64,000 bases of DNA from Spirochaetota bacterium (GTDB taxonomy: Bacteria; Spirochaetota; Brachyspiria; Brachyspirales; JACRPF01), in contig JBBTBY010000045.1 of the NCBI GenBank assembly GCA_038043445.1, forward strand, positions 1 to 64,000, written 5' to 3'. Shown piece after piece: positions 1 to 64,000 of this stretch. Each line of letters begins with the position of its first letter. Position 1 is the first letter of the stretch. The translations under genes and the position numbers were made by a program. The notes beneath the pieces are model-generated. The model saw only the letters and a list, made by a program, of their open reading frames with translations, had not been told where the DNA came from and did no database searches.

Positions 1-810
1 GTATTCCTGGTCACGGTGCAGACGCAGGATACGGCGGTGTTCTCGAGCGGGATGCTCTCGGTAAGCGTACCGAGCAACGCCTTCTCCAACGAGATGTACG
101 TGGATATGCGCAAACCGAGCGATCACCAGTATCTGTATGCCGTCACCAATCGCCTCGCCGACATTGCGGCGGCGGACAGCGGAGTTACGGCCGGTACTAC
201 GGTGCTCGCCTCCTCTCTGTATCAGCTGGGTGCTATCGAAAGCAATCTCGTGGAATATCCGGGGACGCTCTCGAACAGCATGATACTTGAATTTACCTAT
301 ACCGATGCCGACCTTGTAAATGGAAGCGTCATAGCCGCCGGCAACAGCCTTACGGTAGTGGCGCTGACGCAGACCAACAGCACGTTCGCATGGATCGAGG
401 TGGCCGGTGCCACCAATGACATCGCGAACCGGAAAGTCCGTGTATCGGTGAATGCGACCGGCGTGTACGCCCTCAAAGGCAGGGCGAACAGGATAGCGCC
501 GAATTCGGATCTCTCTCGTGTGGGAACCTACCCGAACCCGTTCGACCTGCGATCGGCACCGAACATGTACGTTATCAATCTGCCGCTCGATGTGCAGTAT
601 GTCAAGGTGTACACGGCGGACGGCAGACTGCTGCGGACGCTCCTCCCTGGAAAGGGCATCGGGCCCATCGAGGTGCATGGCACGCGCTTTAACGGCGCCA
701 CATGGGACGGCAAGGACGAGAACAATAATTTCGTAAGGAGCGGATTGTATCTGCTCGAGATACGGACGCCGAACACCGCGGTGGTCAGGAAATTCGGATT
801 GAAGCGATAG
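1..810 (+). CDS. 3' end of a secreted protein with FlgD-like/T9SS-like C-terminal domain (partial)
   Basis: The frame is open from the window edge, so the start lies upstream and only the last 269 codons are seen. The final ~95 residues begin with Y-P-N-P-F and continue through V-K-V-Y-T-A-D-G-R-L-L, W-D-G-K-D-E-N-N and S-G-L-Y-L-L-E-I. This is the FlgD Ig-like/'type A sorting' fold that ends many large surface proteins of Bacteroidota, Ignavibacteria and candidate phyla. The part before it looks like beta-sandwich repeats. The stop is 1 nt before the ATG of a FadL/PorV-like barrel, so the two are probably co-transcribed. A surface or secreted location is inferred; the catalytic or binding role would be in the missing N-terminal part. 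Confidence 0.75.
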   Translation, partial: VFLVTVQTQDTAVFSSGMLSVSVPSNAFSNEMYVDMRKPSDHQYLYAVTNRLADIAAADSGVTAGTTVLASSLYQLGAIESNLVEYPGTLSNSMILEFTYTDADLVNGSVIAAGNSLTVVALTQTNSTFAWIEVAGATNDIANRKVRVSVNATGVYALKGRANRIAPNSDLSRVGTYPNPFDLRSAPNMYVINLPLDVQYVKVYTADGRLLRTLLPGKGIGPIEVHGTRFNGATWDGKDENNNFVRSGLYLLEIRTPNTAVVRKFGLKR

Positions 811-811
811 T

Positions 812-2071
812 ATGGAAAGAAAAAGAACACTTTGGAATGCAGCGGTCATCATCCTGGCGGCATCCGGCCTGTGGGCGCAGTCCATACTGAACATATCCCC
901 GTACCCGGTGGGGCAGGCGATGTCCGGCGCGTTCAGCGCATACGCAAAAGATTCCGAAGCGATGTTCTATAATCCTGCAGCGACGTGCTATGGGTACAAG
1001 AACGACATCTATGCGACCTACACGGCATGGCTCGCTGAGACCAGTCTCATGGCGATAAGTTATCGATACAAGGTCGACTCAAAACTTGCGTTCGGCGTTT
1101 CGCTCGGTGCTTTTTTCAGCGGCAACATCGACTACAGTCCTTTCGGAGCGTCGTCCCCGTTCACCCTCGATGCGCAGGGGTTCTGGGTATTGCCGCAGAC
1201 GGCCCAGTATAGTTACAGCGAGGTGCTCCTTACGCTCAATGCGAGCTATCTCATCACGCTCGGCGATATCATGATGGCCATCGGTGCGAACGCGAAACTG
1301 GGCGGCATGTCCTTCGATATGAGGTCACTAGCGGATAATGAGGGAGCGATGTTCGCCGCGCTCGATACCGGGATTCTTTTCCCCGTTCATGTGAACTTCG
1401 CGATAAGCGATGTGTGGCTCAAGCGCATCGTGCCCGAATATGTCGCGTTCACCTTCACCGACCTCGGCATCAATTTCGATCCATCCGGCCGGCTCACCGC
1501 TACGGGCACGGACATGGCGTTCCGCCTCGGCCTCGGTTTCAATCTGTTCGCGGCGAAATTCATATTCCTCGATCTGCCGTCGCGGTATAATCTGAAGATG
1601 GAGATGGATATTTCAAGCGATGATATCTACAGCATGGGCGCGATCAACGATTTCAATTTCAATAAAGTGATAACTTCACAGCTGCTCCTCGGCTTCAAGG
1701 CCAATCCGTCGGGCTTCTGGTTCTCAAGCGGTCTCTTCGTCGGGTTCGACATACTGAAGGTCATCTATTCGGTGGGGTATACGTTCACGCTCGCCGGATC
1801 GCTCGGGTACACCCATCAATTCTCGTTCAATGCCGATTTCGATTTCGATATCGTCGGGAGCATATTCGGCAAGGACGCGAAGACCGTGCAGGACGACAAG
1901 GTCAATCAGGGGGTCGCTGAGATCGTGAAGATAATACGCGTCGGCGAGTACAAGCAGGCGATCTACATACTGAAGCAGCTCCTTGAGAAATATCCCGATG
2001 ATCAGCGGCTTCAGAACATGCGCGACAGGCTGCGCGAGATCAATCCCGAGGTGGATTCGTTCTTCTACTGA
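812..2071 (+). CDS. FadL/PorV-like outer-membrane barrel (UPF0164-like)
   Basis: A protein of 419 residues with an N-terminal signal peptide (cleavage near L-W-A-Q-S, residue ~22) followed by A-M-S-G-A-F-S-A-Y-A-K-D and F-Y-N-P-A-A. That signature is typical of PorV/PorQ and the treponemal UPF0164 (FadL-like) family. Alternating polar/hydrophobic strands run to about residue 350. A helical TPR-like tail of ~55 residues (A-E-I-V-K-I-I-R-V-G-E-Y-K-Q-A) follows, probably periplasmic. The ATG overlaps nothing but follows the preceding stop by a single base, suggesting translational coupling to the sorting-domain protein. Transport or secretion-shuttle function is inferred from the family only. 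Confidence 0.72.
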   Translation: MERKRTLWNAAVIILAASGLWAQSILNISPYPVGQAMSGAFSAYAKDSEAMFYNPAATCYGYKNDIYATYTAWLAETSLMAISYRYKVDSKLAFGVSLGAFFSGNIDYSPFGASSPFTLDAQGFWVLPQTAQYSYSEVLLTLNASYLITLGDIMMAIGANAKLGGMSFDMRSLADNEGAMFAALDTGILFPVHVNFAISDVWLKRIVPEYVAFTFTDLGINFDPSGRLTATGTDMAFRLGLGFNLFAAKFIFLDLPSRYNLKMEMDISSDDIYSMGAINDFNFNKVITSQLLLGFKANPSGFWFSSGLFVGFDILKVIYSVGYTFTLAGSLGYTHQFSFNADFDFDIVGSIFGKDAKTVQDDKVNQGVAEIVKIIRVGEYKQAIYILKQLLEKYPDDQRLQNMRDRLREINPEVDSFFY

Positions 2072-2080
2072 GGGCGTACT

Positions 2081-2821
2081 TCAGAGTATGCCGGAAAGGC
2101 GGTGCGTGATGGCATCGAGCGAGGCGCGGGCCCTCGATGAGGCGGCGGTATAGAACGGTATCTGACGTACACCGGCGTCGATGACGGCCTGTTCATGCGG
2201 TATCATATCGACGAGCACTATCTCGCGGTTCAATTTACTCCGCACGAGCGAGATGTAATGCGACACGTACCGCATCGCCATGCGGATGTCAGTGACGCGG
2301 TTTATCACGTAGTAGATGATGCACGACTCGTTGAATTCCTTCACATACGCTATGGTCTTATAGCTCCCGACGAGCGCCACCGGGTCCGGCATGGTGACGA
2401 TGATGACATCCGTTGACCGCGATACGAGTTCGAGCATGGTGCGATTGATGCCTGCACCCGCATCGAAAATGACCACATCATAGGGGAGCTTGAGCACCCC
2501 GTCGGCGAACCATTTCATCTGTGCAAGGGTTATGACGGCGTTCTTATTGAAATCGGAATAGTAGACAAGGACATCGATCCCGAATTTCGTCTGCTGCACC
2601 GCTGAGCGGAGATATTTCTCGCTGTTGTGCGAAAGGAGCTGCTTCAACCCGCATTGCGGGACGATGCCGAGGAGCGCGCCCACGGAGGGGAGCATGAAAT
2701 CCGAGTCGACGACAAGGACACGATAGCCGAAATTCCTCGCCATGGCGATGCCGACATTGACCGAGAACGTGGTCTTCCCCGTACCGCCCTTGCCGCTCGC
2801 TATCGTATAGACCTTCTTCAC
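2081..2821 (-). CDS. MinD/ParA-family (FlhG-like) P-loop ATPase
   Basis: A protein of 246 residues. The deviant Walker A motif K-G-G-T-G-K-T is at residues 11-17, followed by V-V-D-S-D-F-M-L-P (switch/Walker A' region) and a Walker B strand V-V-I-F-D-A-G-A-G. This is the SIMIBI MinD/ParA/FlhG class, which positions cell structures or couples ATP to membrane association. No clear C-terminal amphipathic membrane-targeting helix of the E. coli MinD type is visible, and no minC/minE or flagellar genes are adjacent. The start is GTG and overlaps the upstream gene's stop by 4 nt (GTGA), with A-A-G-G-A-A-G upstream as ribosome site. Its partner is therefore probably the coiled, tail-anchored protein encoded just before it. 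Confidence 0.85.
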   Translation of the reverse strand: MKKVYTIASGKGGTGKTTFSVNVGIAMARNFGYRVLVVDSDFMLPSVGALLGIVPQCGLKQLLSHNSEKYLRSAVQQTKFGIDVLVYYSDFNKNAVITLAQMKWFADGVLKLPYDVVIFDAGAGINRTMLELVSRSTDVIIVTMPDPVALVGSYKTIAYVKEFNESCIIYYVINRVTDIRMAMRYVSHYISLVRSKLNREIVLVDMIPHEQAVIDAGVRQIPFYTAASSRARASLDAITHRLSGIL

Positions 2822-3948
2822 CTCTTCTTCCTTTTCGTCTGCTTGAGCATCTTGTCTTCGCTCTCGATGTATTCCTTCAGATAATCCATGTTGATGCTCG
2901 GCCCGTCATCGCGCTGCGCCCGGCCTTTTTTTCGGAAGAAGATGAACGCTGCGCCCGCAAAAAGTACACCGATGCCGAGTACGATAAGAAGGAGCGGCGA
3001 CCACGGTGATGCCCCCGCCGGCGATGCGTTCGATACGCTCTTTGTGCGCATGGCGCCGTCGTTCTGTGCGGGGACAGAGAGGAAGTCGTAGCGGCGCGCA
3101 TTGTTGAGCGTAAGAAGGTTGATCCGCGCGTTCTCTTCTTCCATCCGCTGCATGCGCTGCTGGAGCTCTATCATGGTGTAGAAATAATTGCTGTAGATGC
3201 CCATGAGCTTGGAAACGTTCTCGCTCTGCATGTCCAGGTAGTTGAGGTACAGGTCCATCTGATTGGACAGCGTGAACCAGTTCGTGGTGAATTCGGATCT
3301 CAGCACCGCGTTCGTGATGATGTTCGTGTATTTACGCACATCATCGATGTCATTGCTCACGACCTTCGCGAAGATCTGAAAGTTGGTCAGGATGAACTGC
3401 TGCAGATTGCGGAGCGCTTCCTTGTTTATCGTGCTGTTCGTCTGCTTGTCCTGCATGACCGCCTGGAGATCATTGCTGAATTTGGTCACGAACTCCTCGA
3501 GCTGCCTGCGTTCCTGGTAGCGCGCGCGCGTGTGCTGCTTGACCTCCACGAGCTTGACCATCACATGGCTCATCGATACGGCGATGATCTGATAATCAAG
3601 GACGAGGTATGCGTCGAGCGCCGATTTCAGGTATTTGCGGCAGAATATTATCGCCGTGTCGTTCGACGAGGTGTTCGGGAGCAGGGCGTCACCCGACACA
3701 TTGGATGAGCCGGCCTTGACGAGACTTTTACACTCGGTCACTATCGCCGATGCGCTGTTCTCCGCTTCGGTGAACGTATTGTATGCGGCATGGTAGTCAT
3801 TGCGGTACAGAAAATTGAAGCCGCGCTCGATAACATCGCGTATCTGAATTATCGTGTTCGCATTGAATTGGACTTTATCGTCCTGGGCATGGCAATTGAA
3901 CGCCAGCGTACTTGAGAACAGCAGAAGAAGTAGGATCTTCGTATGCAT
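2818..3948 (-). CDS. Exported coiled protein with C-terminal membrane anchor
   Basis: I chose the ATG at 3948 over the upstream TTG and ATG because it begins a clean signal peptide (M-H-T-K-I-L-L-L-L-L-F, ending near C-H-A-Q). The mature protein of ~350 residues is almost all helical, with heptad-like segments (residues ~20-280). It ends with a linker rich in A/S/P, a single membrane helix (L-L-L-I-V-L-G-I-G-V-L-F-A-G-A-A) and a basic tail (T-K-R-K-K-R). The body would sit in the periplasm with a short cytoplasmic tail. The 4-nt overlap with the MinD-like ATPase suggests the two act together, for instance an envelope protein positioned by the ATPase. I do not recognise the family. Confidence 0.7.
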   Translation of the reverse strand: MHTKILLLLLFSSTLAFNCHAQDDKVQFNANTIIQIRDVIERGFNFLYRNDYHAAYNTFTEAENSASAIVTECKSLVKAGSSNVSGDALLPNTSSNDTAIIFCRKYLKSALDAYLVLDYQIIAVSMSHVMVKLVEVKQHTRARYQERRQLEEFVTKFSNDLQAVMQDKQTNSTINKEALRNLQQFILTNFQIFAKVVSNDIDDVRKYTNIITNAVLRSEFTTNWFTLSNQMDLYLNYLDMQSENVSKLMGIYSNYFYTMIELQQRMQRMEEENARINLLTLNNARRYDFLSVPAQNDGAMRTKSVSNASPAGASPWSPLLLIVLGIGVLFAGAAFIFFRKKGRAQRDDGPSINMDYLKEYIESEDKMLKQTKRKKR

Positions 3949-4100
3949 GGTTATCCGCTTTTCGATACTCCGCATGTACTGCAATTATCGGTACTATTCA
4001 CAGGCCCGTTGAGGAATATTTTCCACGTGAATATATTATATAATGGAAGATATCACAAGCACGTAAGCCGTCGGACTGAGGTGTCGGGCCGGGCATACCG

Positions 4101-4128
4101 TTGAAAATACGGGGATTTATTGTATCCT
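4101..4128 (+). promoter_or_regulatory. Putative sigma-70 promoter for the radical SAM gene
   Basis: TTGAAA (4101-4106), 16-bp spacer, TATCCT (4123-4128). It ends 28 nt before the ATG at 4157, which has AAGGAG as ribosome site. An AT-rich palindrome ATTATATAAT (4034-4043) further upstream may serve the divergent gene. Confidence 0.45.
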
Positions 4129-4156
4129 ATTGACAGAGCGAGGGTAAGGAGATCTC

Positions 4157-5347
4157 ATGCACCGTAATATCTCACTGGTACCGAAACTGTTCTTAAGCAA
4201 TCCCGACAAGGCGCTGTATATGGCGGAGGGCTTTCTCGCCCAGGTGCGCGCACGGGAGATAGACTATCACAATCCCGACGGGGTGAGCAATGAGCTCCCG
4301 CTCATCACGTTCAAGCTCACATCGATATGCAATCTTCGCTGCGTCATGTGCGGCCAGCGCGGGAAGATGGGTACGCTGAAAGGTGAGTTCGCGGCGAAAG
4401 AGGCGGAGCATCTGGTCTCCATCGATCAATACAAGCGTTTGACGGATGAGGTCGCCGATAAGGTGAAGGCGTTCTATGTGTGGGGCGGCGAGCCGTTCCT
4501 CTACCCCAATTTCATGGAATTGGCCGCCTACATGGCGAAAAAGATCCCTGTGTTCACGGTGAATACCAACGGGACACTGCTTGCGCCGCATGCCGCTGAG
4601 ATCGTTCGTGACCGCTGGACGGGATTTTTCATCTCCCTCGACGGTTTTCGCGAGACGAACGACGCCATTCGCGGCGAGGGTTCGTATCAGAAGGTCATCG
4701 ACGGGATACATGCCATCAATGCGGAGAAAAAGAAGCAGAACTCGTCACTGCCGCATGTGGGTATCGTCACGACCGTAAGCAATCTGAACTATCTTGACCT
4801 TGACAAGCTCGTTGAGGCTACCAAGGACATCGGCCTCTCATGGCATATCATCAATCTCGGCACGTACCTGACCGATGCGATCGGGCAGAAGCAGCGTGCG
4901 TACATGAAAGAGCATCTTGAATACGATCCCCATTATTGGAAGGGGTTCACGAGCGGATATAATGAAGGGATCGATGGTGAGCGCTTTTCCGAGATACTTG
5001 CACGCGCCCATAAGATACAGTCCGATCATCCGGTGATCACGGTCCCGGTCATAGACCCCAGGGCCATCGGTTCGTATTACAGCGACCTCGAAGCCGTTGT
5101 ACGCGATCAATGTCTTGCCCCCTGGTTCTCGGTGAACATCAATTATAACGGGGATGTGCATTTCTGCGCCGATTATCCGGATTATGTCATCGGCAATATC
5201 AAGGAAACACCGCTTCTCGAGATGTACAATAACACGCGTGCGCGTAAATTCCGACTGGAGCTTGCGAACGCCCCTGACGGTATTTTCCCTGCCTGTAAGC
5301 GCTGCTATCAGCTCATGCTCTGCGGGCATCGGAGGAAAGGGTTCTAG
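4157..5347 (+). CDS. Radical SAM/SPASM-domain protein
   Basis: A protein of 396 residues. The radical SAM cluster motif is C58-N-L-R-C62-V-M-C65, followed by the G-G-E motif (W-G-G-E-P-F) and N-T-N-G that shape the SAM-binding barrel. The C-terminal third carries further cysteines (C-L-A-P-W, F-C-A-D-Y, A-C-K-R-C, L-M-L-C-G-H), as expected for a SPASM or twitch auxiliary 4Fe-4S site. Such proteins modify peptides, sugars or cofactors. Nothing next to it (no small peptide gene) identifies a substrate. It appears monocistronic, with its own promoter and a good ribosome site (A-A-G-G-A-G, 7 nt from ATG). Confidence 0.85.
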   Translation: MHRNISLVPKLFLSNPDKALYMAEGFLAQVRAREIDYHNPDGVSNELPLITFKLTSICNLRCVMCGQRGKMGTLKGEFAAKEAEHLVSIDQYKRLTDEVADKVKAFYVWGGEPFLYPNFMELAAYMAKKIPVFTVNTNGTLLAPHAAEIVRDRWTGFFISLDGFRETNDAIRGEGSYQKVIDGIHAINAEKKKQNSSLPHVGIVTTVSNLNYLDLDKLVEATKDIGLSWHIINLGTYLTDAIGQKQRAYMKEHLEYDPHYWKGFTSGYNEGIDGERFSEILARAHKIQSDHPVITVPVIDPRAIGSYYSDLEAVVRDQCLAPWFSVNINYNGDVHFCADYPDYVIGNIKETPLLEMYNNTRARKFRLELANAPDGIFPACKRCYQLMLCGHRRKGF

Positions 5348-5369
5348 CGGCACAGAGCCGGTCCTGCGG

Positions 5370-5398
5370 TTGCATCCGTGTGATTCTTCATATATAAT
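5370..5398 (+). promoter_or_regulatory. Sigma-70 promoter for the SurA-like lipoprotein
   Basis: TTGCAT (5370-5375), 17-bp spacer, TATAAT (5393-5398), 30 nt before the start at 5429. The match to the consensus is close. Confidence 0.65.
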
Positions 5399-5428
5399 GT
5401 ACGCAATAATTCACGAGGGACGGTATCT

Positions 5429-6472
5429 ATGTTCTGGAAGTGTGTTCCGGTCGTTTTCATCTCGATATGGCTCGTATCCTGCAGCGGCGGTCCGTGGGTA
5501 GCACGCATCGACGGCAATCATCCCATCACCCTGTCGGATTTTCGCGACGAGTTCAAGTCGTTCGCCCGCATCTCGGGTCTTACGAAGTCCGACATCGAAC
5601 GTTTTTACGATAACGAGGACGAAAAGCGCGAATTCCTCGCTAAAATGGTCGACAAGGAGATGATCTATCTTGCCGCCATCAAAGAGAAGATCGATACGAA
5701 CGCTTCGGTAAAGAAAACATTGCTTGAGCAGACGGAGAATCAGATCGTACAGTTCTATGCCTATTCGCTCATCGGTACGAATGCGAACGTAACGGAGGCC
5801 GAGACGATGGCCGCGTTCCGCGAGCTCTCCCCGCGGCTTGCGATGATGAACGGCGGCCGCCCTGTGGCGTATCAGAGCGTACAGCGCGAGATAACCGGCA
5901 TGGTCGCGCAGAAGAAACTCACCGAAAAGTACAAGGAAGTCGTCGATGCGGCGAAGAAGGAATTCAATGTCGTCATAGACGCGGCGAAGGACCCGATGAT
6001 CGTGGCGGCCGGGGTGACGAACATCTCCAAGGCCGAGGTCGATGAAAAGGTGAAGAAGCTCGAGGAAGCGGGAGTAGTTCCCGCCGAGCGCCGCGGCGAG
6101 GTGCGAACGCTCACTATTGAGAATATTGCCGGGGTGACAGCGTTGAGGCTCAAGGCGAAGAAGACCGGGTACTGGAATGGCGCCGAGGCAAAGACCGCAG
6201 CCCGGCTTGCCAGGAAGCAGGTGCTCATCGAGGAGTACATCTCGCGCCGCATGAAGAACGTCCCCGCGGAACCGACGGAGGCCGAGCTCGATCAGATCAA
6301 TGCCGTGTACGGGAAACAGTACGGGCTCGATCAGATGCCCTATGGCGAACAGCGCAAACGTCTCATCATGATGGCCAAGCAGATACGCGTCGGGCAGCAG
6401 CAGAAGGCCATCGTGGACGCCCTTAAGGAGTCCCGGCGCATAGAAAAAAAGGTCGAAGCGATAAAGCAATAG
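5429..6472 (+). CDS. SurA/PrsA-like lipoprotein without an obvious parvulin domain
   Basis: A protein of 347 residues with a lipoprotein signal (I-W-L-V-S-C, lipobox Cys at residue 18). It continues V-A-R-I-D-G-N-H-P-I-T-L-S-D-F-R-D-E-F, the opening typical of SurA/PrsA chaperones (X-V-N-G-X-X-I-T-X-X-E/D-F). A charged helical body with coiled stretches follows. I cannot see the conserved parvulin peptidyl-prolyl isomerase core, so this looks like a holdase-type periplasmic chaperone anchored to a membrane. It is followed 58 nt later by the CRP-type regulator on the same strand. The start has G-A-G-G-G-A at a suitable distance. Confidence 0.65.
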   Translation: MFWKCVPVVFISIWLVSCSGGPWVARIDGNHPITLSDFRDEFKSFARISGLTKSDIERFYDNEDEKREFLAKMVDKEMIYLAAIKEKIDTNASVKKTLLEQTENQIVQFYAYSLIGTNANVTEAETMAAFRELSPRLAMMNGGRPVAYQSVQREITGMVAQKKLTEKYKEVVDAAKKEFNVVIDAAKDPMIVAAGVTNISKAEVDEKVKKLEEAGVVPAERRGEVRTLTIENIAGVTALRLKAKKTGYWNGAEAKTAARLARKQVLIEEYISRRMKNVPAEPTEAELDQINAVYGKQYGLDQMPYGEQRKRLIMMAKQIRVGQQQKAIVDALKESRRIEKKVEAIKQ

Positions 6473-6530
6473 TGCCGATAATCGAAATGAAGTACTATAC
6501 CCCCGGTGACGGGGACGACCGGACGGACGC

Positions 6531-7763
6531 ATGGCAGAGAATGCACCGAGCGCGCAGCTAGCGCTCGTCAGCTTCAATAAAGGCTCCTTCATCATCGTCG
6601 AAGGGAAGCGGGATAATGACTGCTTCTTCATAGTCAAGGCCGGACAAGTGCGCATTTCCAAGGAAGCGGATGTCGGGGAAGGCGAACAGACGATGAACCC
6701 CGGCGACTTCTTCGGCGTGGTATCCGCCATGAGCGGACACCTGCGCGAGGAAACGGCGGTGGCGCTCACCGATGTCTCGCTCATAGCCGTCAAGAAGGAC
6801 CAGTTCGGCATCCTCATCCAGAAGAACACCCCGCTCGCCATGAAGATAATCCGGAGCTTCAGCCAGAAGCTTCGTCACTTCGATCACTCCATCATGAAGA
6901 TATCGATGAAAGAGGAAAGCGTCGACGACCCGGAAAGCCTCTATTCCATCGGCGAGTATTATCATGATCTCGGCAACCGCAAGCTCGCGATGTACGCGTA
7001 CGTGCGCTACCTGCAGATCAATGCGCAGGGCATGAACGTGGCGAACGTGAAGGCTCGGCTCGGCGAACTTGGTGAGATAGACAATACCATCGGCAAGCCG
7101 GTGGTCGAGTTCAACATTCGCAAGCATGAAGGGGAATTCATATTCTGCGAGCATGAGCCGGGCAATGAACTCTACATACTCCAGGAAGGGAAAGTAAAGA
7201 TAACGAAGATCGTCGGCGGCAATGAAGTGCTCCTTGCTGTCCTTCAGGCCGGCGATATTTTCGGCGAAATGGCGATACTCGAGAACAAGCCGCGCAATGC
7301 ATCGGCGATATCCTACGGCGACACGCTGCTCCTTGCGGTGAACAAAGCGAACGTCGAGGGCATGGTGAAGGCGCAGCCGCAGCTCGCCACGCGCCTCATT
7401 CAGATACTCTCGGAACGCATCTGGATGGCGTACCGCCAGCTCGCCAATCTCATGCTGAAAGACCCCGTCGGCAGGCTCTACGACATGCTCCTCACCCACA
7501 TCGAGAAGAACCATGTGCCCATAGAGAAGAAGAAGCCCTATGTGTTCACGTTCGGCGTCAAGGAACTCATCAGCATGGTGGGGCTCCCCGCCGGCGACGG
7601 GCGTGTTGCGATAACGAAGCTCATGGATAATAAGACCTTCTCGCTCAAGGACAATAAGCTCATGGTCGCCGATATCGATGAAGTGCAGCGTCAGACCGAA
7701 TACTTCCGCAAGATGTCCCTCCTTGACAAGAAAAGAGAGCAGGCGAAAACAACGTTCCGCTGA
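6531..7763 (+). CDS. Double cyclic-nucleotide-domain CRP/FNR-family regulator
   Basis: A protein of 410 residues, about twice the usual CRP length. A first cyclic-nucleotide-binding-like barrel spans residues ~10-115 (F-I-I-V-E-G...D-C-F-F-I-V-K-A-G-Q-V). A short helical TPR-like stretch (~125-185; L-Y-S-I-G-E-Y-Y-H-D-L-G-N-R-K-L-A-M-Y-A) follows, then a second, better conserved barrel (~195-310; E-L-Y-I-L-Q-E-G-K-V, G-D-I-F-G-E-M-A-I-L, P-R-N-A-S-A). The C-terminal segment (~330-390) resembles a Crp winged helix (F-T-F-G-V-K-E-L-I-S-M-V-G-L). The second barrel has the F-G-E-M-A-I-L phosphate-binding-cassette core and P-R-N-A-S, consistent with cAMP-type ligand binding. The first is degenerate. 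Target genes are unknown. Confidence 0.85.
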   Translation: MAENAPSAQLALVSFNKGSFIIVEGKRDNDCFFIVKAGQVRISKEADVGEGEQTMNPGDFFGVVSAMSGHLREETAVALTDVSLIAVKKDQFGILIQKNTPLAMKIIRSFSQKLRHFDHSIMKISMKEESVDDPESLYSIGEYYHDLGNRKLAMYAYVRYLQINAQGMNVANVKARLGELGEIDNTIGKPVVEFNIRKHEGEFIFCEHEPGNELYILQEGKVKITKIVGGNEVLLAVLQAGDIFGEMAILENKPRNASAISYGDTLLLAVNKANVEGMVKAQPQLATRLIQILSERIWMAYRQLANLMLKDPVGRLYDMLLTHIEKNHVPIEKKKPYVFTFGVKELISMVGLPAGDGRVAITKLMDNKTFSLKDNKLMVADIDEVQRQTEYFRKMSLLDKKREQAKTTFR

Positions 7764-9744
7764 CCTCGCGCGGTATCTCGGGGGGCGTCCCCCGCGTCGT
7801 CGATACCCGGTCGTTCCTGCCGTGGTCGTGATATCGCTTCTTGCGCTCGTTTCCCTCTTCCTCTTCTTTCCGCGCACGGCATTGATACGTTCGGTATTGA
7901 CACGCATCGAGAGCGGATATTCCGTTCGTATAGCGTATACATCCTTCGTGTTCGATCTGCGTCACGGGACCGCGGTTCGCGGCATTGAAATAGTACGGCG
8001 GGACGGAGTGACCATTGCGAGCGCACGGCGGCTTTCCGCCGGCATACACTGGCCGTCGCTTCTCCGCGGACATATAACGGTGAGCGATATCGTTATCGAC
8101 GGGCTTTCCGCCGATGCGCGTGCGCTCCTTGCGCTTATGGATCGCGGCGGTCCGGCGACGAACTCGGCGTTCTCCATCGATGCGCTTACGCTTTCCGATG
8201 CGCATATACGGCTCGGTGATATTTTCGTCCGCGGGAATATGCGCTACCGCGCCGGGCGTGTTTCCGCCGAGGGTACGGTGAATGATATCACCGCGTTCAA
8301 TGCGGACATCGCGGGTGACAGCGGAGAGATATCCTGCTCCCGTATCGATTGGCGCACGCTCATGCCGAAGAATCAGTTCACCGCGCTCATCGGCATCGAT
8401 GCCGCCGTGCCTTCGTTCAATCGCAGCGGGCTTACCCTGCGATGCACGATCGAGAGCAATGCGGTCGGTTTTGCAACGAAGCATCCCTTCGTCCTCTGCA
8501 CTATCGCGGGGAAGCGGACCATGCTTGAGCTTTCCGGCGAGTATCGATCCGATACCGGGGACCTGTCGATACGTTCGCGCAATGCGCTCCTTGCCGGTAC
8601 GCCTGTCGATGTTTCGTTCATCATGACAAAGACGGCTTTTCGCGTGCCGTTCACCGTGAACGATGTGCTGCCCATCGCCATACCCTCGCTCGGTGTTTCT
8701 CTTACCGCGCGCGGCACGGGTGAGTATGGCGTGCGGGGGCTTACCGCAACGATAGCGCTTGCATCGCTCTGGTATACGAATGCGCTGCTCCGTCACCCGT
8801 TCTTCATCCCCAAGGCATCGGTCGTTATCGATCGGGATACGATACGCGCACTCGAGACATCCGGGCGATACGGCACTGCCGCGTTCACGGTGCGCATCCC
8901 CGCAATGCCGCTTTCCTTCACGAACCTGCGCGCGTCCCTCGCGGTGGCCGCCTTCGACATCGGCGATATCGTCCCTGCGTCCGGCGGCGGGGCGAATATG
9001 ATGCCGATATCCCTCGCCGTGTCGGTCAAGCGCCTCTCTCTTGCCTCGACCGTCTTCGAGGATGTGCACGCGGTACTAGAGAGCACGCCGTCCGCGTTCG
9101 CGGTGAGTTCCATACGTGCGGTGCTGGGGCTCGGCACGGTCAACGGCGAATACCGCATACGGTTCACCGAGAACCCGGCGCGTCATATCGCGAGCTTCAG
9201 CGCCGAGGGCGTGCATGTGAACCGAGTGGTGAAGGACATTACCGGCGAGGAGTATCTGTACGGCACGGCGGAGGCATCGGCGGATGCCGACTTCACGCTC
9301 GGGAGCGTCGCCGATGTATGGACGAACGGATTTTTCTCGCTCACGGCGACGGTGAAGGCCGGACGGATAAAGAGGGGCGTGTATCTCGACGCGATCTACG
9401 GCAAGCTCGGGCGAGAATCGCCGGCGTATGAATATTTCGACGATCTTACGCTTTCCGGCGGACTGAACAGCGGGAAGGTCATCGCTGAACGCATCGTGAT
9501 ACGCGGCGAGGATAAGGAATATCATCTCTCCGGCGGGGCGTATGACCTCGCGAAAAAGGAATTATCGATACGCTCGAACGAACTTTATGTGAGCGAATCG
9601 TTCCGCGACCGCTATATCCCCAACCCATTATATCTTGCCGGGCTTTTCAGGGCGAGCCGCCCCGGGTGGTTCATCGTGGGGCCGTTCTCATACGATAAGG
9701 GTACGGTGGAGTGGGGGAAGCCTGAACACAGCCCCATGCATTGA
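7678..9744 (+). CDS. AsmA/GspN-like inner-membrane-anchored periplasmic protein
   Basis: Up to 688 residues. One N-terminal membrane helix (V-V-P-A-V-V-V-I-S-L-L-A-L-V-S-L-F-L-F-F, about residues 44-63) follows a very basic segment. The long beta-rich body has repeated AsmA-like phrases (F-V-F-D-L-R-H-G-T-A-V-R-G-I-E-I-V, S-D-I-V-I-D-G-L, L-T-L-S-G-G-L-N-S-G-K-V). AsmA/TamB/GspN-type proteins assist outer-membrane lipid or protein traffic. The start is uncertain: the ATG at 7678 overlaps the regulator gene by 86 nt and has no ribosome site. A TTG at 7723 or GTG codons near 7822-7828 are alternatives. The 3' end overlaps the convergent sigma factor gene by 57 nt. Confidence 0.68.
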   Translation: MKCSVRPNTSARCPSLTRKESRRKQRSADLARYLGGRPPRRRYPVVPAVVVISLLALVSLFLFFPRTALIRSVLTRIESGYSVRIAYTSFVFDLRHGTAVRGIEIVRRDGVTIASARRLSAGIHWPSLLRGHITVSDIVIDGLSADARALLALMDRGGPATNSAFSIDALTLSDAHIRLGDIFVRGNMRYRAGRVSAEGTVNDITAFNADIAGDSGEISCSRIDWRTLMPKNQFTALIGIDAAVPSFNRSGLTLRCTIESNAVGFATKHPFVLCTIAGKRTMLELSGEYRSDTGDLSIRSRNALLAGTPVDVSFIMTKTAFRVPFTVNDVLPIAIPSLGVSLTARGTGEYGVRGLTATIALASLWYTNALLRHPFFIPKASVVIDRDTIRALETSGRYGTAAFTVRIPAMPLSFTNLRASLAVAAFDIGDIVPASGGGANMMPISLAVSVKRLSLASTVFEDVHAVLESTPSAFAVSSIRAVLGLGTVNGEYRIRFTENPARHIASFSAEGVHVNRVVKDITGEEYLYGTAEASADADFTLGSVADVWTNGFFSLTATVKAGRIKRGVYLDAIYGKLGRESPAYEYFDDLTLSGGLNSGKVIAERIVIRGEDKEYHLSGGAYDLAKKELSIRSNELYVSESFRDRYIPNPLYLAGLFRASRPGWFIVGPFSYDKGTVEWGKPEHSPMH

Positions 9745-10542
9745 CAGCAAGCGCAGCAGGAATATTCCAGCGATGCTGTCTTCCGCCGACGGAACACCAT
9801 ATATTCTGGTAAACGATACGGTATGTTCACCGGGAATGGGCATGCACTTCTCCGTATGAAGCTCGTTGCCTCCCTTTGTATCGACGGCTTCGTCTGTTGA
9901 TACTTCTTCTGAAACATCGACTTTTGCCGTGTCATATGCCGCTCGTATAGCCGCGATAAGCCGCGAGCAAATGCTCCGTACCGTCCCCGCCGGTTTCTCT
10001 ATGGCTTGGGCTATCGCAGACGATGTATATCCATCGGAATAGAGCTGAAGTATGTACCGATGGTCGATGGGGAGCGCATTGATGACGGCTTGTGCTGCCT
10101 GCAGACCTGGATTATCGGCATATGATGCCGGCGGGAGGTCGGAACCACCCGTGGTATTGTCCGCAAGCAAGTCTATACGGAGTATGTCGCTGCCGGAAGT
10201 GACCGGTTCATCAAGCGAAACTGTCTTAGACGCTTCCTCCGCTGCGGCAAGCCGGCGCAGATAGTCGTTGCGGGTATTGATGGCTATTACATATATCCAG
10301 AGCTTAAGGCTCCCGCGAGAGGGATCATAGCGCTCTATCGCGCCGATGACCTTTGCCAGAACGTCGCAGGACAGTTCTTCGGCATCGGAGGAGTCGTTCA
10401 CCCAGCGTCCGAAGAGATGGCGGATGTAGCCGAAATACTTTTCCTGGAAGATGCGATAGCAGCGCATATTATTCCTGCGTATCCCGTTGAGAAGGGTGAT
10501 GTCATCGACCGGCATGGCCGGTATTGTGTTCGGGGTTCCCAT
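9688..10542 (-). CDS. ECF-type RNA polymerase sigma factor with C-terminal extension
   Basis: The start at 10542 (M-G-T-P-N-T-I-P) fits better than upstream TTG/GTG options because sigma region 2 follows about 20 residues later. Region 2 is visible as Y-R-I-F-Q-E-K-Y-F-G-Y-I-R-H-L-F through D-A-E-E-L-S-C-D-V-L and L-K-L-W-I-Y-V-I-A-I-N. Region 4 is I-N-A-L-P-I-D-H-R-Y-I-L-Q-L-Y-S-D-G-Y-T-S-S-A-I-A. At 284 residues it is ~90 longer than a minimal ECF factor; the extra tail after region 4 has no motif I recognise and includes a short hydrophobic stretch near the end. No anti-sigma gene is adjacent, so the extension may carry the regulation. The tail overlaps the convergent AsmA-like gene. Confidence 0.78.
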   Translation of the reverse strand: MGTPNTIPAMPVDDITLLNGIRRNNMRCYRIFQEKYFGYIRHLFGRWVNDSSDAEELSCDVLAKVIGAIERYDPSRGSLKLWIYVIAINTRNDYLRRLAAAEEASKTVSLDEPVTSGSDILRIDLLADNTTGGSDLPPASYADNPGLQAAQAVINALPIDHRYILQLYSDGYTSSAIAQAIEKPAGTVRSICSRLIAAIRAAYDTAKVDVSEEVSTDEAVDTKGGNELHTEKCMPIPGEHTVSFTRIYGVPSAEDSIAGIFLLRLLSMHGAVFRLPPLHRTLIV

Positions 10543-10677
10543 ATATCGATCCGTATAATTAGCAGAGATTATTTTGCAACACTCTTTCGTATACAATATC
10601 GTAAGGACACGAAGAAAAGTCAAGCGCGCTGATGAATTTTTCGTGAAATCCTGCAAAATAAAAATAGGAGGTGATCT

Positions 10678-11064
10678 ATGAAATCACTGAACGAGACTGG
10701 AAAGAGGGAATTCGCGATGCGGATCCTCAATGTGCTCACGACCAATGACGCGGTGGTAAAAGCCGCGGGGGTGGATGCGACCGGAAAGGCGCAAGCACTC
10801 AAGGCCCTGACTGACGAAGCGTTCGCTGCCGAAAATGCGCAGATCCGCATCGAGGCGGATTGCCGGAACGCCACGGCACGGTCGCGCAACTCAGCCCAGG
10901 CGGCTTATGCCGCGGCATCGGGTGTGGTGGCGCTCATCGCCGGCAGCATCGGCAGGGATGATCAGCTTTCCCGTGAACTGCGGTCGCTCAGAAAGGCGAT
11001 GACGCGCGGAACGGGAAGCGACGTCAATGCGGTCGCGGTGAAAGCCGAAAAGAAGATCGCGTAA
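10678..11064 (+). CDS. Small alanine-rich soluble protein, unknown
   Basis: A protein of 128 residues, helical, alanine-rich (T-D-E-A-F-A-A-E-N-A, S-A-Q-A-A-Y-A-A-A-S-G-V-V-A-L-I-A), with charged ends. It has no signal peptide or clear membrane helix. Translation should be efficient: the leader has AGGAGGTGAT (10666-10675), a near-perfect complement of the 16S rRNA tail, 2 nt before ATG in its full extent. The gene is followed by a strong hairpin terminator, so it is a monocistronic unit, divergent from the ECF sigma factor. I do not recognise the family. An abundant structural or stress protein is possible but unproven. Confidence 0.7.
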   Translation: MKSLNETGKREFAMRILNVLTTNDAVVKAAGVDATGKAQALKALTDEAFAAENAQIRIEADCRNATARSRNSAQAAYAAASGVVALIAGSIGRDDQLSRELRSLRKAMTRGTGSDVNAVAVKAEKKIA

Positions 11065-11081
11065 CGTGAACACCGGCTGAA

Positions 11082-11121
11082 AGGCCCGGACAGGAAGACG
11101 TTCCTGCCCGGGCCTTTTTTT
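11082..11121 (+). terminator. Rho-independent terminator
   Basis: A 15-bp stem with a single mismatch (arms 11082-11096 and 11101-11115, core AGGCCCGG/CCGGGCCT), a GACG loop and a run of six T. It lies 18 nt after the small-protein stop. Confidence 0.9.
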
Positions 11122-11334
11122 ATTATCAGAAACCATCACCGGATCTTAGAGCGGAATATCCGATGTAAAACACAAGGCCTCTTATAAACCTGATGCGCTT
11201 ATGTAACCTGCGCATGATCCTGTCTGAATGTATCAAAAAACGGTATATGTACCGTATGATCTCATAACGTGAACGCCCGCGATCATAGGGAAGCTGGTCC
11301 CTATGGCTATATCACGCAGATTATCGGCGTATAC

Positions 11335-11745
11335 TGACCCTATTCCAGCGTACGTTCAACATACGCTGGTGTATGTTGGATTTACACTGGATCACGCTGG
11401 ACGCGAGACAGCGTACGTCAGGCGTACACCGGTGTATGTTCATCGTGAGCTGGCGTACGCTCAACATATTCCAGTGTACAAGCATTGTACACGTACGACC
11501 ACACTTACCGGTAAGCGTACGTTCAACGTACACTGGTTTTTTTTGAACATATACTGGATCATGTTGTTCGCGAGACAGTGTACGGTAAGCGTACACTGGT
11601 GCATGTTCAACAAAAGCCGGCGTACGGTCGTTATACGCTCTCGACAGCTTCTGCAGCCAAGCGTACGTTCAACATATGCTGGTGTACGTTCAGCGTACAC
11701 TGGATCACGTTCACCGCGAGCTGGCTCACGCTGAGCATACGCTGG
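11335..11745. repeat. Array of ~21-bp degenerate half-palindromic units
   Basis: About twenty tandem units with a period of 20-22 nt. The unit approximates CTGG-YGTA-YGTTCA-RCRTAC, and the CTGG (or CCGG/CAGT) marks recur at about 11369, 11390, 11430, 11452, 11534, 11554, 11597, 11618, 11680, 11701, 11722 and 11742. Adjacent units often form hairpins, for example CCAGCGTA/TACGCTGG (arms 11345-11352 and 11362-11369), GTGTACAA/TTGTACAC (11473-11491) and CTTACCGGTAAG. The period of seven codons leaves long open frames on both strands. I judge them non-coding because they carry no start context and their residues simply mirror the repeat. The stretch 11122-11334 before it holds nothing I can identify. 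Confidence 0.8.
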
Positions 11746-11782
11746 AATATTATTGTTGTTTTTGTCTGCATCCAGCCTCGGA

Positions 11783-11835
11783 CACTCACCCCCTCGGGGC
11801 TCCCCCTCTCTCACAGGGAAGTGAGAGAGGGGGAG
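11783..11835. repeat. C-rich/G-rich inverted-repeat element (family A)
   Basis: A perfect 15-bp stem (arms 11800-11814 and 11821-11835, CTCCCCCTCTCTCAC and its complement) preceded by ACTCACCCCCTCGGGG. The composition and the 'ACTCACCCC' opening resemble the elements at 31891-32000 and 37201-37294. It could terminate the minus-strand GxxExxY gene that ends at 11846. Confidence 0.65.
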
Positions 11836-11845
11836 AATAGCGTCC

Positions 11846-12220
11846 TTAAAGTCCGTTGACGATGCGGACTATGCCGTCTTTGAGAAGGACGGTGTTGAAG
11901 TTGAGAAGTAAGCCGAGTTTGAGGTTGGTGAGCTTGAGATAGGTAAGCAGCTGTTTCTTGTGTACCGCTTGGACGGTCTCTACTGATTTGACCTCAATGA
12001 TGACCATTTTTTCTACGATTATGTCTGCGCGAAAGCCGAACTCGAATACCTTGCCGCCGTAGTTTACAGGGACCACGATCTCGGTTTCGACCGATAAGCC
12101 GCTTTCACGTAATTCGTGTGCCAGTATGTTTTGATACACGGATTCTGGCAGGCCGGGGCCGAGATGACGATGCGCTTTCAACGCGCACCCGATGATCTGA
12201 TTTGAGATCTCATTTTCCAT
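11846..12220 (-). CDS. GxxExxY-family protein
   Basis: A protein of 124 residues from the ATG at 12220 (C-G-G-A-G ribosome site 7 nt upstream; longer frames upstream have no support). The diagnostic segment is G-L-P-E-S-V-Y-Q-N-I-L-A-H-E-L (G-x-x-E-x-x-Y), followed by F-R-A-D-I-I-V-E-K-M-V-I-I-E-V-K-S and Q-L-L-T-Y-L-K-L-T-N-L-K-L-G-L-L-L-N-F. The D...E-V-K pattern resembles the PD-(D/E)xK nuclease core. The biochemical role of the family is not established. These genes are patchily distributed and often near repeats and mobile DNA, as here beside an IS91-type transposase. Confidence 0.88.
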   Translation of the reverse strand: MENEISNQIIGCALKAHRHLGPGLPESVYQNILAHELRESGLSVETEIVVPVNYGGKVFEFGFRADIIVEKMVIIEVKSVETVQAVHKKQLLTYLKLTNLKLGLLLNFNTVLLKDGIVRIVNGL

Positions 12221-12314
12221 TGTAAACTCCGAATGAAAATAAATTGAGTCCGCTTGCAGGCAGGCCTCACTGATGACGGCCTGACTGCGAGCGGACGAAT
12301 CGTATGAGCATGCC

Positions 12315-12420
12315 CTTTGCGGTCTTTGCGGCTTCGCGAGATATTCTTGCCTTATGTATTTCCATGATACATGCATTGAAAAAGAAGAGCGTGTCTCGCA
12401 GAGGCGCAGAGTACGCAGAG
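12315..12420. repeat. Imperfect inverted repeat (family B-like)
   Basis: The CTTTGCGG...GCGAG arm (12315-12340) is mirrored imperfectly by CTCGCAGAG...GCAGAG (12395-12420). It lies between the GxxExxY gene and the transposase. The 'GCAGAG/CACAGAG' wording recalls the elements at 14971-15043 and 40981-41049. Confidence 0.5.
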
Positions 12421-12487
12421 TAGGAGAATTGCATCCTATGCAATACATGTCGGGCGGAATATTGATGTTTTTCGTGTTTAATTATAT

Positions 12488-13825
12488 GTGCAGACAAAAG
12501 GGATATATCGTCAACGTCGCCCAGAGCGATCCGCGCTCTATAAGGTAATGGAATCGCACTACGACGCTTTCCGTGAAGAGTATAATGTCGTTTATGGAGA
12601 ACAATATGGGTTTTTCCGGCCGGAAATAGATCGGGAAATGGCGAAGTATCGAAAATGCGGAATTCCGAAATACGGTTTCGCGCGAGTGCAGTGTAAAGAC
12701 GATGACTGCGGACACGAATTTATCCTTCCGTTCTCATGTAAATCGCGCGGTGCGTGCCCATCCTGTATGCAGAAAAACATGCTCGAGACCGGCGCTTTCA
12801 TCACCGAAGCGATAGCGCTTGAAGTACCCCACCGTCATATAGTCTTTACGATCCCGAAGCTCATGAGGAAGAATTTCTACTGGCATAGACCGGCACTCAA
12901 TGATCTGTCCCGTATGGCATGGGACTGTATTTTATCATTCATGTGTAATACGCTTCAGCAAGATGGGCGTCCCGGAGCGGTGTTGTCTATAGAAACCGCA
13001 GGCGAGTATCAGGACGGCAATCCGCACATTCACGCGGTAACGACCGATGGTATCTATACGCCGACCGGTTCATTCTACTTCATGCCTCGATACGGCGAGC
13101 TCGCGGAAAAGTATCTGCGTTCGCTTTGGGAGATGGCGGTTACGAAATACGTGCTTGAAAAGGGATTTGTCACCGAGGAGACGATAGAAAAGGTGTCCGC
13201 GTATCGGCATAATGGGTTCTCTGTATACGCTCGACGGCGCGTTGAATATAAGAAATCCGATGAAAGGAGCGTGGCCGAGTTCGAGCAGCTTGCGCGATAC
13301 ATCGTCAAGCCGCATTTCTCCCTTGAATCGATGGAGTATGTCCCGCAGACCGGGAAAGTTCTGTATCACGGCACGATGAACAAAGGGAAGCGGCGAAACT
13401 TTGAGATATTTGAAGCCAATGATTTTCTTGCTGCGGTAACCTCTCATATCCCGAAATATAGACAACGGTATTTAAATTATTATGGCGAGTACTCGAGCCG
13501 CGCGAGGGCGAAAGAAAAAGAGTATCAGGAAATGCCGCGGGAAGGTGCGTCTGTAGAGCAGCGGGAATATCGGAAACGATGGGCGATGTTGATCCGCAAA
13601 GTGTATGAGGTCGATCCATTAAAGTGTCCGAAATGCGGCAAAGAGATGCATATTGTCGAATACGTGCGCGAGGCGTATGCTTTTCTGTATAAGCAATGGC
13701 TCGTTTCTATTGATGCTTGGTATGTTGAACCCCCGAGGGCGCCTCCTGAACAGCCAGTGCTGGAGTTAACATACTGCGCAATCTCGGAAGATGCCCACTA
13801 TGTAGACGAATTTGCCGATGCATGA
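12488..13825 (+). CDS. IS91-family (HUH) transposase
   Basis: A protein of 445 residues. The N-terminal zinc-binding domain carries C-K-D-D-D-C-G-H and C-K-S-R-G-A-C-P-S-C. The HUH nuclease motif is N-P-H-I-H-A-V-T-T-D-G. A candidate catalytic tyrosine is in L-A-R-Y-I-V-K-P. A C-terminal C-P-K-C-G-K-E-M knuckle completes the usual IS91 layout and length. A TAA at 12479 in the same frame limits the start, and the GTG at 12488 restores the conserved Y-R-Q-R-R-P-E opening. The frame is intact, so the element may be active. Element ends could not be fixed; the 260 nt after the gene contain only small hairpins (for example GCGCCT/AGGCGC near 14010). Confidence 0.9.
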   Translation: MQTKGIYRQRRPERSALYKVMESHYDAFREEYNVVYGEQYGFFRPEIDREMAKYRKCGIPKYGFARVQCKDDDCGHEFILPFSCKSRGACPSCMQKNMLETGAFITEAIALEVPHRHIVFTIPKLMRKNFYWHRPALNDLSRMAWDCILSFMCNTLQQDGRPGAVLSIETAGEYQDGNPHIHAVTTDGIYTPTGSFYFMPRYGELAEKYLRSLWEMAVTKYVLEKGFVTEETIEKVSAYRHNGFSVYARRRVEYKKSDERSVAEFEQLARYIVKPHFSLESMEYVPQTGKVLYHGTMNKGKRRNFEIFEANDFLAAVTSHIPKYRQRYLNYYGEYSSRARAKEKEYQEMPREGASVEQREYRKRWAMLIRKVYEVDPLKCPKCGKEMHIVEYVREAYAFLYKQWLVSIDAWYVEPPRAPPEQPVLELTYCAISEDAHYVDEFADA

Positions 13826-14086
13826 GAGTATCGTACGGGAGAGGTGTATGCACCAAAAATAAAATAACGCGGGGATCGCCTGCCAGGTGCCCACACAGCA
13901 CACAAAAGAGGGGCGGGTGAGATAGAATGACACGATGCAGGAACGCAGCGGATGGGGATGCGGTCCGATTTGACAGGAGAACGGCGGGTGGTATACTGGG
14001 CCGTGTAAGCGTGCGCCTGTAAGGCGCTGCCTGGCGGCGTAGCCGCTACGGAGGCGGTAATGGTGGCGAATGAAAACTCCTTTCCT

Positions 14087-14866
14087 TTATTTCAGAATTT
14101 CTTCCACCATCGATACGTTCTCTTCCACCATGCCGTCCTTATCCCCGCGATGCATCCCCACGTTCACCGCGTCCGTCGGCTTGATGTTCTCGAACGCGTA
14201 CTCGAACGCCATCCGCGGATCGATGCGCCCGGCGCCCATTATCTTGTACCCGATGCAGGGCTTTTTGATGTACTGTATCGCGCGAACCGCCTCCGCCATA
14301 TCGGCGAGACGGAATTTATGACCCTTGCCCGCGTGCAGACTTCCGCAGTTGAAGAAGCAGACGACATGGAAATCCGCTATGCCGTTGTCATACGCCCAGC
14401 GATGTGCGTCCGGTGAATGGCCCGCCAATCCGGCCGGCACGCCGCGTTTGCGGGCGTGATCGCACCAGGAGCGGAGCTGCTTGTCGTCCTTTCGTGCGTA
14501 TGCATCGTCGGTGAGTGCTCCGTGAAAGTAGAGGGCTTTGCAGCCTATCTCCACGGCTTCATCGATGGCCGCTTCCATGTTCGGCTTTGTGCGGCAATTT
14601 ATCTGGGCTATCCACTGCAGTGCACCCTTCTCTGCGCGGTATTCGCGCACCGCCTGGATGACATGCGGCGTCTCATTATTGGTTATCATCGTTGTGATGC
14701 CGGCCTTCTCGGCGCGCGCCCATGTCTCTTTGATGCGCTCGACGGTATTGTATGCGACCATGGCGGCATCGCGTTCTTTGCTCTGATGGCTGAACCCGCC
14801 GAAGGGATTTGCGCCGAGTATGAGTCGTGATATCTGCAGCCCACAAAAGCTGACCTGTGGTATCAT
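14087..14866 (-). CDS. TIM-barrel aldo/keto-reductase-like protein
   Basis: The start at 14866 gives 259 residues and the opening V-S-F-C-G-L-Q-I-S-R-L-I-L-G-A-N-P-F-G-G, which is the first strand of aldo/keto-reductase-like barrels. It has C-G-G-A-G as ribosome site. Later segments (T-M-I-T-N-N-E-T, A-L-Y-F-H-G-A-L-T-D-D, P-A-G-L-A-G-H-S-P-D, K-P-C-I-G-Y-K-I-M-G-A-G) fit a barrel. The canonical D-Y-K-H tetrad of true reductases is not evident, so the activity may differ. It is on the operon's strand but separated from manA by a repeat-filled gap of 183 nt; it may be independently transcribed. Confidence 0.6.
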   Translation of the reverse strand: MIPQVSFCGLQISRLILGANPFGGFSHQSKERDAAMVAYNTVERIKETWARAEKAGITTMITNNETPHVIQAVREYRAEKGALQWIAQINCRTKPNMEAAIDEAVEIGCKALYFHGALTDDAYARKDDKQLRSWCDHARKRGVPAGLAGHSPDAHRWAYDNGIADFHVVCFFNCGSLHAGKGHKFRLADMAEAVRAIQYIKKPCIGYKIMGAGRIDPRMAFEYAFENIKPTDAVNVGMHRGDKDGMVEENVSMVEEILK

Positions 14867-14970
14867 GGGGAACTCCGTTTTTTCGATCACGTGCAGCGTA
14901 CCGGGAAATGGTATCGTAAATGGAAAGGAATGCAAGTGCGAAGCGCTATGATAATTAAGAACAGGAACGA

Positions 14971-15043
14971 CCACGGAGGTCACAGAGAAGCACAGAGAAC
15001 AGTAAGGGCTTGATCTTCTCAGTGCCCTCAGTGCGCTCCGTGG
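14971..15043. repeat. Inverted-repeat element (family B)
   Basis: CCACGGAG (14971-14978) pairs with CTCCGTGG (15036-15043). Inside are CACAGAGAAG and CACAGAGAAC and their rough complements CTCAGTGCCC and TCAGTGCGC. It has the same design as 40981-41049 and may terminate the long minus-strand operon's neighbour. Confidence 0.7.
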
Positions 15044-15049
15044 TTGTAT

Positions 15050-16126
15050 TTATTCCTTATCTGATGATGTTTGGCGACAAAGAATCGGTGGTGATGCAAT
15101 AAATATCGAAACGGGTGATGCCCCTCCGTTCATGATGTTCACCGCTTTAGCTGCATACGGTATGATGAACGCATCGCCTTTGCCGAATCGTATTCCCGTC
15201 CCGTCAAAACGCCCCTCGCCGTCCATAATGATCGCGATAGCGAAGCTTGTCACGGGATAGGATATTGATGCTGTGACGGTAAGGATGCGCACGCCGAAGA
15301 ATTCGCGCCATTTCCCGTTGAGGAGATCGACGTCGGCATCGCCTGTGCTCTTCGATGCGAGTGAACGGAGGAGCGATGCCCCGCGCGCTCCGTCGAGATC
15401 GAAGCTTTCGAACATGCGGTCGTCGCCGAGATCCATATGTACCTGTGCCGGTGTCAAGTCCCAGCACGGGCCTTTTTTATCGAGCTGGAACACGAAATCG
15501 CTCGGCTCCTGCACCTCGATGCAGAACACACCGCTGCCGATGGCGTGCGGCACACGACCGGGGATGATGAAAAAATCATGCTCCTTCACGCACACTTTAT
15601 TGAGCATGGAAAGCATGGCGGGCACGTCCTGCTCATCGTACGCACGTCGGAACGATGCCTTATCCGCATTCTCAGTGAACCCGAGATACACATGCGGCGG
15701 TACACCATCGATGGTGCGCCCGCCGAGTATATACCATGTCTCGGTCTTGCCGTATTCGGCGGAAAGATATTTCTTCGAGAACGCGCGGTCCGGATGCGAC
15801 TGTATGGGGAGGCGGATAAGCGAGTCGAGTTCCTTTACGAGCACGCCCGTCCTGTCGCCGATGCGCTTTCTATGCGCAGTGCCGAACAGCGCTTCCGGAT
15901 GCTCGGTGATGAGCGTCGTCAGGGCCACGTTCTCTCCGTCGATGATCACCTGCGATATGCCTTCACCGGTATCACCGAGCGCAGCCGTATCCGATCCTAT
16001 CCAGTTCTCGGGAAAAAAACCGTCCGTGCATATGTTCTTGCCGAGGAAGCGGTCAATGAGCGCGCCGCCTTTATAGATGCGCGAAACGCGGTTCTCTTCG
16101 AGCTTGAGAGGTCTATCTATTTTCAT
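15050..16126 (-). CDS. manA: Class I mannose-6-phosphate isomerase (ManA-like)
   Basis: A protein of 358 residues from the ATG at 16126 (A-A-G-G-A-T upstream). Zinc-site motifs of type I phosphomannose isomerases are visible: I-Q-S-H-P-D, K-T-E-T-W-Y-I-L-G-G and V-P-H-A-I-G-S-G-V-F-C-I-E-V-Q-E-P-S-D. The enzyme interconverts mannose-6-phosphate and fructose-6-phosphate in the cytosol. It is the last gene of the minus-strand operon and overlaps the FGGY kinase by 14 nt. In this operon it may act on the product of that kinase, delivering it to glycolysis. The exact sugar is inferred, since this family also accepts related hexose phosphates. Confidence 0.82.
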   Translation of the reverse strand: MKIDRPLKLEENRVSRIYKGGALIDRFLGKNICTDGFFPENWIGSDTAALGDTGEGISQVIIDGENVALTTLITEHPEALFGTAHRKRIGDRTGVLVKELDSLIRLPIQSHPDRAFSKKYLSAEYGKTETWYILGGRTIDGVPPHVYLGFTENADKASFRRAYDEQDVPAMLSMLNKVCVKEHDFFIIPGRVPHAIGSGVFCIEVQEPSDFVFQLDKKGPCWDLTPAQVHMDLGDDRMFESFDLDGARGASLLRSLASKSTGDADVDLLNGKWREFFGVRILTVTASISYPVTSFAIAIIMDGEGRFDGTGIRFGKGDAFIIPYAAKAVNIMNGGASPVSIFIASPPILCRQTSSDKE

Positions 16127-17465
16127 ACGATAACATCCTTCCTGCCGATAGAAAATCTCCGTTTCCCGAACCGACGAAAGCCGAGAGCGCCGCACCGACA
16201 GCGGCTTCTTCCCGATGCAGAGTGAACCGTATCGGATGACCGAAACGTTCCTTTACGATGGCGCGGAGCAGGGCGTTCTTCCGAAGTCCATTGCCGGAGC
16301 CGGTGAGCGACCGGACGCGTCCGCGAACGGTCTTCGGCATTCGATTGTACATGTCATAGAGCTCATCCGTCATACCGTCGCAGAAACCGACGATGAGATG
16401 TTCAGGCGTGAGGTTATCCATGGAGATATTCGATATGGAGCCGCGCACCGATGCGTCCGTGCGTGTTCCGGCGAATCGTGTATCGACGGTCAATCTCTCC
16501 GCGAGTGTTCCGATCTTGAGGGCATTCATGAGATCGAAAATATCGCCGGGATCTTTTTCGCCGAAGAACGACAATGTTCTTTCGAAGAACTGATGCAGCA
16601 GGGCGTACGATTTTCCGCCGCAGAGCGATGCGCCGACGAGGAGATAGCCCCCGCCGGGGAAAGGACGGGTATCGACACCAGGGACGGCAGCATATCGTTC
16701 CGTGTATGCAGATATCTGTGCGCCGGTGCCGATATTGATGAGCGCTGTTCGGCAGATATCCTTGACCGAGCCGAGGAAACTCGCCTGATTGTCACCGAGT
16801 GCGGTGTATACGGGGATGCCGCGCCATGTGCCCGCTTTTATTCCGGACGGGACTATTTTCGGGAGCAATGCTGCGCCGATACCGGCTTTCTGCAAAGCGC
16901 GTTCATCGAAGCGAAGCGATCTGAGGTTGAATACGCCGAAACTCGCGGCATTCGTCGCATCAATGCGCGGTTCATTTGCTCCGGTCAATCGCATGACAAG
17001 ATGGTCCTGTATCGTACAGAAAGACGATGCATTCTTCGGCACGCATCTTGTTATGATGTTGTAGTAATGCGTCGCCATGCCGAATCCCGGTGCGACGGCG
17101 TATCCTGTTGCGGCGGAAAGAGAACCCGCGTACGTGGTCTTTCGATAGGGAAGTCCCGCGCGTCCGTCCTGCCAGGTCATGAGCGGGCTCGCCGCGTTGC
17201 CGTTCTTATCGACATAGACGATGCCGTGCATCTGTCCTGTCACACCGATGCCACGGATGTTCGGATATTTCCTGAGGAGCGATGTGAGGATATTTTCTGC
17301 TGTCGTGATGATCTTTTCCGTATCCTGTATGCGCTCCCATGTCCGTGATGTCCGTATGAACGACCGATTATCCTTCGTGATGGAAGCGATGATGCGCCGC
17401 CGCTTCGTGTCGATAACCGCTCCGCAAATGGATGTCGTGCCAATATCTATGCCGATGTATCTCAT
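16113..17465 (-). CDS. FGGY-family carbohydrate kinase (xylulokinase-like)
   Basis: A protein of 450 residues from the ATG at 17465. The ATPase-fold phosphate-1 motif is at the N terminus (Y-I-G-I-D-I-G-T-T-S-I-C-G). Substrate-domain phrases G-V-T-G-Q-M-H-G and T-W-Q-D-G-R resemble xylulokinase. N-I-G-T-G-A-Q-I and L-T-G-S-G-N-G-L-R-K-N are the second-domain adenosine-binding motifs. It phosphorylates a sugar or polyol with ATP in the cytosol. It overlaps the URO-D gene by 4 nt (ATGA). The substrate is not deducible: xylulose, fuculose, rhamnulose and others are all used by this superfamily. Its pairing with a ManA-like isomerase argues for a hexose derivative. Confidence 0.85.
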   Translation of the reverse strand: MRYIGIDIGTTSICGAVIDTKRRRIIASITKDNRSFIRTSRTWERIQDTEKIITTAENILTSLLRKYPNIRGIGVTGQMHGIVYVDKNGNAASPLMTWQDGRAGLPYRKTTYAGSLSAATGYAVAPGFGMATHYYNIITRCVPKNASSFCTIQDHLVMRLTGANEPRIDATNAASFGVFNLRSLRFDERALQKAGIGAALLPKIVPSGIKAGTWRGIPVYTALGDNQASFLGSVKDICRTALINIGTGAQISAYTERYAAVPGVDTRPFPGGGYLLVGASLCGGKSYALLHQFFERTLSFFGEKDPGDIFDLMNALKIGTLAERLTVDTRFAGTRTDASVRGSISNISMDNLTPEHLIVGFCDGMTDELYDMYNRMPKTVRGRVRSLTGSGNGLRKNALLRAIVKERFGHPIRFTLHREEAAVGAALSAFVGSGNGDFLSAGRMLSYENR

Positions 17466-18520
17466 GCTGCACCTGCTTCTGGAACGCATATATGGTCGAG
17501 TGTTGTTCGCCCTGCCGCTCGGAAGAGTGCGCGTATGTTCTCGAAGGGGACATCGTGTATGCGGTGTGCCGGCGAAAGAATGTATCCCGATCCGAATATG
17601 CCGCAGGTCTCCCGAGCGATACGCTCTATTTCTTCAGGGCTTCCATGACGGAGCAACTCCTGTGTATCGATGCCGCCGAGGAAAGAGAGCGAATCCCCGA
17701 ATTGCCGCTTCAATCCTGCCGGTGCCATGCCGGGAACGTTCGGCTGTATCGGGTTGAGTATATCAAGTCCGAGTTCGATGAGGTCAGGTATTATCGGGGC
17801 GATAGCGCCGCAGGAATGATGTGCGATGATGACGTCCGGCTTGTATCGCTTTATTCCGCGCCAAAGCTTTGCGACGAGCGGCTTTATCGATGTTCGCCAC
17901 ATGTCCGGTGAAATGAGCATGCTCTGCTGTGTTCCCCAATCGTCGCCGGTCCAGATGATATTGGCGCCGACATCGATGCAGTGCTTCGCCACCGCGAGCG
18001 TGTATTCGATGTGGCGTTCGAAGAGCGGCAGCATTGCGCGCTCGTCCATGGCGAGGGCGAGCATGGTCGGTTCCATGCCGTAGAGGCTGTATGCGGCTTC
18101 GAAAACGATAGGGGAGATATCGACGAGGATGGGATATTCTTTTCCATATCGTGCGACCTGCCGTCTGAGGATGTCGTACTTGCCGGGGGCGTTTGGGTCC
18201 GGATGACGATAAGAGGGCACGGCATCGATATCCCTGATCGGATATTCGACGATATTGAATGAATCGTTCTGTTTCAGGAAGCGGAAACCGAATTCGGAGA
18301 TGCGTTCTTCGCCGTCGGCCATCGACTGCATCATATATGCGTTCATACCCATGTCCACAGGGACGATATCATTGCCGAGCGACGGATGCAGATCGAGCAC
18401 GTCAACGCGGAGCGCTGCCGCCAGACGCGCTTCCCATTCGGGGCTGAACCAGACATAGAGCGGCTGTTCTGTACCGGACTCATGCCCAACAGTGCGCTGG
18501 ATACGTTCCTTCGCGGTCAT
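17462..18520 (-). CDS. URO-D-superfamily protein (uroporphyrinogen decarboxylase/MtaA-type methyltransferase)
   Basis: A protein of 352 residues, close to the URO-D superfamily length. It starts T-A-K-E-R-I-Q-R-T-V, the usual opening, and has A-H-H-S-C-G-A-I-A-P, the metal-binding-like segment of MtaA/MtbA corrinoid methyltransferase relatives, then G-L-D-I-L-N-P-I-Q-P and F-L-G-G-I-D-T-Q. No haem biosynthesis genes are nearby, and genes of this subgroup often sit in sugar or demethylation clusters rather than haem operons. A methyl-transfer or decarboxylation step on an operon metabolite is inferred. It overlaps both neighbours by 4 nt, so expression is tightly coupled. Confidence 0.8.
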   Translation of the reverse strand: MTAKERIQRTVGHESGTEQPLYVWFSPEWEARLAAALRVDVLDLHPSLGNDIVPVDMGMNAYMMQSMADGEERISEFGFRFLKQNDSFNIVEYPIRDIDAVPSYRHPDPNAPGKYDILRRQVARYGKEYPILVDISPIVFEAAYSLYGMEPTMLALAMDERAMLPLFERHIEYTLAVAKHCIDVGANIIWTGDDWGTQQSMLISPDMWRTSIKPLVAKLWRGIKRYKPDVIIAHHSCGAIAPIIPDLIELGLDILNPIQPNVPGMAPAGLKRQFGDSLSFLGGIDTQELLRHGSPEEIERIARETCGIFGSGYILSPAHRIHDVPFENIRALFRAAGRTTLDHICVPEAGAA

Positions 18521-19554
18521 GGCGTCGTCCTCCGTGCGTGTTCAATGATATCGCCTTTTCTGAGTATCGTGGATGCTTTCCATGTTCTCGGTTTTGTGTT
18601 CTGTTCGATGAGCCGGTCATAGGCGGTGCGTGCGAGAACTTCCATCGGCTGTGCATACACCGTGATAGCAAGTTCGGATGCGCCGGGAAGGTCATCAACG
18701 CAGGCGACTACGATCGATCGTGCGTGTGCGGACGCCCGCTGTACTGCCATGCCGATGACGCCGTTCCCGCATATGACAGCATCGATGGACGACGGCAGTG
18801 TGCCGAGCAGGGCTATGGCATCTGTGTCAATGCTTTTTTCCCGTCTCCACGGCAGTCGGTACACTGCGTTCACGCCATGGCGTACGTACGCGGCCTCGCG
18901 TTCGATAGTGCTTGTGATGACATCGTTCTCCCATCCGACATAGGCGATGTGCTTTGCGCCATGCTCGATGAGGCGGTCGTACAGTGAATCTATGGCGTGG
19001 GCATTATCGACGCTGATAAAGTCAGCGGTGTTCGAATCGACGATGCGGTCGAAGAGCACGAAATTCATCCCGAGACCGCGGAGCCGGGCAAGGCGGGGGA
19101 CATCGATAGATTCATCGTAGGGCCAGATGACGGCGCTTCGTATGCCGCGTTCGTAGCATCGAAACACCGTGTCCTCGATGCGTGCGCCGCCCGCTTTATA
19201 CACGACAAGTGTATCGTTCCTCTCCGCGGCAGCCTCGAAGCAGCGGATGAATTCCGCGAAGAAAGGATTCTCCGCTGGCGCGATGACGGCGCAGATGTCC
19301 AGGGCTCCTGCATGCGCTTTTGCAGTGAGCGATACATGCGTTCCGTGGCCCTGCCGCCGCGAGATGATGCCTTCTTTCTCCATGGCATCGAGGGTGCTGC
19401 GCACGGTAACACGGCTCATGCGGTGCTCGTCCGCAAGATCACGTTCCGGGGGCAGCAGCGCTCCGTCGGCGTACGTGCCTTCGTATATTTTCTGCGCGAG
19501 CAGTCTTCTCAGCTTCAAGTGGAGCACTTCGTCCGAAGAGACACGCCGTTTCAT
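18517..19554 (-). CDS. GntR-type HTH / LacI-type sensor transcriptional regulator
   Basis: A protein of 345 residues. The N-terminal winged helix (residues ~8-75) shows L-L-P-P-E-R-D-L-A-D-E-H-R-M-S-R-V-T-V-R, the GntR recognition region. The rest (A-L-D-I-C-A-V-I-A-P-A-E-N-P-F-F through V-A-C-V-D-D-L-P) is a periplasmic-binding-like sugar-sensor domain, as in AraR-type repressors. It sits inside the operon with 4-nt overlaps on both sides, so it is probably autoregulated. The perfect 7-bp inverted repeat at the operon promoter (25165-25183) is the natural candidate operator. The inducer is presumably a sugar or its derivative. Confidence 0.87.
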   Translation of the reverse strand: MKRRVSSDEVLHLKLRRLLAQKIYEGTYADGALLPPERDLADEHRMSRVTVRSTLDAMEKEGIISRRQGHGTHVSLTAKAHAGALDICAVIAPAENPFFAEFIRCFEAAAERNDTLVVYKAGGARIEDTVFRCYERGIRSAVIWPYDESIDVPRLARLRGLGMNFVLFDRIVDSNTADFISVDNAHAIDSLYDRLIEHGAKHIAYVGWENDVITSTIEREAAYVRHGVNAVYRLPWRREKSIDTDAIALLGTLPSSIDAVICGNGVIGMAVQRASAHARSIVVACVDDLPGASELAITVYAQPMEVLARTAYDRLIEQNTKPRTWKASTILRKGDIIEHARRTTP

Positions 19555-21971
19555 ATTCGTGTGGACCCCGGATCGAGACGCTTCATGATATCATCCTGAA
19601 TCGCAGGCGATAGATCGAGAAAATTCACGAACGTGCCGTGTATGCGCATGATGTAGATGCCGTTGGGCGCGTGCTTTTTCGGATGTGCGAGCACTTTCCG
19701 AAGCATGGCGGGTGTGTTCACGTTCACATAGAGATAGAACGGCGCCGTTCCATCGCTCGAAAAGAACAGCGGGTGTATGACGCGCTCCTTAAATGCGCGG
19801 CCTTTATCTTCGAAGGTGTCCTCGGGGAAGTATCGCGGGTCAATGCCGTAGTGCGATGCGTATCCGCCGGTCATGAGGTCGAAGGGCATTTTTCTTACCG
19901 AGAGCGTGCGAAAGCCGAGCCCGGTTATCGCCTCGCCGAACAAGGGGTCGATGCCGTAGCCGAGCATTTCGCGAGCGTGACGCCCGTCCGGTGTTGCGCC
20001 TGTCCAGTATCCGTAGAGTAGATGCGTGGATGGGGAACTGAAGTCAGGTCGAAACGGATTGCCGAGATAATTCTTCTGCGCGCTGATACGGCGGGCGACA
20101 TGCTTCGCGAGCGTTTTGGCTTCATCATCGACTGATGTGATATTGTTCCCGTATTTCGGAGCCGATGCAAGGAATTGACGAAGGTCTTCATCATTTATGA
20201 AATCGTTCTTGAGCGCCGCAAGAAGGCGAACCGCGTCATGAGGACGTTCTGCGATGAGCGAATCGATGGCGGCGAATGAATCAGCGACGACGGACAGCCC
20301 ATGGATGAGGCAGCCGCTGCCGTTATACTTCGTGCCCTGCTTTTTCGCATCGCGCATATCCACGCCGCTCTCTATCCCGCCCATAAGCGTGGATATGAAC
20401 GGTACGCGAAGAAGGGAGAGCGCTTTTGCGCAGCCGTTCGACGCTGCAGTCATGCGCTCGATGAAGCTGTCGAGATTCGCGTAGAATGCCGGCCGTATGC
20501 TGCGAAGGAGGGCGATAGGATCTTTACAAAGGGGCACTCCCCCTTGTTCTCTCGTCTCTGTGACAGTTTTCATATCAACATGTTCCGCTATTTCGCCGAT
20601 CGATGCCCCGCTGATAGTCGATACACCGCCGGAAAGCGTAAGTTCGAGCACTTTCGCGAGATTGAGCCAGCTTGCCGTGGTGTTGCCGTTATCCTTGCCC
20701 ATGATGAGCGGTTCCTGACAGCCGGCTATCGAGTAATCCGCAAGGTCGCTTCGTGCGACGCCGGAACGTTCAAGAACGGCAAAAAGTGAATCATCATTAA
20801 AGAGCGACGGCGTCAGCATTCCCGGTGTGAAGAAGAAGCGTCCGAGCGAAGCGTACATCTCTTTCGGTGTTCCGCTATGCAGTTTCACCGATAATATCGG
20901 CTGCGGATAGTTGCATTCGAAGTAGGCGTCGAGCACAGCGTAGCTCATTTTGTTGGTGAGATCTGCTCCATGCGCATCGCGTCCGCTTATCATGAGGTTC
21001 TGCGATATCGCCCAGCTCCTGTCGCCGACATTGAAGAACGTGAGGAGATGCTTCATGAGCGCTGCGGAATATGCACGGTCATTATCGTCCATGGCCCGGT
21101 ACGGCTCGAGCATGCGGTCGATATTGCCGACGGAGAATGCGTACGGATTGGGTGACTGCTCAAGGCACATGACCTGCCAGAGGAGGATGAACGATTGTAT
21201 CGCTTCGTAGAGGCTGCATGCGCCGTAGAGCGGGACGCGTGTGAGCGTTTCGGAGATGAGTGTAAGCTCTTTTGCGCGCTCTGTATCGGCAGTGCGGCTC
21301 TGCTCGCGTGCGAGCGTACTGTATCGCCCTGCGAGTTTTATCGCCGCTTCGAGCGATGACTTCATAGCGGTGAGCGTCGTGCGCTTTTCCGCATCGGCCT
21401 CATGTGAAAGCCGTGTGTCGATGCGCTCCATCTCATATGCTATGCCGTGAGCGAGTATCGGTCGGAAGTCGGCTATCGTGTGCCCGCTTACCTGCTCGAC
21501 GAAATAGGCGACCTCTTTCGTATCGTTCTCGATGCCGGAATAGACGTGCTTAAGCTCGCGTACGTAGTGCGTCGATGCGAAATATGTCCGCACGTTCTCG
21601 ATGCGCTCCTTCGTGAATTCGTCATTCGGTTCGATGTCGTTGTATACAGCAAGCGGATCGCAGTAGCCCGCGAACGATTCCACCGTGAATGCCGGATTGA
21701 TGAGCGCGTAACTGCGCGCGAAGGCATCGCGCTGTGTGCCGGCGAATACGGCGGCCTCAGGTATCGATATCGGCAGCTCCTCCGCGATGCGTACGAGCGT
21801 TTTTGCGGCGGCTGATTCGGGGTGATCGTCCCTGAATTCTTTTGCGCATCGCATGCGGATCTCCTGAACGATGAACCAGCCGTCAAGTCGCGTGCGGCAG
21901 CGTTCGGCGCTGAACAGCGCTTTGGCTTTATCGGACAGATGAGCGGCGCTATGGATAGTTTGATATGTCAT
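19551..21971 (-). CDS. Divergent glycyl radical enzyme (PFL-like, CxE eliminase type)
   Basis: A protein of 806 residues. I chose the second ATG (21971) because AGAAGGGA lies 6 nt upstream; the first is at 21977. The active-site loop is S-I-A-G-C-Q-E-P (Cys ~418, Glu ~420). The C-x-E pairing is that of eliminases such as diol, glycerol and hydroxyproline dehydratases, not the C-C of pyruvate formate-lyase. The C terminus carries I-M-R-I-H-G-T-F-V with the radical Gly ~779, 27 residues from the end, followed by the usual L-S-x-x-x-Q-D-D-I. Thr replaces the Tyr that normally follows the Gly. The activase is encoded in the same operon. Dehydration or C-X cleavage of a sugar-derived substrate is inferred. 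No microcompartment genes are present. Confidence 0.88.
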   Translation of the reverse strand: MTYQTIHSAAHLSDKAKALFSAERCRTRLDGWFIVQEIRMRCAKEFRDDHPESAAAKTLVRIAEELPISIPEAAVFAGTQRDAFARSYALINPAFTVESFAGYCDPLAVYNDIEPNDEFTKERIENVRTYFASTHYVRELKHVYSGIENDTKEVAYFVEQVSGHTIADFRPILAHGIAYEMERIDTRLSHEADAEKRTTLTAMKSSLEAAIKLAGRYSTLAREQSRTADTERAKELTLISETLTRVPLYGACSLYEAIQSFILLWQVMCLEQSPNPYAFSVGNIDRMLEPYRAMDDNDRAYSAALMKHLLTFFNVGDRSWAISQNLMISGRDAHGADLTNKMSYAVLDAYFECNYPQPILSVKLHSGTPKEMYASLGRFFFTPGMLTPSLFNDDSLFAVLERSGVARSDLADYSIAGCQEPLIMGKDNGNTTASWLNLAKVLELTLSGGVSTISGASIGEIAEHVDMKTVTETREQGGVPLCKDPIALLRSIRPAFYANLDSFIERMTAASNGCAKALSLLRVPFISTLMGGIESGVDMRDAKKQGTKYNGSGCLIHGLSVVADSFAAIDSLIAERPHDAVRLLAALKNDFINDEDLRQFLASAPKYGNNITSVDDEAKTLAKHVARRISAQKNYLGNPFRPDFSSPSTHLLYGYWTGATPDGRHAREMLGYGIDPLFGEAITGLGFRTLSVRKMPFDLMTGGYASHYGIDPRYFPEDTFEDKGRAFKERVIHPLFFSSDGTAPFYLYVNVNTPAMLRKVLAHPKKHAPNGIYIMRIHGTFVNFLDLSPAIQDDIMKRLDPGSTRI

Positions 21972-22011
21972 TCGCATTCCCTTCTACTGGCATTGTCGTC
22001 ATTACGGTCGT

Positions 22012-24246
22012 TCAGCGCTGCGGGATATCGAATGCGTCCCCGACGGTCTGCATCTCTCCGCGGGCGGCGGCCTCAACAATGGGGCGATGCGAGCGATAAA
22101 GCCCGATGCGTTTGCCGTCCCGGTACACGTAGACGAACACCTCGGTATCCCAGAACGGTTTATCCAGAACGGTCACGGCAAGATCGGCGCTGTCTTTCGG
22201 GTACACGGCATCGGGCTTGTGGGGAGAGGGGTGATAGACGAACCACGAATTGAGCCCTGCGGGAAATTCCCGTTCAGCAATGAGCGCCTTATCGCAGAAC
22301 CGTATCAGCACTTTGGCCGGTTCTTTCAACGCGACGGTGATGCCGATATAGTCCGTCGGGGGCGTCGTCGTAGCCCAGGCGAAAGCACCCATCGGTTCGC
22401 GCTTTATTTCTTTGGAGCGATAGAAGTCGGCCAGATCCGAGCTTATGGACCGCTGCCATCTCGTCTCGCCGCCGGCAGGCAGGAGCACCTTGCCGGCTAC
22501 CTGCGGATGATGGAACAGGAGCAGTTTTTCGTTCTCTATCTTCGGCAGAGCACCCGTGTTAAGCCATGCGGCATAGAATTTATTGAGCTCATAGAACGCG
22601 AAGCCGTGATTGCTCTCCGGCATGAGCGCGGAATCCTCGGAAAGGTCGTTCCACGTCGGTATCATGACGACCGGTGCGTCGACAGCGATAGCCGTGCGCC
22701 AGTCGTCGATGAAGTTCACCATGCCGAGCTTCTCACGGACATTCGGAGTTGTCAATGGCGGACGGCTCTGGGTGAACGACGGCATGACGGGGTACCAGAA
22801 TTCTTTGCCGGCAGCGTCAACGCAATCTTCGGCTTTTGCCCGTTCCTGTATCGCATGACCGTAATCGGCGTGGAACCAGTCGGTATACGCGTCGGCGCCG
22901 GCGAACCAGAGCGGATTTTTTTCCTTCAGGGTTGCCGGAGTGTAGAGGACAAGGAATACCGCGTCGCGTCCGCCGATCCTGTCGAAGAGCAGTTTCATCG
23001 CTTCCGGATAGGAGAAGAGTTTACCCCTGCCGTAGTCGGTCCACATCGTTACCAGCAGTTTCCCCCGGTATCGCCGCCACGACTTTTCATGCTGCTTGAG
23101 GATGAGCAATTCGTTGCCGATCTTTTCAAGCATGGGTGCGCTTTCCAGGTTCGCCCAGATATCCGGCGCTATCTTGAAGTCGCCGTCTTCAGCAGCGGCA
23201 TTGAAGAGCGCATGTATCATGCTTGCCGCATAGCTCGCGGGCAGATGGCTGTTGCCGAGGAGGCAGCCGAACGTATTGACACCGCATGCCTTGGCCATGG
23301 CGATGTCCTGCCGTGCAGCCTCGAGCGGGCGCCTGGTGTTCACGAGATAGGCATCGATATGGGTCGCCATAGTGCCGTTCGGGAGCGTCGGCGGTTCTGA
23401 AAAATTCTGTGTCACCTGGGCATCGGTAGTGTCGATACCGCCGTTCAGCCCGGGAACATCACATCCGACGGACATGCATGGCATATAATGTGAAATTATC
23501 AATTTGTCGGTCTTCGCACGCGCAGCATTCCTCGCGCGTCTCTCGGAGATCTTTTTCAGCATATCCGTTCCCGATGGCAGCGTATCCTTTTGCTTCATGG
23601 CATCATCTCCGGTGATCTCTATGTTCCCGACGAGTATATCGGTGACAGGTCGTGCGCCGAAACCCGTTTGGATCTGCATCGTTGAGTACGTTCCCCCCGA
23701 AGAGAACGGACCCCAGCCGGAAAGCGCTATTTCCCGAGCGCTGCCGCCATGTTCGGTTATCGAAAGTGATGCTGCGTCTTCAGTGCCGCAGGGCGGGATA
23801 CTGAGCGTGCAGTGATACCAGACACCGCGCGTGAACGTGCCGAGCGGCTTTTGATCGCCGCCGAAGGTGATGGTATCGTTGCCGGTGAACACAAGATAAT
23901 CGTTCGTGCCGACTTGATCGAACAGGCGAAGGAGAAAAACGCCGTCCCCGCCGCGATATGTCGTTTCTTCTTGTATCCGCACATCGAAGGAAATGGCCAT
24001 GCCCCCGCGGGCGGATATCTTCTTCATGACGTACGGTGCGTTGGCCGACCCCGCAGGGACACGCAGGTGCAGCACAGGGCCGATCTTTCCGAACGGCGAG
24101 CCCGTTGCCGCTTCGATGATGTTGTTCGCGTCACGTTTCCCTGCCGTCCATCCGATAAAACCGTCGATGAATTGGGCGTTCGCGAACGCTGTGCAGATCA
24201 TCCCCGCTGCGATGATGCACGCGATACGTTTTTTTCTTCGATACAT
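22012..24246 (-). CDS. Secreted GH71-like glycoside hydrolase
   Basis: A protein of 744 residues from the ATG at 24246 (GGAGG 7 nt upstream), with a signal peptide ending near A-F-A-N-A-Q. Residues ~25-220 look like a beta-sandwich module (W-Y-H-C-T-L-S-I). From ~250 a barrel domain follows (K-L-I-I-S-H-Y-M-P, C-G-V-N-T-F-G-C-L, V-V-M-I-P-T-W-N-D-L-S-E-D-S). T-W-N-D with an acidic residue shortly after is the hallmark of GH71-type alpha-1,3-glucanase-like enzymes; a related T-W-N-D-Y-P-E occurs in the protein at 34787. An extracytoplasmic action on an alpha-glucan or other polysaccharide is inferred, and the family assignment is tentative. It lies between the activase and its glycyl radical enzyme. 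Confidence 0.65.
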   Translation of the reverse strand: MYRRKKRIACIIAAGMICTAFANAQFIDGFIGWTAGKRDANNIIEAATGSPFGKIGPVLHLRVPAGSANAPYVMKKISARGGMAISFDVRIQEETTYRGGDGVFLLRLFDQVGTNDYLVFTGNDTITFGGDQKPLGTFTRGVWYHCTLSIPPCGTEDAASLSITEHGGSAREIALSGWGPFSSGGTYSTMQIQTGFGARPVTDILVGNIEITGDDAMKQKDTLPSGTDMLKKISERRARNAARAKTDKLIISHYMPCMSVGCDVPGLNGGIDTTDAQVTQNFSEPPTLPNGTMATHIDAYLVNTRRPLEAARQDIAMAKACGVNTFGCLLGNSHLPASYAASMIHALFNAAAEDGDFKIAPDIWANLESAPMLEKIGNELLILKQHEKSWRRYRGKLLVTMWTDYGRGKLFSYPEAMKLLFDRIGGRDAVFLVLYTPATLKEKNPLWFAGADAYTDWFHADYGHAIQERAKAEDCVDAAGKEFWYPVMPSFTQSRPPLTTPNVREKLGMVNFIDDWRTAIAVDAPVVMIPTWNDLSEDSALMPESNHGFAFYELNKFYAAWLNTGALPKIENEKLLLFHHPQVAGKVLLPAGGETRWQRSISSDLADFYRSKEIKREPMGAFAWATTTPPTDYIGITVALKEPAKVLIRFCDKALIAEREFPAGLNSWFVYHPSPHKPDAVYPKDSADLAVTVLDKPFWDTEVFVYVYRDGKRIGLYRSHRPIVEAAARGEMQTVGDAFDIPQR

Positions 24247-24265
24247 GCTTATGCCTCCACGATCT

Positions 24266-25162
24266 TCATCTGTTCGTTCTCGCATGATTTGCAGGTCCGG
24301 AAGTGCCGGCCATGTTCATCCCGTGCTCACGGAATATCGCTTCTGCTTGCGGTATCGAGAGCGTATCTCCCGATGCGGGGTGATAAGTTTTCCCGCACTG
24401 TTGCCATTTGACAGCCCCGTATTCATGATAGACGAGGAATTCGACCCGCGTGTTCGCCCCGAACATCGGTGCGAGCGATGCGAAACGCCGAATATCATCC
24501 ATTGTGCTGTTAAAACCGGGAATGAGCGTGATGCGTACGATGAGTGAGACATCGTTTTCGGTAGCAGCGGCAATATTTGCACGGACCTGCCTCATCGATG
24601 TGCCGGTGACGGCAGATGCGACCGCATCGTCGTGATGTTTCATATCGATGATAAGCGTATCAATAAAGGGGAAGAGCTCCGGCAGACGAGCATGCGTGCC
24701 GTTCGTTTCCATTGCGGTATCGATATCCTGTGAATGGAGCGCTTTAAGGAAGGTGCGTGTGCCGTCGAACTGCATCGTCGGCTCACCGCCGGACAATGTC
24801 ACGCCGCCGCCGCCGTGAAAAAGACTTTTCGCAGATAGAACTTCCTGAACCAGCGCATCGATACGGCAGGGGGATGCGCTCAGTCGTATGCCTTCGTTGC
24901 GATTCCTGGACACGCATTCTTTGCCCGTGCATCTTGCGCATAACGTTCTATCGAGCGTATCGGTAATGGCGCCGTGAGGGCATACGGCGGGGGTTAGTTT
25001 TGCCGCATTGACGATAAGCGTACCCGCTTCCATTCCCTCGGGGTTGGAGCACCAGGGGCAATGGAGATTGCACCCCTCGAGATGGTAGATCAGGCGATTG
25101 CCGGGGCCGTCCTCGCCGAAGTTCCAGCCCTTCTGGAATAGTGAGAGTGTCGCGCTGCTCAT
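24266..25162 (-). CDS. Glycyl radical enzyme activase (radical SAM)
   Basis: A protein of 298 residues. The radical SAM motif is C31-N-L-H-C35-P-W-C38. It also has G-x-D/E-G-P-G-N-R (E17-D-G-P-G) of PFL-activase-type proteins and the S-G-G-E-P motif. A single auxiliary ferredoxin-like cysteine set is inserted (C61, C75, C78, C83), fewer than the eight of the larger activases. It uses SAM and a 4Fe-4S cluster to install the glycyl radical on the enzyme encoded two genes downstream. First gene of the operon. The ATG at 25162 lacks a ribosome site, and the predicted -10 box is only 5-10 nt away, so the mRNA may be leaderless. Confidence 0.92.
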   Translation of the reverse strand: MSSATLSLFQKGWNFGEDGPGNRLIYHLEGCNLHCPWCSNPEGMEAGTLIVNAAKLTPAVCPHGAITDTLDRTLCARCTGKECVSRNRNEGIRLSASPCRIDALVQEVLSAKSLFHGGGGVTLSGGEPTMQFDGTRTFLKALHSQDIDTAMETNGTHARLPELFPFIDTLIIDMKHHDDAVASAVTGTSMRQVRANIAAATENDVSLIVRITLIPGFNSTMDDIRRFASLAPMFGANTRVEFLVYHEYGAVKWQQCGKTYHPASGDTLSIPQAEAIFREHGMNMAGTSGPANHARTNR

Positions 25163-25164
25163 AT

Positions 25165-25200
25165 GGTATTATATAGTAATACCAATTATGTAAAAGTCAA
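25165..25200 (-). promoter_or_regulatory. Operon promoter overlapped by a palindromic operator; near-leaderless start
   Basis: On the minus strand, TTGACT (25200-25195), a 16-bp spacer and TACTAT (25178-25173); an alternative TATAAT sits at 25173-25168. A perfect inverted repeat GGTATTA-N5-TAATACC (25165-25183) covers the -10 region and ends 2 nt before the activase ATG. This is an ideal repressor site for the GntR-LacI regulator made by the same operon. Confidence 0.65.
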
Positions 25201-25230
25201 ATCCACATCACGCTCGGTCTGCGGATAACA

Positions 25231-25291
25231 GCCGTTTTGTTCAACAGGCTGTTTTTTCGTGCATTTACTAACGATAAATACTTGCTATACT
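25231..25291 (+). promoter_or_regulatory. Promoter with duplicated GCYGTTTT box upstream of the flavoprotein gene
   Basis: GCCGTTTTGT (25231-25240), 7 variable nt, then GCTGTTTTTT directly followed by CGTGCATTTAC (25248-25268). The -35 is TTTACT (25264-25269), then a 16-bp spacer and TATACT (25286-25291). The two boxes are direct repeats 17 nt apart. The same arrangement recurs at 28232-28293 with an unrelated 7-nt spacer, which points to binding of an activator such as an AraC-type protein. Confidence 0.7.
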
Positions 25292-25299
25292 AAACGTAT

Positions 25300-26646
25300 A
25301 TGAGAAAAACAAGCAGAAGAGAATTTCTGAAGGCAGGCGGCATGTCGGCACTGGGCATAATCGCGGGAAGTTTTGCATCGAAACTTTTTGCTGAAACTGC
25401 ACGGTCGAATGCCGGGGCGTACAAGTCGATGACCTTATCCGAACGGCCGTCCACCATACTTACAAGCGCTGATGTCGTAGTGCTCGGGGCAAGCCTTGCC
25501 GGTCTGGCTTTGGCGGTACTTGCAGCACGTATGAATAGGAAAGTGATGCTTATCGATGCCGGACCGGTGCTCGGTACCGAGATATCCGGTCAATGGGATA
25601 TGCATGTGCCCGAGGGCTGGCTCGCCGATGAGCTTGCTGAGCTATGCCGTCCTCAGGGCGGTTATGCTGACGGGCGGTTCGATCCGTTCATTACCACACT
25701 GGCATGCGATCGGTTGGCGCAATCGGCAGGCGTTACTTCTCTGGTATGCGCACTGCCGATACGGCCGATCGCCGGTGCAGGCGGCATGCTCCACGGCGTG
25801 GAGATCGTCGGAAAAAGCGGCCGGCAGCTTATCGCTGCACCGCGTATCATCGATACGACCGCAGGAAATGTTTTCTCATACCGCGCATGCGGCCTCAATA
25901 TACCGATTGCAACGGCGGTCACGAGGCGAATGTATTTGTATGGGATCTCTTGCAATGCGCCCAAGCGTATAAGCGTTTCGGGATCGCTTGGGGTTGCAGC
26001 GGACAGTATTGAGGTGCAGCCGACGCTTTGGCCCGATGAGGTCATCGTTTCATATTCGATGCAGACGAACAGTGCGATGAGCAGAATAGCCCTCGGCGCG
26101 ATGTCATACCATGCCGGTTTCTTGATCATGCAGCATCTGCACAAAGAGCATTCTGAATTTGAAAAGTCTTTATTAGTGGATATCGCGCCGGAGATTAAAA
26201 TAACATATCCTGCAGTCGAACCGGATGTTCTGCGGGTGATCGAGAATACTGGTGTCGTGCAGATCGATGCCGGTAAAGCGGTCACGGATAAGCAATGGGC
26301 AATGGATCATCTCAAGAATGTATTATCAAAAACGATACGGCCGTTTCCCGTGGGCACTGCAGTGACGATGACCGGTCATACTGTCACGAGTGAACTGAGC
26401 GCGGCAGTCGAGCAAGGTTTTTCGCGTACTGTTCTCCCGCCGGTACGTGCAGTGATACATGAGCATTCCGATGTTGTCGTAGCGGGATGCGGCTGCGGGG
26501 GCGCATTCGCGGCATTGGCTGCGGGGGGGGAAGGGGGTGCGTGTCACCATGCTCGATACTACCGGCATCCCCGGCGGAACCGGCACTGCGGGAAAGCTGC
26601 TCGGTTATTATCACGGCATCAATGCCGGTCTTCAGAAGGCCATTGA
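25300..26646 (+). CDS. Tat-exported FAD-dependent oxidoreductase, N-terminal part (frameshifted)
   Basis: The start M-R-K-T-S-R-R-E-F-L-K is a twin-arginine signal, so the protein would be exported folded. A first FAD-type Rossmann motif is at residues 59-90 (V-V-V-L-G-A-S-L-A-G-L-A...I-D-A-G). A second begins near residue 394 (V-V-V-A-G-C-G-C-G-G-A-F-A-A-L). The frame is then lost in a G8 tract (26523-26530), and everything after it (G-E-G-G-A-C-H-H-A) is out of frame. With seven G the frame would run straight into the 26537-28216 reading frame, giving one ~970-residue protein with two Rossmann domains. The fold resembles FAD-dependent oxidoreductases found beside glycosidases. No ribosome site is obvious: only ~9 nt separate the -10 from ATG. 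Confidence 0.78.
   Translation: MRKTSRREFLKAGGMSALGIIAGSFASKLFAETARSNAGAYKSMTLSERPSTILTSADVVVLGASLAGLALAVLAARMNRKVMLIDAGPVLGTEISGQWDMHVPEGWLADELAELCRPQGGYADGRFDPFITTLACDRLAQSAGVTSLVCALPIRPIAGAGGMLHGVEIVGKSGRQLIAAPRIIDTTAGNVFSYRACGLNIPIATAVTRRMYLYGISCNAPKRISVSGSLGVAADSIEVQPTLWPDEVIVSYSMQTNSAMSRIALGAMSYHAGFLIMQHLHKEHSEFEKSLLVDIAPEIKITYPAVEPDVLRVIENTGVVQIDAGKAVTDKQWAMDHLKNVLSKTIRPFPVGTAVTMTGHTVTSELSAAVEQGFSRTVLPPVRAVIHEHSDVVVAGCGCGGAFAALAAGGEGGACHHARYYRHPRRNRHCGKAARLLSRHQCRSSEGH
26523..26530. repeat. G8 homopolymer causing a frameshift
   Basis: Eight consecutive G follow 'GCTGC' inside the second Rossmann motif; seven would restore the frame (A-G-G-K-G-V-R-V-T-M-L). A second G5 run begins at 26533. 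Such a tract is slippage-prone: it may be a phase-variation switch, a fixed mutation or a sequencing error. Confidence 0.85.
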
Positions 26647-28216
26647 TGTGAAGGTTAAAGATGCACAGTCAGTCACGGGGCCCGCAAACGGATTGCATCC
26701 CGTTGCAAAGACCGAGACGCTGTGGCGCGAACTGGAGAAAGTGAACGCACGGTTCGGAGAAGCAGAGCGGGTGTTCGGCGTAATAAAGAACGGCAACACC
26801 GTAACCCATGTACTTGCGGCCGCCGAGGACGGGTATCACGCCTACCCCTGTACAGTATCTGTCGACGCCACCGGAGACGGTGATCTCGCGGCGGCGGCTG
26901 GGGCGAACTATTCCATGGGAAGAGACAGCGACGGTTTTCCGCTTTTTTACGGCTATCTCCCGATACAAGCGGCAAAAGGGAAAATGAGCTATTATGTGAA
27001 GTTCACGAATAATGGATTGGGATATGTCGATCCGACCGATACGCTTGATTATTCCATAGCGCATTTCAGCGGGAGGGCATCGCTGTGGAGGGAGGGGCCG
27101 TTCACCGCGGAGAAACATTATTGCGCATTGGCATCTCTCCTCGGCATCCGGCAGGGACGATCTATCCACGGGCCGGTAGTGCTGACCGCGGAAGATTTCG
27201 CACAGGGACGGACGTGGCCGGATAAAGTATGCGCCATGTCCTCCAATTATGATCGCGCGGGATTTTTTGCTTTAGAGAACGACTGGATACAACGATGGGT
27301 GGTGATGTTCGGTTTATTCCCATTTGTCCGCACCGGTGAGATACCGTATCGGGCTCTCTATCCGGAAGGCGTGGAGGGGATGCTCCTCGCATGCCGTGCA
27401 TTTTCCGTGGAGCATGACCTTGCCTCCCTCACACGCATGAGGCATGATATGCAGCAGCTCGGTGAAGTGAGCGGCTTGGCTGCTGCACTGGCCGTTCAGA
27501 GCGGCAGATCCCCTTCGTGTATCGATGTGGCAGCGCTGCAGGGTGAGCTTCGGGAACGGGGCGTATTGCCCGAGGAAGCACCCGAGAAAATCCTCGATGT
27601 GCCGACGGATGAGCTTTTGAAAAAACTTGGCGGGGAACAGAACGGCTTAGCGATGTGGAGATTGTCGCAGAAAAATGGCGACCCTGATTGGGAACGCTTC
27701 GCCAACGAGGAGGGCGATCAGCGTAAGCACTTCTGTGCGGGAGTAGCCGCAGCAATGCGGGGCGACACGCCGAATGTTCTTATGAAGGTCCTTGAGAAAG
27801 CCGTGGATGACCGCATTGATAGTCCGCGATTGGGTGACCGTTCGAGCGCGCTCTGTGTCGTGGCTGCACTCGCATTGGCTCATGCAAAGGGGACGGCTGC
27901 GTCGGCGCGTATCGCGGCGCTTCTTGCGGACGTTCCCCGAACACCGTATCTGAGGCAGCCGGAGATAACGCTCATCTATCGCGCGCTCGGGATAGCGGGC
28001 GGGCGCGATGCGGTCAAAGCGATACAAGGCCATCTCGCGTCCATGGATGCGCCCAAGACCAGCGATGATATGCAGGTTGTGTTTGCCGGAGTGAAAGAGC
28101 TGCAGGGCTTAGGCTGCTTCGATGAGTCGCATCGTTTGGAACCGCATCGACAGTCCGAATTCTTCCTGTTCAGGAAGGCTGCTTTGCGCCTGGATGCGGC
28201 AAGGAAAAAGCAGTAG
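26537..28216 (+). CDS. FAD-dependent oxidoreductase, C-terminal part (frameshifted continuation)
   Basis: This frame continues the second FAD domain (V-R-V-T-M-L-D-T-T-G-I-P-G-G-T-G-T-A-G-K-L) and includes the conserved V-D-A-T-G-D-G-D-L-A-A-A-A-G-A strand of FAD_oxidored-type proteins. It then has a substrate domain (to ~residue 300) and a helical HEAT-like tail. I see no independent start: the nominal first codon lies inside the Rossmann fold and lacks a ribosome site, so it is best read as the 3' half of the gene that starts at 25300. With the G8 tract uncorrected, this part is not translated from the upstream start. Confidence 0.75.
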   Translation: MRVTMLDTTGIPGGTGTAGKLLGYYHGINAGLQKAIDVKVKDAQSVTGPANGLHPVAKTETLWRELEKVNARFGEAERVFGVIKNGNTVTHVLAAAEDGYHAYPCTVSVDATGDGDLAAAAGANYSMGRDSDGFPLFYGYLPIQAAKGKMSYYVKFTNNGLGYVDPTDTLDYSIAHFSGRASLWREGPFTAEKHYCALASLLGIRQGRSIHGPVVLTAEDFAQGRTWPDKVCAMSSNYDRAGFFALENDWIQRWVVMFGLFPFVRTGEIPYRALYPEGVEGMLLACRAFSVEHDLASLTRMRHDMQQLGEVSGLAAALAVQSGRSPSCIDVAALQGELRERGVLPEEAPEKILDVPTDELLKKLGGEQNGLAMWRLSQKNGDPDWERFANEEGDQRKHFCAGVAAAMRGDTPNVLMKVLEKAVDDRIDSPRLGDRSSALCVVAALALAHAKGTAASARIAALLADVPRTPYLRQPEITLIYRALGIAGGRDAVKAIQGHLASMDAPKTSDDMQVVFAGVKELQGLGCFDESHRLEPHRQSEFFLFRKAALRLDAARKKQ

Positions 28217-28231
28217 GGATTCCGTGCGCGA

Positions 28232-28293
28232 AGCCGTTTTGTATAATGAGCTGTTTTTTCGTGCATTTACAATACGCATTGTTCAACTATAAT
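28232..28293 (+). promoter_or_regulatory. Promoter with the same duplicated GCYGTTTT box, upstream of the large glycosidase
   Basis: GCCGTTTTGT (28232-28241), 7 nt, GCTGTTTTTT then CGTGCATTTAC (28249-28269), -35 TTTACA (28266-28271), 16-bp spacer, TATAAT (28288-28293). The conserved blocks are identical to those at 25231-25268, while the 7-nt spacer and the sequence after the -35 differ, so selection rather than recent copying is likely. Confidence 0.72.
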
Positions 28294-28325
28294 AGAGGGG
28301 ATCAAGAATACACAAGGATACCGAT

Positions 28326-31300
28326 ATGAAAACATGCCCGATCGTTCGCTGCATATCTTCCATCAGTCGGTTTTCTGCAGTTCCGCTGACCGTTGCTATT
28401 GCGGTCATATTGGCGCTATCCGCTGTTCCCGCGGAAGCACAAACCTATACCTACCCCTTCTCGTATGCGCGGCTTACGCTGTCGGGTATTGCGAGCGGGA
28501 CTGAGCTTGTGCCCGGAGAGAGGTCCCTTGGGGGGGTAGCGAATTATCAGACATGGCAGCCTGCGGGCAAACAGCGCATGGGATTGGACGTGGAATTCCC
28601 GGCAGTTTCAAATACGTGGACGAAACTCTGGTTGTCGTTCAAAGCGGAGAACGACGGCATTGTCCGGCTCACGATAATGGGCCCCTATCTCAAGGAAAGC
28701 GGAAAGAACAGGAAAATACTGGTGTGCTATGACGATGTGGAGATCGATGGCATTGTCAACGGCGATCTTGAATCGGAAGCGGACGGACACCCGCGCGGTT
28801 GGTCGTACTATGCGGCGACCAAAGACGGGCCATATTATCTCCGTGAGCGCGGCGTTAATGGGAGCACGGCGATAATGACATGGCATGACTGCCCGTATTA
28901 TCAGGACATATCGATGAAGAAGGGGGAGACCGTGACACTGAAACTGAAAGCGAGGCTTGCGGACGCACTTGATATCGCGATCGCCGATGGTTCAGCGACG
29001 ACACTTGATCTTAAAGAACATGCCAATATGGGTTTTGCCGATGATGTCGCCGGTGACGGCAAGGGCGGCTGGAGCGATCAGGGACCGGAGAACGATCTCA
29101 GGTCATTCGATCCGACGCGCACCGAGTTCGGCGGTGTCCCGTTCCGTATCATCCGCCCGGAGCACAACGGTGGTCGTGCGGTAATGTCATTCATGTCATC
29201 GAACCTTTCAGCGCCGCTTGAAAAAGCGACGATTACGCTTGAAAAGCCCGCTCAGGCACGCTATCTCTATCTTCTTCATACGACGTGCTTCAATCAGACG
29301 AAAGGCGCTGTCGGCACCGTGTCCGTGCGGATGAGCGACGGGACGATAAAAGAACTCGAGATAAAGTCCTGGCGCGATGTCGGGGATTGGTGGGGGGCGG
29401 GGAATCTCGCCAACGGCTATGTCGCGTTCAGGCAGATGAACCGAAGTTCTACGGTCGGGCTCTATCTGTCAAAGTTCGATCTGGGGGAAAAAGCCGACGT
29501 GAGCGCGGTGCGGTTCAAAACGACGGCTGCCGCGGTGTGGATAGTCGTTGGGGCAACGCTCTCTACGGTCGATATACCGTTCCCGAAGGAAGGGACATGG
29601 AAAGTGACGGCCGGAGAGAAGTGGAAACCGATAGACATGTCGGAACTTCGAGTGGCCTCCGGAAGCGCACTGGATTTTTCCGGGCTTGTCGAAGCTGGTC
29701 CCGCCGGTAAATATGGAAAGGTGAGACCGCTACCCGGCGGCGATCTGGAATTCACCGGCAGACCGGGAAAGCCGGTGCGGTTCTTCGCGTTCCAGATATT
29801 GGTGAACCATCTTTTCGAGCCGCGCGGTTCGGGGCTTGAAGCCGCAACGGAAGAGGAGACGCGGGCGAACATAAAGGACTGGGCCGCATGCGTACGGCGT
29901 CAGGGGTACAATATGGTGCGCCTGCAGGCCGTCGATCTATACCTCATGGCGAAATCCAAAGTCGACGCGGAATTCAATCCGGTGAATCAGGGGAGATTCG
30001 ATTATCTCGTCCATTGTTTGAAAGAGCAGGGTATATACGTCGGCGTCGATGCGGTGAGCTTTATGGGCTATAAAGCGGTCAGCTGGAACGAGGGATGGGC
30101 GAGTGCATACGGAAGGCGCTATCTCGTCGACGAAGATGCGCGCATGAACTGGAAGGATGGCGTTACCAAGATGATGACGCATGTGAACCCGCTTACCGGT
30201 ACCACGCTCGCGAAAGACCCGCAGGTCGTGTATGTCACCTGCTTCAATGAACAGGACCTGTGGCTGTTCAAGGACCCGTCCTTCCTGCATGCGGAAATAA
30301 AGCCGCTTGCGGAAAAGCAATGGCGGCTATTCCTTGCAAAGCGGTATCAGGGAAGGAGCGGCGACCTGGAAAGGGTATGGGGATCGACCGATGCATCTTC
30401 GGTGCCTCTCTATACGCTCACACAGATGTCCGGCATGGGCGAACGCAACGAGGATATAGGGAGATTCGTGTTCCAACTCGAGGATGATATCACTGCGTGG
30501 TATCTCGATGAACTGAAAGCCCTCGGCTACGACGGGCTGACCGTGCAGTACGATGTCATAAGCCAGTATCTCCATCATGTCGTGCATAATCGGACCACCG
30601 CGGTGGCCAATCACGGGTATCATGGGCATCCGTCCGACGGGTCCAGTCCCGGATCGCGTACCACACAGGAGGGTACGGTGAGGGATTCGGGGCAGTATTT
30701 CCGGTCGCGTTCGGCGGCACGCTTTACCGATCGGCCGTTCTTCATCACGGAGTATGGTGCGCCGTATTGGCATCGCTATCGCCATGAAGAGGGATTGCTC
30801 TTCCCGTCCTATGCAGGACTGCAGGATATCCAGGCGATAACCGTTCATGCGCAGGCAGTCGTCACAAAGCTCACCATGATCATGAGCGATTTTTCGGTCG
30901 GCCGCGATCCGGTCAATCGTGCCAATCAGGTGCTTGCCGCGATGTTCTATGGCCGCGGCGATGTTGCGCCGTCGAAGCATCTTGTGGAATTGACCGCCGA
31001 TGATGCGTGGGTGTTCGGCGGGGGCAATGTCTTTAAGAGCATAGACAGCGGATTGAGCCGCATCGCCCTCCTTTCCCGTTTCGGCCTCCGCTACGAAGGG
31101 CGTCCGGTCCCCGCAGGCATCCCGCCCGCACCGAAGGCCGAGATGACGATAAAGTCGTCGGGGGGCGGCGAGATAGTCGCAACGGAAATGACAGCAACGA
31201 CGGTGGATTCCGGGAATTCGGACACCGCAGGACGAGCCATTGCCGAGATGAAGCGACGCGGCATTCTGCCCGCGGGGAATAAGACCGATCATGCGAAGAA

Positions 31301-31793
31301 CATCTATCAAAGCGATACGGGCGAGATAATCCTCGATGCCGGCATCGACCGCATGTACGTTACGACCCCAAGGTCATGCGCACTTACGCTTCGCCCCGGT
31401 GCCTCTGCTGCAGCCGGTGCGATAGTTTCGGCACAGTCGTCGGTGGCGGCGGCCGTCGGCGTCGGTGCATTGGATGATGCGGTGATAGCCGACAGCAGGA
31501 GGCTTCTCCTTGTGTACAACACCGATGCGGTGAACAGCGGTCATGAAACATCGGATGACCGTGTGGTGCTGAAGAATATAGGCGTGCTTCCCGTTCTCGT
31601 GGAGACGGGCACGCTTACCGCGCGCATCGCGTGTAAAAACGCAGCAGCCATGAAATGTTACGCCATCGGTCTGGACGGTGCACGGCGCGAAGAGGTTGCC
31701 GTGACGGGAAAGGACGGCGTATTATCGGTGAACATCGATACAGCGAAGCTTAAGAAAGGGCCGGCACTCTATTTTGAATTGGCCGAAAAGTAG
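28326..31793 (+). CDS. Large secreted clan GH-A-type glycoside hydrolase
   Basis: A protein of 1155 residues with a signal peptide (cleavage near P-A-E-A-Q, residue ~39). Residues ~40-480 appear to be beta-sandwich modules that may bind carbohydrate. A TIM barrel follows (~490-860). In it F-N-E-Q-D-L (Glu642) matches the acid/base N-E at the end of strand 4, and F-F-I-T-E-Y-G-A-P (Glu809) matches the nucleophile at strand 7 of clan GH-A retaining enzymes (GH2/5/42 type). The last ~250 residues form further beta-rich modules. It would cleave a polysaccharide or glycan outside the inner membrane. The exact GH family is not identifiable by eye. It shares its promoter design with the flavoprotein gene upstream. 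Confidence 0.8.
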   Translation: MKTCPIVRCISSISRFSAVPLTVAIAVILALSAVPAEAQTYTYPFSYARLTLSGIASGTELVPGERSLGGVANYQTWQPAGKQRMGLDVEFPAVSNTWTKLWLSFKAENDGIVRLTIMGPYLKESGKNRKILVCYDDVEIDGIVNGDLESEADGHPRGWSYYAATKDGPYYLRERGVNGSTAIMTWHDCPYYQDISMKKGETVTLKLKARLADALDIAIADGSATTLDLKEHANMGFADDVAGDGKGGWSDQGPENDLRSFDPTRTEFGGVPFRIIRPEHNGGRAVMSFMSSNLSAPLEKATITLEKPAQARYLYLLHTTCFNQTKGAVGTVSVRMSDGTIKELEIKSWRDVGDWWGAGNLANGYVAFRQMNRSSTVGLYLSKFDLGEKADVSAVRFKTTAAAVWIVVGATLSTVDIPFPKEGTWKVTAGEKWKPIDMSELRVASGSALDFSGLVEAGPAGKYGKVRPLPGGDLEFTGRPGKPVRFFAFQILVNHLFEPRGSGLEAATEEETRANIKDWAACVRRQGYNMVRLQAVDLYLMAKSKVDAEFNPVNQGRFDYLVHCLKEQGIYVGVDAVSFMGYKAVSWNEGWASAYGRRYLVDEDARMNWKDGVTKMMTHVNPLTGTTLAKDPQVVYVTCFNEQDLWLFKDPSFLHAEIKPLAEKQWRLFLAKRYQGRSGDLERVWGSTDASSVPLYTLTQMSGMGERNEDIGRFVFQLEDDITAWYLDELKALGYDGLTVQYDVISQYLHHVVHNRTTAVANHGYHGHPSDGSSPGSRTTQEGTVRDSGQYFRSRSAARFTDRPFFITEYGAPYWHRYRHEEGLLFPSYAGLQDIQAITVHAQAVVTKLTMIMSDFSVGRDPVNRANQVLAAMFYGRGDVAPSKHLVELTADDAWVFGGGNVFKSIDSGLSRIALLSRFGLRYEGRPVPAGIPPAPKAEMTIKSSGGGEIVATEMTATTVDSGNSDTAGRAIAEMKRRGILPAGNKTDHAKNIYQSDTGEIILDAGIDRMYVTTPRSCALTLRPGASAAAGAIVSAQSSVAAAVGVGALDDAVIADSRRLLLVYNTDAVNSGHETSDDRVVLKNIGVLPVLVETGTLTARIACKNAAAMKCYAIGLDGARREEVAVTGKDGVLSVNIDTAKLKKGPALYFELAEK

Positions 31794-31890
31794 ATGCGCT
31801 GAATGCCCGAATTTTACGTCGAAAGGGGTGGCGCCTTTTTTCGCCTTCCCGTACTGCTTCCCGCGTACCGGAGTGCCTGAAGAAAAACTC

Positions 31891-32000
31891 ACCCCTATCC
31901 CCCGGCCCCTTTCCCCGCTAAGCAGGGAAAGGGGGAGCGATATTTTATTGTCTTCTGCCCCCTTTCCCCTTTTGAAGGGGAAAGGGTTGGGGATAGGGGT
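31891..32000. repeat. 110-bp MITE-like element with 12-bp terminal inverted repeats (family A)
   Basis: ACCCCTATCCCC (31891-31902) and its perfect complement (31989-32000) bound two internal hairpins: a 10-bp stem (31906-31915/31925-31934) and a 12-bp stem (31960-31971/31975-31986). It fills the gap between two convergent genes and could act as a bidirectional terminator. Confidence 0.85.
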
Positions 32001-32032
32001 TATTATGGTGCGCTGTGAACAATACGATGAAA

Positions 32033-33640
32033 TTATAAACCTTCGACGCGAAGCTCACGCGGATGCTCCACGGTGAACGAATGGACTATCTCCTGTTTCG
32101 CCTTCGGTGCGAGCGTGAATTCCCAGAGCGATACCCCTTTCCTGTCCATCCAATCCTTTGCCGTCGCTTCCGGAACCGCTTTCGATGTTTTTACTTTTAT
32201 GCGATCGTCCTCGGATATCGGCAGTGGTTCGAACAGTTTTACGGTGATATCCTTTGACTTATAATTTTCCACGGTGATCTTGTACGTGAATGCCGACTTT
32301 TTCACCGGCGAAGGAATGACTGCGATAAGCGTGCGGTCGACCTTCTTCTCGATGATCTCCCGCTTCACTTTCACATTGTCGTCGATACCGAGATAGATAT
32401 CGAATTCCTCTCCCGGGCCGACGGCGCTTAACTGCGAGATGCCGACGAACTCGCCGTCGAGGAAGATGTGCACTGCCCCGGGAAGGAGCTGCACGTTCGG
32501 CGCGTTCTCCACGCGGCTCCCGAGATAGGCGGAAGACACGGAGCGCGGATACGATGAATACTCGTATTTCGCCGCGAGATTCTGCGCGGTCACGGGGAGC
32601 TTATGATCGGTACCGTCGGACTTTACCGATGCGGGATGCATGAGCGTATAGACGATAGCGGTGCCGTGCTCGGCAGCATCGCTGTATTCTTCAGGCGCCG
32701 GGGGGGCGTCCATTGACGCCATCGGCATCACTTCTTCCTCTTCCATGCGGCTTTCCTTGTCGGCGAACGCCGCTTTCTGTACGATGCCGAATGAGCGTGC
32801 TTTTTTCGCCCTGGGCGGTTCATACTCCATGACATTGAGCGCCCACGGCGACACATACGGCATCGATCCGCCCACCGATGGCTTCGCAGTAGAAAGCGAC
32901 ATGGCGACATTGTCCCAGGCATCGCCCGTCGTCTGACGTACAATACCGTAGAGCGTAAGTTCGACATTGCTCTTCGCGAAATCGGCACGCGCATCGTATA
33001 TCGGCTCCCATGAAGCGCCCGATACCAGATACGATACCGCGAGCGTGCAATCGACAGCGCTCTTCGCGGAAAGCGCTATCTCAATGGAGCGTTTCGTCGT
33101 GCCGCTGCCGCCTGATATCGAATCGAGCATCTCTCCACGTTCTGTAATGCTATGGTCTATCTCGCGTATGCGCTTGTGCGCGCGGAGCACAGCATCGCGA
33201 TTCTCCTTCGTCTTCTCCGAAATGAAACGGTATACATCGGAAAGCTCGTTCATCGCGGGAATTTTTGTGGCAAGATCGCGCGGGATCTGCTGCTTCCCGA
33301 AGAGCTTCACCGATTCGATGAATGCCGCCTCTTCAGCCCGTACGGCAAGATCGCTCTCGACCGATCGCTTATCATCCGTGAGCGCTTCCATCTCGTCGGC
33401 AAGCCGTTTGCGTTCGGTATCGGCGGCGTGTGCGCTGTATTCGTGCCTGACCATGGCGCCCAGTATCTTCACGCCCTCACCGATGGCACATGAGCGCAGC
33501 GTGTTCTCGTCGATATCGGGAATGATGCCGGGGAGCGTCACGGTGACATCGCCCGCTGAAAGACGGACCGTTCCCTCGCGGCGAATGAGCGCGCTGTCGG
33601 GGTAAACGGTCACTGCGGTAATGGGGAATTGTACGTCCAT
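32033..33640 (-). CDS. MuiA/DUF4139-domain protein
   Basis: A protein of 535 residues. It opens with I-T-A-V-T-V-Y-P-D-S-A-L-I-R-R-E-G (the DUF4140 N-terminal signature). It then has a coiled-coil segment (residues ~65-165) and the DUF4139 core (V-S-Y-L-V-S-G-A-S-W-E-P-I-Y-D-A-R, L-Y-G-I-V-R-Q-T-T-G-D-A-W-D-N-V-A-M-S-L-S-T-A). Relatives are annotated 'mucoidy inhibitor MuiA', but the molecular role is unknown. No signal peptide is visible, so it is probably cytoplasmic. The ribosome site is G-G-A-G-G-G 6 nt before ATG. An internal low-complexity linker (M-E-E-E-E-V-M-P-M) separates two halves of the core. Confidence 0.85.
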   Translation of the reverse strand: MDVQFPITAVTVYPDSALIRREGTVRLSAGDVTVTLPGIIPDIDENTLRSCAIGEGVKILGAMVRHEYSAHAADTERKRLADEMEALTDDKRSVESDLAVRAEEAAFIESVKLFGKQQIPRDLATKIPAMNELSDVYRFISEKTKENRDAVLRAHKRIREIDHSITERGEMLDSISGGSGTTKRSIEIALSAKSAVDCTLAVSYLVSGASWEPIYDARADFAKSNVELTLYGIVRQTTGDAWDNVAMSLSTAKPSVGGSMPYVSPWALNVMEYEPPRAKKARSFGIVQKAAFADKESRMEEEEVMPMASMDAPPAPEEYSDAAEHGTAIVYTLMHPASVKSDGTDHKLPVTAQNLAAKYEYSSYPRSVSSAYLGSRVENAPNVQLLPGAVHIFLDGEFVGISQLSAVGPGEEFDIYLGIDDNVKVKREIIEKKVDRTLIAVIPSPVKKSAFTYKITVENYKSKDITVKLFEPLPISEDDRIKVKTSKAVPEATAKDWMDRKGVSLWEFTLAPKAKQEIVHSFTVEHPRELRVEGL

Positions 33641-33715
33641 GGGGGCCCTCCGTTGTTCATCGTTTCGTGAGAAGTATACCGCGCCGGGAATGAAATGGGA
33701 AGGGGGGCGCGGACG

Positions 33716-34603
33716 CTACACCTCTGTTGACCGTCTGAACTCGCGCGGTGTCATGCCGGTAAGCTTCTTGAACTGAGCGATGAACAGGTTTATCGAATGG
33801 AAGCCGGAGGCGTACGCGACATCCGATATCGATAACTTCGAAGTGCGAAGCGTGCGCTTTGCCTTCTCGATCCGCTGTCGTATCATGAACGCCTTGGGGC
33901 TTTCGCCGATCTCGTCCTTGAAGCGGTGGAGGAATCGTGAATATGACAGCCCGCTCGCCGATGCAAGACCGGTCAGTGACGGGCTCTCGTTCGATCGTCG
34001 TATCGCTGCCGCCGCTGCTTCGATGGCAGGCGTTGGCGTGCGTACCGAGGGATACCGTGATGCACGATGCGTTTCGAGGATGATGTCGGTCACGAGGGCG
34101 CGTATGCGAAACGATGTGTGTTCGTCCGTGCTCTCGCATGCGGATACAAGATGCTCGAAATGCTGTTTAAGCCGTACGCTCCCGGGGAACACCTTCGTGC
34201 CGACGGCGGATAGACAGGACCGGAGACACGCTCCGGTCTTCGCATCGTAATTGAGGAAAGCCGCCGGGCGCATAGCAATGATAAGATAGTAGGTGAGCCC
34301 GCGCTCCTTGACATACCCGCGAGATCCGTGAACGACATTCGGTGCAATGGTGTAAACCGTGTCGGGGTCGAAGTGATACTCCGTATCGCCGATATAATAC
34401 CGCTGCCGGCCTTCCGCCTGGTAGTTGATCTCCACGGCATGCGAATGCATATGGTCGGGCACGCGCGGGCGTCCTTTCGGCTTCGTTATCCTATCCCGAT
34501 GTATGCCGAATTGCACGATGCTGTTCACGCCGTACGTATCCTTGAAGTTCCTGAACAGGATGAGCTTTTCATCCGTGGTAATGCGGCGGATGGTGTTTTC
34601 CAT
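33716..34603 (-). CDS. AraC-family transcriptional regulator
   Basis: A protein of 295 residues. The N-terminal half is cupin-like (H-S-H-A-V-E-I-N-Y-Q-A-E-G, V-Y-T-I-A-P-N-V-V-H-G-S). The C-terminal ~100 residues carry two helix-turn-helix units, with S-L-T-G-L-A-S-A-S-G-L-S-Y-S-R-F-L-H-R-F-K and I-S-D-V-A-Y-A-S-G-F-H-S-I-N-L-F-I-A-Q-F-K-K-L-T-G. This is the layout of sugar-responsive AraC activators. It is divergent from the LamG-GH71-like gene and close to genes with tandem GCYGTTTT boxes 17 nt apart, a spacing that suits AraC proteins. It is therefore the leading candidate activator, which is an inference. Confidence 0.9.
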   Translation of the reverse strand: MENTIRRITTDEKLILFRNFKDTYGVNSIVQFGIHRDRITKPKGRPRVPDHMHSHAVEINYQAEGRQRYYIGDTEYHFDPDTVYTIAPNVVHGSRGYVKERGLTYYLIIAMRPAAFLNYDAKTGACLRSCLSAVGTKVFPGSVRLKQHFEHLVSACESTDEHTSFRIRALVTDIILETHRASRYPSVRTPTPAIEAAAAAIRRSNESPSLTGLASASGLSYSRFLHRFKDEIGESPKAFMIRQRIEKAKRTLRTSKLSISDVAYASGFHSINLFIAQFKKLTGMTPREFRRSTEV

Positions 34604-34727
34604 TGCCCTATTCTACAGGGGATGCGGTGATTATCAATCGCTTTGCCCGGCCATATCCAGTGATACATCGCCTCAACAATGAACGCGCGGCCGTAAATCA
34701 CGCAATTCTGCCGCAGCACAATCGCGG

Positions 34728-34756
34728 TAGACTGATATCCATTTCCGTACTATACT
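34728..34756 (+). promoter_or_regulatory. Putative promoter for the LamG-GH71-like gene
   Basis: TAGACT (34728-34733), 17-bp spacer, TATACT (34751-34756), 30 nt before the ATG at 34787. The -35 is weak, consistent with a need for an activator; the GCYGTTTT boxes are not seen here. Confidence 0.45.
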
Positions 34757-34786
34757 GATGTCTATCATGTATTCGAGGATGCCCGC

Positions 34787-37201
34787 ATGAACCATATACG
34801 CATCGCTGTCATAACCTTCCTTGCAGCGGCGATACTTTTCGGCGCAGAGGATGGACTTTCCGCATACTGGAGCTTCAATGAAGAAAAGGGCACGGCAGCC
34901 GCCGACTCCGCGGGCGGTTTTCACGGCACTACGGCCGGGCCTGTCATGTGGAAATCCGGCAAGGTCGGGAACGCTGCGATATTCAACGGTGTGAATACGA
35001 GCGTATCGGCATTTCCCGATATACGGTTCCTGAGCCAGGGGTATGAGGAGAAACCATTCTCGATATGCGCGTGGGTAAAACCCGACGGCGAGCAAAGCGG
35101 GACTGAGCGCGTCATCGTAGGAAAACCGGGATTTCATGCGGGACTTATGGCCAATACAGCGAACGGTCAGAATACCTTCAGCTTCGTGATATGGACGCCG
35201 AAAGGCGGCGAGGGCATGCTTAAAGTGAGCACGCCGCCGCTTGCCTTCGATACATGGTATCACGTATCGGCGGTGTATGAGAAGAGAGTGCTTACTATCT
35301 ATATAAATGGAAAGGAATCCGCATCAGGACGATTTGAGAACGAGATGCGCAAATACCCGAATATGATAGCCATCGGCGGTATAGGGAAATTCACGTTCAA
35401 GGGAATGATCGATGAAGTGTCTCTCTTCTCTCTCGCCCTTACTGAAGCGGACATTGCACGGATAATGGCTAAGACCGATATCGCCGATGTCTCCTCGGCA
35501 CCCGCACCACGGGTGAGGAAGATCTCGTTCGCGAAGGACAGGCCGGAACTTGCCGCGGTGCTTTTCACCGATAAGCCGGTACTCGCCCATTACATGACGA
35601 GCATCAACCCCTCCGGAGAGGCGAAATGGCTGTTGGACCCCGCGCAGTATCGTCCCGACGGACCGACGGGTTCCATTGGCGGCGCGGCGCGGTACCGCGT
35701 TCTTTCTGGATATTACTACAGCAATCGTTCGCTTGAGGATATCATCGAGTATGAGATACGTACGGCGAAGCGCCTGGGTATCGACGGTTTTCATTTCTAC
35801 TATCAGAGCTTTGAGTCCGGCGCCGGCGGCGAGGTGCAGGCAGGGATCAATAATGACATGATACGCACGTTCTTCAAAGTGCTCGATGAGAAGAACATTG
35901 ATTTCAAACTTACGCTTTGTCTCTCGCATCCGAATCAGCCGGAGACGTCCGAACAGAAGATAATTGCCTGGTCGCGGCGGATACGATCGCTCCTGAAGGG
36001 AACTGCCAATTCAAGACATTGGCTGCGCGCGCCGGACGGACGGATAATATTCCTGACCTGGTCCACGGAGGGCCTTGCCGACGGCGTGAAAAATACCGCC
36101 GATATACTTCGGCAGCCGAACGTCGAGGAGAACATGAAGGCGCTTGCGGAGGCGTACGAAAGCCTCGCCGATGCGATGGGGATCAAAGCAGCCTTCGTGT
36201 ATCATATGTCGGCGAGCGAGCATGTGCGCGTCGCATCGAAAGGGAAGGACATCGGGGATGTCGATGCGTTCTATAAACGATATGTGAACGCGGTGTTCGA
36301 TTATTTCCCCGCGGCCACCGGTTTCGCCGACATGGTTTTTCCTGAGGAGGATGCTGACTGGGATTATGTCATCAGCACGGCGAAAAAGCGCGGACGCTTC
36401 TACGGACAGGCGGTGCTCACCGATTTCTATGATTCAAAGGTGTTCTCGAAGAAGACGAAGCAGATGTATCATTTTGAGCGCGATATACAGAAGATAACGC
36501 CGGCCGACGTCATGACGTACTATCTTCCCATTCCCGGCGCCACGATGTTCCGCACGCTTCTTGATCGTGCCGTGACAAACGACGTATCGTTCATGAGCTA
36601 TGTGACATGGAACGATTATCCCGAAGGGCATCATCTCGCACCTGAGATCAATCATAATTTCGCGTACTCGATTTTGCTTCAGTATTACAAGAATATCTGG
36701 CGGAAAAAACCGCAGACGGTCACAGGCGATGTCGCCTTCGCGTTCTACCGGAAGTATCCGTCGACCGCGGTGCCGTCGCATTTCAATATCGATATCGAAG
36801 TGCCGTACTGGCATATCAACAACGCGGTGCGCGATCAGCTTGTTCCCGCGCAGGACATCATCGATGTTGCGGCGATACTGGCGGCGCCTGCTGAAGTGTG
36901 GGTGAACGGAAGAAAACGCATGGATGCAGCCGCGGGATTGTCGAGCGTGCAGATACCGATGGAAATAGGCGCTGTACGTGTTGAGATACGCCGCGGCGGA
37001 AAAACGGTCGTCGACTTGAAACCGCCGGAATGGATAACGGATAAGCCGTATCGGACCGATCGTTTCAATTTCGGGTATTCGAGCCGGTGCGAGGCCATGT
37101 ACAAGGAATTGTTCGGTGAGAAGCCGCCGTTCGTATCGGACGAATATGCCGAGACGGACGGCGTGCCGAATTGGAAGACGAGATATACGTTGAAGAAATA
37201 A
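34787..37201 (+). CDS. Secreted LamG + GH71-like glycoside hydrolase
   Basis: A protein of 804 residues with a signal peptide ending near I-L-F-G-A-E. A LamG/concanavalin-like module follows (residues ~25-225: S-A-Y-W-S-F-N-E, F-S-I-C-A-W-V-K-P, T-W-Y-H-V-S-A-V-Y, M-I-D-E-V-S-L-F). A barrel domain starts at ~245 (V-L-A-H-Y-M-T-S, L-G-I-D-G-F-H-F-Y-Y) and contains S-Y-V-T-W-N-D-Y-P-E-G-H-H near residue 605, the GH71-like motif. The same motif occurs in the protein at 22012, so the island has two paralogous-looking enzymes with different accessory modules. It would act on a polysaccharide outside the cell or in the periplasm. The stop codon's last base is the first base of a repeat element. Confidence 0.68.
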   Translation: MNHIRIAVITFLAAAILFGAEDGLSAYWSFNEEKGTAAADSAGGFHGTTAGPVMWKSGKVGNAAIFNGVNTSVSAFPDIRFLSQGYEEKPFSICAWVKPDGEQSGTERVIVGKPGFHAGLMANTANGQNTFSFVIWTPKGGEGMLKVSTPPLAFDTWYHVSAVYEKRVLTIYINGKESASGRFENEMRKYPNMIAIGGIGKFTFKGMIDEVSLFSLALTEADIARIMAKTDIADVSSAPAPRVRKISFAKDRPELAAVLFTDKPVLAHYMTSINPSGEAKWLLDPAQYRPDGPTGSIGGAARYRVLSGYYYSNRSLEDIIEYEIRTAKRLGIDGFHFYYQSFESGAGGEVQAGINNDMIRTFFKVLDEKNIDFKLTLCLSHPNQPETSEQKIIAWSRRIRSLLKGTANSRHWLRAPDGRIIFLTWSTEGLADGVKNTADILRQPNVEENMKALAEAYESLADAMGIKAAFVYHMSASEHVRVASKGKDIGDVDAFYKRYVNAVFDYFPAATGFADMVFPEEDADWDYVISTAKKRGRFYGQAVLTDFYDSKVFSKKTKQMYHFERDIQKITPADVMTYYLPIPGATMFRTLLDRAVTNDVSFMSYVTWNDYPEGHHLAPEINHNFAYSILLQYYKNIWRKKPQTVTGDVAFAFYRKYPSTAVPSHFNIDIEVPYWHINNAVRDQLVPAQDIIDVAAILAAPAEVWVNGRKRMDAAAGLSSVQIPMEIGAVRVEIRRGGKTVVDLKPPEWITDKPYRTDRFNFGYSSRCEAMYKELFGEKPPFVSDEYAETDGVPNWKTRYTLKK

Positions 37202-37294
37202 CCCCTATTCCCCCGGCCCCTTTCCCCATAGCGGCTTTGCCGCCGGGCTGCGCCATAGGCGCACGCCTTGATAAAGGAGAAAGGGGAGAAGGAG
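37201..37294. repeat. Family A element filling the whole gap between two genes
   Basis: It starts ACCCCTATTCCCCC and continues GGCCCCTTTCCCC, almost the same as the left end of 31891-32000. It ends AAAGGAGAAAGGGG-AGAAGGAG. Its first base is part of the upstream TAA, and its last bases (AAGGAG, 37289-37294) serve as the ribosome-binding site of the next gene, 7 nt before ATG. Confidence 0.75.
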
Positions 37295-37301
37295 TGCACA
37301 C

Positions 37302-39035
37302 ATGTATCGAAAATTACTCGTACTTGTTCTGATCGCGGCTTCAGCATTCGCAGCGGTAAAGCCGATCGCTGATTTCGGCGGAAAAGCCGACGGCACATTC
37401 GATAATGGGCCTGCGCTCCAGAAAGCATTCACATACGCGGCGTCGCATCCGGGTACGACGCTCTCACTCGGCGGAGTATGCCGCATAGCGACCCCGCAGT
37501 CGAACAACGCCAAATGGCAGTACGCGGCGGGCGGCGAGTACGTAACGAACCTTACTATCGAGGACGGCGAGATCATTCTCGGCGGTGCATTCGCCGCATT
37601 AACCTTCGACCACAGCCCGGGGCTGATGCTCCGCAATGTCGCTTTCGATTACGACCCGCCGATACTATCGCAGGGCTCCGTTGTCGCAACGAGCCAGGGC
37701 GAACGGTCGATAACCTGCGTGCCCGATCCGGGTTATCCCCTGCCGACGGGGAGCGGTTTTAACGACCGCGACGGGAATTGGCTTACCGTGCATAAACCCG
37801 ATGGGGAGTACGCGTTCTTTTTCGTCGGTTTTATCCAATCGTCGTCTATGATCGGCGATAAGGCGCGTCTTGTCTATGATCGCCCGGATATGGCGGCGGC
37901 GATAGAAGGGATAGAGGGGCTTCGCTATGTCCGTGTCCGCCGCGCCCTCGGACACCTCAATGTATTCAACTTCTGCGATAGGCTTACGCTCGAACGAGTA
38001 AGTGTTTTCAGCGCGAGCGCGTTCGCTTCTATCTTCATGTTCTGTAACGATGTAACGCTCGTCAGTAACCGCATCTGCCCGCGGCCCGCGAGCGGCCGCA
38101 TCGTGGCGACCTGCGCGGACGGTTTTCATTTCATCGGCGCACGGCGCGGTCCTCGCATCGAGAATAATTATTTCGATCATCTGCAGGATGACAATATCGT
38201 CATTTCGCTTCGCGGCAATAAAGTGAAGTCGTTCGAAGGGAATACGCTCGATCTGCACGCCGGTTCGGTCACGTGGTATGAGAAAGGCGATACGATAGAG
38301 GTCGTTGAGGTCGCCGAGAGCAGAAAGAGCACATACACCATCGTCGCTATGGAGCCGTATCGATGGCCGTGGCAGCCGCCGCGGATAACGCTCGATCGCC
38401 CGCTTGCGGGGAATGTCGTTCCGTTCGATACGAACGATACGCGGCTGCCGACACTTGTGTTCAATAAAAGCTGGCGGCTCGACGGGACGCTCATCCGCAA
38501 TAATCGCTTCCAGAACACGCGGCGATATGCGGTGTTCATGGGCGCGGGCGGTGTACGCATCGAGGATAATGTCATGTCCAACCATACGAGCGCTGCGATA
38601 CTCTGCTCGTACATCGAGAACGTGAAGAATAAGCGCAATGAGCTTAACTACTACTTTTCAAGTGATATCAGCATCGCACGGAACACGATAGTGAATTCGC
38701 TTAATTATGGCGAGGGCGGCAGGAAGTATGCCGGTCGTCCCGCGGGCGCCATCGATATCTACGACTTCGATCGTGATGCCGTCGGCCTCGGAGACCTCAC
38801 GCTTGTGCACAACCTCGTCATCCGTGATAATCGTATCGTCAACTCCGGCGCACTTGGCATACATGTCGCCAATGCGTCGAATGTGACGGTGAGCGGGAAT
38901 ATGATAATCGATCCGAATCGGCTGAGCTTGACGAACCGATACGGCATATGGGCGGAGCATTCTTCTGCGGTGAACGTGTCCGGGAATTCCGTTGAAGGAG
39001 GTTCGCTCGATATGCCGGTGAAGATCGATCCATAG
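37302..39035 (+). CDS. Secreted right-handed parallel beta-helix protein
   Basis: A protein of 577 residues with a signal peptide (cleavage near A-S-A-F-A-A). The mature start V-K-P-I-A-D-F-G-G-K-A-D-G-T-F-D-N-G-P-A-L-Q-K-A is the pectate-lyase-3/pectinase-type opening. Many N-N-R-F, I-E-D-N-V-M, I-R-D-N-R-I-V-N-S-G and V-S-G-N-M-I-I-D rungs follow, typical of PbH1 coils. Such proteins include polygalacturonases, lyases, GH110 alpha-galactosidases and epimerases; the catalytic type cannot be fixed by eye. It lies directly behind the LamG-GH71-like gene and is probably co-transcribed with it, with a ribosome site donated by the intervening repeat. Confidence 0.78.
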   Translation: MYRKLLVLVLIAASAFAAVKPIADFGGKADGTFDNGPALQKAFTYAASHPGTTLSLGGVCRIATPQSNNAKWQYAAGGEYVTNLTIEDGEIILGGAFAALTFDHSPGLMLRNVAFDYDPPILSQGSVVATSQGERSITCVPDPGYPLPTGSGFNDRDGNWLTVHKPDGEYAFFFVGFIQSSSMIGDKARLVYDRPDMAAAIEGIEGLRYVRVRRALGHLNVFNFCDRLTLERVSVFSASAFASIFMFCNDVTLVSNRICPRPASGRIVATCADGFHFIGARRGPRIENNYFDHLQDDNIVISLRGNKVKSFEGNTLDLHAGSVTWYEKGDTIEVVEVAESRKSTYTIVAMEPYRWPWQPPRITLDRPLAGNVVPFDTNDTRLPTLVFNKSWRLDGTLIRNNRFQNTRRYAVFMGAGGVRIEDNVMSNHTSAAILCSYIENVKNKRNELNYYFSSDISIARNTIVNSLNYGEGGRKYAGRPAGAIDIYDFDRDAVGLGDLTLVHNLVIRDNRIVNSGALGIHVANASNVTVSGNMIIDPNRLSLTNRYGIWAEHSSAVNVSGNSVEGGSLDMPVKIDP

Positions 39036-39056
39036 CCGGCCAATGACTGACGTTTC

Positions 39057-39167
39057 ATTGTCGGTATAGCGCACGGGGTATTGACCCCGTGTATAACAGC
39101 TTAAATATAACAAACACGGGGTTAAAACCCCGTGCTCTTTGGCATGACGGCATGTGATGCCGACAAT
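39057..39167. repeat. 111-bp MITE-like element with ATTGTCGG/CCGACAAT ends and two hairpins
   Basis: Terminal inverted repeats ATTGTCGG (39057-39064) and CCGACAAT (39160-39167), extendable with one gap to about 14 bp. Inside are CACGGGGT/ACCCCGTG (39072-39091) and CACGGGGTT/AACCCCGTG (39115-39134). A related single hairpin lies at 56574-56593. It separates the beta-helix gene from the cstA promoter and could terminate transcription. Confidence 0.75.
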
Positions 39168-39196
39168 TGAAAGTCGCACACCCGGCCGCTGCGGGG

Positions 39197-39225
39197 TTGA
39201 CAGCGTACGGAAAAAACAATACAGT
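39197..39225 (+). promoter_or_regulatory. Sigma-70 promoter for cstA
   Basis: TTGACA (39197-39202), 17-bp spacer, TACAGT (39220-39225), with ATG at 39280 and A-A-G-G-A-G as ribosome site. No clear CRP site is visible around it. Confidence 0.6.
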
Positions 39226-39279
39226 AGGCGCGCGTGCGATGACATCCATCGTACGCAGCCATTATGAAAGGAGCGCCGT

Positions 39280-40971
39280 ATGATTGCCGTCGTCGTCATC
39301 TCATCGATAATCGTTCTCGCCGCGGGATATATTTTCTACGGGAAATTCGTTGCGAATATCTTCGCCCTCGATAATATGCGGAAAACCCCCGCGGTTGAGA
39401 TGAACGACGGCATGGATTATGTGCCCGCGAAACCGTCGCTCCTCTTAAGTCAGCATTTTTCGGCCATATCGGCGGCAGGTCCCATCGTCGGCCCCATACT
39501 CGCCGGCATCTGGTTCGGCTGGCTCCCCGCACTCCTATGGATAGTCATCGGTTCCATATTCATCGGCGGTGTCCACGATATGGGTTCACTCGTCGCATCG
39601 ATACGCAATAAGGCGTCGTCCATCGGCGAGATCGTCAAGTCGAACATGTCGCGCCGCGCGCAGATACTCTTTCTGATTTTCGTATGGTTCGCCCTCGTGT
39701 ACGTTATCATCGCATTCGCCGATATCACCGCGCAGTCGTTCCGCTCCGTCGCAAGCGGCGATGCGTATGGGCCGGGCGTGGCTGCAAGTTCAGCCGTATA
39801 TCTCGCGCTTGGGCTGCTCATGGGTGTCCTTATGCGTAAAACAAAGCTGCCCCTTGCGCTCCTTACTGCCGTGTTCGTGCCGCTCGTGATCGGTGCGATA
39901 TTCGCGAGTACGAAGCTCCCGCCGGAATTCGGCGCATTCGTCATGCAGATGCCGCATAAGGGCTGGGTGCTCGTGCTCCTCGCATACTGCTTCATCGCGT
40001 CGCTATTGCCGATGTGGCTTCTTCTTCAGCCGCGCGGCTATCTCGGCGGATGGTTCCTTTACCTCGTCATGGGTATCGCCCTCATCGGCGCGGTGCTCAT
40101 GGGCGGAGCGATCCAGTATCCGATGATCAACCTGAAAGGCTTAGCGGGTATTGAGTCGGGAAAGCTCGTGTTCCCGTTCCTCTTTATCACCGTCGCCTGC
40201 GGCGCCTGCTCGGGTTTTCACAGCATCGTGAGCTCGGGAACAACATCGAAGCAGATAGAGAAGGAATCCGACACCCGTGTCGTCGGGTACGGCGCGATGA
40301 TACTTGAAGGTGTGGTCGCCGTGCTTGCGCTTGCCACCGTCATGATGCTCGCCAAAGGTGATGCGGCGCTCAAGAGCGACCCCAATATGATATTCGCCAA
40401 CGGCATAGCGAAATATCTATCCGCCGTAGGTATCGATGCACAGTTCGCGCTGTCATTCGCGCTCGTCGCCTTCGCCACCTTCGTGTACGATACGCTCGAT
40501 GTGACGACGCGCCTTGCACGCTATATCTTCCAGGAGATATTCGGTTTAAATTCGCTTGCCGGCGGTATGCTCGCGACCGCTGCAACGCTCTCGCTCCCCG
40601 CGCTTTTCCTCATGCTCGCCGGTGAAAAGGGATATCTCGTCGCCTGGCCGATATTCGGCACGAGCAATCAGCTCCTTGCGGCGCTCACGCTCCTTGCGAT
40701 ATCCGTGTGGCTCGTGCGTACGAAGAGGAACGCCCTCATCGCGATAATCCCCATGCTCTTCATGCTTGCATTCACGCTCTGGTCGCTTGTGAGCATGCTC
40801 ATATCGTTCATCTCGTCGATACCGGCGATATCCGCGGGGACATATCCGAAACCGGCTGCGGTGCCGACGCTCATCATAGGAGGTGTCTGCGGGATAGTGC
40901 TCCTCGCGCTTTCATTCCTGCTGCTCATCGAGGCGTATCGGTCGATACGGTGGACTCGAAAGAAAGCATAA
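39280..40971 (+). CDS. cstA: CstA-family carbon starvation/peptide-pyruvate transporter
   Basis: A protein of 563 residues with some fifteen hydrophobic membrane segments. It opens with the family's V-V-V-I-S-S-I-I-V-L-A-A-G-Y-I-F-Y-G-K-F. It continues with D-Y-V-P-A-K-P-S-L-L-L-S-Q-H-F-S-A-I-S-A-A-G-P-I-V-G-P-I-L-A, C-G-A-C-S-G-F-H-S-I-V-S-S-G-T-T-S-K-Q-I and F-G-T-S-N-Q-L-L-A-A-L, all diagnostic for CstA. The protein imports peptides or pyruvate across the inner membrane. It is shorter than the ~700-residue E. coli CstA, matching the short variant common in anaerobes. It has its own promoter and is followed by a family B repeat. Confidence 0.95.
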   Translation: MIAVVVISSIIVLAAGYIFYGKFVANIFALDNMRKTPAVEMNDGMDYVPAKPSLLLSQHFSAISAAGPIVGPILAGIWFGWLPALLWIVIGSIFIGGVHDMGSLVASIRNKASSIGEIVKSNMSRRAQILFLIFVWFALVYVIIAFADITAQSFRSVASGDAYGPGVAASSAVYLALGLLMGVLMRKTKLPLALLTAVFVPLVIGAIFASTKLPPEFGAFVMQMPHKGWVLVLLAYCFIASLLPMWLLLQPRGYLGGWFLYLVMGIALIGAVLMGGAIQYPMINLKGLAGIESGKLVFPFLFITVACGACSGFHSIVSSGTTSKQIEKESDTRVVGYGAMILEGVVAVLALATVMMLAKGDAALKSDPNMIFANGIAKYLSAVGIDAQFALSFALVAFATFVYDTLDVTTRLARYIFQEIFGLNSLAGGMLATAATLSLPALFLMLAGEKGYLVAWPIFGTSNQLLAALTLLAISVWLVRTKRNALIAIIPMLFMLAFTLWSLVSMLISFISSIPAISAGTYPKPAAVPTLIIGGVCGIVLLALSFLLLIEAYRSIRWTRKKA

Positions 40972-40980
40972 GAAATATCG

Positions 40981-41049
40981 AACCACAGAGATCACAGAGA
41001 AGAAATTTGTTTTCGTTACTCTCTGTGTTTCTCGGTGTCCTTCGTGGTT
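40981..41049. repeat. Inverted-repeat element (family B)
   Basis: AACCAC (40981-40986) pairs with GTGGTT (41044-41049). Internal CAGAGATCACAGAGA is mirrored by TCTCTGTGTTTCTC. It sits exactly between the convergent ends of cstA and the sulfatase. Confidence 0.75.
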
Positions 41050-41051
41050 TT

Positions 41052-42434
41052 TCAGATTTTTGTATTATCTTCAAGCGATGATCTCGTCCATTCATTGAGC
41101 ACCACGTCATTCGTCTCCAGCATCCACGCAACGAGACGCTTTCTCATTCGCGATAATACCGCTTTGCAGGCAGTATCTGTCGCGCGATTGGTCAGTTCGG
41201 CGGGATCGTCCGTCATGTGATAGAGCTCATCCTCAGCGGACGCGTTCCAGACATATTTCCATTCTCTGTTGCGTACCATGCGTTGCGTGAACGATGAGAA
41301 TTGGCCGCCGTGCCATGCACTGAAAATGTCCTCTCGCGGTTTCGCATCCGCGCCGTTCACAATGTCAAATAAATTCTTACCGGCGAATGTCGACGGCGGC
41401 GTTATTCCGGCGGCGGAGCATATCGTCGATGCAATATCGATGGCGTGGCTTACAAAGGCGTCGCATGTTTTTCCTGCAGGCAGTTCGCCGGGATAACGCA
41501 TCATCATCGGTACGCGCGTAACGTCGTCGTACATGATGAAATGTTTATCTATCATGCCGTGCGCACCGCACATATCGCCGTGATCGGTGGAGTATATGAC
41601 GAGCGTGTTGTCCGCGAGCTTGAGCTCGTCGAGAAGCGCGAGTATTCTGCCGATCTCATGGTCGAGCAGGGTTATCTCCCCGAGATAGCGGCCCACTATC
41701 GGTGCCCACTGCTCCCACTTCCAATCGTCCACTTTCCAGGTGCGGCGCTGCTGTGCCTGAATATACGGCTTGCCGGCAAGCGCATCGCCGAAGCTCGGCC
41801 ACGGCGGTATTGACTTCGGCGGGTACATCGATGCGAACGGTTCCGGCACGACATTGGGCAGATGCGGCTCGCTCGGATCCCATCGCACGAGGAACGGCTT
41901 TTTCTCAGCATTATACTTTTTAATAAGATCGATGCTGGCCGATGCGCCCCATGCTATCCGTGACTGTTCCGGCTTTATCGCGGCATCAGTTTCACCGAAC
42001 CATCGATTCGCCCGCGGTTTATCGGGAAGCCCCTGCGCCTTGCGCCATGCGCCGTATGCGTGCTCGGGGATGTAGTCTCAAAATCCATAGTCGAGCGGCG
42101 TTCCGGGGAACTCCTGATGATATTTCCCGACATAGCCGAGATCGTACCCATTGGTGTTCAAAAGATGCGAGAACGTCGTGAACTTCGTGTCGGCGGGCGC
42201 ATAGGTCTCGGTATTCGGTATGCTCAGGCATCCATGCTGCGTCGTCCATGCCCCGCACAGGATGCTCGCCCGTTCCGGTGAGCATATCGGGGATGGTGTA
42301 TACGCTTGGGTGAAATTCACGCCCTCGCGGGCGAGCCTGTCAAGATTCGGCGTCTTGAGGAACGGGTGGCCGTTCGCCCCGACGCAGTCGAAGCGGTGCT
42401 GATCGGAGTGGATGAGGATGATGTTCGGGCGCAT
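41052..42434 (-). pseudogene. Sulfatase interrupted by one in-frame TGA
   Basis: Without the stop this is a 460-residue arylsulfatase-type enzyme. It has metal-binding H-S-D-Q-H-R (residues 10-14), the formylglycine motif C51-S-P-E-R55-A-S-I-L, V-G-K-Y-H, and later Y-S-T-D-H-G-D-M-C-G-A-H-G-M-I-D-K. A TGA at 42078-42080 (codon 119) splits it, after L-D-Y-G-F and before D-Y-I-P-E-H; both sides are in the same frame and align with a continuous sulfatase. No indel is needed, so this is a nonsense change, a sequencing error or read-through. C51 would need an anaerobic or aerobic formylglycine-generating enzyme, not seen here. A cytoplasmic form is likely, since no signal peptide is evident. It may remove sulfate from a substrate of the island. 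Confidence 0.85.
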
Positions 42435-42563
42435 GCTGTCTCCATGGGATGTTGCGGTATCGTACGGAAAAGAACGGGTGCCGGCATAGCGATAGTATAT
42501 GCGAACGATGCGTGGCGGTCAATTACGGAACGGGCTTCCGGTCGCCGGAATGACCCGGATGTA

Positions 42564-43982
42564 TCACCAGGAATGGCGCGATGCGAACAGTCTTCCGCGG
42601 ATCGCACCGAACACATAACGGAAATTGTTCATGAAGAGCGGCAGCCACAGCGAGGGGTGATATCGCCAGAAACGGCTTCTCAGTATATGGAGCGGATCGA
42701 AATAGAGCTTTATCCCTTCGATGAGCATGGCACGTGTCAGCGCTTCGTTCGTCAGATGATGCGTGCGCACGTTCGCCATGAACCCATTATAGCGGCTGAA
42801 GTCGTTCTTGTTCGTGATAAGCCCCTCGCGCATAAGGTCATCGCGCGTCCTGGTCTTGGGATACGGAGTAAGGCACTGCATGATGGGGTGATCAACACCG
42901 GTTGTACGGGCGCTTTGGAACGCGCGGGTGATATCGCTCCGCGTATCATCGGGATTGCCGACGATGAAGCCGCCGAACACGCCGATGCCGTTCTTCCTGA
43001 GACGCGACACCGCCTCCCGTGCATCGCCGGGGGCCGACGGTTTACCGAGCGAGCGGAGGTTTTTTGCCGTATCGCTTTCGATGCCGAGGAACACCCATCG
43101 GAAACCGGCTTGTGCGAGGAGCGGCGGCAGCGTTTCATCGGCAAGTATCCCGCGGACGCTCGCTTGCGTGATGTAGGTCAGCGTGTCAAGGCCTTCGGCG
43201 ATGATGGCGCGGCAGAGCGCGATACAATGCGCGGTGTTGAGCGTGATGTTGTCATCGACAAAGAACACGCCCTTAACGCCGCTGTGCCTGAGCTCTGCAA
43301 GGTCGGCGATGATGCGCGGTATCGGGAAGTGACGGATCGATCGGCCGTACATCTCCGTTATACTGCAGAAGCGGCAGCCCATGGTGCAGCCGCGCGATGT
43401 CTCCGCACAGTCGAATCGCATCCCGAGGAATCGCGAGCGGTCTATGAGGCGGGCAATGCGGCGCGGCAATGCGATCTTCGACAGCGCGAGCGGCGGTGCC
43501 GGAGGATTGCTGCGGATGACGCCCGTATGCCGGTAGGTCAGCCCCGGGATGCGTGAAAATCCGCGCCCGGAGCCGATGGCGTCGACTAATGCCGGGAACG
43601 CGCGTTCGCCTTCGCCGCGGACGATATGGTCAAAAAGTTTCCCCTCCGTACTTTCCGCGATCTCATCATGCATGAGCGTCGCGTGATAACCGCCGAGCAC
43701 GATGGACGCGCGTGGAGCCGTTTCACGGATGATGCGTGCCACACGGCAGGCGCTTGCGTATTGAAAGCTCATCGCGCTCAAACCGACGATATCGGGCTTT
43801 TCGCGGATGGCGATCGATCGTACGCGGGCGGAGATATCACGGCGATAGAACGCAAGATCGATCATGGATACATCGTGACCGGTGACGCTGCCGGCGATCG
43901 ATGCGAGACCGAGGTTGGGGAGCGCGGTGACAGCATCAAGAGCGCTCACCGTGTCGGGCATGGCGAATAAGAGTATGCGCAT
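42564..43982 (-). CDS. B12-binding-domain radical SAM protein
   Basis: A protein of 472 residues. The N-terminal ~140 residues look like a cobalamin-binding Rossmann domain (L-P-N-L-G-L-A-S-I-A-G, V-G-L-S-A-M-S-F-Q-Y, I-V-L-G-G-Y-H-A-T-L-M). The radical SAM motif is C199-T-M-G-C203-R-F-C206. F-V-D-D-N-I-T-L-N and F-L-G-I-E-S follow in the barrel. The C terminus has ~80 residues of unassigned helical sequence. Class B radical SAM enzymes usually methylate unactivated carbons or build lipids and pigments. There is no pathway neighbour to identify the substrate. The canonical D-x-H-x-x-G cobalamin motif is not seen, so the cofactor may be bound in base-off form or absent. Confidence 0.85.
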   Translation of the reverse strand: MRILLFAMPDTVSALDAVTALPNLGLASIAGSVTGHDVSMIDLAFYRRDISARVRSIAIREKPDIVGLSAMSFQYASACRVARIIRETAPRASIVLGGYHATLMHDEIAESTEGKLFDHIVRGEGERAFPALVDAIGSGRGFSRIPGLTYRHTGVIRSNPPAPPLALSKIALPRRIARLIDRSRFLGMRFDCAETSRGCTMGCRFCSITEMYGRSIRHFPIPRIIADLAELRHSGVKGVFFVDDNITLNTAHCIALCRAIIAEGLDTLTYITQASVRGILADETLPPLLAQAGFRWVFLGIESDTAKNLRSLGKPSAPGDAREAVSRLRKNGIGVFGGFIVGNPDDTRSDITRAFQSARTTGVDHPIMQCLTPYPKTRTRDDLMREGLITNKNDFSRYNGFMANVRTHHLTNEALTRAMLIEGIKLYFDPLHILRSRFWRYHPSLWLPLFMNNFRYVFGAIRGRLFASRHSW

Positions 43983-44090
43983 AGGTCATTCCTTCCATGG
44001 TACTATACAATTTCTAATGTTTCTGGTCAATGCAGGATGCCCGTGCTGTTCCGCTGTCTCAGCACTCGTACATTCGATAACGATATCGGC

Positions 44091-44119
44091 TTTACACGAG
44101 CGGCATTTACTGCTATAAT
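44091..44119 (+). promoter_or_regulatory. Sigma-70 promoter for the LPP20-like lipoprotein and lepB
   Basis: TTTACA (44091-44096), 17-bp spacer, TATAAT (44114-44119), 50 nt before the ATG at 44170. Confidence 0.7.
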
Positions 44120-44169
44120 GCCGCCATGAAAAGGCGGGGAAATGCGTATTTTCACAAGGAGTTCCGGCG

Positions 44170-44778
44170 ATGAAAGCATATTTTTTCATGGCAGCGGCCT
44201 TCATGTTCATACTGTCCTGCGGGACGAAGGGCGGTGAAGGGCTCATCGCGGGGAGCGGCAACGGCAGGAGCTATGACGAGGCGCTCTCGAATGCGACCAT
44301 CGCGCTTTACCGGAGCGCGGCAAAGCAGGTGTCGTTCAAGGCGATACGAAGCGATATCCCCGCCGTTGAACGGCTGATACGCGGCACGAACGCGATACGC
44401 ATTATGAGCAATACTATCGTCCATACGGTGCACGGCACGAGACATTCCGTGGATATCACGATGGACCGCGAGTCGCGCGAGCGGCTCAATCTGCTCGCGA
44501 AGTCGCTCATGCGCGACGGGTTCATCGATGAGAACACGGTGCGGGCGTACGGCATGGGGACGGTGAAGGACCGCACGCTCATGGACTCGCGGCGGAAATA
44601 TCTTTCACGCGAGGCGGCGCTCATGACGGCGAAGGCGAAATTGAAGGTACTGCTTGCACAGCGGTACCCGGGTGCGGATGATGCGGTGCAGAAGGTGATA
44701 GCCGCCGCGGAACCGGTGAGCGAAACGTTCGACGGCGAGCGCTTCGAGATAATTCTGGAATTGAAGATACCACGATAG
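44170..44778 (+). CDS. LPP20-like lipoprotein
   Basis: A protein of 202 residues with a lipobox F-I-L-S-C (Cys17). The mature part begins G-S-G-N-G-R-S-Y-D-E-A-L-S-N-A-T-I-A-L-Y-R-S-A, resembling the LPP20/TolB-associated alpha-beta fold in which a first helix follows a 'S-Y-x-E-A' turn. The C terminus F-E-I-I-L-E-L-K-I-P ends in a strand. Function in the family is unknown; surface or periplasmic lipoproteins of Helicobacter and Treponema are the nearest descriptions. The ribosome site is A-A-G-G-A-G. It is followed 32 nt later by lepB and probably shares its promoter. Confidence 0.68.
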   Translation: MKAYFFMAAAFMFILSCGTKGGEGLIAGSGNGRSYDEALSNATIALYRSAAKQVSFKAIRSDIPAVERLIRGTNAIRIMSNTIVHTVHGTRHSVDITMDRESRERLNLLAKSLMRDGFIDENTVRAYGMGTVKDRTLMDSRRKYLSREAALMTAKAKLKVLLAQRYPGADDAVQKVIAAAEPVSETFDGERFEIILELKIPR

Positions 44779-44810
44779 TGCAAGTCGTTTAATACTTAAG
44801 GAGAAAAGCG

Positions 44811-45860
44811 GTGCGTGAACTGAAAAAGATCATCGACTGGTTCATCGGCGAGTGCAAGGACTGGCGCGGCAATATCCGTTCGCTGGCCGAGGCCGCCGTT
44901 GTCGTCATCGCGTTGAGCCTTACGCTCTTGCAGAATTACATGATACCGACCGGTTCCATGAAACCCAAGCTCATGCCCGGCGACAGGCTTTTTGCCAACC
45001 GTTTTCTCTACGGCATGAAGGTCCCGTTCACCGACGGGCATGAGGGGCTTCGCCTCCCGAAGATAAAATTCCCCGCCCGCGGAGATATCATAATATTCCG
45101 CGCGCCGCCGTCGGCGAGCATGGCATGCGAGGGCGGTCGCCCGCTCTATCCGCCGTCGCCGCTCATACAATTGGTCAAAGAGGTCGTCGCGCTCGTGTGT
45201 CTCTCTCCGTTCGCCTCCGATCCGCGCATTACGATAGCGAACTATATCGGCGAAAAGGTGACCGGCGAGAGAATGGTGCCGATGATGGGACTGCTCGGCC
45301 TGAAGACATCGGACTGGGACCCGAAAAAGGAATATGTCAAGCGCGCCATCGGCGTTGGCGGCGATACGGTCGAGATCATTCGCAAGAAGATATATATCAA
45401 CGGAGAGCCCCTCGATGACAAATGGGGCAATTTCAGTTTCGGTGACGGCATGAACGTACAGAGCCGTCCGATGCTTGAGATACCCGGGAGCATGCGCGAT
45501 AATTACGGCCCGGTGTATGTGCCGAAGGTGGGAGAATCCATCGTCTTTACGCGTCTTTCTCAGGACCCGACATATGATGATGTACGGTCTTACAGCGTGA
45601 AGGTGAATGGAGAAGAAGTGCATTACGATTCGAAGAAGTGGCTTTGGGTGAACATTTACCAGCGATTCGCGTCGAACGCTGCGGAGTATACGTATCCGGT
45701 GAAGGAGCCTTTCTATCTCGCCATCGGCGATAACCGCAATGAATCATGCGATTCGCGATACTGGGGGCTTGTGCATTTCTCCTATATCAAGGGCCAGCCG
45801 AATATCATGTATTGGCCGATACAGCGTGCGATATTCCAAGGGTATATTTGGATACACTGA
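44811..45860 (+). CDS. lepB: Signal peptidase I
   Basis: A protein of 349 residues, starting with GTG at 44811 (A-A-G-G-A-G 7 nt upstream). One N-terminal membrane helix (residues ~25-42) precedes the catalytic serine in Y-M-I-P-T-G-S49-M-K-P. The general-base lysine is K177 in Y-V-K177-R-A-I-G, followed by G-G-D-T-V-E-I. The late G-D-N-R-N-E-S-C-D-S-R-Y-W-G box is also conserved. The insert between the Ser and Lys regions is longer than in minimal enzymes (~125 residues) and contains extra hydrophobic segments (L-I-Q-L-V-K-E-V-V-A-L-V-C-L). It removes signal peptides from exported proteins on the outer face of the inner membrane. Confidence 0.95.
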   Translation: MRELKKIIDWFIGECKDWRGNIRSLAEAAVVVIALSLTLLQNYMIPTGSMKPKLMPGDRLFANRFLYGMKVPFTDGHEGLRLPKIKFPARGDIIIFRAPPSASMACEGGRPLYPPSPLIQLVKEVVALVCLSPFASDPRITIANYIGEKVTGERMVPMMGLLGLKTSDWDPKKEYVKRAIGVGGDTVEIIRKKIYINGEPLDDKWGNFSFGDGMNVQSRPMLEIPGSMRDNYGPVYVPKVGESIVFTRLSQDPTYDDVRSYSVKVNGEEVHYDSKKWLWVNIYQRFASNAAEYTYPVKEPFYLAIGDNRNESCDSRYWGLVHFSYIKGQPNIMYWPIQRAIFQGYIWIH

Positions 45861-46179
45861 GCGGACGTTATCATGCCCTTCTATACTGAACTGATACATT
45901 TGAAGTCTGTCAATTGCTGAAATTGTATTGCGGGTGAACAGGGCTTCTTCGCATCCCTCGGCACCTACCTCGGCTGTTCGCCATCGGCTCACTGATAGAT
46001 CGGGGCATCGGCTCGGGAAGCGAACTGCTTTTTAACATGAATATCTTGGCCGTTCCCTGAGCGGAGTCGAAGGGAACGTGGGGGAATTCAATAAAATCAA
46101 CTTTTCATGCGTAACGAAACGATAGGGGCATAGCTCAGGTCGGCACACATCTTGCTATTGTTACAGCGAGAGGCCGACT
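45861..46179. other. Non-coding gap with a short inverted repeat before clpB
   Basis: 319 nt without a supportable gene. The one clear structure is CGTTCCCT...AGGGAACG (46051-46058 and 46071-46078), with GAGCGGAGTCGA between the arms, a wording known from dispersed intergenic repeats in many genomes. A tRNA-like start (GGGGCATAGCTCAG, near 46124) has no T arm or acceptor partner. I see neither a CIRCE element nor a clear sigma-32 promoter for clpB. Confidence 0.6.
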
Positions 46180-48771
46180 ATGCGATACGACAAACTTACC
46201 ACGAAGGTCCAGGAAGCGCTTCAATCGGCGCATTCGCTTGCCGTGGAGCGCGGCAATCCCGAGGTGGACGATGTCCATCTCTTTTCGGCTTTCCTTGAGC
46301 AGGAGCGCGGGGTGATCGTTCCCCTCCTGAAGAAATTGTCAATAGACCCGGGGCTGTTGCGTACGGCGATAGCCGATGACATTGTACGATCGCCGCGTGC
46401 GGACGGATCGAACGCGCAGATAGCGCTTTCGGCGAGACTCTCGCGCATCCTTGTCCGCGCGGAGAAGATCGCCGGCGCCATGAAGGACGACTATACATCG
46501 AGCGAGCATGTGTTCCTCGCCGTGCTCGAAGTAAAAGAGGGAACGGTGCATGAGCGTCTTGCCGCACTCGGCGTACGTACCGACGCAGTGCTCGCTGCGC
46601 TTAAGGGGATCCGCGGGAGCGAGAAGGTCGATGATCCGGATGCGGAGAACAAATATCAGGCATTGGAAAAGTACACGCGCGATCTTACCGAGCTTGCACG
46701 CAAGGACAGGATCGATCCCGTCATCGGGCGTGATAATGAGATACGCCGCGTCATGCAGGTGCTCTCACGGCGCACCAAGAACAATCCTGTGCTCATCGGT
46801 GAGGCGGGTGTGGGAAAGACCGCGATCGCCGAGGGGCTTGCGCGGCGCATCGTCTCGGGCGATGTGCCCGAAGGGCTTGCAGGCAAGAAACTCGTCTCGC
46901 TCGATCTTGCCGCGCTCATCGCCGGAACGAAATTCCGCGGTGAATTCGAGGAACGGCTCAAAGCCGTTATAAAAACTATCTCGGATGCGGATGGATCGAT
47001 CATCCTGTTCATCGACGAGCTCCACACCCTTGTGGGAGCGGGCAGCGCCGAGGGTGCCATGGATGCATCGAATATGCTGAAGCCGGCGCTTGCACGCGGT
47101 GAGCTTCGCTGCGTGGGCGCGACAACGCTCAATGAGTACAAGAAGCATATCGAGAAGGACCCGGCGCTTGAACGGCGATTCCAGCCGATCCTGGTCGAGC
47201 CGCCTTCTGCTGAGGATACGATATCGATACTGCGCGGACTTAAGGAGCGCTATGAAGTGCATCACGGTGTACGGATAGCGGACGCGGCGATAGTCGCTGC
47301 GGCAACGCTCGCCGACCGCTATATCACGGACCGTTTCCTTCCGGACAAGGCCATCGATCTCATCGATGAAGCGGCAAGCCGCGTGAAGATAGAGATAGAC
47401 AGCATGCCCGAAGAGCTCGATACGCTCGCGCGCGACATCACCCGTTTGGAGATAGAACGCGAGGCGCTGAAAAAGGAATCCGATGCCGATTCGAAGAAAC
47501 GTCTCGCCGAAATAACATCGACGGTCGCTGATAAGAAAGAATCGTTCTCTGCGCTCAAGGTGAAATGGGAGAACGAGAAGAAGATCATCGCATCCATGCG
47601 CGCGCTCAAGGAGGAAGTGGAGCATCTCAAATTCCAGGAGGCGGAAGCGGCGCGTGCCGGGGAGCTCGCCCGCGCGAGCGAATTGCGCTACGGGCTCATC
47701 CCGCAGAAGGAGAAGGAACTTGCGAGAATGACGGGAGAGATCACCGGCGCGAACACGCTTCTCCGCGAGGAGGTGAGCGAGGACGATATCGCGCGCGTGG
47801 TGGCGACGTGGACCGGTATACCCGTGAGCAAGATGATGGAGGGCGAGCGCGAAAAGCTCATCCGCATGGAGGAGGCGCTCTCTCTGCGCGTCATCGGGCA
47901 GGATGATGCCGTACGAAAAGTATCGGACGCGATACGGCGCAATCGCAGCGGCCTTGCGGACGAACATCGCCCCGTGGGGACGTTCCTGTTCATCGGGCCC
48001 ACCGGTGTGGGAAAGACCGAGCTTGCCAAGACGCTCGCTTCGTTCCTCTTCGATGACGAGCGGAACATGATACGCATCGATATGAGCGAGTACATGGAGA
48101 AGCACGCGGTGGCAAAGCTCATCGGCGCACCCCCGGGGTATGTCGGTTATGAAGAGGGCGGCGCACTCACCGAAGCGGTACGGCGGCATCCCTACGCAGT
48201 CGTGCTTTTCGATGAGGTCGAGAAGGCGCATCCGGACGTGTTCAACATACTCCTGCAGATGCTCGATGACGGACGGCTTACCGATTCGCAGGGGCGTACG
48301 GTGAACTTCACCAACACCCTCATCATCATGACGAGCAATATCGGGAGCGATATCATCCAGGAGCGACAGGCGTCAGGTGATTACAGCGAAAAGGCGGTGA
48401 TGGATGCCATCGAGTCGCTCTTGCGGACGAATTTCCGTCCGGAATTCCTCAATCGCATCGATGAGACGATACTGTTCCATCCGCTCATGAAGGATACGAT
48501 AGTGCGTATCGCCGAGCTTGAGATGAAAAAGCTCGCTCGCCGTGTCAGGGATCAGGGTTACACGCTGTCGATCGCGAAGAAGGTGTTCGAGTATATTGCC
48601 GCCCTGGGCTACGATGTTCAGTACGGAGCGCGACCGCTCAAACGGACGATACAGTCGGAGATAATGAACCCGCTTTCAAAGGCATTGCTCGGCGGTGCGT
48701 TCGTGAAGGGCGATACGATCGCCGCCGACGTCGACGAGCGCGGGAAAGTATCGTTCAGCAAACGGGCATAA
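46180..48771 (+). CDS. clpB: ClpB disaggregase
   Basis: A protein of 863 residues, the full ClpB length. The N-terminal Clp repeat domain covers residues ~1-145. The first AAA+ module has Walker A G207-E-A-G-V-G-K-T214. The coiled middle domain runs from ~405 to 530. The second AAA+ module has G606-P-T-G-V-G-K-T613, the arginine-finger/sensor region [11 protein letters not shown], and the C-terminal D2 small domain. The middle domain (long coiled coil) distinguishes it from ClpA/ClpC. It is the ATP-driven hexamer that, with DnaK, rescues aggregated proteins in the cytosol. It is convergent with the envelope operon. Confidence 0.97.
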
Positions 48772-48788
48772 CTGTCAAGGGATGACGA

Positions 48789-49799
48789 TCAGCGGGATAT
48801 GAGGCGGTCAAGGAACGCTTCCAGTTCGGTCTTGTAATGCCTGTCGCTTGCCGCGGAATTGTAGTAGTAATACATCGCGACGATCTGCAGGAGCGATTTC
48901 CCCATGCGGGAATCGGTGAAGGTGGCCGCGTCGGGAAGCAGATAGATATCGACGAAGCGCGAGCTTTCGCGTTTATTGTCGCGGGAATACCATACGGCAC
49001 CGACATCGGCCGCTTTCGGGTCCGTGCCGCCCGATTTCCCGAAGAATCCCTTGAACGTTTTGGCGACATCGCTTTTCTTGACCGCGACGAGCTTGCCGCG
49101 TTCCATGACGGCGAGCATGCCTGCCTTGTCGTAATCGGACGCGATGCGTGCCTTGAGCGTCTTCACGACCTTCTCTTTCACATCCTCATCGGTGGGCGCC
49201 GTGTAATAGAACGTGTTCACCTGATACCATATCCCGTACAGCGAAAAGAACGTCCATGCGGATATTTCCCAATCCCCTTCCACGACCTTCCTGCCCGGCG
49301 AGGTTATCCAGTACTCCGGAACATCGAACCCGTATCCCTGGACATCGACATTGCGGAACGTGAGCGCCTCGAATTTCCCGCCCTTGTCCAGGAACTGGCG
49401 GTAATAGTCCATCGCTTTATTGCAGTAGAATTTTGCATAGTATGCGCGGGCGAAACGAAGGCTTTTTTCCTTTTCATCGGGTATCGTCTCGGCGGTCTTC
49501 AGCGCCTCGTCGAAGTTTTTTACCCCGATATACGCGTCCGCTAGTGCACTCGCACGGAGCAGCGGGGCGATGTTGGCGATGTATTCGGGTTTATTGCAGA
49601 GCTCTATTATCTGCTGAAAGTCATTGAGTATGAGGCTTCCCTTGATGACGGTCTCATAGTTCTTCTTGTCCTTCGATCCCATCTCGATTTGCTTCTTCGC
49701 GCGAATGACATCGCGTGTGGTGTCAAAGGCCGACGGGGCCGGTGTCTGTGCGCTCAATACAGCGGTGAGCGCGATGAGTACGAAGGCAATGCCTTTCAT
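48789..49799 (-). CDS. Exported TPR-like protein, last gene of the envelope operon
   Basis: A protein of 336 residues with a signal peptide (M-K-G-I-A-F-V-L-I-A-L-T-A-V-L-S-A-Q). The first ~150 residues contain helical pairs like tetratricopeptide repeats (A-S-A-L-A-D-A-Y-I-G-V-K-N-F-D-E-A-L-K-T-A, R-A-Y-Y-A-K-F-Y-C-N-K-A-M-D-Y-Y-R-Q-F). A beta-rich C-terminal half follows (D-V-P-E-Y-W-I-T-S-P, F-V-D-I-Y-L-L-P). It probably works in the periplasm with the dead protease encoded 10 nt upstream. I do not recognise the C-terminal family. Confidence 0.65.
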   Translation of the reverse strand: MKGIAFVLIALTAVLSAQTPAPSAFDTTRDVIRAKKQIEMGSKDKKNYETVIKGSLILNDFQQIIELCNKPEYIANIAPLLRASALADAYIGVKNFDEALKTAETIPDEKEKSLRFARAYYAKFYCNKAMDYYRQFLDKGGKFEALTFRNVDVQGYGFDVPEYWITSPGRKVVEGDWEISAWTFFSLYGIWYQVNTFYYTAPTDEDVKEKVVKTLKARIASDYDKAGMLAVMERGKLVAVKKSDVAKTFKGFFGKSGGTDPKAADVGAVWYSRDNKRESSRFVDIYLLPDAATFTDSRMGKSLLQIVAMYYYYNSAASDRHYKTELEAFLDRLISR

Positions 49800-49809
49800 G
49801 ATACAATCC

Positions 49810-51183
49810 TTAAAAAGAGATCTTTTTCATCGAGCCTTGGAACACCGCGCGACTCCCGAATTGATCGGGGCGTTTCGCAAAGAAGAGATCGAGGCCGTAT
49901 TCGGAATCATCGAGCACTATCGAGTCGGGATAGATGAGCGCCGCCATCTGTGCGTTCTCGCGTATCGGTTCGGGAACGCCGTAGGGTTTCCCGGGCGCTA
50001 TCTGCACGATGTAATCGCCTTCACCGTAGGGGCCTTCTTTTTTCTTCGCCCCGAAAAAGTACACCTTCTTTACCGTATAGGCGGTATGTGTCGGCGATAT
50101 CGTCTCTTTTCCCACGTCGAAACCGAGGAAGAGCCTGCAGAAGTTCGGTATATTGAACACGGGCAGGAGCGGCCGTTCTGCGAGCGCTACGGTCGCTTGC
50201 ATGCGTGAACCCTTTCGCAGGAGTACGACCGATGTCTGGTCGCCGACAGCCTTTCCGGCGAGGGCCTGATACATGTCGCTGTAGGAAGTAACGGCAACGC
50301 CGTTCACTTCGATGATGGCATCGCCGAAATTGATGCCCGCGTTTTTCGCGGGTGAATCGTCCGGAACGCCGAGCACGAAGAGCCCTTCCTGGGGTAGCCC
50401 CTCGGCAGGATAATTGAAGTCCTTGATATTGCGCAGTTCACGTACATAGACGCCGAGGAACGGGTACTGTACTTTCCCGCCCTGGCTTATCGACGCGAAC
50501 GATGCGCGTACCATCGAGGCGGGGACGGTGAGCCCGACGCCGGCGCGCTTTGTGCCGGTCATGACATTGACGCCCACGATATTCCCGCTCTGGTCGATGA
50601 GCGGTCCGCCGAGGTCCTCGGGGACGACATCGGCGCTGAATTGTATGAAATTCTCGATATACGCGATGCCGATGCCCATGCGGCCGAGGCGCGATACGGT
50701 TATAGGAATGAGCGTCGGGGCGTTCCCCTCGCGGAAACCGCCCGCTATCGCGACCGCGTCCGCGGTGATGCTGTCGGTGGTGTCGAATGCGAGCATGTCG
50801 GGCGCTTCGCCGCTGTTAAGCTTGATGACGGCGACATCGATGAACGGGTCGAACCCGACAAGGGTCGCCCCGGATTGTTTGCCGTCCGCCATCTTCACCG
50901 TTATCGTTTCCGGGGAAGCGACAAGTGAATATGCGGTCACGATGAGACCGTCCTTCGAGATGAAAACACCTGCGCCGGTCGACGTGCCCCGGTCCATCCA
51001 GCGGCGGTATCCGTAGGTTATCCCCTTCGCTTTACAGGATATTGAAACAAGGGAGTTCTGTACCTTCTTCTGCATTTCTTCGCCGCCGGTGAAGGAAACG
51101 GTCTCCTGCCCCGAGAGCAGAGCGGCGAGGGACAGCACCGGAAGGAAGCGGAAGGTTCTCATCGATCGAAAGAATCGCGTCAT
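49810..51183 (-). CDS. HtrA/DegP-like pseudoprotease with PDZ domain
   Basis: A protein of 457 residues from the ATG at 51183 (AAAGGAAA upstream), with a signal peptide. The trypsin-like fold is clear: G-A-G-V-F-I-S-K-D-G-L-I-V-T (residues 70-83), D112-P-F-I-D116-V-A-V-I-K-L and G192-G-P-L-I-D...G-N-I-V-G-V-N. A PDZ domain follows (~280-370: G-L-F-V-L-G-V-P-D-D-S-P-A-K-N-A-G-I). Two of three catalytic residues are lost: the histidine position in T-A-Y-S86-L-V is Ser, and the nucleophile position in E-D-L191-G-G-P is Leu. Only Asp116 remains. It is therefore likely a periplasmic scaffold or sensor, not a protease. It overlaps the DoxX-like gene by 4 nt. Confidence 0.85.
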   Translation of the reverse strand: MTRFFRSMRTFRFLPVLSLAALLSGQETVSFTGGEEMQKKVQNSLVSISCKAKGITYGYRRWMDRGTSTGAGVFISKDGLIVTAYSLVASPETITVKMADGKQSGATLVGFDPFIDVAVIKLNSGEAPDMLAFDTTDSITADAVAIAGGFREGNAPTLIPITVSRLGRMGIGIAYIENFIQFSADVVPEDLGGPLIDQSGNIVGVNVMTGTKRAGVGLTVPASMVRASFASISQGGKVQYPFLGVYVRELRNIKDFNYPAEGLPQEGLFVLGVPDDSPAKNAGINFGDAIIEVNGVAVTSYSDMYQALAGKAVGDQTSVVLLRKGSRMQATVALAERPLLPVFNIPNFCRLFLGFDVGKETISPTHTAYTVKKVYFFGAKKKEGPYGEGDYIVQIAPGKPYGVPEPIRENAQMAALIYPDSIVLDDSEYGLDLFFAKRPDQFGSRAVFQGSMKKISF

Positions 51184-51653
51184 TGTTGTTTTCCTTTCTC
51201 GATACGTGAATCGATCGCGAAGGCCTGGCGGGGAGCAAAGAACGGCGGGAGCGTGAGGGCGATGAAAAGGACATCCCTGAGGAACGTGGATATCGACAGC
51301 CGCTCCGGTATGCCGAAGAATTCGAAGCATCCGCAGTCCATATCGGCGCCGCGCACCAGATTGACCGTAATGCCGACGAGGAAGGCTGAGAGCAGAAGGA
51401 TGAGCGCAATGGCGGTCGAACGCGTACGGAACCCGATGATGAACATGGTCCCGGCGATGAGCTCGAACCAGGGAACGAATATCGCTACGAGCGGCGTGAA
51501 GGCGTCCGGCATTATCGCATAGTTGGCGAACGTGTGCGCAAAGCTCACCGGGTGCAGTATCTTATCGACACTCGCGTAGATGAAGAGCGTGCCTATGAGT
51601 ATGCGGCACGTGAGGGCGAGGAATCGATTGGTCGCAAGATCGGTGATCTTCAT
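51180..51653 (-). CDS. DoxX/MauE-like membrane protein with a C-G-C motif
   Basis: A protein of 157 residues from the ATG at 51653, which overlaps the upstream stop by 4 nt (ATGA). Four membrane helices (about residues 12-32, 52-72, 80-102, 120-142) with the conserved early A-S-V-D-K-I-L-H-P-V-S-F-A of DoxX/MauE proteins. The segment M-D-C107-G-C109-F-E-F-F-G matches the C-x-C found in MauE-like members, which are linked to thiol-disulfide chemistry outside the inner membrane. Its neighbour is a rhodanese, so a periplasmic sulfur-relay or disulfide role is plausible, though unproven. Confidence 0.85.
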   Translation of the reverse strand: MKITDLATNRFLALTCRILIGTLFIYASVDKILHPVSFAHTFANYAIMPDAFTPLVAIFVPWFELIAGTMFIIGFRTRSTAIALILLLSAFLVGITVNLVRGADMDCGCFEFFGIPERLSISTFLRDVLFIALTLPPFFAPRQAFAIDSRIEKGKQQ

Positions 51654-52108
51654 TGTTTCCGCTCCGACGGATAACCCTTGGCGTTCCATCCCGTCATCCC
51701 CGCGGTCATGATATAAATGCGCTTGCCCTTGAACGAGACGCCGAGCCTGTTGTGCGCGAGCTTATGGGACTTGTCGCATTTCTCATCGGAACAGTAGACG
51801 ACCACCACCGGTGCGGCATCGATGCGGTCGTAGAGCGCCTCGGCGAATTCAAGGTAACGGTCCTCGGGAAGATTGACGGCACGCGGCACATGACCGGACA
51901 CATATTCAGCGGGGGAACGGGCATCGATAAAGAAAGCGTTTTCATCGAACTTCACTTTCGCAAGCTGCGTGTTTATCGCTATGATATTGTCGTTGGGGGC
52001 ACGAAGCTTGTACCCCGACGGGTAGAACGCGTTGAACACGCTCCCCGCGCCGAACGCGATGAGGGCCATTGCGACCAGGTCGATCATGATGGTACGGATC
52101 ATCTTCAT
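51650..52108 (-). CDS. Membrane-anchored rhodanese-domain protein
   Basis: A protein of 152 residues. An N-terminal membrane helix or uncleaved signal (residues ~5-27) precedes a single rhodanese domain (F-F-I-D-A-R-S-P-A-E-Y-V-S-G-H-V-P-R-A-V-N-L-P). The active-site loop is V-V-Y-C106-S-D-E-K-C111-D-K-S, giving a catalytic Cys plus a second cysteine five residues on. The domain would face the periplasm. Single-domain rhodaneses move sulfane sulfur or serve as redox adaptors. It sits between the metallophosphatase-like and DoxX genes with 4-nt overlaps on both sides. Confidence 0.88.
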   Translation of the reverse strand: MKMIRTIMIDLVAMALIAFGAGSVFNAFYPSGYKLRAPNDNIIAINTQLAKVKFDENAFFIDARSPAEYVSGHVPRAVNLPEDRYLEFAEALYDRIDAAPVVVVYCSDEKCDKSHKLAHNRLGVSFKGKRIYIMTAGMTGWNAKGYPSERKQ

Positions 52109-53103
52109 TTGATGTCCAGCCGCCGTTTTTCGAACGCCTTCATCTCACGCTGCATCTCTTCGCTCGCCCATGCGCGTATGGTAGCATCGTCCCTGCTCGT
52201 CGTATAATCGATATACTCGAGCGAGAACTTCTTCATGACGATGTTCGCCCCGGCGGTGAAGGCGGCGATGCCGACGCGATTGCCGTTGCCGCCGCTCGAG
52301 AGCACGTACACGCCGCCGATATCGACCGCGCTCATGTCGATGACCTCCCGCTCCGGCGATTCGTCGGGGTCTTTCACCGGCAGATACTGGTCATGCCCGC
52401 TCACGATGAGATCGATGCCCACACGGCGCTTTGCGAGCGCAACATCAAAATCATAGCCGGCATGCGAGAGGAGTATCACCGCCTTCGCGCCCTTCGCCCG
52501 TGCTTCTTTGGCGAACGCTGCGGCGGACTCTGCTGCTGCGGAAAGTACGACCGCATCCTTAATGTTCTGCTTTTGATAACGGAACGCGGTCTCCGCCGTA
52601 ATGCCGATGACGGCGATATGTACGCCGCCGACGTTCTTCATGATATACGGCGCGCCGAAGGCGGTCGTGCCGTTCGCGGTCTTCAGTTTGACATTGGCGT
52701 TCACATACGGCAGTGTCGCCGCTTCGGAGAGAAAGTAGTCGACGCCTTTGCCGATATCCTGATCGCCCATGGCGATGGCGTCATATTTCAAGTAGCGATA
52801 CGCCTGGAATATATACGGCTCTTTTATCGGTCGTTCCATGACGGTGCCGCCGACGGTCACGGTCTCTTTCAGATATACCGTTTCGATAGCGGACACATCG
52901 CCGGATTCGAGCAGGATGAAATTCCTGTTCTTCTTCCGATATTCAGAAAGGAAGTATCCGCGTTTGACAAGACCGCTTTTCGGGTTCTGCCGGCAGTTGC
53001 ATCCGTCGAGATTCCCATTGAGCGATGATGTGAAGAGGACGGTGAATTCCTGACCGCCAAGGGGGATCACCATTGCGAGGATAATGCAGAACAGTCGATG
53101 CAC
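52105..53103 (-). CDS. Exported 5'-nucleotidase-like metallophosphatase with altered first metal motif
   Basis: A protein of 332 residues starting with GTG at 53103, chosen because GGGAGGAG lies 6 nt upstream and a signal peptide follows (C-I-I-L-A-M-V-I-P-L-G-G-Q); the longer ATG frame from 53157 lacks this. The fold is recognisable by E-S-G-D69, L-L-S-H-A-G-Y-D and V-S-G-H-D-Q. The first motif, normally T-N-D-x-H-G, is T25-S-S-L-N29-G, so the Asp and His ligands are missing, and it is followed by D-G-C35-N-C37. This variant resembles exported relatives with a C-x-C after the first strand. It is the first gene of the five-gene operon and precedes the rhodanese. Catalysis is doubtful. Confidence 0.75.
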   Translation of the reverse strand: MHRLFCIILAMVIPLGGQEFTVLFTSSLNGNLDGCNCRQNPKSGLVKRGYFLSEYRKKNRNFILLESGDVSAIETVYLKETVTVGGTVMERPIKEPYIFQAYRYLKYDAIAMGDQDIGKGVDYFLSEAATLPYVNANVKLKTANGTTAFGAPYIMKNVGGVHIAVIGITAETAFRYQKQNIKDAVVLSAAAESAAAFAKEARAKGAKAVILLSHAGYDFDVALAKRRVGIDLIVSGHDQYLPVKDPDESPEREVIDMSAVDIGGVYVLSSGGNGNRVGIAAFTAGANIVMKKFSLEYIDYTTSRDDATIRAWASEEMQREMKAFEKRRLDIK

Positions 53104-53165
53104 CTTGCTCCTCCCAGAGTTTTTCCGGCCTTTGGACCCATGCCGGATACGATACATATTAATGT

Positions 53166-53194
53166 AGTATAGCCAATACCGGTGATTTCGTCAA
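53166..53194 (-). promoter_or_regulatory. Sigma-70 promoter of the five-gene envelope operon
   Basis: On the minus strand TTGACG (53194-53189), a 17-bp spacer and TATACT (53171-53166). It lies 62 nt upstream of the GTG start at 53103. Confidence 0.75.
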
Positions 53195-53264
53195 GGGAAT
53201 ACAGGGGGTGCGTGGCAGGGGATTTCCGGGTGTTCGCGAGAAAAAGGTGATAGAGCGGCGCGGG

Positions 53265-53858
53265 CTAGTCTTTTTTCAGCTGCAGAAGGCGCTCGGCGAT
53301 CTTTTTGTACGCGGGAGCGGTTTCCATCGATTTGAACAGGGGAGGGATGGGCTCTTTCTTAAGGCTGGTGATATAGAATTCGGCTACCGATATCGCTTCG
53401 CCCGTGTTCGACATGACATCGAGGAGGAACTGCATGTACGATAATGCGATGTCTGCGCGCTTCACATTATAGAAGTTGTAGAAAATATCGAATTTGTTCA
53501 ATTCGATCATCGTCGGATTATCCTTGAGGAGCTCATAGCCCTCGGTCTTCCTGAAATCGAAGTGGATAGAGCTTATATAGTTCGATCGCGCGGCGGCGTA
53601 ATTCGTAAGCGCGGTATGGCACTGTGCGAGGTTGTAATAGGTCTCGTATTGAAAGATGTACACTTTGTTCGAGAGCATGGTGTTATTGAGCTCGATGATG
53701 CGCGCATGGTCCGGCGATGGTTTCCCGAATTCCTCTTTGATCTGCCTGGTGAGCACCTGCGGTGTCGGGAGGTTTCTGGTACTGCGCATATATTCCATGT
53801 ACGGCGTAGCCGCAAGAACGGCTGCTGCAATGAATGCGATGAAAGGTACATGCTTCAT
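53265..53858 (-). CDS. Small exported TPR-like protein, unknown
   Basis: The ATG at 53858 gives 197 residues with an N-terminal hydrophobic helix (H-V-P-F-I-A-F-I-A-A-A-V-L-A-A-T-P). The remainder is helical (Y-Y-N-L-A-Q-C-H-T-A-L-T-N-Y-A-A-A-R-S-N-Y, a TPR-like helix pair), so a membrane-anchored periplasmic protein is likely. A consensus-like promoter ends only 7 nt before this ATG, suggesting a leaderless mRNA; an in-frame upstream ATG (53894) would lie within the -35. I do not recognise the family. Confidence 0.6.
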   Translation of the reverse strand: MKHVPFIAFIAAAVLAATPYMEYMRSTRNLPTPQVLTRQIKEEFGKPSPDHARIIELNNTMLSNKVYIFQYETYYNLAQCHTALTNYAAARSNYISSIHFDFRKTEGYELLKDNPTMIELNKFDIFYNFYNVKRADIALSYMQFLLDVMSNTGEAISVAEFYITSLKKEPIPPLFKSMETAPAYKKIAERLLQLKKD

Positions 53859-53864
53859 CCGTCC

Positions 53865-53894
53865 AGTGTACATCATCGAGGCGGTACGTGTCAA
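53865..53894 (-). promoter_or_regulatory. Putative promoter giving a leaderless transcript
   Basis: On the minus strand TTGACA (53894-53889), 18-bp spacer, TACACT (53870-53865), then six bases and ATG at 53858, where transcription would be expected to start. Confidence 0.5.
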
Positions 53895-53935
53895 GGTGCG
53901 GATCGTTCATACAGGGGAAAAACAGGGCGTTCGCC

Positions 53936-53964
53936 TTGCACCGAGCACCGATTCCGGGTATAAT
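53936..53964 (+). promoter_or_regulatory. Sigma-70 promoter for alpha-glucan phosphorylase
   Basis: TTGCAC (53936-53941), 17-bp spacer, TATAAT (53959-53964), 35 nt before the ATG at 54000. Confidence 0.72.
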
Positions 53965-53999
53965 CATCCCCGATCATCAAACGTCGTATGAGGAATACA

Positions 54000-56549
54000 A
54001 TGCCGAATATCAAGAAATATCTCGTTTCGCCCTCCGTGCCGAAGGAACTCCTGCCGCTCAAGGAGATCATACACAATTTCTGGTGGACATGGAATACCGA
54101 TGCGGTCAATCTGCTTCGGCGCCTGGACCGCGATATTTGGGAAGCGGCGCTGCATAACCCGGTAAAGACCGTCGGTTCGATATCTCAGGAAGGGCTCAAT
54201 GCCCTTGCGGCGGATGAATCGTTCATGAGCGAGCTTGCGCACGTGCATACGGATATCAGGGAATATCTTGCCCGACCTCTCTACAACGGACAGAACGGCA
54301 ATCCCAACGATATGTGCGTGGCATATTTCTCGTTCGAATACGGCATACACGAATCCCTGCCGATATATTCCGGCGGCCTCGGTGTTCTTTCCGGGGACCA
54401 CCTCAAGTCGGCGAGCGATCTCGGTATTCCCCTCGTCGCGGTAGGGCTTCTCTACAGCCGCGGTTACTTCCGCCAATACCTCAATGCGGACGGCTGGCAG
54501 CAGGAGTATGAGATCGAGAATGATTTCTATAATCTCCCGATAGAACTGATACAGGAAGCTGACGGCAAGCCCTGCATCGTCGATGTCGATATGGCCGGGC
54601 GCAAGGTGACCGCGCAGATATGGAAGGCGGCCGTCGGGCGCGTGACGCTCTATTTCCTCGATACGAACATCGATGCCAACAGCCCTGAGGACCGCGTGCT
54701 TACTTCGCAGCTCTACGGCGGCGACCGCGATATGCGCATACGCCAGGAGATACTCCTCGGCATCGGCGGCGTGCGCCTTCTGAAAAAGATGAACATAAAG
54801 CCGACGGTCTATCACATGAACGAAGGCCACAGCGCCTTCCTCACGCTGGAACGCCTGCGCATGTATCTCGCCGAAGGGCTTTCCATCTACGAAGCATCGC
54901 AGCTCATCTACGCGACGAACGTGTTCACCACGCATACGCCGGTGCCCGCGGGCAATGATGTTTTTGCGCTCCCGCTCGTGCAGAAATATTTCAACGACTA
55001 TATGGAGAAGATGGGCGTGAAATTCGACCGCTTCTTCCGCTGGGGGCGGCAGAACCCCGACGACGTGAATGAAGGGTTCTGCATGACCGTGCTTGCGCTC
55101 AACTGGTCGGCGCACAATAATGGCGTGAGCAGGCTTCACGGCGAAGTTTCGCGCCGTATGTGGCAGCGCGTGTGGCCCGATATCCCGAGAGAGGACCTGC
55201 CGATAGGACATATCACCAACGGCATTCATACGACGTCGTGGATATCGTACGAGATGCATGGTCTTTACGACCGCTATCTAGGACCGAAGTGGCGCACGTC
55301 GCCCGCGAAGAACGATGTGTGGAAGCGTGTCGCCGAGATACCGGATGCTGAACTCTGGCGCATACACGAGCGGCGCAAAGAGCGGCTCATCTCATTCGTG
55401 CGCGACCGCGTCAAGAAGCAGATGATACAGAAGGGGTACCCGCAGAGCGAGATAGAGGGCGCGGATTCGATACTCGATGCCGAAGCGCTCACCATCGGTT
55501 TTTCGCGGCGATTCGCGACCTACAAGCGCGGCACGCTCCTTTTTCACGATCTTGAACGGATAAAACATATACTCAATGATCGCGAGCGGCCGGTGCAGAT
55601 AATCTACGCGGGCAAGGCGCATCCGCACGACAACGAGGGAAAGGAACTCATCCGCTACCTGTCGCAGATAGCCCGGCGCGATGAATTCCGCCGGCGCGTG
55701 GTCTTCGTCGAGGATTATGACATCAATGTCGCCCGCTATCTCGTGCAGGGCGTGGATGTATGGCTCAACAATCCGCGGCGTCCCGAAGAGGCGAGCGGCA
55801 CGAGCGGCATGAAAGTGCCGGTGAACGGCGGCCTTAATCTCTCCATACTCGACGGCTGGTGGGATGAATCGTATAACGGCGAGAACGGCTGGGCCATCGG
55901 GCGCGGCGAGGAATACACCGATTACAAGCATCAGGACGAGGTGGAATCACGTGCGCTCTACAATGTCATCGAAAAGGACATTACGCCGCTCTACTACGAC
56001 CGCACGCACAGCGAGATACCGCGCGGCTGGGTGAAACGGATGAAGGCTTCGATAATGACCGTATGCCCCGAGTTCAATACCGACCGTATGGTGGGCGATT
56101 ATACGAAAAAATTCTATATACCCGCGCACAGCAAGGGAATGATGCTTACGGGAGAGAATTTCGACCGCGCGAAAAAACTGGCACAATGGAAGGAAGGTAT
56201 TCTCAAGAACTGGGATTCCGTCCGTATAGAGAATGTCACGTCCGAATCGCCGGAAAAAGTGGAAGTGGGAATGAAGTATACCGTTGAAGCCCAGGTGAAT
56301 CTGGGAGGGCTTACTCCCGATGCCGTCACGGTCGAGATATACAGCGGTACGCTCAATCGGCAGGGCGAGATAGTCAATGCCGCAACGATACCGATGGCAG
56401 CGATACGTGAATCGGGGAAGGGGAAGTGGCAGTACAAGGGCGAGATAGACTGCCGCAAGACCGGGCAGAACGGATATGCGGTGCGCGTATTCCCGGCGCA
56501 TCCTGACTTGAGTTACAAATTCGAGATGAAGCTCATCATCTGGTCATGA
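54000..56549 (+). CDS. glgP: Alpha-glucan (glycogen/maltodextrin) phosphorylase, short DUF3417-containing type
   Basis: A protein of 849 residues. I chose the second ATG (54000) because GAGGA precedes it. An N-terminal DUF3417-like segment (L-L-P-L-K-E-I-I-H-N-F-W-W-T-W-N) leads the GT35 core: F-S-F-E-Y-G-I-H-E-S-L-P-I-Y-S-G-G-L-G-V-L-S-G-D, V-F-T-T-H-T-P-V-P-A-G and the pyridoxal-phosphate lysine K605 in S-G-T-S-G-M-K-V-P-V-N-G-G. The C-terminal 90 residues form a beta-domain common in this subgroup. It releases glucose-1-phosphate from storage or imported glucans in the cytosol. It overlaps the next gene by 4 nt (ATGA). Confidence 0.93.
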   Translation: MPNIKKYLVSPSVPKELLPLKEIIHNFWWTWNTDAVNLLRRLDRDIWEAALHNPVKTVGSISQEGLNALAADESFMSELAHVHTDIREYLARPLYNGQNGNPNDMCVAYFSFEYGIHESLPIYSGGLGVLSGDHLKSASDLGIPLVAVGLLYSRGYFRQYLNADGWQQEYEIENDFYNLPIELIQEADGKPCIVDVDMAGRKVTAQIWKAAVGRVTLYFLDTNIDANSPEDRVLTSQLYGGDRDMRIRQEILLGIGGVRLLKKMNIKPTVYHMNEGHSAFLTLERLRMYLAEGLSIYEASQLIYATNVFTTHTPVPAGNDVFALPLVQKYFNDYMEKMGVKFDRFFRWGRQNPDDVNEGFCMTVLALNWSAHNNGVSRLHGEVSRRMWQRVWPDIPREDLPIGHITNGIHTTSWISYEMHGLYDRYLGPKWRTSPAKNDVWKRVAEIPDAELWRIHERRKERLISFVRDRVKKQMIQKGYPQSEIEGADSILDAEALTIGFSRRFATYKRGTLLFHDLERIKHILNDRERPVQIIYAGKAHPHDNEGKELIRYLSQIARRDEFRRRVVFVEDYDINVARYLVQGVDVWLNNPRRPEEASGTSGMKVPVNGGLNLSILDGWWDESYNGENGWAIGRGEEYTDYKHQDEVESRALYNVIEKDITPLYYDRTHSEIPRGWVKRMKASIMTVCPEFNTDRMVGDYTKKFYIPAHSKGMMLTGENFDRAKKLAQWKEGILKNWDSVRIENVTSESPEKVEVGMKYTVEAQVNLGGLTPDAVTVEIYSGTLNRQGEIVNAATIPMAAIRESGKGKWQYKGEIDCRKTGQNGYAVRVFPAHPDLSYKFEMKLIIWS

Positions 56550-57385
56550 CAGTGAGTATTACCGGTTATAGAACACGGGGCTTACGCCCCGTGCTTTTTA
56601 TCATTACGGCGGCAGTGCTGCTTGCCAAACCGTCCGAGCAGGGGCTTTTCTACGATCAAAGTGTCGGTGCCCAGATGAATCCGCTCGGGCTCGCTGTCGA
56701 CAGCAGGATACTGTATCGCATTCCCCTCGGCAAGCCGGGGAATATTCTTTTCGAAAGCACGAAGATCGATGTGGGGTTCCAGAACCTGTTCACGCCCGCA
56801 GACGATCTCATGGCGCTCTACTGTACGATCGAGCCGATCGCGGTGTTCGATGTGACGGCGCGCGTGGGCTTTCTTGAACTCTTCAAGCTCCTCGGTTTCG
56901 GTTTCATCCGTCTTTCCGGGCCGACGGCGCGCTACGACGGCGATGCGACGAGCGGCATCACGCAGGAGCATCATGCGGGGCTTTGGGCGTCCATTGCCCC
57001 GCGTGTGAAGATTCAGGTGTGGAATTTTATCCTTGCCCATACGCTGACCGTGAACTATTTCGATATGTTCATCACGAACTACTATTTTGAGCGGCATACC
57101 GATTCGGTGCACAGGGGTACGGACTTTGATATCAACAATGATTCGTATCTCTTCTATAAGATATCTGATCTTCTCATGGTCGGCGCCAATAATTTCTGTC
57201 TGAACGTGCCGTCCACGGGCTATGTCTCGGACCGTGTATCCGCGATGCTGGTATTCACCCCGACACTGCCGTGTTTCTATGATCTTTATGCGGTCATCAT
57301 GGCGGGGAGCTTTGTCGTCGATCATTACTATGTCGGAAAGCTCTATCTGGCGGCAATGGTCGGTTTTACGATCAAGATGTTCTAG
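56546..57385 (+). CDS. Outer-membrane beta-barrel protein, unknown
   Basis: A protein of 279 residues. Its ATG overlaps the glgP stop. The signal peptide (L-F-I-I-T-A-A-V-L-L-A-K) is preceded by R-T-R-G-L-R-P-V, which is the translation of an inserted palindrome (56574-56593). A GTG at 56591 is an alternative start. The mature part has alternating amphipathic strands (V-D-S-R-I-L-Y-R-I-P, T-K-I-D-V-G-F-Q-N-L-F, V-K-I-Q-V-W-N-F-I-L-A-H-T-L-T-V-N-Y-F) and ends ...F-T-I-K-M-F, a typical barrel terminus with a C-terminal aromatic. No transported substrate can be named. Confidence 0.65.
   Translation: MTVSITGYRTRGLRPVLFIITAAVLLAKPSEQGLFYDQSVGAQMNPLGLAVDSRILYRIPLGKPGNILFESTKIDVGFQNLFTPADDLMALYCTIEPIAVFDVTARVGFLELFKLLGFGFIRLSGPTARYDGDATSGITQEHHAGLWASIAPRVKIQVWNFILAHTLTVNYFDMFITNYYFERHTDSVHRGTDFDINNDSYLFYKISDLLMVGANNFCLNVPSTGYVSDRVSAMLVFTPTLPCFYDLYAVIMAGSFVVDHYYVGKLYLAAMVGFTIKMF
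56574..56593. repeat. CACGGGGC hairpin inside a signal-peptide coding region
   Basis: Arms CACGGGGC (56574-56581) and GCCCCGTG (56586-56593), loop TTAC, then CTTTTT. It matches the hairpins of 39072-39134 in wording and looks like a terminator for glgP, yet it is read through by the downstream reading frame. Confidence 0.7.
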
Positions 57386-57459
57386 CGGGCGGCCCTTCGG
57401 GCGCCGCGCCGAGAGAGTGCGATATTTTTTCGGACTACGCGACGGGAAGCGGTCAGTAT

Positions 57460-57487
57460 TTGACATTTACCCCCCCCCTGCTATACT
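57460..57487 (+). promoter_or_regulatory. Promoter with a C9 tract in the spacer
   Basis: TTGACA (57460-57465), 16-bp spacer containing nine consecutive C (57470-57478), TATACT (57482-57487). One added C would give the optimal 17 bp. Slippage in the tract would change promoter strength, a classical phase-variation arrangement. Confidence 0.75.
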
Positions 57488-57567
57488 GATGCCATTAGGA
57501 TTTAAGCTGATGAACAATAGTGAGACGGATGGCCGCATAGTATTTTGATGTGCGTGAGGAGGGGTTG

Positions 57568-58668
57568 GTGCTCGATCGAATACAAGTGCTATCAATGGAC
57601 AAAAAACAAGTTGTGTGGCCCGTTCTTTTTTTGTGCATGGTATCCTCGTGCTTCGCCGTCGAAACAACGAATGCCCAGCGCATGAGGGTCGGTGTGATCG
57701 ATTTTCTGCCGAAAGGCGTTTCTGCGATGGAAGCATCCATTGCGAGCGATATATTCCGCCAAGAGCTTGTTCGATCCGGAAGATACGACGTTCTTGACAG
57801 GAAGCATATGCAGCAAGTCCTTACTGAGCAGGAATTCCAGCAAAGCGGCTGCACAACGTCGGAGTGTGCGGTAAAGATCGGGAAGGTCCTTAATATGCAG
57901 TATATGTATTACGGCATAGTCATGAAAACAGGATCGATCATGTATGTCTCGGCCGAGTTGATCAATGTTGAGACAAGCAGGATCGAATCGTCGGCACGGG
58001 TAGAAGTGAAAAGCATTGAGGCGCTTGAAGGCGGGATACGCGGTCTTGTCGAAGAGCTCTTGCAGCAGCGCATGGCAAAACAATCCGGGGCGGTTGAGGA
58101 ATTCCTTCTGTCCCATGAAGGGCTCTATCTCGGCGGCACTGTCGGGCAGTTCTTCGACACGGTGTTCACAAAATACTATGGCGTATTTTACGGCTTCGAT
58201 CTATGTGAGAAAGTGCGCCTCTTCGGGCATCAGAGCGATGTAATGAAATGGATCGGCATCGCTGGAGTGACCGGTGTGATAAGCTTCGGCAACAGTCCTG
58301 CGTTGACGCAGCCGGCGTATCTGTTCATGATCGAACCGTATGTCAGCCCTTTCCTCGGTATCGATCTGCGATTCGGAGCCGTATCGATCGGCATTGCTGC
58401 GGACACATCAATGCCCGTACTTATTACCGGGGCCGGGGTAGGGAATGTTCCATATACGATCTATATGTTGATGTGGGGGGTCAGTGCCAGTTCGTGTATA
58501 AAATTGCAACTCACTGATGGTGTTGGTTTGTTCGCCAAGATCCGTGCCACGTATATCATCCTGTCGGGGACTGAGCATACGCTGAATATGATGTCGGCAG
58601 GCGGTCCAATGCAGGGAAGGTCAAGCATGTACGGAACATGGCAGGCCTCTGCCGGATTCGTATTTTAG
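57568..58668 (+). CDS. CsgG-like exported protein with a beta-barrel-like C terminus
   Basis: GTG at 57568 is preferred because GAGGAGG lies 5 nt upstream; other in-frame starts are GTG 57550 and ATG 57595. After a signal peptide (P-V-L-F-L-C-M-V-S-S-C-F-A), residues ~40-170 resemble CsgG/FlgO-type domains (R-V-G-V-I-D-F-L-P-K-G-V-S...L-V-R-S-G-R-Y-D-V-L-D-R-K-H-M-Q-Q-V-L-T-E-Q, A-V-K-I-G-K-V-L-N-M-Q-Y-M-Y-Y-G). The C-terminal 190 residues are beta-rich and end W-Q-A-S-A-G-F-V-F, as for an outer-membrane barrel. A Cys pair (S-G-C-T-T-S-E-C) is in the first domain. A surface protein whose promoter may be phase-variable; it is followed 9 nt later by a lipoprotein gene. Confidence 0.7.
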   Translation: MLDRIQVLSMDKKQVVWPVLFLCMVSSCFAVETTNAQRMRVGVIDFLPKGVSAMEASIASDIFRQELVRSGRYDVLDRKHMQQVLTEQEFQQSGCTTSECAVKIGKVLNMQYMYYGIVMKTGSIMYVSAELINVETSRIESSARVEVKSIEALEGGIRGLVEELLQQRMAKQSGAVEEFLLSHEGLYLGGTVGQFFDTVFTKYYGVFYGFDLCEKVRLFGHQSDVMKWIGIAGVTGVISFGNSPALTQPAYLFMIEPYVSPFLGIDLRFGAVSIGIAADTSMPVLITGAGVGNVPYTIYMLMWGVSASSCIKLQLTDGVGLFAKIRATYIILSGTEHTLNMMSAGGPMQGRSSMYGTWQASAGFVF

Positions 58669-58677
58669 GAGTTGATC

Positions 58678-59628
58678 ATGAAGCGAATATTTTGTTCACT
58701 TGTCCTTGCTTCGTATGCAATGTTGACCATAGGATGCTCAACATCGATAATAAATCCATTCACTCTTCTCAACGGCGCTCTTCCCGTCGAACCATATAAT
58801 GACAGCATACCAAAATATCAATTTACCGTGCTGTCCAATTACTCCTGGATATCAGGGTTTCAGGCATATTCATGCTGCTCTGACGGTACCTATGTCTGGC
58901 TGCTTATTGTCGGTGCCGGCGATTATCGTCCCGGATATGCGATAACAAAAAGGCAGCTCGTGAACGGGAATGTCGTATGGACCAATGCATATAAGATATC
59001 AAATGATACTATCATGGCTGTTCTTACGAATAATCCGCCAGCGACAACGACGCCTAATATCGGATTTACCGCTATTACATACGACAATGGCATGATATAC
59101 GCGGTAACGCCATGGCAGAACGATACACGGATATATAGATTGTCAGCGAATGACGGCAGTGTTATCGACTATATCAGCAAATATTCATATGCATCATATG
59201 GGGTCGGCGTCCGTTCGAACGAATATTGGACAATATATGGAACGCTTGAATTTCCTTATTATAAGGGCCTTTCCGGTGTTGCACGTACAGGCGCTAACGG
59301 CATAATAGATATGTATTTGGAGACCGGCATTATCGGGAAATTCGAAGGCACAAATAATTCCTTCAGCTACGGAAGTACGTGCGCAGTACTGCCAGGTAAC
59401 GGATCATTGTCGATCGCAAAGAACTATGATTACGGGACGATCTCAAAATATTACCTATATAAGATCAACTCGAGGACCATGAAATATTCGGAATGGGCCG
59501 TGCCGTTGGTCACAACAAAGGCGGGTTTTTATAGTACAATAAAAGGCGCCTCGTTTTGTGCAGTGGGAAATGATTACCTTTTCTTTGCCCGCGATTCGGA
59601 CAGCGTGTTGTCGTTGATCCGCGAATAA
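58678..59628 (+). CDS. Lipoprotein, beta-propeller-like, unknown
   Basis: A protein of 316 residues starting at the ATG at 58678 (TAGGAG 6 nt upstream; the TTG two codons earlier is not favoured). The lipobox is L-T-I-G-C-S-T. The body is beta-rich with repeated aromatic blades (Y-V-W-L-L-I-V-G, G-F-T-A-I-T-Y-D-N-G-M-I-Y-A-V, Y-Y-L-Y-K-I-N-S-R-T-M-K-Y-S-E-W), suggesting a propeller-like fold. Its base composition is visibly richer in A and T than the neighbours, a sign of possible recent acquisition. It forms a unit with the CsgG-like gene under the C9 promoter. I do not recognise the family. Confidence 0.6.
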   Translation: MKRIFCSLVLASYAMLTIGCSTSIINPFTLLNGALPVEPYNDSIPKYQFTVLSNYSWISGFQAYSCCSDGTYVWLLIVGAGDYRPGYAITKRQLVNGNVVWTNAYKISNDTIMAVLTNNPPATTTPNIGFTAITYDNGMIYAVTPWQNDTRIYRLSANDGSVIDYISKYSYASYGVGVRSNEYWTIYGTLEFPYYKGLSGVARTGANGIIDMYLETGIIGKFEGTNNSFSYGSTCAVLPGNGSLSIAKNYDYGTISKYYLYKINSRTMKYSEWAVPLVTTKAGFYSTIKGASFCAVGNDYLFFARDSDSVLSLIRE

Positions 59629-59654
59629 TCCCGGCCTCCAACTATAATTATATA

Positions 59655-59684
59655 GAGAACAAGGGGTCATGACCCCTTGTTCTC
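59655..59684. repeat. Perfect 30-bp palindrome
   Basis: 15-bp arms: GAGAACAAGGGGTCA (59655-59669) and its exact complement (59670-59684), with no loop bases. It lies 26 nt after the lipoprotein stop and may end that transcript or be a mobile-element remnant. The rest of the 298-nt gap (59629-59926) shows no gene; it includes a short CGGCAAAGCCG palindrome near 59757. Confidence 0.85.
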
Positions 59685-59926
59685 AGCGATTCAGTGATGT
59701 TATATTGATCGTTCTCCTATCGATGCAAAGGATTGGTATTTTCGCAACAGTCTGGCGGCAAAGCCGCAATGGGATGGCGATTTGTGCAGCCCCAGTTACA
59801 GCCGCGGTGCGCGCAGCGCGTCCCCCAAACCCACCGATTTCCCCCCAAAAAACCACTTAACATATCATATTTATCTGCCGATAATCCAAATACGGTGCAT
59901 TATCCTTTGCTGCCGAGGAGCGCTCT

Positions 59927-61303
59927 ATGGACATGAGAACCAGAGTACAGCGATTCGCCATTACACTTGCGATAACAGCCCTGTCGCTGTCCATCGTGTT
60001 CTTCGGCATGCGCATCGCCGTCGATTCCATGATGCCCTCGCGCAATCCCCTCGTCGTGTTCCTGCATGATTATCTTGACCTCGTGAACGCGAGGGTCGGT
60101 GATACCTTCGCAAAGGTGTTCAACATCAACGGCGGAACGGTGGCGACGTATCAGCTCAATCTTGTCAAACAGACGTTGAACGACTATCTCTCGGTGATAC
60201 GGTTCCAGGAAGAGCGCATGGTGGGTGAATACCCGCTCGCACAGCGTCCCGTTGCCGCGCTCTCCGATGATGAAATAGAGGCGCTTAAGCGCAAGTTCTA
60301 TCTCATGAGCGTCGAGAACCCCTATATCAAATCGCTTACATTCTTCGGCATGACCGGCGATATGCTCCTGCAGCTCTATCTCGAAAAGGGATGGAGCATT
60401 AAGCTCAAGGAATCGCTCATCCGCGAGGTGCGCGAGAAGAAGATGATGATACTCCATTCGGCGACGGAGAATATGCTCTATTGCCTCGCCTATCATAAGA
60501 CCGCGGGGGGCGAGTTCATCGCCTGCACGCGTACGGACAAGAATTTCCTGTTCGATATCATCGCCTACTACCAGCTCGCCGACCGTACGTTCTATCTCTC
60601 CGACGGTCATAACGTGAACAAGATGATCGTGCGCGAGGGCGAGTCGTCGGCGTACAATATCATCAGCATCATCGGGAAATTCGCCAAGAACGGACCAATG
60701 GCGACGATAGGCTTTTCCGATGTGCCCGGCCTTACCGTTTCGGTGTCCGGCCGTTCGTACAGCACCATCGTCACCTTTGTCGTTCTGTTCATCACTGCGC
60801 TCCTGATCGCCGTTATCCAGCAGCTTGTGCTTTTCCTTGCCGGCATGGCGCGCAGACATACGTTCGCCCCGGAGCACGTGCCCAATACGCCGGCGCCTTC
60901 CCCTGCCGGAGGTGTTGCGCATACGATCGAGCACATCGACCTCGGCATGGAAGCACCCGTGCATGCGGCGCGTGAGGCGTTCACCCCGGTGCTTTCTCTG
61001 GCGGGCGGCGGGAAAAGCCGTGTTGAGCGGCATCGCATCGTCTTCGGGGAAGGTGAGGGGAAACAGAACGCTTCGGCAGAAAGCGCAGGGGTGATCGCAT
61101 CGGACGCGGTCGCGGCCCCGGAGGAGAAAAAGCCGGAGCACACGTCGATACAGGAAGTGTTCGCCAAATTCGACGAGGCGCTAAGCCGCATGATACAGCG
61201 CGATCCCATCCTCAGCCGTTCCAAACCCGTTGCAAATGCCTCGGAATCTGCTACAATCCCCAAAGCGCGTTCGAACGATTCGGTCACTCTGGGGAATGCG
61301 TAG
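59927..61303 (+). CDS. Membrane protein with periplasmic sensor-like domain and cytoplasmic tail
   Basis: A protein of 458 residues. A first membrane helix (residues ~10-32) and a second (T-I-V-T-F-V-V-L-F-I-T-A-L-L-I-A-V-I-Q-Q-L-V-L-F-L-A-G, ~280-305) flank a ~245-residue extracytoplasmic domain of cache-like character (L-S-V-I-R-F-Q-E-E-R-M-V, I-K-S-L-T-F-F-G-M-T-G-D-M-L). The last ~150 residues are a low-complexity cytoplasmic tail with no catalytic domain. The ribosome site is G-A-G-G-A-G-C. It is followed 3 nt later by a second membrane protein of the same plan, so the two are probably one receptor pair. Confidence 0.7.
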   Translation: MDMRTRVQRFAITLAITALSLSIVFFGMRIAVDSMMPSRNPLVVFLHDYLDLVNARVGDTFAKVFNINGGTVATYQLNLVKQTLNDYLSVIRFQEERMVGEYPLAQRPVAALSDDEIEALKRKFYLMSVENPYIKSLTFFGMTGDMLLQLYLEKGWSIKLKESLIREVREKKMMILHSATENMLYCLAYHKTAGGEFIACTRTDKNFLFDIIAYYQLADRTFYLSDGHNVNKMIVREGESSAYNIISIIGKFAKNGPMATIGFSDVPGLTVSVSGRSYSTIVTFVVLFITALLIAVIQQLVLFLAGMARRHTFAPEHVPNTPAPSPAGGVAHTIEHIDLGMEAPVHAAREAFTPVLSLAGGGKSRVERHRIVFGEGEGKQNASAESAGVIASDAVAAPEEKKPEHTSIQEVFAKFDEALSRMIQRDPILSRSKPVANASESATIPKARSNDSVTLGNA

Positions 61304-61306
61304 GTT

Positions 61307-63247
61307 ATGCCGCAATATTATAGAGTACTTCTGTTATCCGCTCTCGGAATAGTCGCGAATCTCCTTATCATCCTCGGCTTTGTGCTCTTTTTTAAACACG
61401 AAGGACTGCGCATCAATTATGCGCGCTACAATCGGCATATGGTGCCGCTCGCGAACGCGGTGGACGCCGTTATCGATGCAAAAGAGCGCAAAGCCCGCGC
61501 GGTGTTCTCCCGCGCCGAACTTCCGGGGGCGATAGAAGCGTTTTCCCGCGGCGGTGCCGCTGCACGGAAGATAAAGTCAGCGGCCATGAATGAGATCGGT
61601 TTTACCGCGATATCGTTCTTCGACGCTCGCGGCGCGCTCCTCTATTCCACGGCCCCGGACATAGAGAAGGGAAGGGGCATCGGGCTCAAATCATGGTACG
61701 GCGCCTTCGACCGTCATGTCAAGGAAAGCGGTTTTGTCGCCATCGATGCGGAAGAGCATGCGATAAAGATAGCGTATCCGGCCGTGAGCGACGGCAGACG
61801 CACGGGCAGCGTCGTGTTCGATGTCCCCAAGCGCGCCGTGTTCGGCGATCCGTCGAAAAGCGTGTATTTCCGTTCCGTTGAATTCACTCCCGCCGGCGTA
61901 CTCCTTGTGCTCAAGAACGCCCCGGTGAGCATCGAGGATGTGCCTCTGCTTACGCGTGCGCTTACCACGGATGCAGTGCAAAGCGAGCGTCCGAAGCTTC
62001 TCCCCGCGTTCCGGGAGCGTGCGCTCATGAACTCTGCGGTCATTGCCGTCGCATCGCGTACCTATCCGTCCGTTTCGATAATGATCGCGGTCAAGCGCAT
62101 TCTCCCGCTCACCTATGCGCTTTTCATCGTGCTCGTGCTCCTTTTTGTGCCGCTCATATTCTTCTTCTTCACCCTCGTATCGCATCTCATGCGCCTGGGC
62201 GATTATAAGGCGCAGGAAGAAAGCGCCTTTACGACCGATGTCGATACTGCCGAGGAGCCGATCGACGTATCGTTCACGGCGCATCCGGTCGAGGATTCCT
62301 ATCAGGCGCAGATGCGTTCGCTCCCCGATACGATAGCGGTCAACCGCATGCGCGATACCGACGAGGAGAAAGCACCCGCCATCAAAGAGTCGGATTATTT
62401 CTCATCCGATAAGGCATTCACGCTGGAGACCATGGACAGGGATTTCCTTGTGCCTGACCTGCCGACGGATGTCGAGGTGGCGCGCGTTGAGATACCGGAT
62501 GAGGTCGCCGATGCAGCGGACGTTCGCAGAGAACCGCCGACGCTCGAGCCGGAGTATCCGTCGGTGATACCGGAATTCGCCATTGATGATGATGTCATCG
62601 GTGAAAAGCCTTCCGATGATGTCGTTGTCGATATCAGCGACAGGCTCCCCGAGGGCGCGCTCGATGAGCTTCCGGCGGACGAGCCTGCGGAGATAATAAA
62701 GGTCCCGGACGATTATTTCGGAAAAGAGCCGACGACGGCACGTGAAGGGCTTTCCGATCTCATCTCCGATGTGAACGGCAGGGATGCGGGGGAAGAGGAC
62801 GGTGCCGTGGAGCATGTGCCGCATCATGACGATGAGGGCGCCTGGAGAACGGTCATCGACGATTTTGCCGCACGTACGCTCGTGTCGGTATCGCTCATGG
62901 ATATCATGGAAAGCCTCGAGCGTGAGCTCAGTGTGAGCGCGAAGAAATGCCTCATGCTCGAGAAGACCGAGGCGGGGATGTTCACGGTGACCGAGGCGTT
63001 CGATATCGAAGAGGCGACGCGTACGGGGTTCACCATCGACCCCGAAGGCGCGTTCTATCAGAGCATGCTTTCGAAAAAGAAGACCGTATATATCAAGTCC
63101 AATCCGTTCTCGTACGAGGGGCTTGCCGCCACGATAGGCGAGCGTGACAAGGCGGACACCGAGCGCATGCTTTTCATGCCGGTGTTCGATGACGGCGGGG
63201 ATATAAAGGGCTTCTTCGTCCTTATGAACGCGGCCCCCAAGGGCTGA
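61307..63247 (+). CDS. Membrane sensor-like protein with acidic linker and GAF-like tail
   Basis: A protein of 646 residues. A first helix (residues ~7-26) and a second (L-T-Y-A-L-F-I-V-L-V-L-L-F-V-P-L-I-F-F-F-F, ~263-285) flank a cache-like periplasmic domain (F-T-A-I-S-F-F-D-A-R-G-A-L-L-Y-S-T, G-S-V-V-F-D-V-P-K-R). A highly acidic, proline-containing linker (~300-510) leads to a GAF-like domain (~520-640: T-L-V-S-V-S-L-M-D-I-M-E-S-L, L-F-M-P-V-F-D-D-G-G-D-I-K-G-F-F-V-L). No kinase, cyclase or phosphodiesterase motif is visible, so it probably signals by binding a partner or ligand. It belongs with the protein encoded just upstream. Confidence 0.72.
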   Translation: MPQYYRVLLLSALGIVANLLIILGFVLFFKHEGLRINYARYNRHMVPLANAVDAVIDAKERKARAVFSRAELPGAIEAFSRGGAAARKIKSAAMNEIGFTAISFFDARGALLYSTAPDIEKGRGIGLKSWYGAFDRHVKESGFVAIDAEEHAIKIAYPAVSDGRRTGSVVFDVPKRAVFGDPSKSVYFRSVEFTPAGVLLVLKNAPVSIEDVPLLTRALTTDAVQSERPKLLPAFRERALMNSAVIAVASRTYPSVSIMIAVKRILPLTYALFIVLVLLFVPLIFFFFTLVSHLMRLGDYKAQEESAFTTDVDTAEEPIDVSFTAHPVEDSYQAQMRSLPDTIAVNRMRDTDEEKAPAIKESDYFSSDKAFTLETMDRDFLVPDLPTDVEVARVEIPDEVADAADVRREPPTLEPEYPSVIPEFAIDDDVIGEKPSDDVVVDISDRLPEGALDELPADEPAEIIKVPDDYFGKEPTTAREGLSDLISDVNGRDAGEEDGAVEHVPHHDDEGAWRTVIDDFAARTLVSVSLMDIMESLERELSVSAKKCLMLEKTEAGMFTVTEAFDIEEATRTGFTIDPEGAFYQSMLSKKKTVYIKSNPFSYEGLAATIGERDKADTERMLFMPVFDDGGDIKGFFVLMNAAPKG

Positions 63248-63279
63248 CAACTCGATGACCAACTGCTGACGGAGGATCT

Positions 63280-63567
63280 ATGATCGATACAATGCTCGTT
63301 GTGCTTGAATTCGTGCTTCTCATCGCGTTCGGCGGCGCGTCCGGTTTCGTGCTCCTGCGATTTTTCAAGGTGCAGACCCTCGGTGCGCATTGGGGGGCCA
63401 TCATTGTCGGTGTTATCGGCGGTTCCCTCGGCACTTTCCTCGCCTTCCATCTCAAGGGGCTGCTCGCGTTCATGCATCTCTATCACATGGACGTGCCCGC
63501 CACCATACTCGGCGCCATCATCCTGGTGAAACTCTTCAATCTCGTCACCCCCGCATCGTATAAGTAA
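63280..63567 (+). CDS. Small integral membrane protein
   Basis: A protein of 95 residues with three hydrophobic helices (residues ~5-25, ~38-57, ~70-90) linked by short charged turns (R-F-F-K-V-Q, F-H-L-K-G). The middle helix G-A-I-I-V-G-V-I-G-G-S-L-G-T-F-L-A-F is glycine-rich, as in small channel- or scaffold-like proteins such as the GlsB/YeaQ group, to which only a loose similarity can be claimed. The ribosome site is G-G-A-G-G. The stop overlaps the methionine aminopeptidase start by one base (TAATG). Confidence 0.72.
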   Translation: MIDTMLVVLEFVLLIAFGGASGFVLLRFFKVQTLGAHWGAIIVGVIGGSLGTFLAFHLKGLLAFMHLYHMDVPATILGAIILVKLFNLVTPASYK

Positions 63568-64000
63568 TGTCGGTCAAGACCGCGGAAGAGATCAGGAATA
63601 TCCGCATCGCCGCGGCGGTCGGCCGGGAAGCGCTCATCATCGCAGAGAAGCTTATGCGTCCGGGGACGCGGGCGAATGTCATCGATGAGGCCGTCGAACA
63701 GCATCTTAAGGAGCGCGGCGCGACCGCCGCCAATCGCGAGGTGAACGGCTACGCGCATGCGTCATCCATCTCCCGATGGAACGAAGTAGCGCATGCCCCG
63801 CCGGTAGCGACGAAGATATTACGCAACGGCGATGTGGTCGGCGTCGATATCGGCGTGAAGTTCGAGGGTGTATACGCGGACGTGGCCGAGACCTTCGCTG
63901 TCGGTACGCTGCACCCGCAGGTGCGGTCCATGATGGACGCCTGCAAGTCGGCGCTCACGCACGGCATCCATGCGCTCACACCGAACGGCCTCCTTTCGGT
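63567..64000 (+). CDS. map: Methionine aminopeptidase, type I (partial, runs off the window)
   Basis: The first 144 codons of an M24-family enzyme starting at 63567. It begins S-V-K-T-A-E-E-I-R-N-I-R-I-A-A-A-V-G-R-E and has L-M-R-P-G-T, N-E-V-A-H-A-P-P (the His that lines the active site) and the metal ligands D94-I-G-V...Y-A-D105-V-A-E-T-F. The remaining ligands (His, Glu, Glu) lie beyond the window. It removes N-terminal methionine from new proteins in the cytosol. It is coupled to the small membrane protein by a one-base overlap. Confidence 0.9.
   Translation, partial: MSVKTAEEIRNIRIAAAVGREALIIAEKLMRPGTRANVIDEAVEQHLKERGATAANREVNGYAHASSISRWNEVAHAPPVATKILRNGDVVGVDIGVKFEGVYADVAETFAVGTLHPQVRSMMDACKSALTHGIHALTPNGLLS

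Follow-up and report, generated by a model that had tools for sequence, protein, structure and literature searches.

The question raised by the locus described here is what a glycyl radical enzyme (GRE) that departs from the fingerprint of its family is doing inside a sugar operon. The locus lies in a 64,000-nucleotide stretch of spirochaete DNA, referred to below as the window. Our best reading is that this GRE and its orthologue represent a new subfamily of GRE eliminases with a sugar or sugar phosphate as substrate. That the enzyme is active, of the eliminase kind and directed at a carbohydrate within a substrate-induced operon is a view we hold with middling confidence, and the breakage of a C-O bond in the sugar would probably proceed via a reaction not described before. 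A first-pass annotation of this DNA had suggested a new substrate, perhaps a modified sugar, and we infer the same. The features of the locus are the following.

25173..25200, minus strand: promoter-like sequence TTGACT-16-TACTAT, overlapped by the palindrome
25164..25184: operator-like palindrome TGGTATTA-CTATA-TAATACCA (21 bp, N5 spacer; operon strand), immediately 5' of the activase ATG
24266..25162, minus strand: radical SAM GRE activase, 298 aa, CxxxCxxC kept, ferredoxin insert reduced
22012..24285, minus strand: secreted GH71-like protein, accessory, missing from the sister operon
19551..21977, minus strand: GRE, 808 aa, with C420-Q-E422, H166, radical G781 and loop RIHGTFV
18517..19554, minus strand: repressor with GntR HTH and LacI-type sensor, overlapping the GRE gene by 4 bp; 57% in the sister operon
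17462..18520, minus strand: URO-D/MtaA-like protein, accessory, missing from the sister operon; the genome has 43 such proteins
16113..17489, minus strand: FGGY carbohydrate kinase with TGQMHG motif; 65% in the sister operon
15050..16195, minus strand: divergent ManA-like cupin isomerase with metal-ligand pattern QxH/E/H; 66% in the sister operon
14087..14983, minus strand: uncharacterised protein 3' of the isomerase, no Pfam or NCBIfam match, operon membership uncertain

The GRE matches PF02901 (PFL-like) at 315 bits, the cut-off being 24.3. Its start is either the ATG at 21977 or M3 at 21971, the position at which the orthologue also begins and the end coordinate given in the first-pass annotation, where no strand was stated. 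The Cys loop reads AGCQEP (residues 418-423) and residues 777-797 (MRIHGTFVNFLDLSPAIQDDI) contain the glycyl loop with R778 and G781; the Cys-Gln-Glu site and R-I-H-G-T-F-V loop described in the first-pass annotation are thus both present. C420, R778 and G781 are invariant in the superfamily alignment. An orthologue with 78% full-length identity was found in a second genus of the same family (Spirochaetes bacterium NC_groundwater_1980, contig JACRPF010000013.1) and its glycyl and Cys loops are identical to those of the window GRE, which rules out assembly error, named in that annotation as a possible source of the unusual loop. Among 393 Spirochaetota genomes, matches at E < 1e-100 were limited to two, those of the window and of the second genus. 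In a peptide-pattern scan of 84,980 species the orthologue was the sole match; these patterns are specific and could miss more distant relatives in other phyla. Viral contigs gave no match to the orthologue profile and four distant matches to a wider profile, the two inspected being PFL- or NrdD-type, and all plasmid matches listed had at most 27.3% identity to the GRE. Among the genomes searched, two carry this GRE, an oxygen-sensitive type of enzyme, in a groundwater spirochaete lineage.

Apart from the orthologue, everything searched is at most 28% identical to the GRE, with identities over the alignment of 27% for B12-independent glycerol dehydratase (GDH), 25% for 1,2-propanediol dehydratase (PD), 25% for PflD, 24% for YbiW, 22% for hydroxyproline dehydratase (HypD) and 21% for PFL. 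The authors of work on aminoacyl radical enzymes (AAREs) treated 40-50% identity as below the threshold separating most functionally distinct GREs (PMC11528403). The best PDB match is GDH 1r8w (207 bits). Scores of 228 bits for TIGR01774 (PFL2/glycerol dehydratase-type, cut-off 678.2) and 160.4 bits for PRK09983 (PflD, cut-off 1109) fall short, the NCBIfam equivalogs for HypD, CutC, HpsG/HpfG, the indoleacetate and hydroxyphenylacetate decarboxylases and PFL are also missed widely, and no IslA or BssA match was among the NCBIfam matches listed. In a maximum-likelihood (ML) tree, the orthologue pair sits on a stem of ~2.6 changes per site and is joined to PFL via long branches, a deeper placement that we do not trust. 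These low identities and missed equivalog cut-offs agree with the initial impression that the enzyme does not fit the choline, glycerol, propanediol, hydroxyproline, isethionate or arylacetate systems, a roster that left out YbiW and PflD, which are sugar GREs acting as 1,5-anhydroglucitol- and 1,5-anhydromannitol-6-phosphate lyases (PMC12441222). As a separate observation, a GRE that groups with YbiW on the Chloroflexota plasmid CP069395.1 (1011-7872 of locus L065) adjoins a D-allose-type ABC transporter and a ROK protein, possibly forming a non-PTS anhydrohexitol operon there.

The published GRE fingerprint is RVXG[FWY] (PMC11528403), and both orthologues break it with RIHGT. Tyr or Phe follows the radical Gly in the other loop-bearing GREs (52 gathered), bar one damaged or mis-called hit, as had been stated for known families in the first-pass annotation. 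Since R778-Q794 align without gaps to GDH, PD, YbiW, PflD, HypD and PFL, the radical Gly is identified as G781, and the unusual residue is T782, which replaces the aromatic one. A threonyl radical at T782 was considered and rejected because it would take compensating indels in a loop that otherwise aligns free of gaps, and assignment as an AARE was rejected because G781 aligns gap-free with the radical Gly. Members that break the family-recognition fingerprint in this way can be overlooked or wrongly assigned when GREs are surveyed automatically.

Comparison with 38 eliminase-type GREs shows that the window GRE is changed at 33 positions whose conservation among them is at least 85%, for example R285N, Q288R, Q750Y, Y782T and GPTA to GLGF at 686-689; H166, C420, E422, R778 and G781 are kept. 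Judged from the alignment, it is possible that T782 and the other departures (33 near-invariant positions in all) leave a reduced or altered radical function. A stronger version, in which the GRE is degenerate or its radical chemistry has been lost, could draw on the broken fingerprint, the 33 changed positions and the reduced activase, but all catalytic residues and the CxxxCxxC of the activase are kept, the GREs of the two genera are 78% identical and the operon is conserved, making such a loss highly improbable.

The retained residues instead point to an active eliminase. The C-x-E motif conserved among GRE eliminases (PMC7077986) is present as C420-Q-E422, and H166 is the equivalent of GDH H164 and HypD H160. 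These residues, the loop Gly and the PF02901 match support an eliminase GRE, and C-x-E together with the His suggests C-O elimination as its chemistry. A dedicated activase, operon-encoded in both genera, supports an eliminase GRE in its own operon. This activase scores 168.7 bits with TIGR02494 (cut-off 174.35); CxxxCxxC is present and one of two ferredoxin-type Cys sets is largely lost, consistent with the single extra cysteine set noticed at first, and the extra cysteines C61, C75, C78, C83 and C99 are all conserved in the orthologue.

The substrate pocket has changed more than the catalytic residues. In the alignment, H281, S282 and D447 of GDH, which we take to be its substrate contacts in 1r9d, are replaced by Y279, A280 and T434. 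The HypD substrate residues are known, and the short helix of the beta2-beta3 connector places HypD S334 or GD F333 against the substrate (PMC7077986); D278, S334, D339, F340, Y450 and T645 of HypD are not conserved in the window GRE. This connector has 21 residues, compared with 31-34 in most aligned GREs, all characterised ones included, so that 11 residues of the active-site-capping segment are absent and the Phe333 segment of GDH is deleted. The shortened connector fits a larger ligand, an argument made from an alignment at ~25% identity. An AlphaFold2 model built from the two orthologues had a mean pLDDT of 32 and was discarded. A dehydratase of small diols or polyols similar to GDH and PD (acting on glycerol, 1,2-propanediol or a C4-C6 alditol) might be expected from the best PDB match and the retained C-x-E and His, but loss of the three GDH contacts disfavours a small-diol substrate, as does deletion of the Phe333 segment. 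Nor was a BMC shell gene found in either genome, the operon has no aldehyde or alcohol dehydrogenase, and we regard this alternative as very unlikely.

The neighbouring genes named in the first-pass annotation are all confirmed. The window operon runs in the order activase, GH71-like, GRE, GntR/LacI repressor, URO-D, FGGY kinase and ManA-like isomerase, and that of the second genus in the order activase, GRE, repressor, FGGY kinase and ManA-like, followed by GH130. Five genes (activase, GRE, repressor, FGGY kinase and ManA-like) are common to both genera and so form the core, with URO-D and GH71 as additions. Of the URO-D/kinase neighbourhood whose conservation was to support novelty, the kinase/isomerase sugar operon held up and URO-D did not: as a diagnostic partner of the GRE it was rejected, since the sister operon lacks it and it belongs to a 43-member expansion in the window genome (16 matches in the second-genus genome). 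Some copies of this URO-D/MtaA-like expansion lie within 10 kb of other GREs. As also expected, no microcompartment genes were found, with no BMC-domain gene in either genome, and the operon contains no transporter genes. A second GH71-like protein, with a laminin-G domain, is encoded elsewhere in the window (34787-37201, plus strand), and the genome has 13 GH71 matches.

The ManA-like protein scores 48.5 bits with TIGR00218 (ManA, cut-off 116.2) and is a dedicated paralogue, the housekeeping ManA being encoded on another contig. Its subfamily occurs in 8 of 387 spirochaete genomes. Homologues of the ManA-like protein and the FGGY kinase in other spirochaetes adjoin GH42, mannitol dehydrogenase-like or ABC sugar transporter genes, which do not fix the substrate. 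At another spirochaete locus (L080, from G374:C21, about 5600-13200), a ManA-like protein of this subfamily occurs with URO-D, an FGGY kinase split into two frames and an OMPdecase/HUMPS-family protein, and no GRE was seen in the 19 kb examined. The operon kinase carries in the alignment the M-H pair that is a feature of xylulokinase/gluconokinase-type FGGY signatures (PMC3245297), a weak hint that an open-chain ketose or aldonate may be phosphorylated.

The control region links these genes. The 21-bp palindrome is identical in both genera and lies in a 30-bp promoter/operator block (ATAATTGGTATTACTATATAATACCATATG) that is also identical in the two; beyond this block, their upstream sequences differ. 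With up to 3 mismatches allowed, the palindrome has no second copy in the 64-kb window, where 0.08 sites would be expected, or in the 20-kb sister locus, where 0.02 would be. Nothing else argues as strongly as this conserved operator-like site that the operon is a single unit with its own repressor, whose binding there is predicted from sequence. Divergent from the operon, an FAD-dependent oxidoreductase (FAD_oxidored) is encoded at 25300-28216 (plus strand) in two overlapping frames, possibly reflecting a frameshift or assembly error.

Several lines of evidence suggest that the GRE substrate is a carbohydrate: the linked kinase and isomerase, the repressor type, the surrounding glycan enzymes and the opened pocket. 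A sugar role is further supported by the five-gene core with its identical 30-bp block, in which two sugar-type enzymes are linked in both genera. One candidate is a distant ring-opening lyase for a 1,5-anhydrohexitol or its 6-phosphate, similar to YbiW and PflD, with the FGGY kinase taking the place of PTS phosphorylation. The sugar GREs known so far are YbiW and PflD (PMC12441222), and from the GH71-like and GH130 genes it seems that glucan or mannan is degraded nearby. But the window GRE, at 24-25% identity, is no closer to them than to GDH and does not share YbiW-like residues at the mapped active-site positions, and such a route would leave the linked ManA-like isomerase with no obvious function. 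The FSA/TalC aldolase for 1-deoxyfructose 6-phosphate was not found in either genome; another aldolase could substitute for it. Its absence and the lack of special similarity disfavour a route of the YbiW/PflD type, which we consider unlikely.

Alternatively, the GRE could split a sugar from an O-linked small unit, as in a glycosyl-glycerol or glycosyl-glycerate, and the freed hexose would reach fructose 6-phosphate via the kinase and the ManA-like isomerase. This would account for both linked sugar enzymes and for the enlarged pocket. However, we know of no GRE that carries out such a cleavage, and FGGY kinases rarely act on aldohexoses, leaving this route with a low probability.

The genomic setting beyond the window also bears on the preferred reading of a sugar-directed eliminase. 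Four further PF02901 proteins were identified in the window genome. Three of these, divergent GREs on contigs 28, 88 and 154 (10467-12797 of locus L126, 10224-12404 of L127 and 11391-13475 of L128), are all far from every NCBIfam cut-off and have beta2-beta3 connectors of 16-19 residues. Their loci contain GH130, GH42, GH71, CBM9, acetyl xylan esterase-like or sulfatase-like genes, and this presence of three other GREs in glycan loci supports a sugar role for the window GRE. A single clade of all short-connector GREs gave AU p = 0.33. Tentatively, this lineage may use several distinct trimmed-cap GREs as sugar-directed C-O lyases in glycan-degradation loci, the window GRE catalysing without the post-Gly aromatic. 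These short-connector enzymes may be the more interesting lead.

Under the eliminase reading, the GntR/LacI repressor would stay bound to the palindrome, covering the promoter, and be released by a sugar ligand, and the activase would then generate the radical on G781. Transfer from G781 to C420 would give a thiyl radical that abstracts hydrogen from a hydroxyl-bearing carbon of the sugar. With E422 and H166 in acid-base roles, the adjacent C-O bond would be broken (by water loss, ring opening or departure of another O-leaving group) to give a deoxy-carbonyl sugar. Phosphorylation by the FGGY kinase and isomerisation by the ManA-like enzyme could prepare either the substrate or the product for glycolysis. 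If the GRE does act on sugars, radical C-O cleavage would be added to anaerobic glycan breakdown, for which a literature search found 1,5-anhydrohexitol pathways only. The conserved repressor site and the small size of the operon make the substrate question directly testable.

With GDH (1r8w/1r9d) and 1,2-propanediol dehydratase the window GRE shares the GRE domain, the C-x-E loop, the H164 equivalent (H166) and the radical Gly, but identity is about 27% and 25%, the loop is RIHGT rather than RVAGY, there is no BMC, and the GDH contacts H281, S282 and D447 are lost with the Phe333 segment. The C-x-E and H160 of HypD are kept, yet identity is 22% and D278, S334, D339, F340, Y450 and T645 are not shared. 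YbiW and PflD of E. coli are likewise C-x-E GREs with their own activase in a sugar context; they differ in their 24-25% identity and in that the window operon has an FGGY kinase and a ManA-like isomerase and no PTS genes, with FSA aldolase not found in the window genome. Finally, the glycyl fingerprint deviates both here and in the aminoacyl radical enzymes TRE, SRE and ARE (PMC11528403). In those enzymes the radical Gly itself is replaced by Ala, Ser or Thr, whereas the window GRE keeps the Gly and Thr replaces the aromatic residue next to it.
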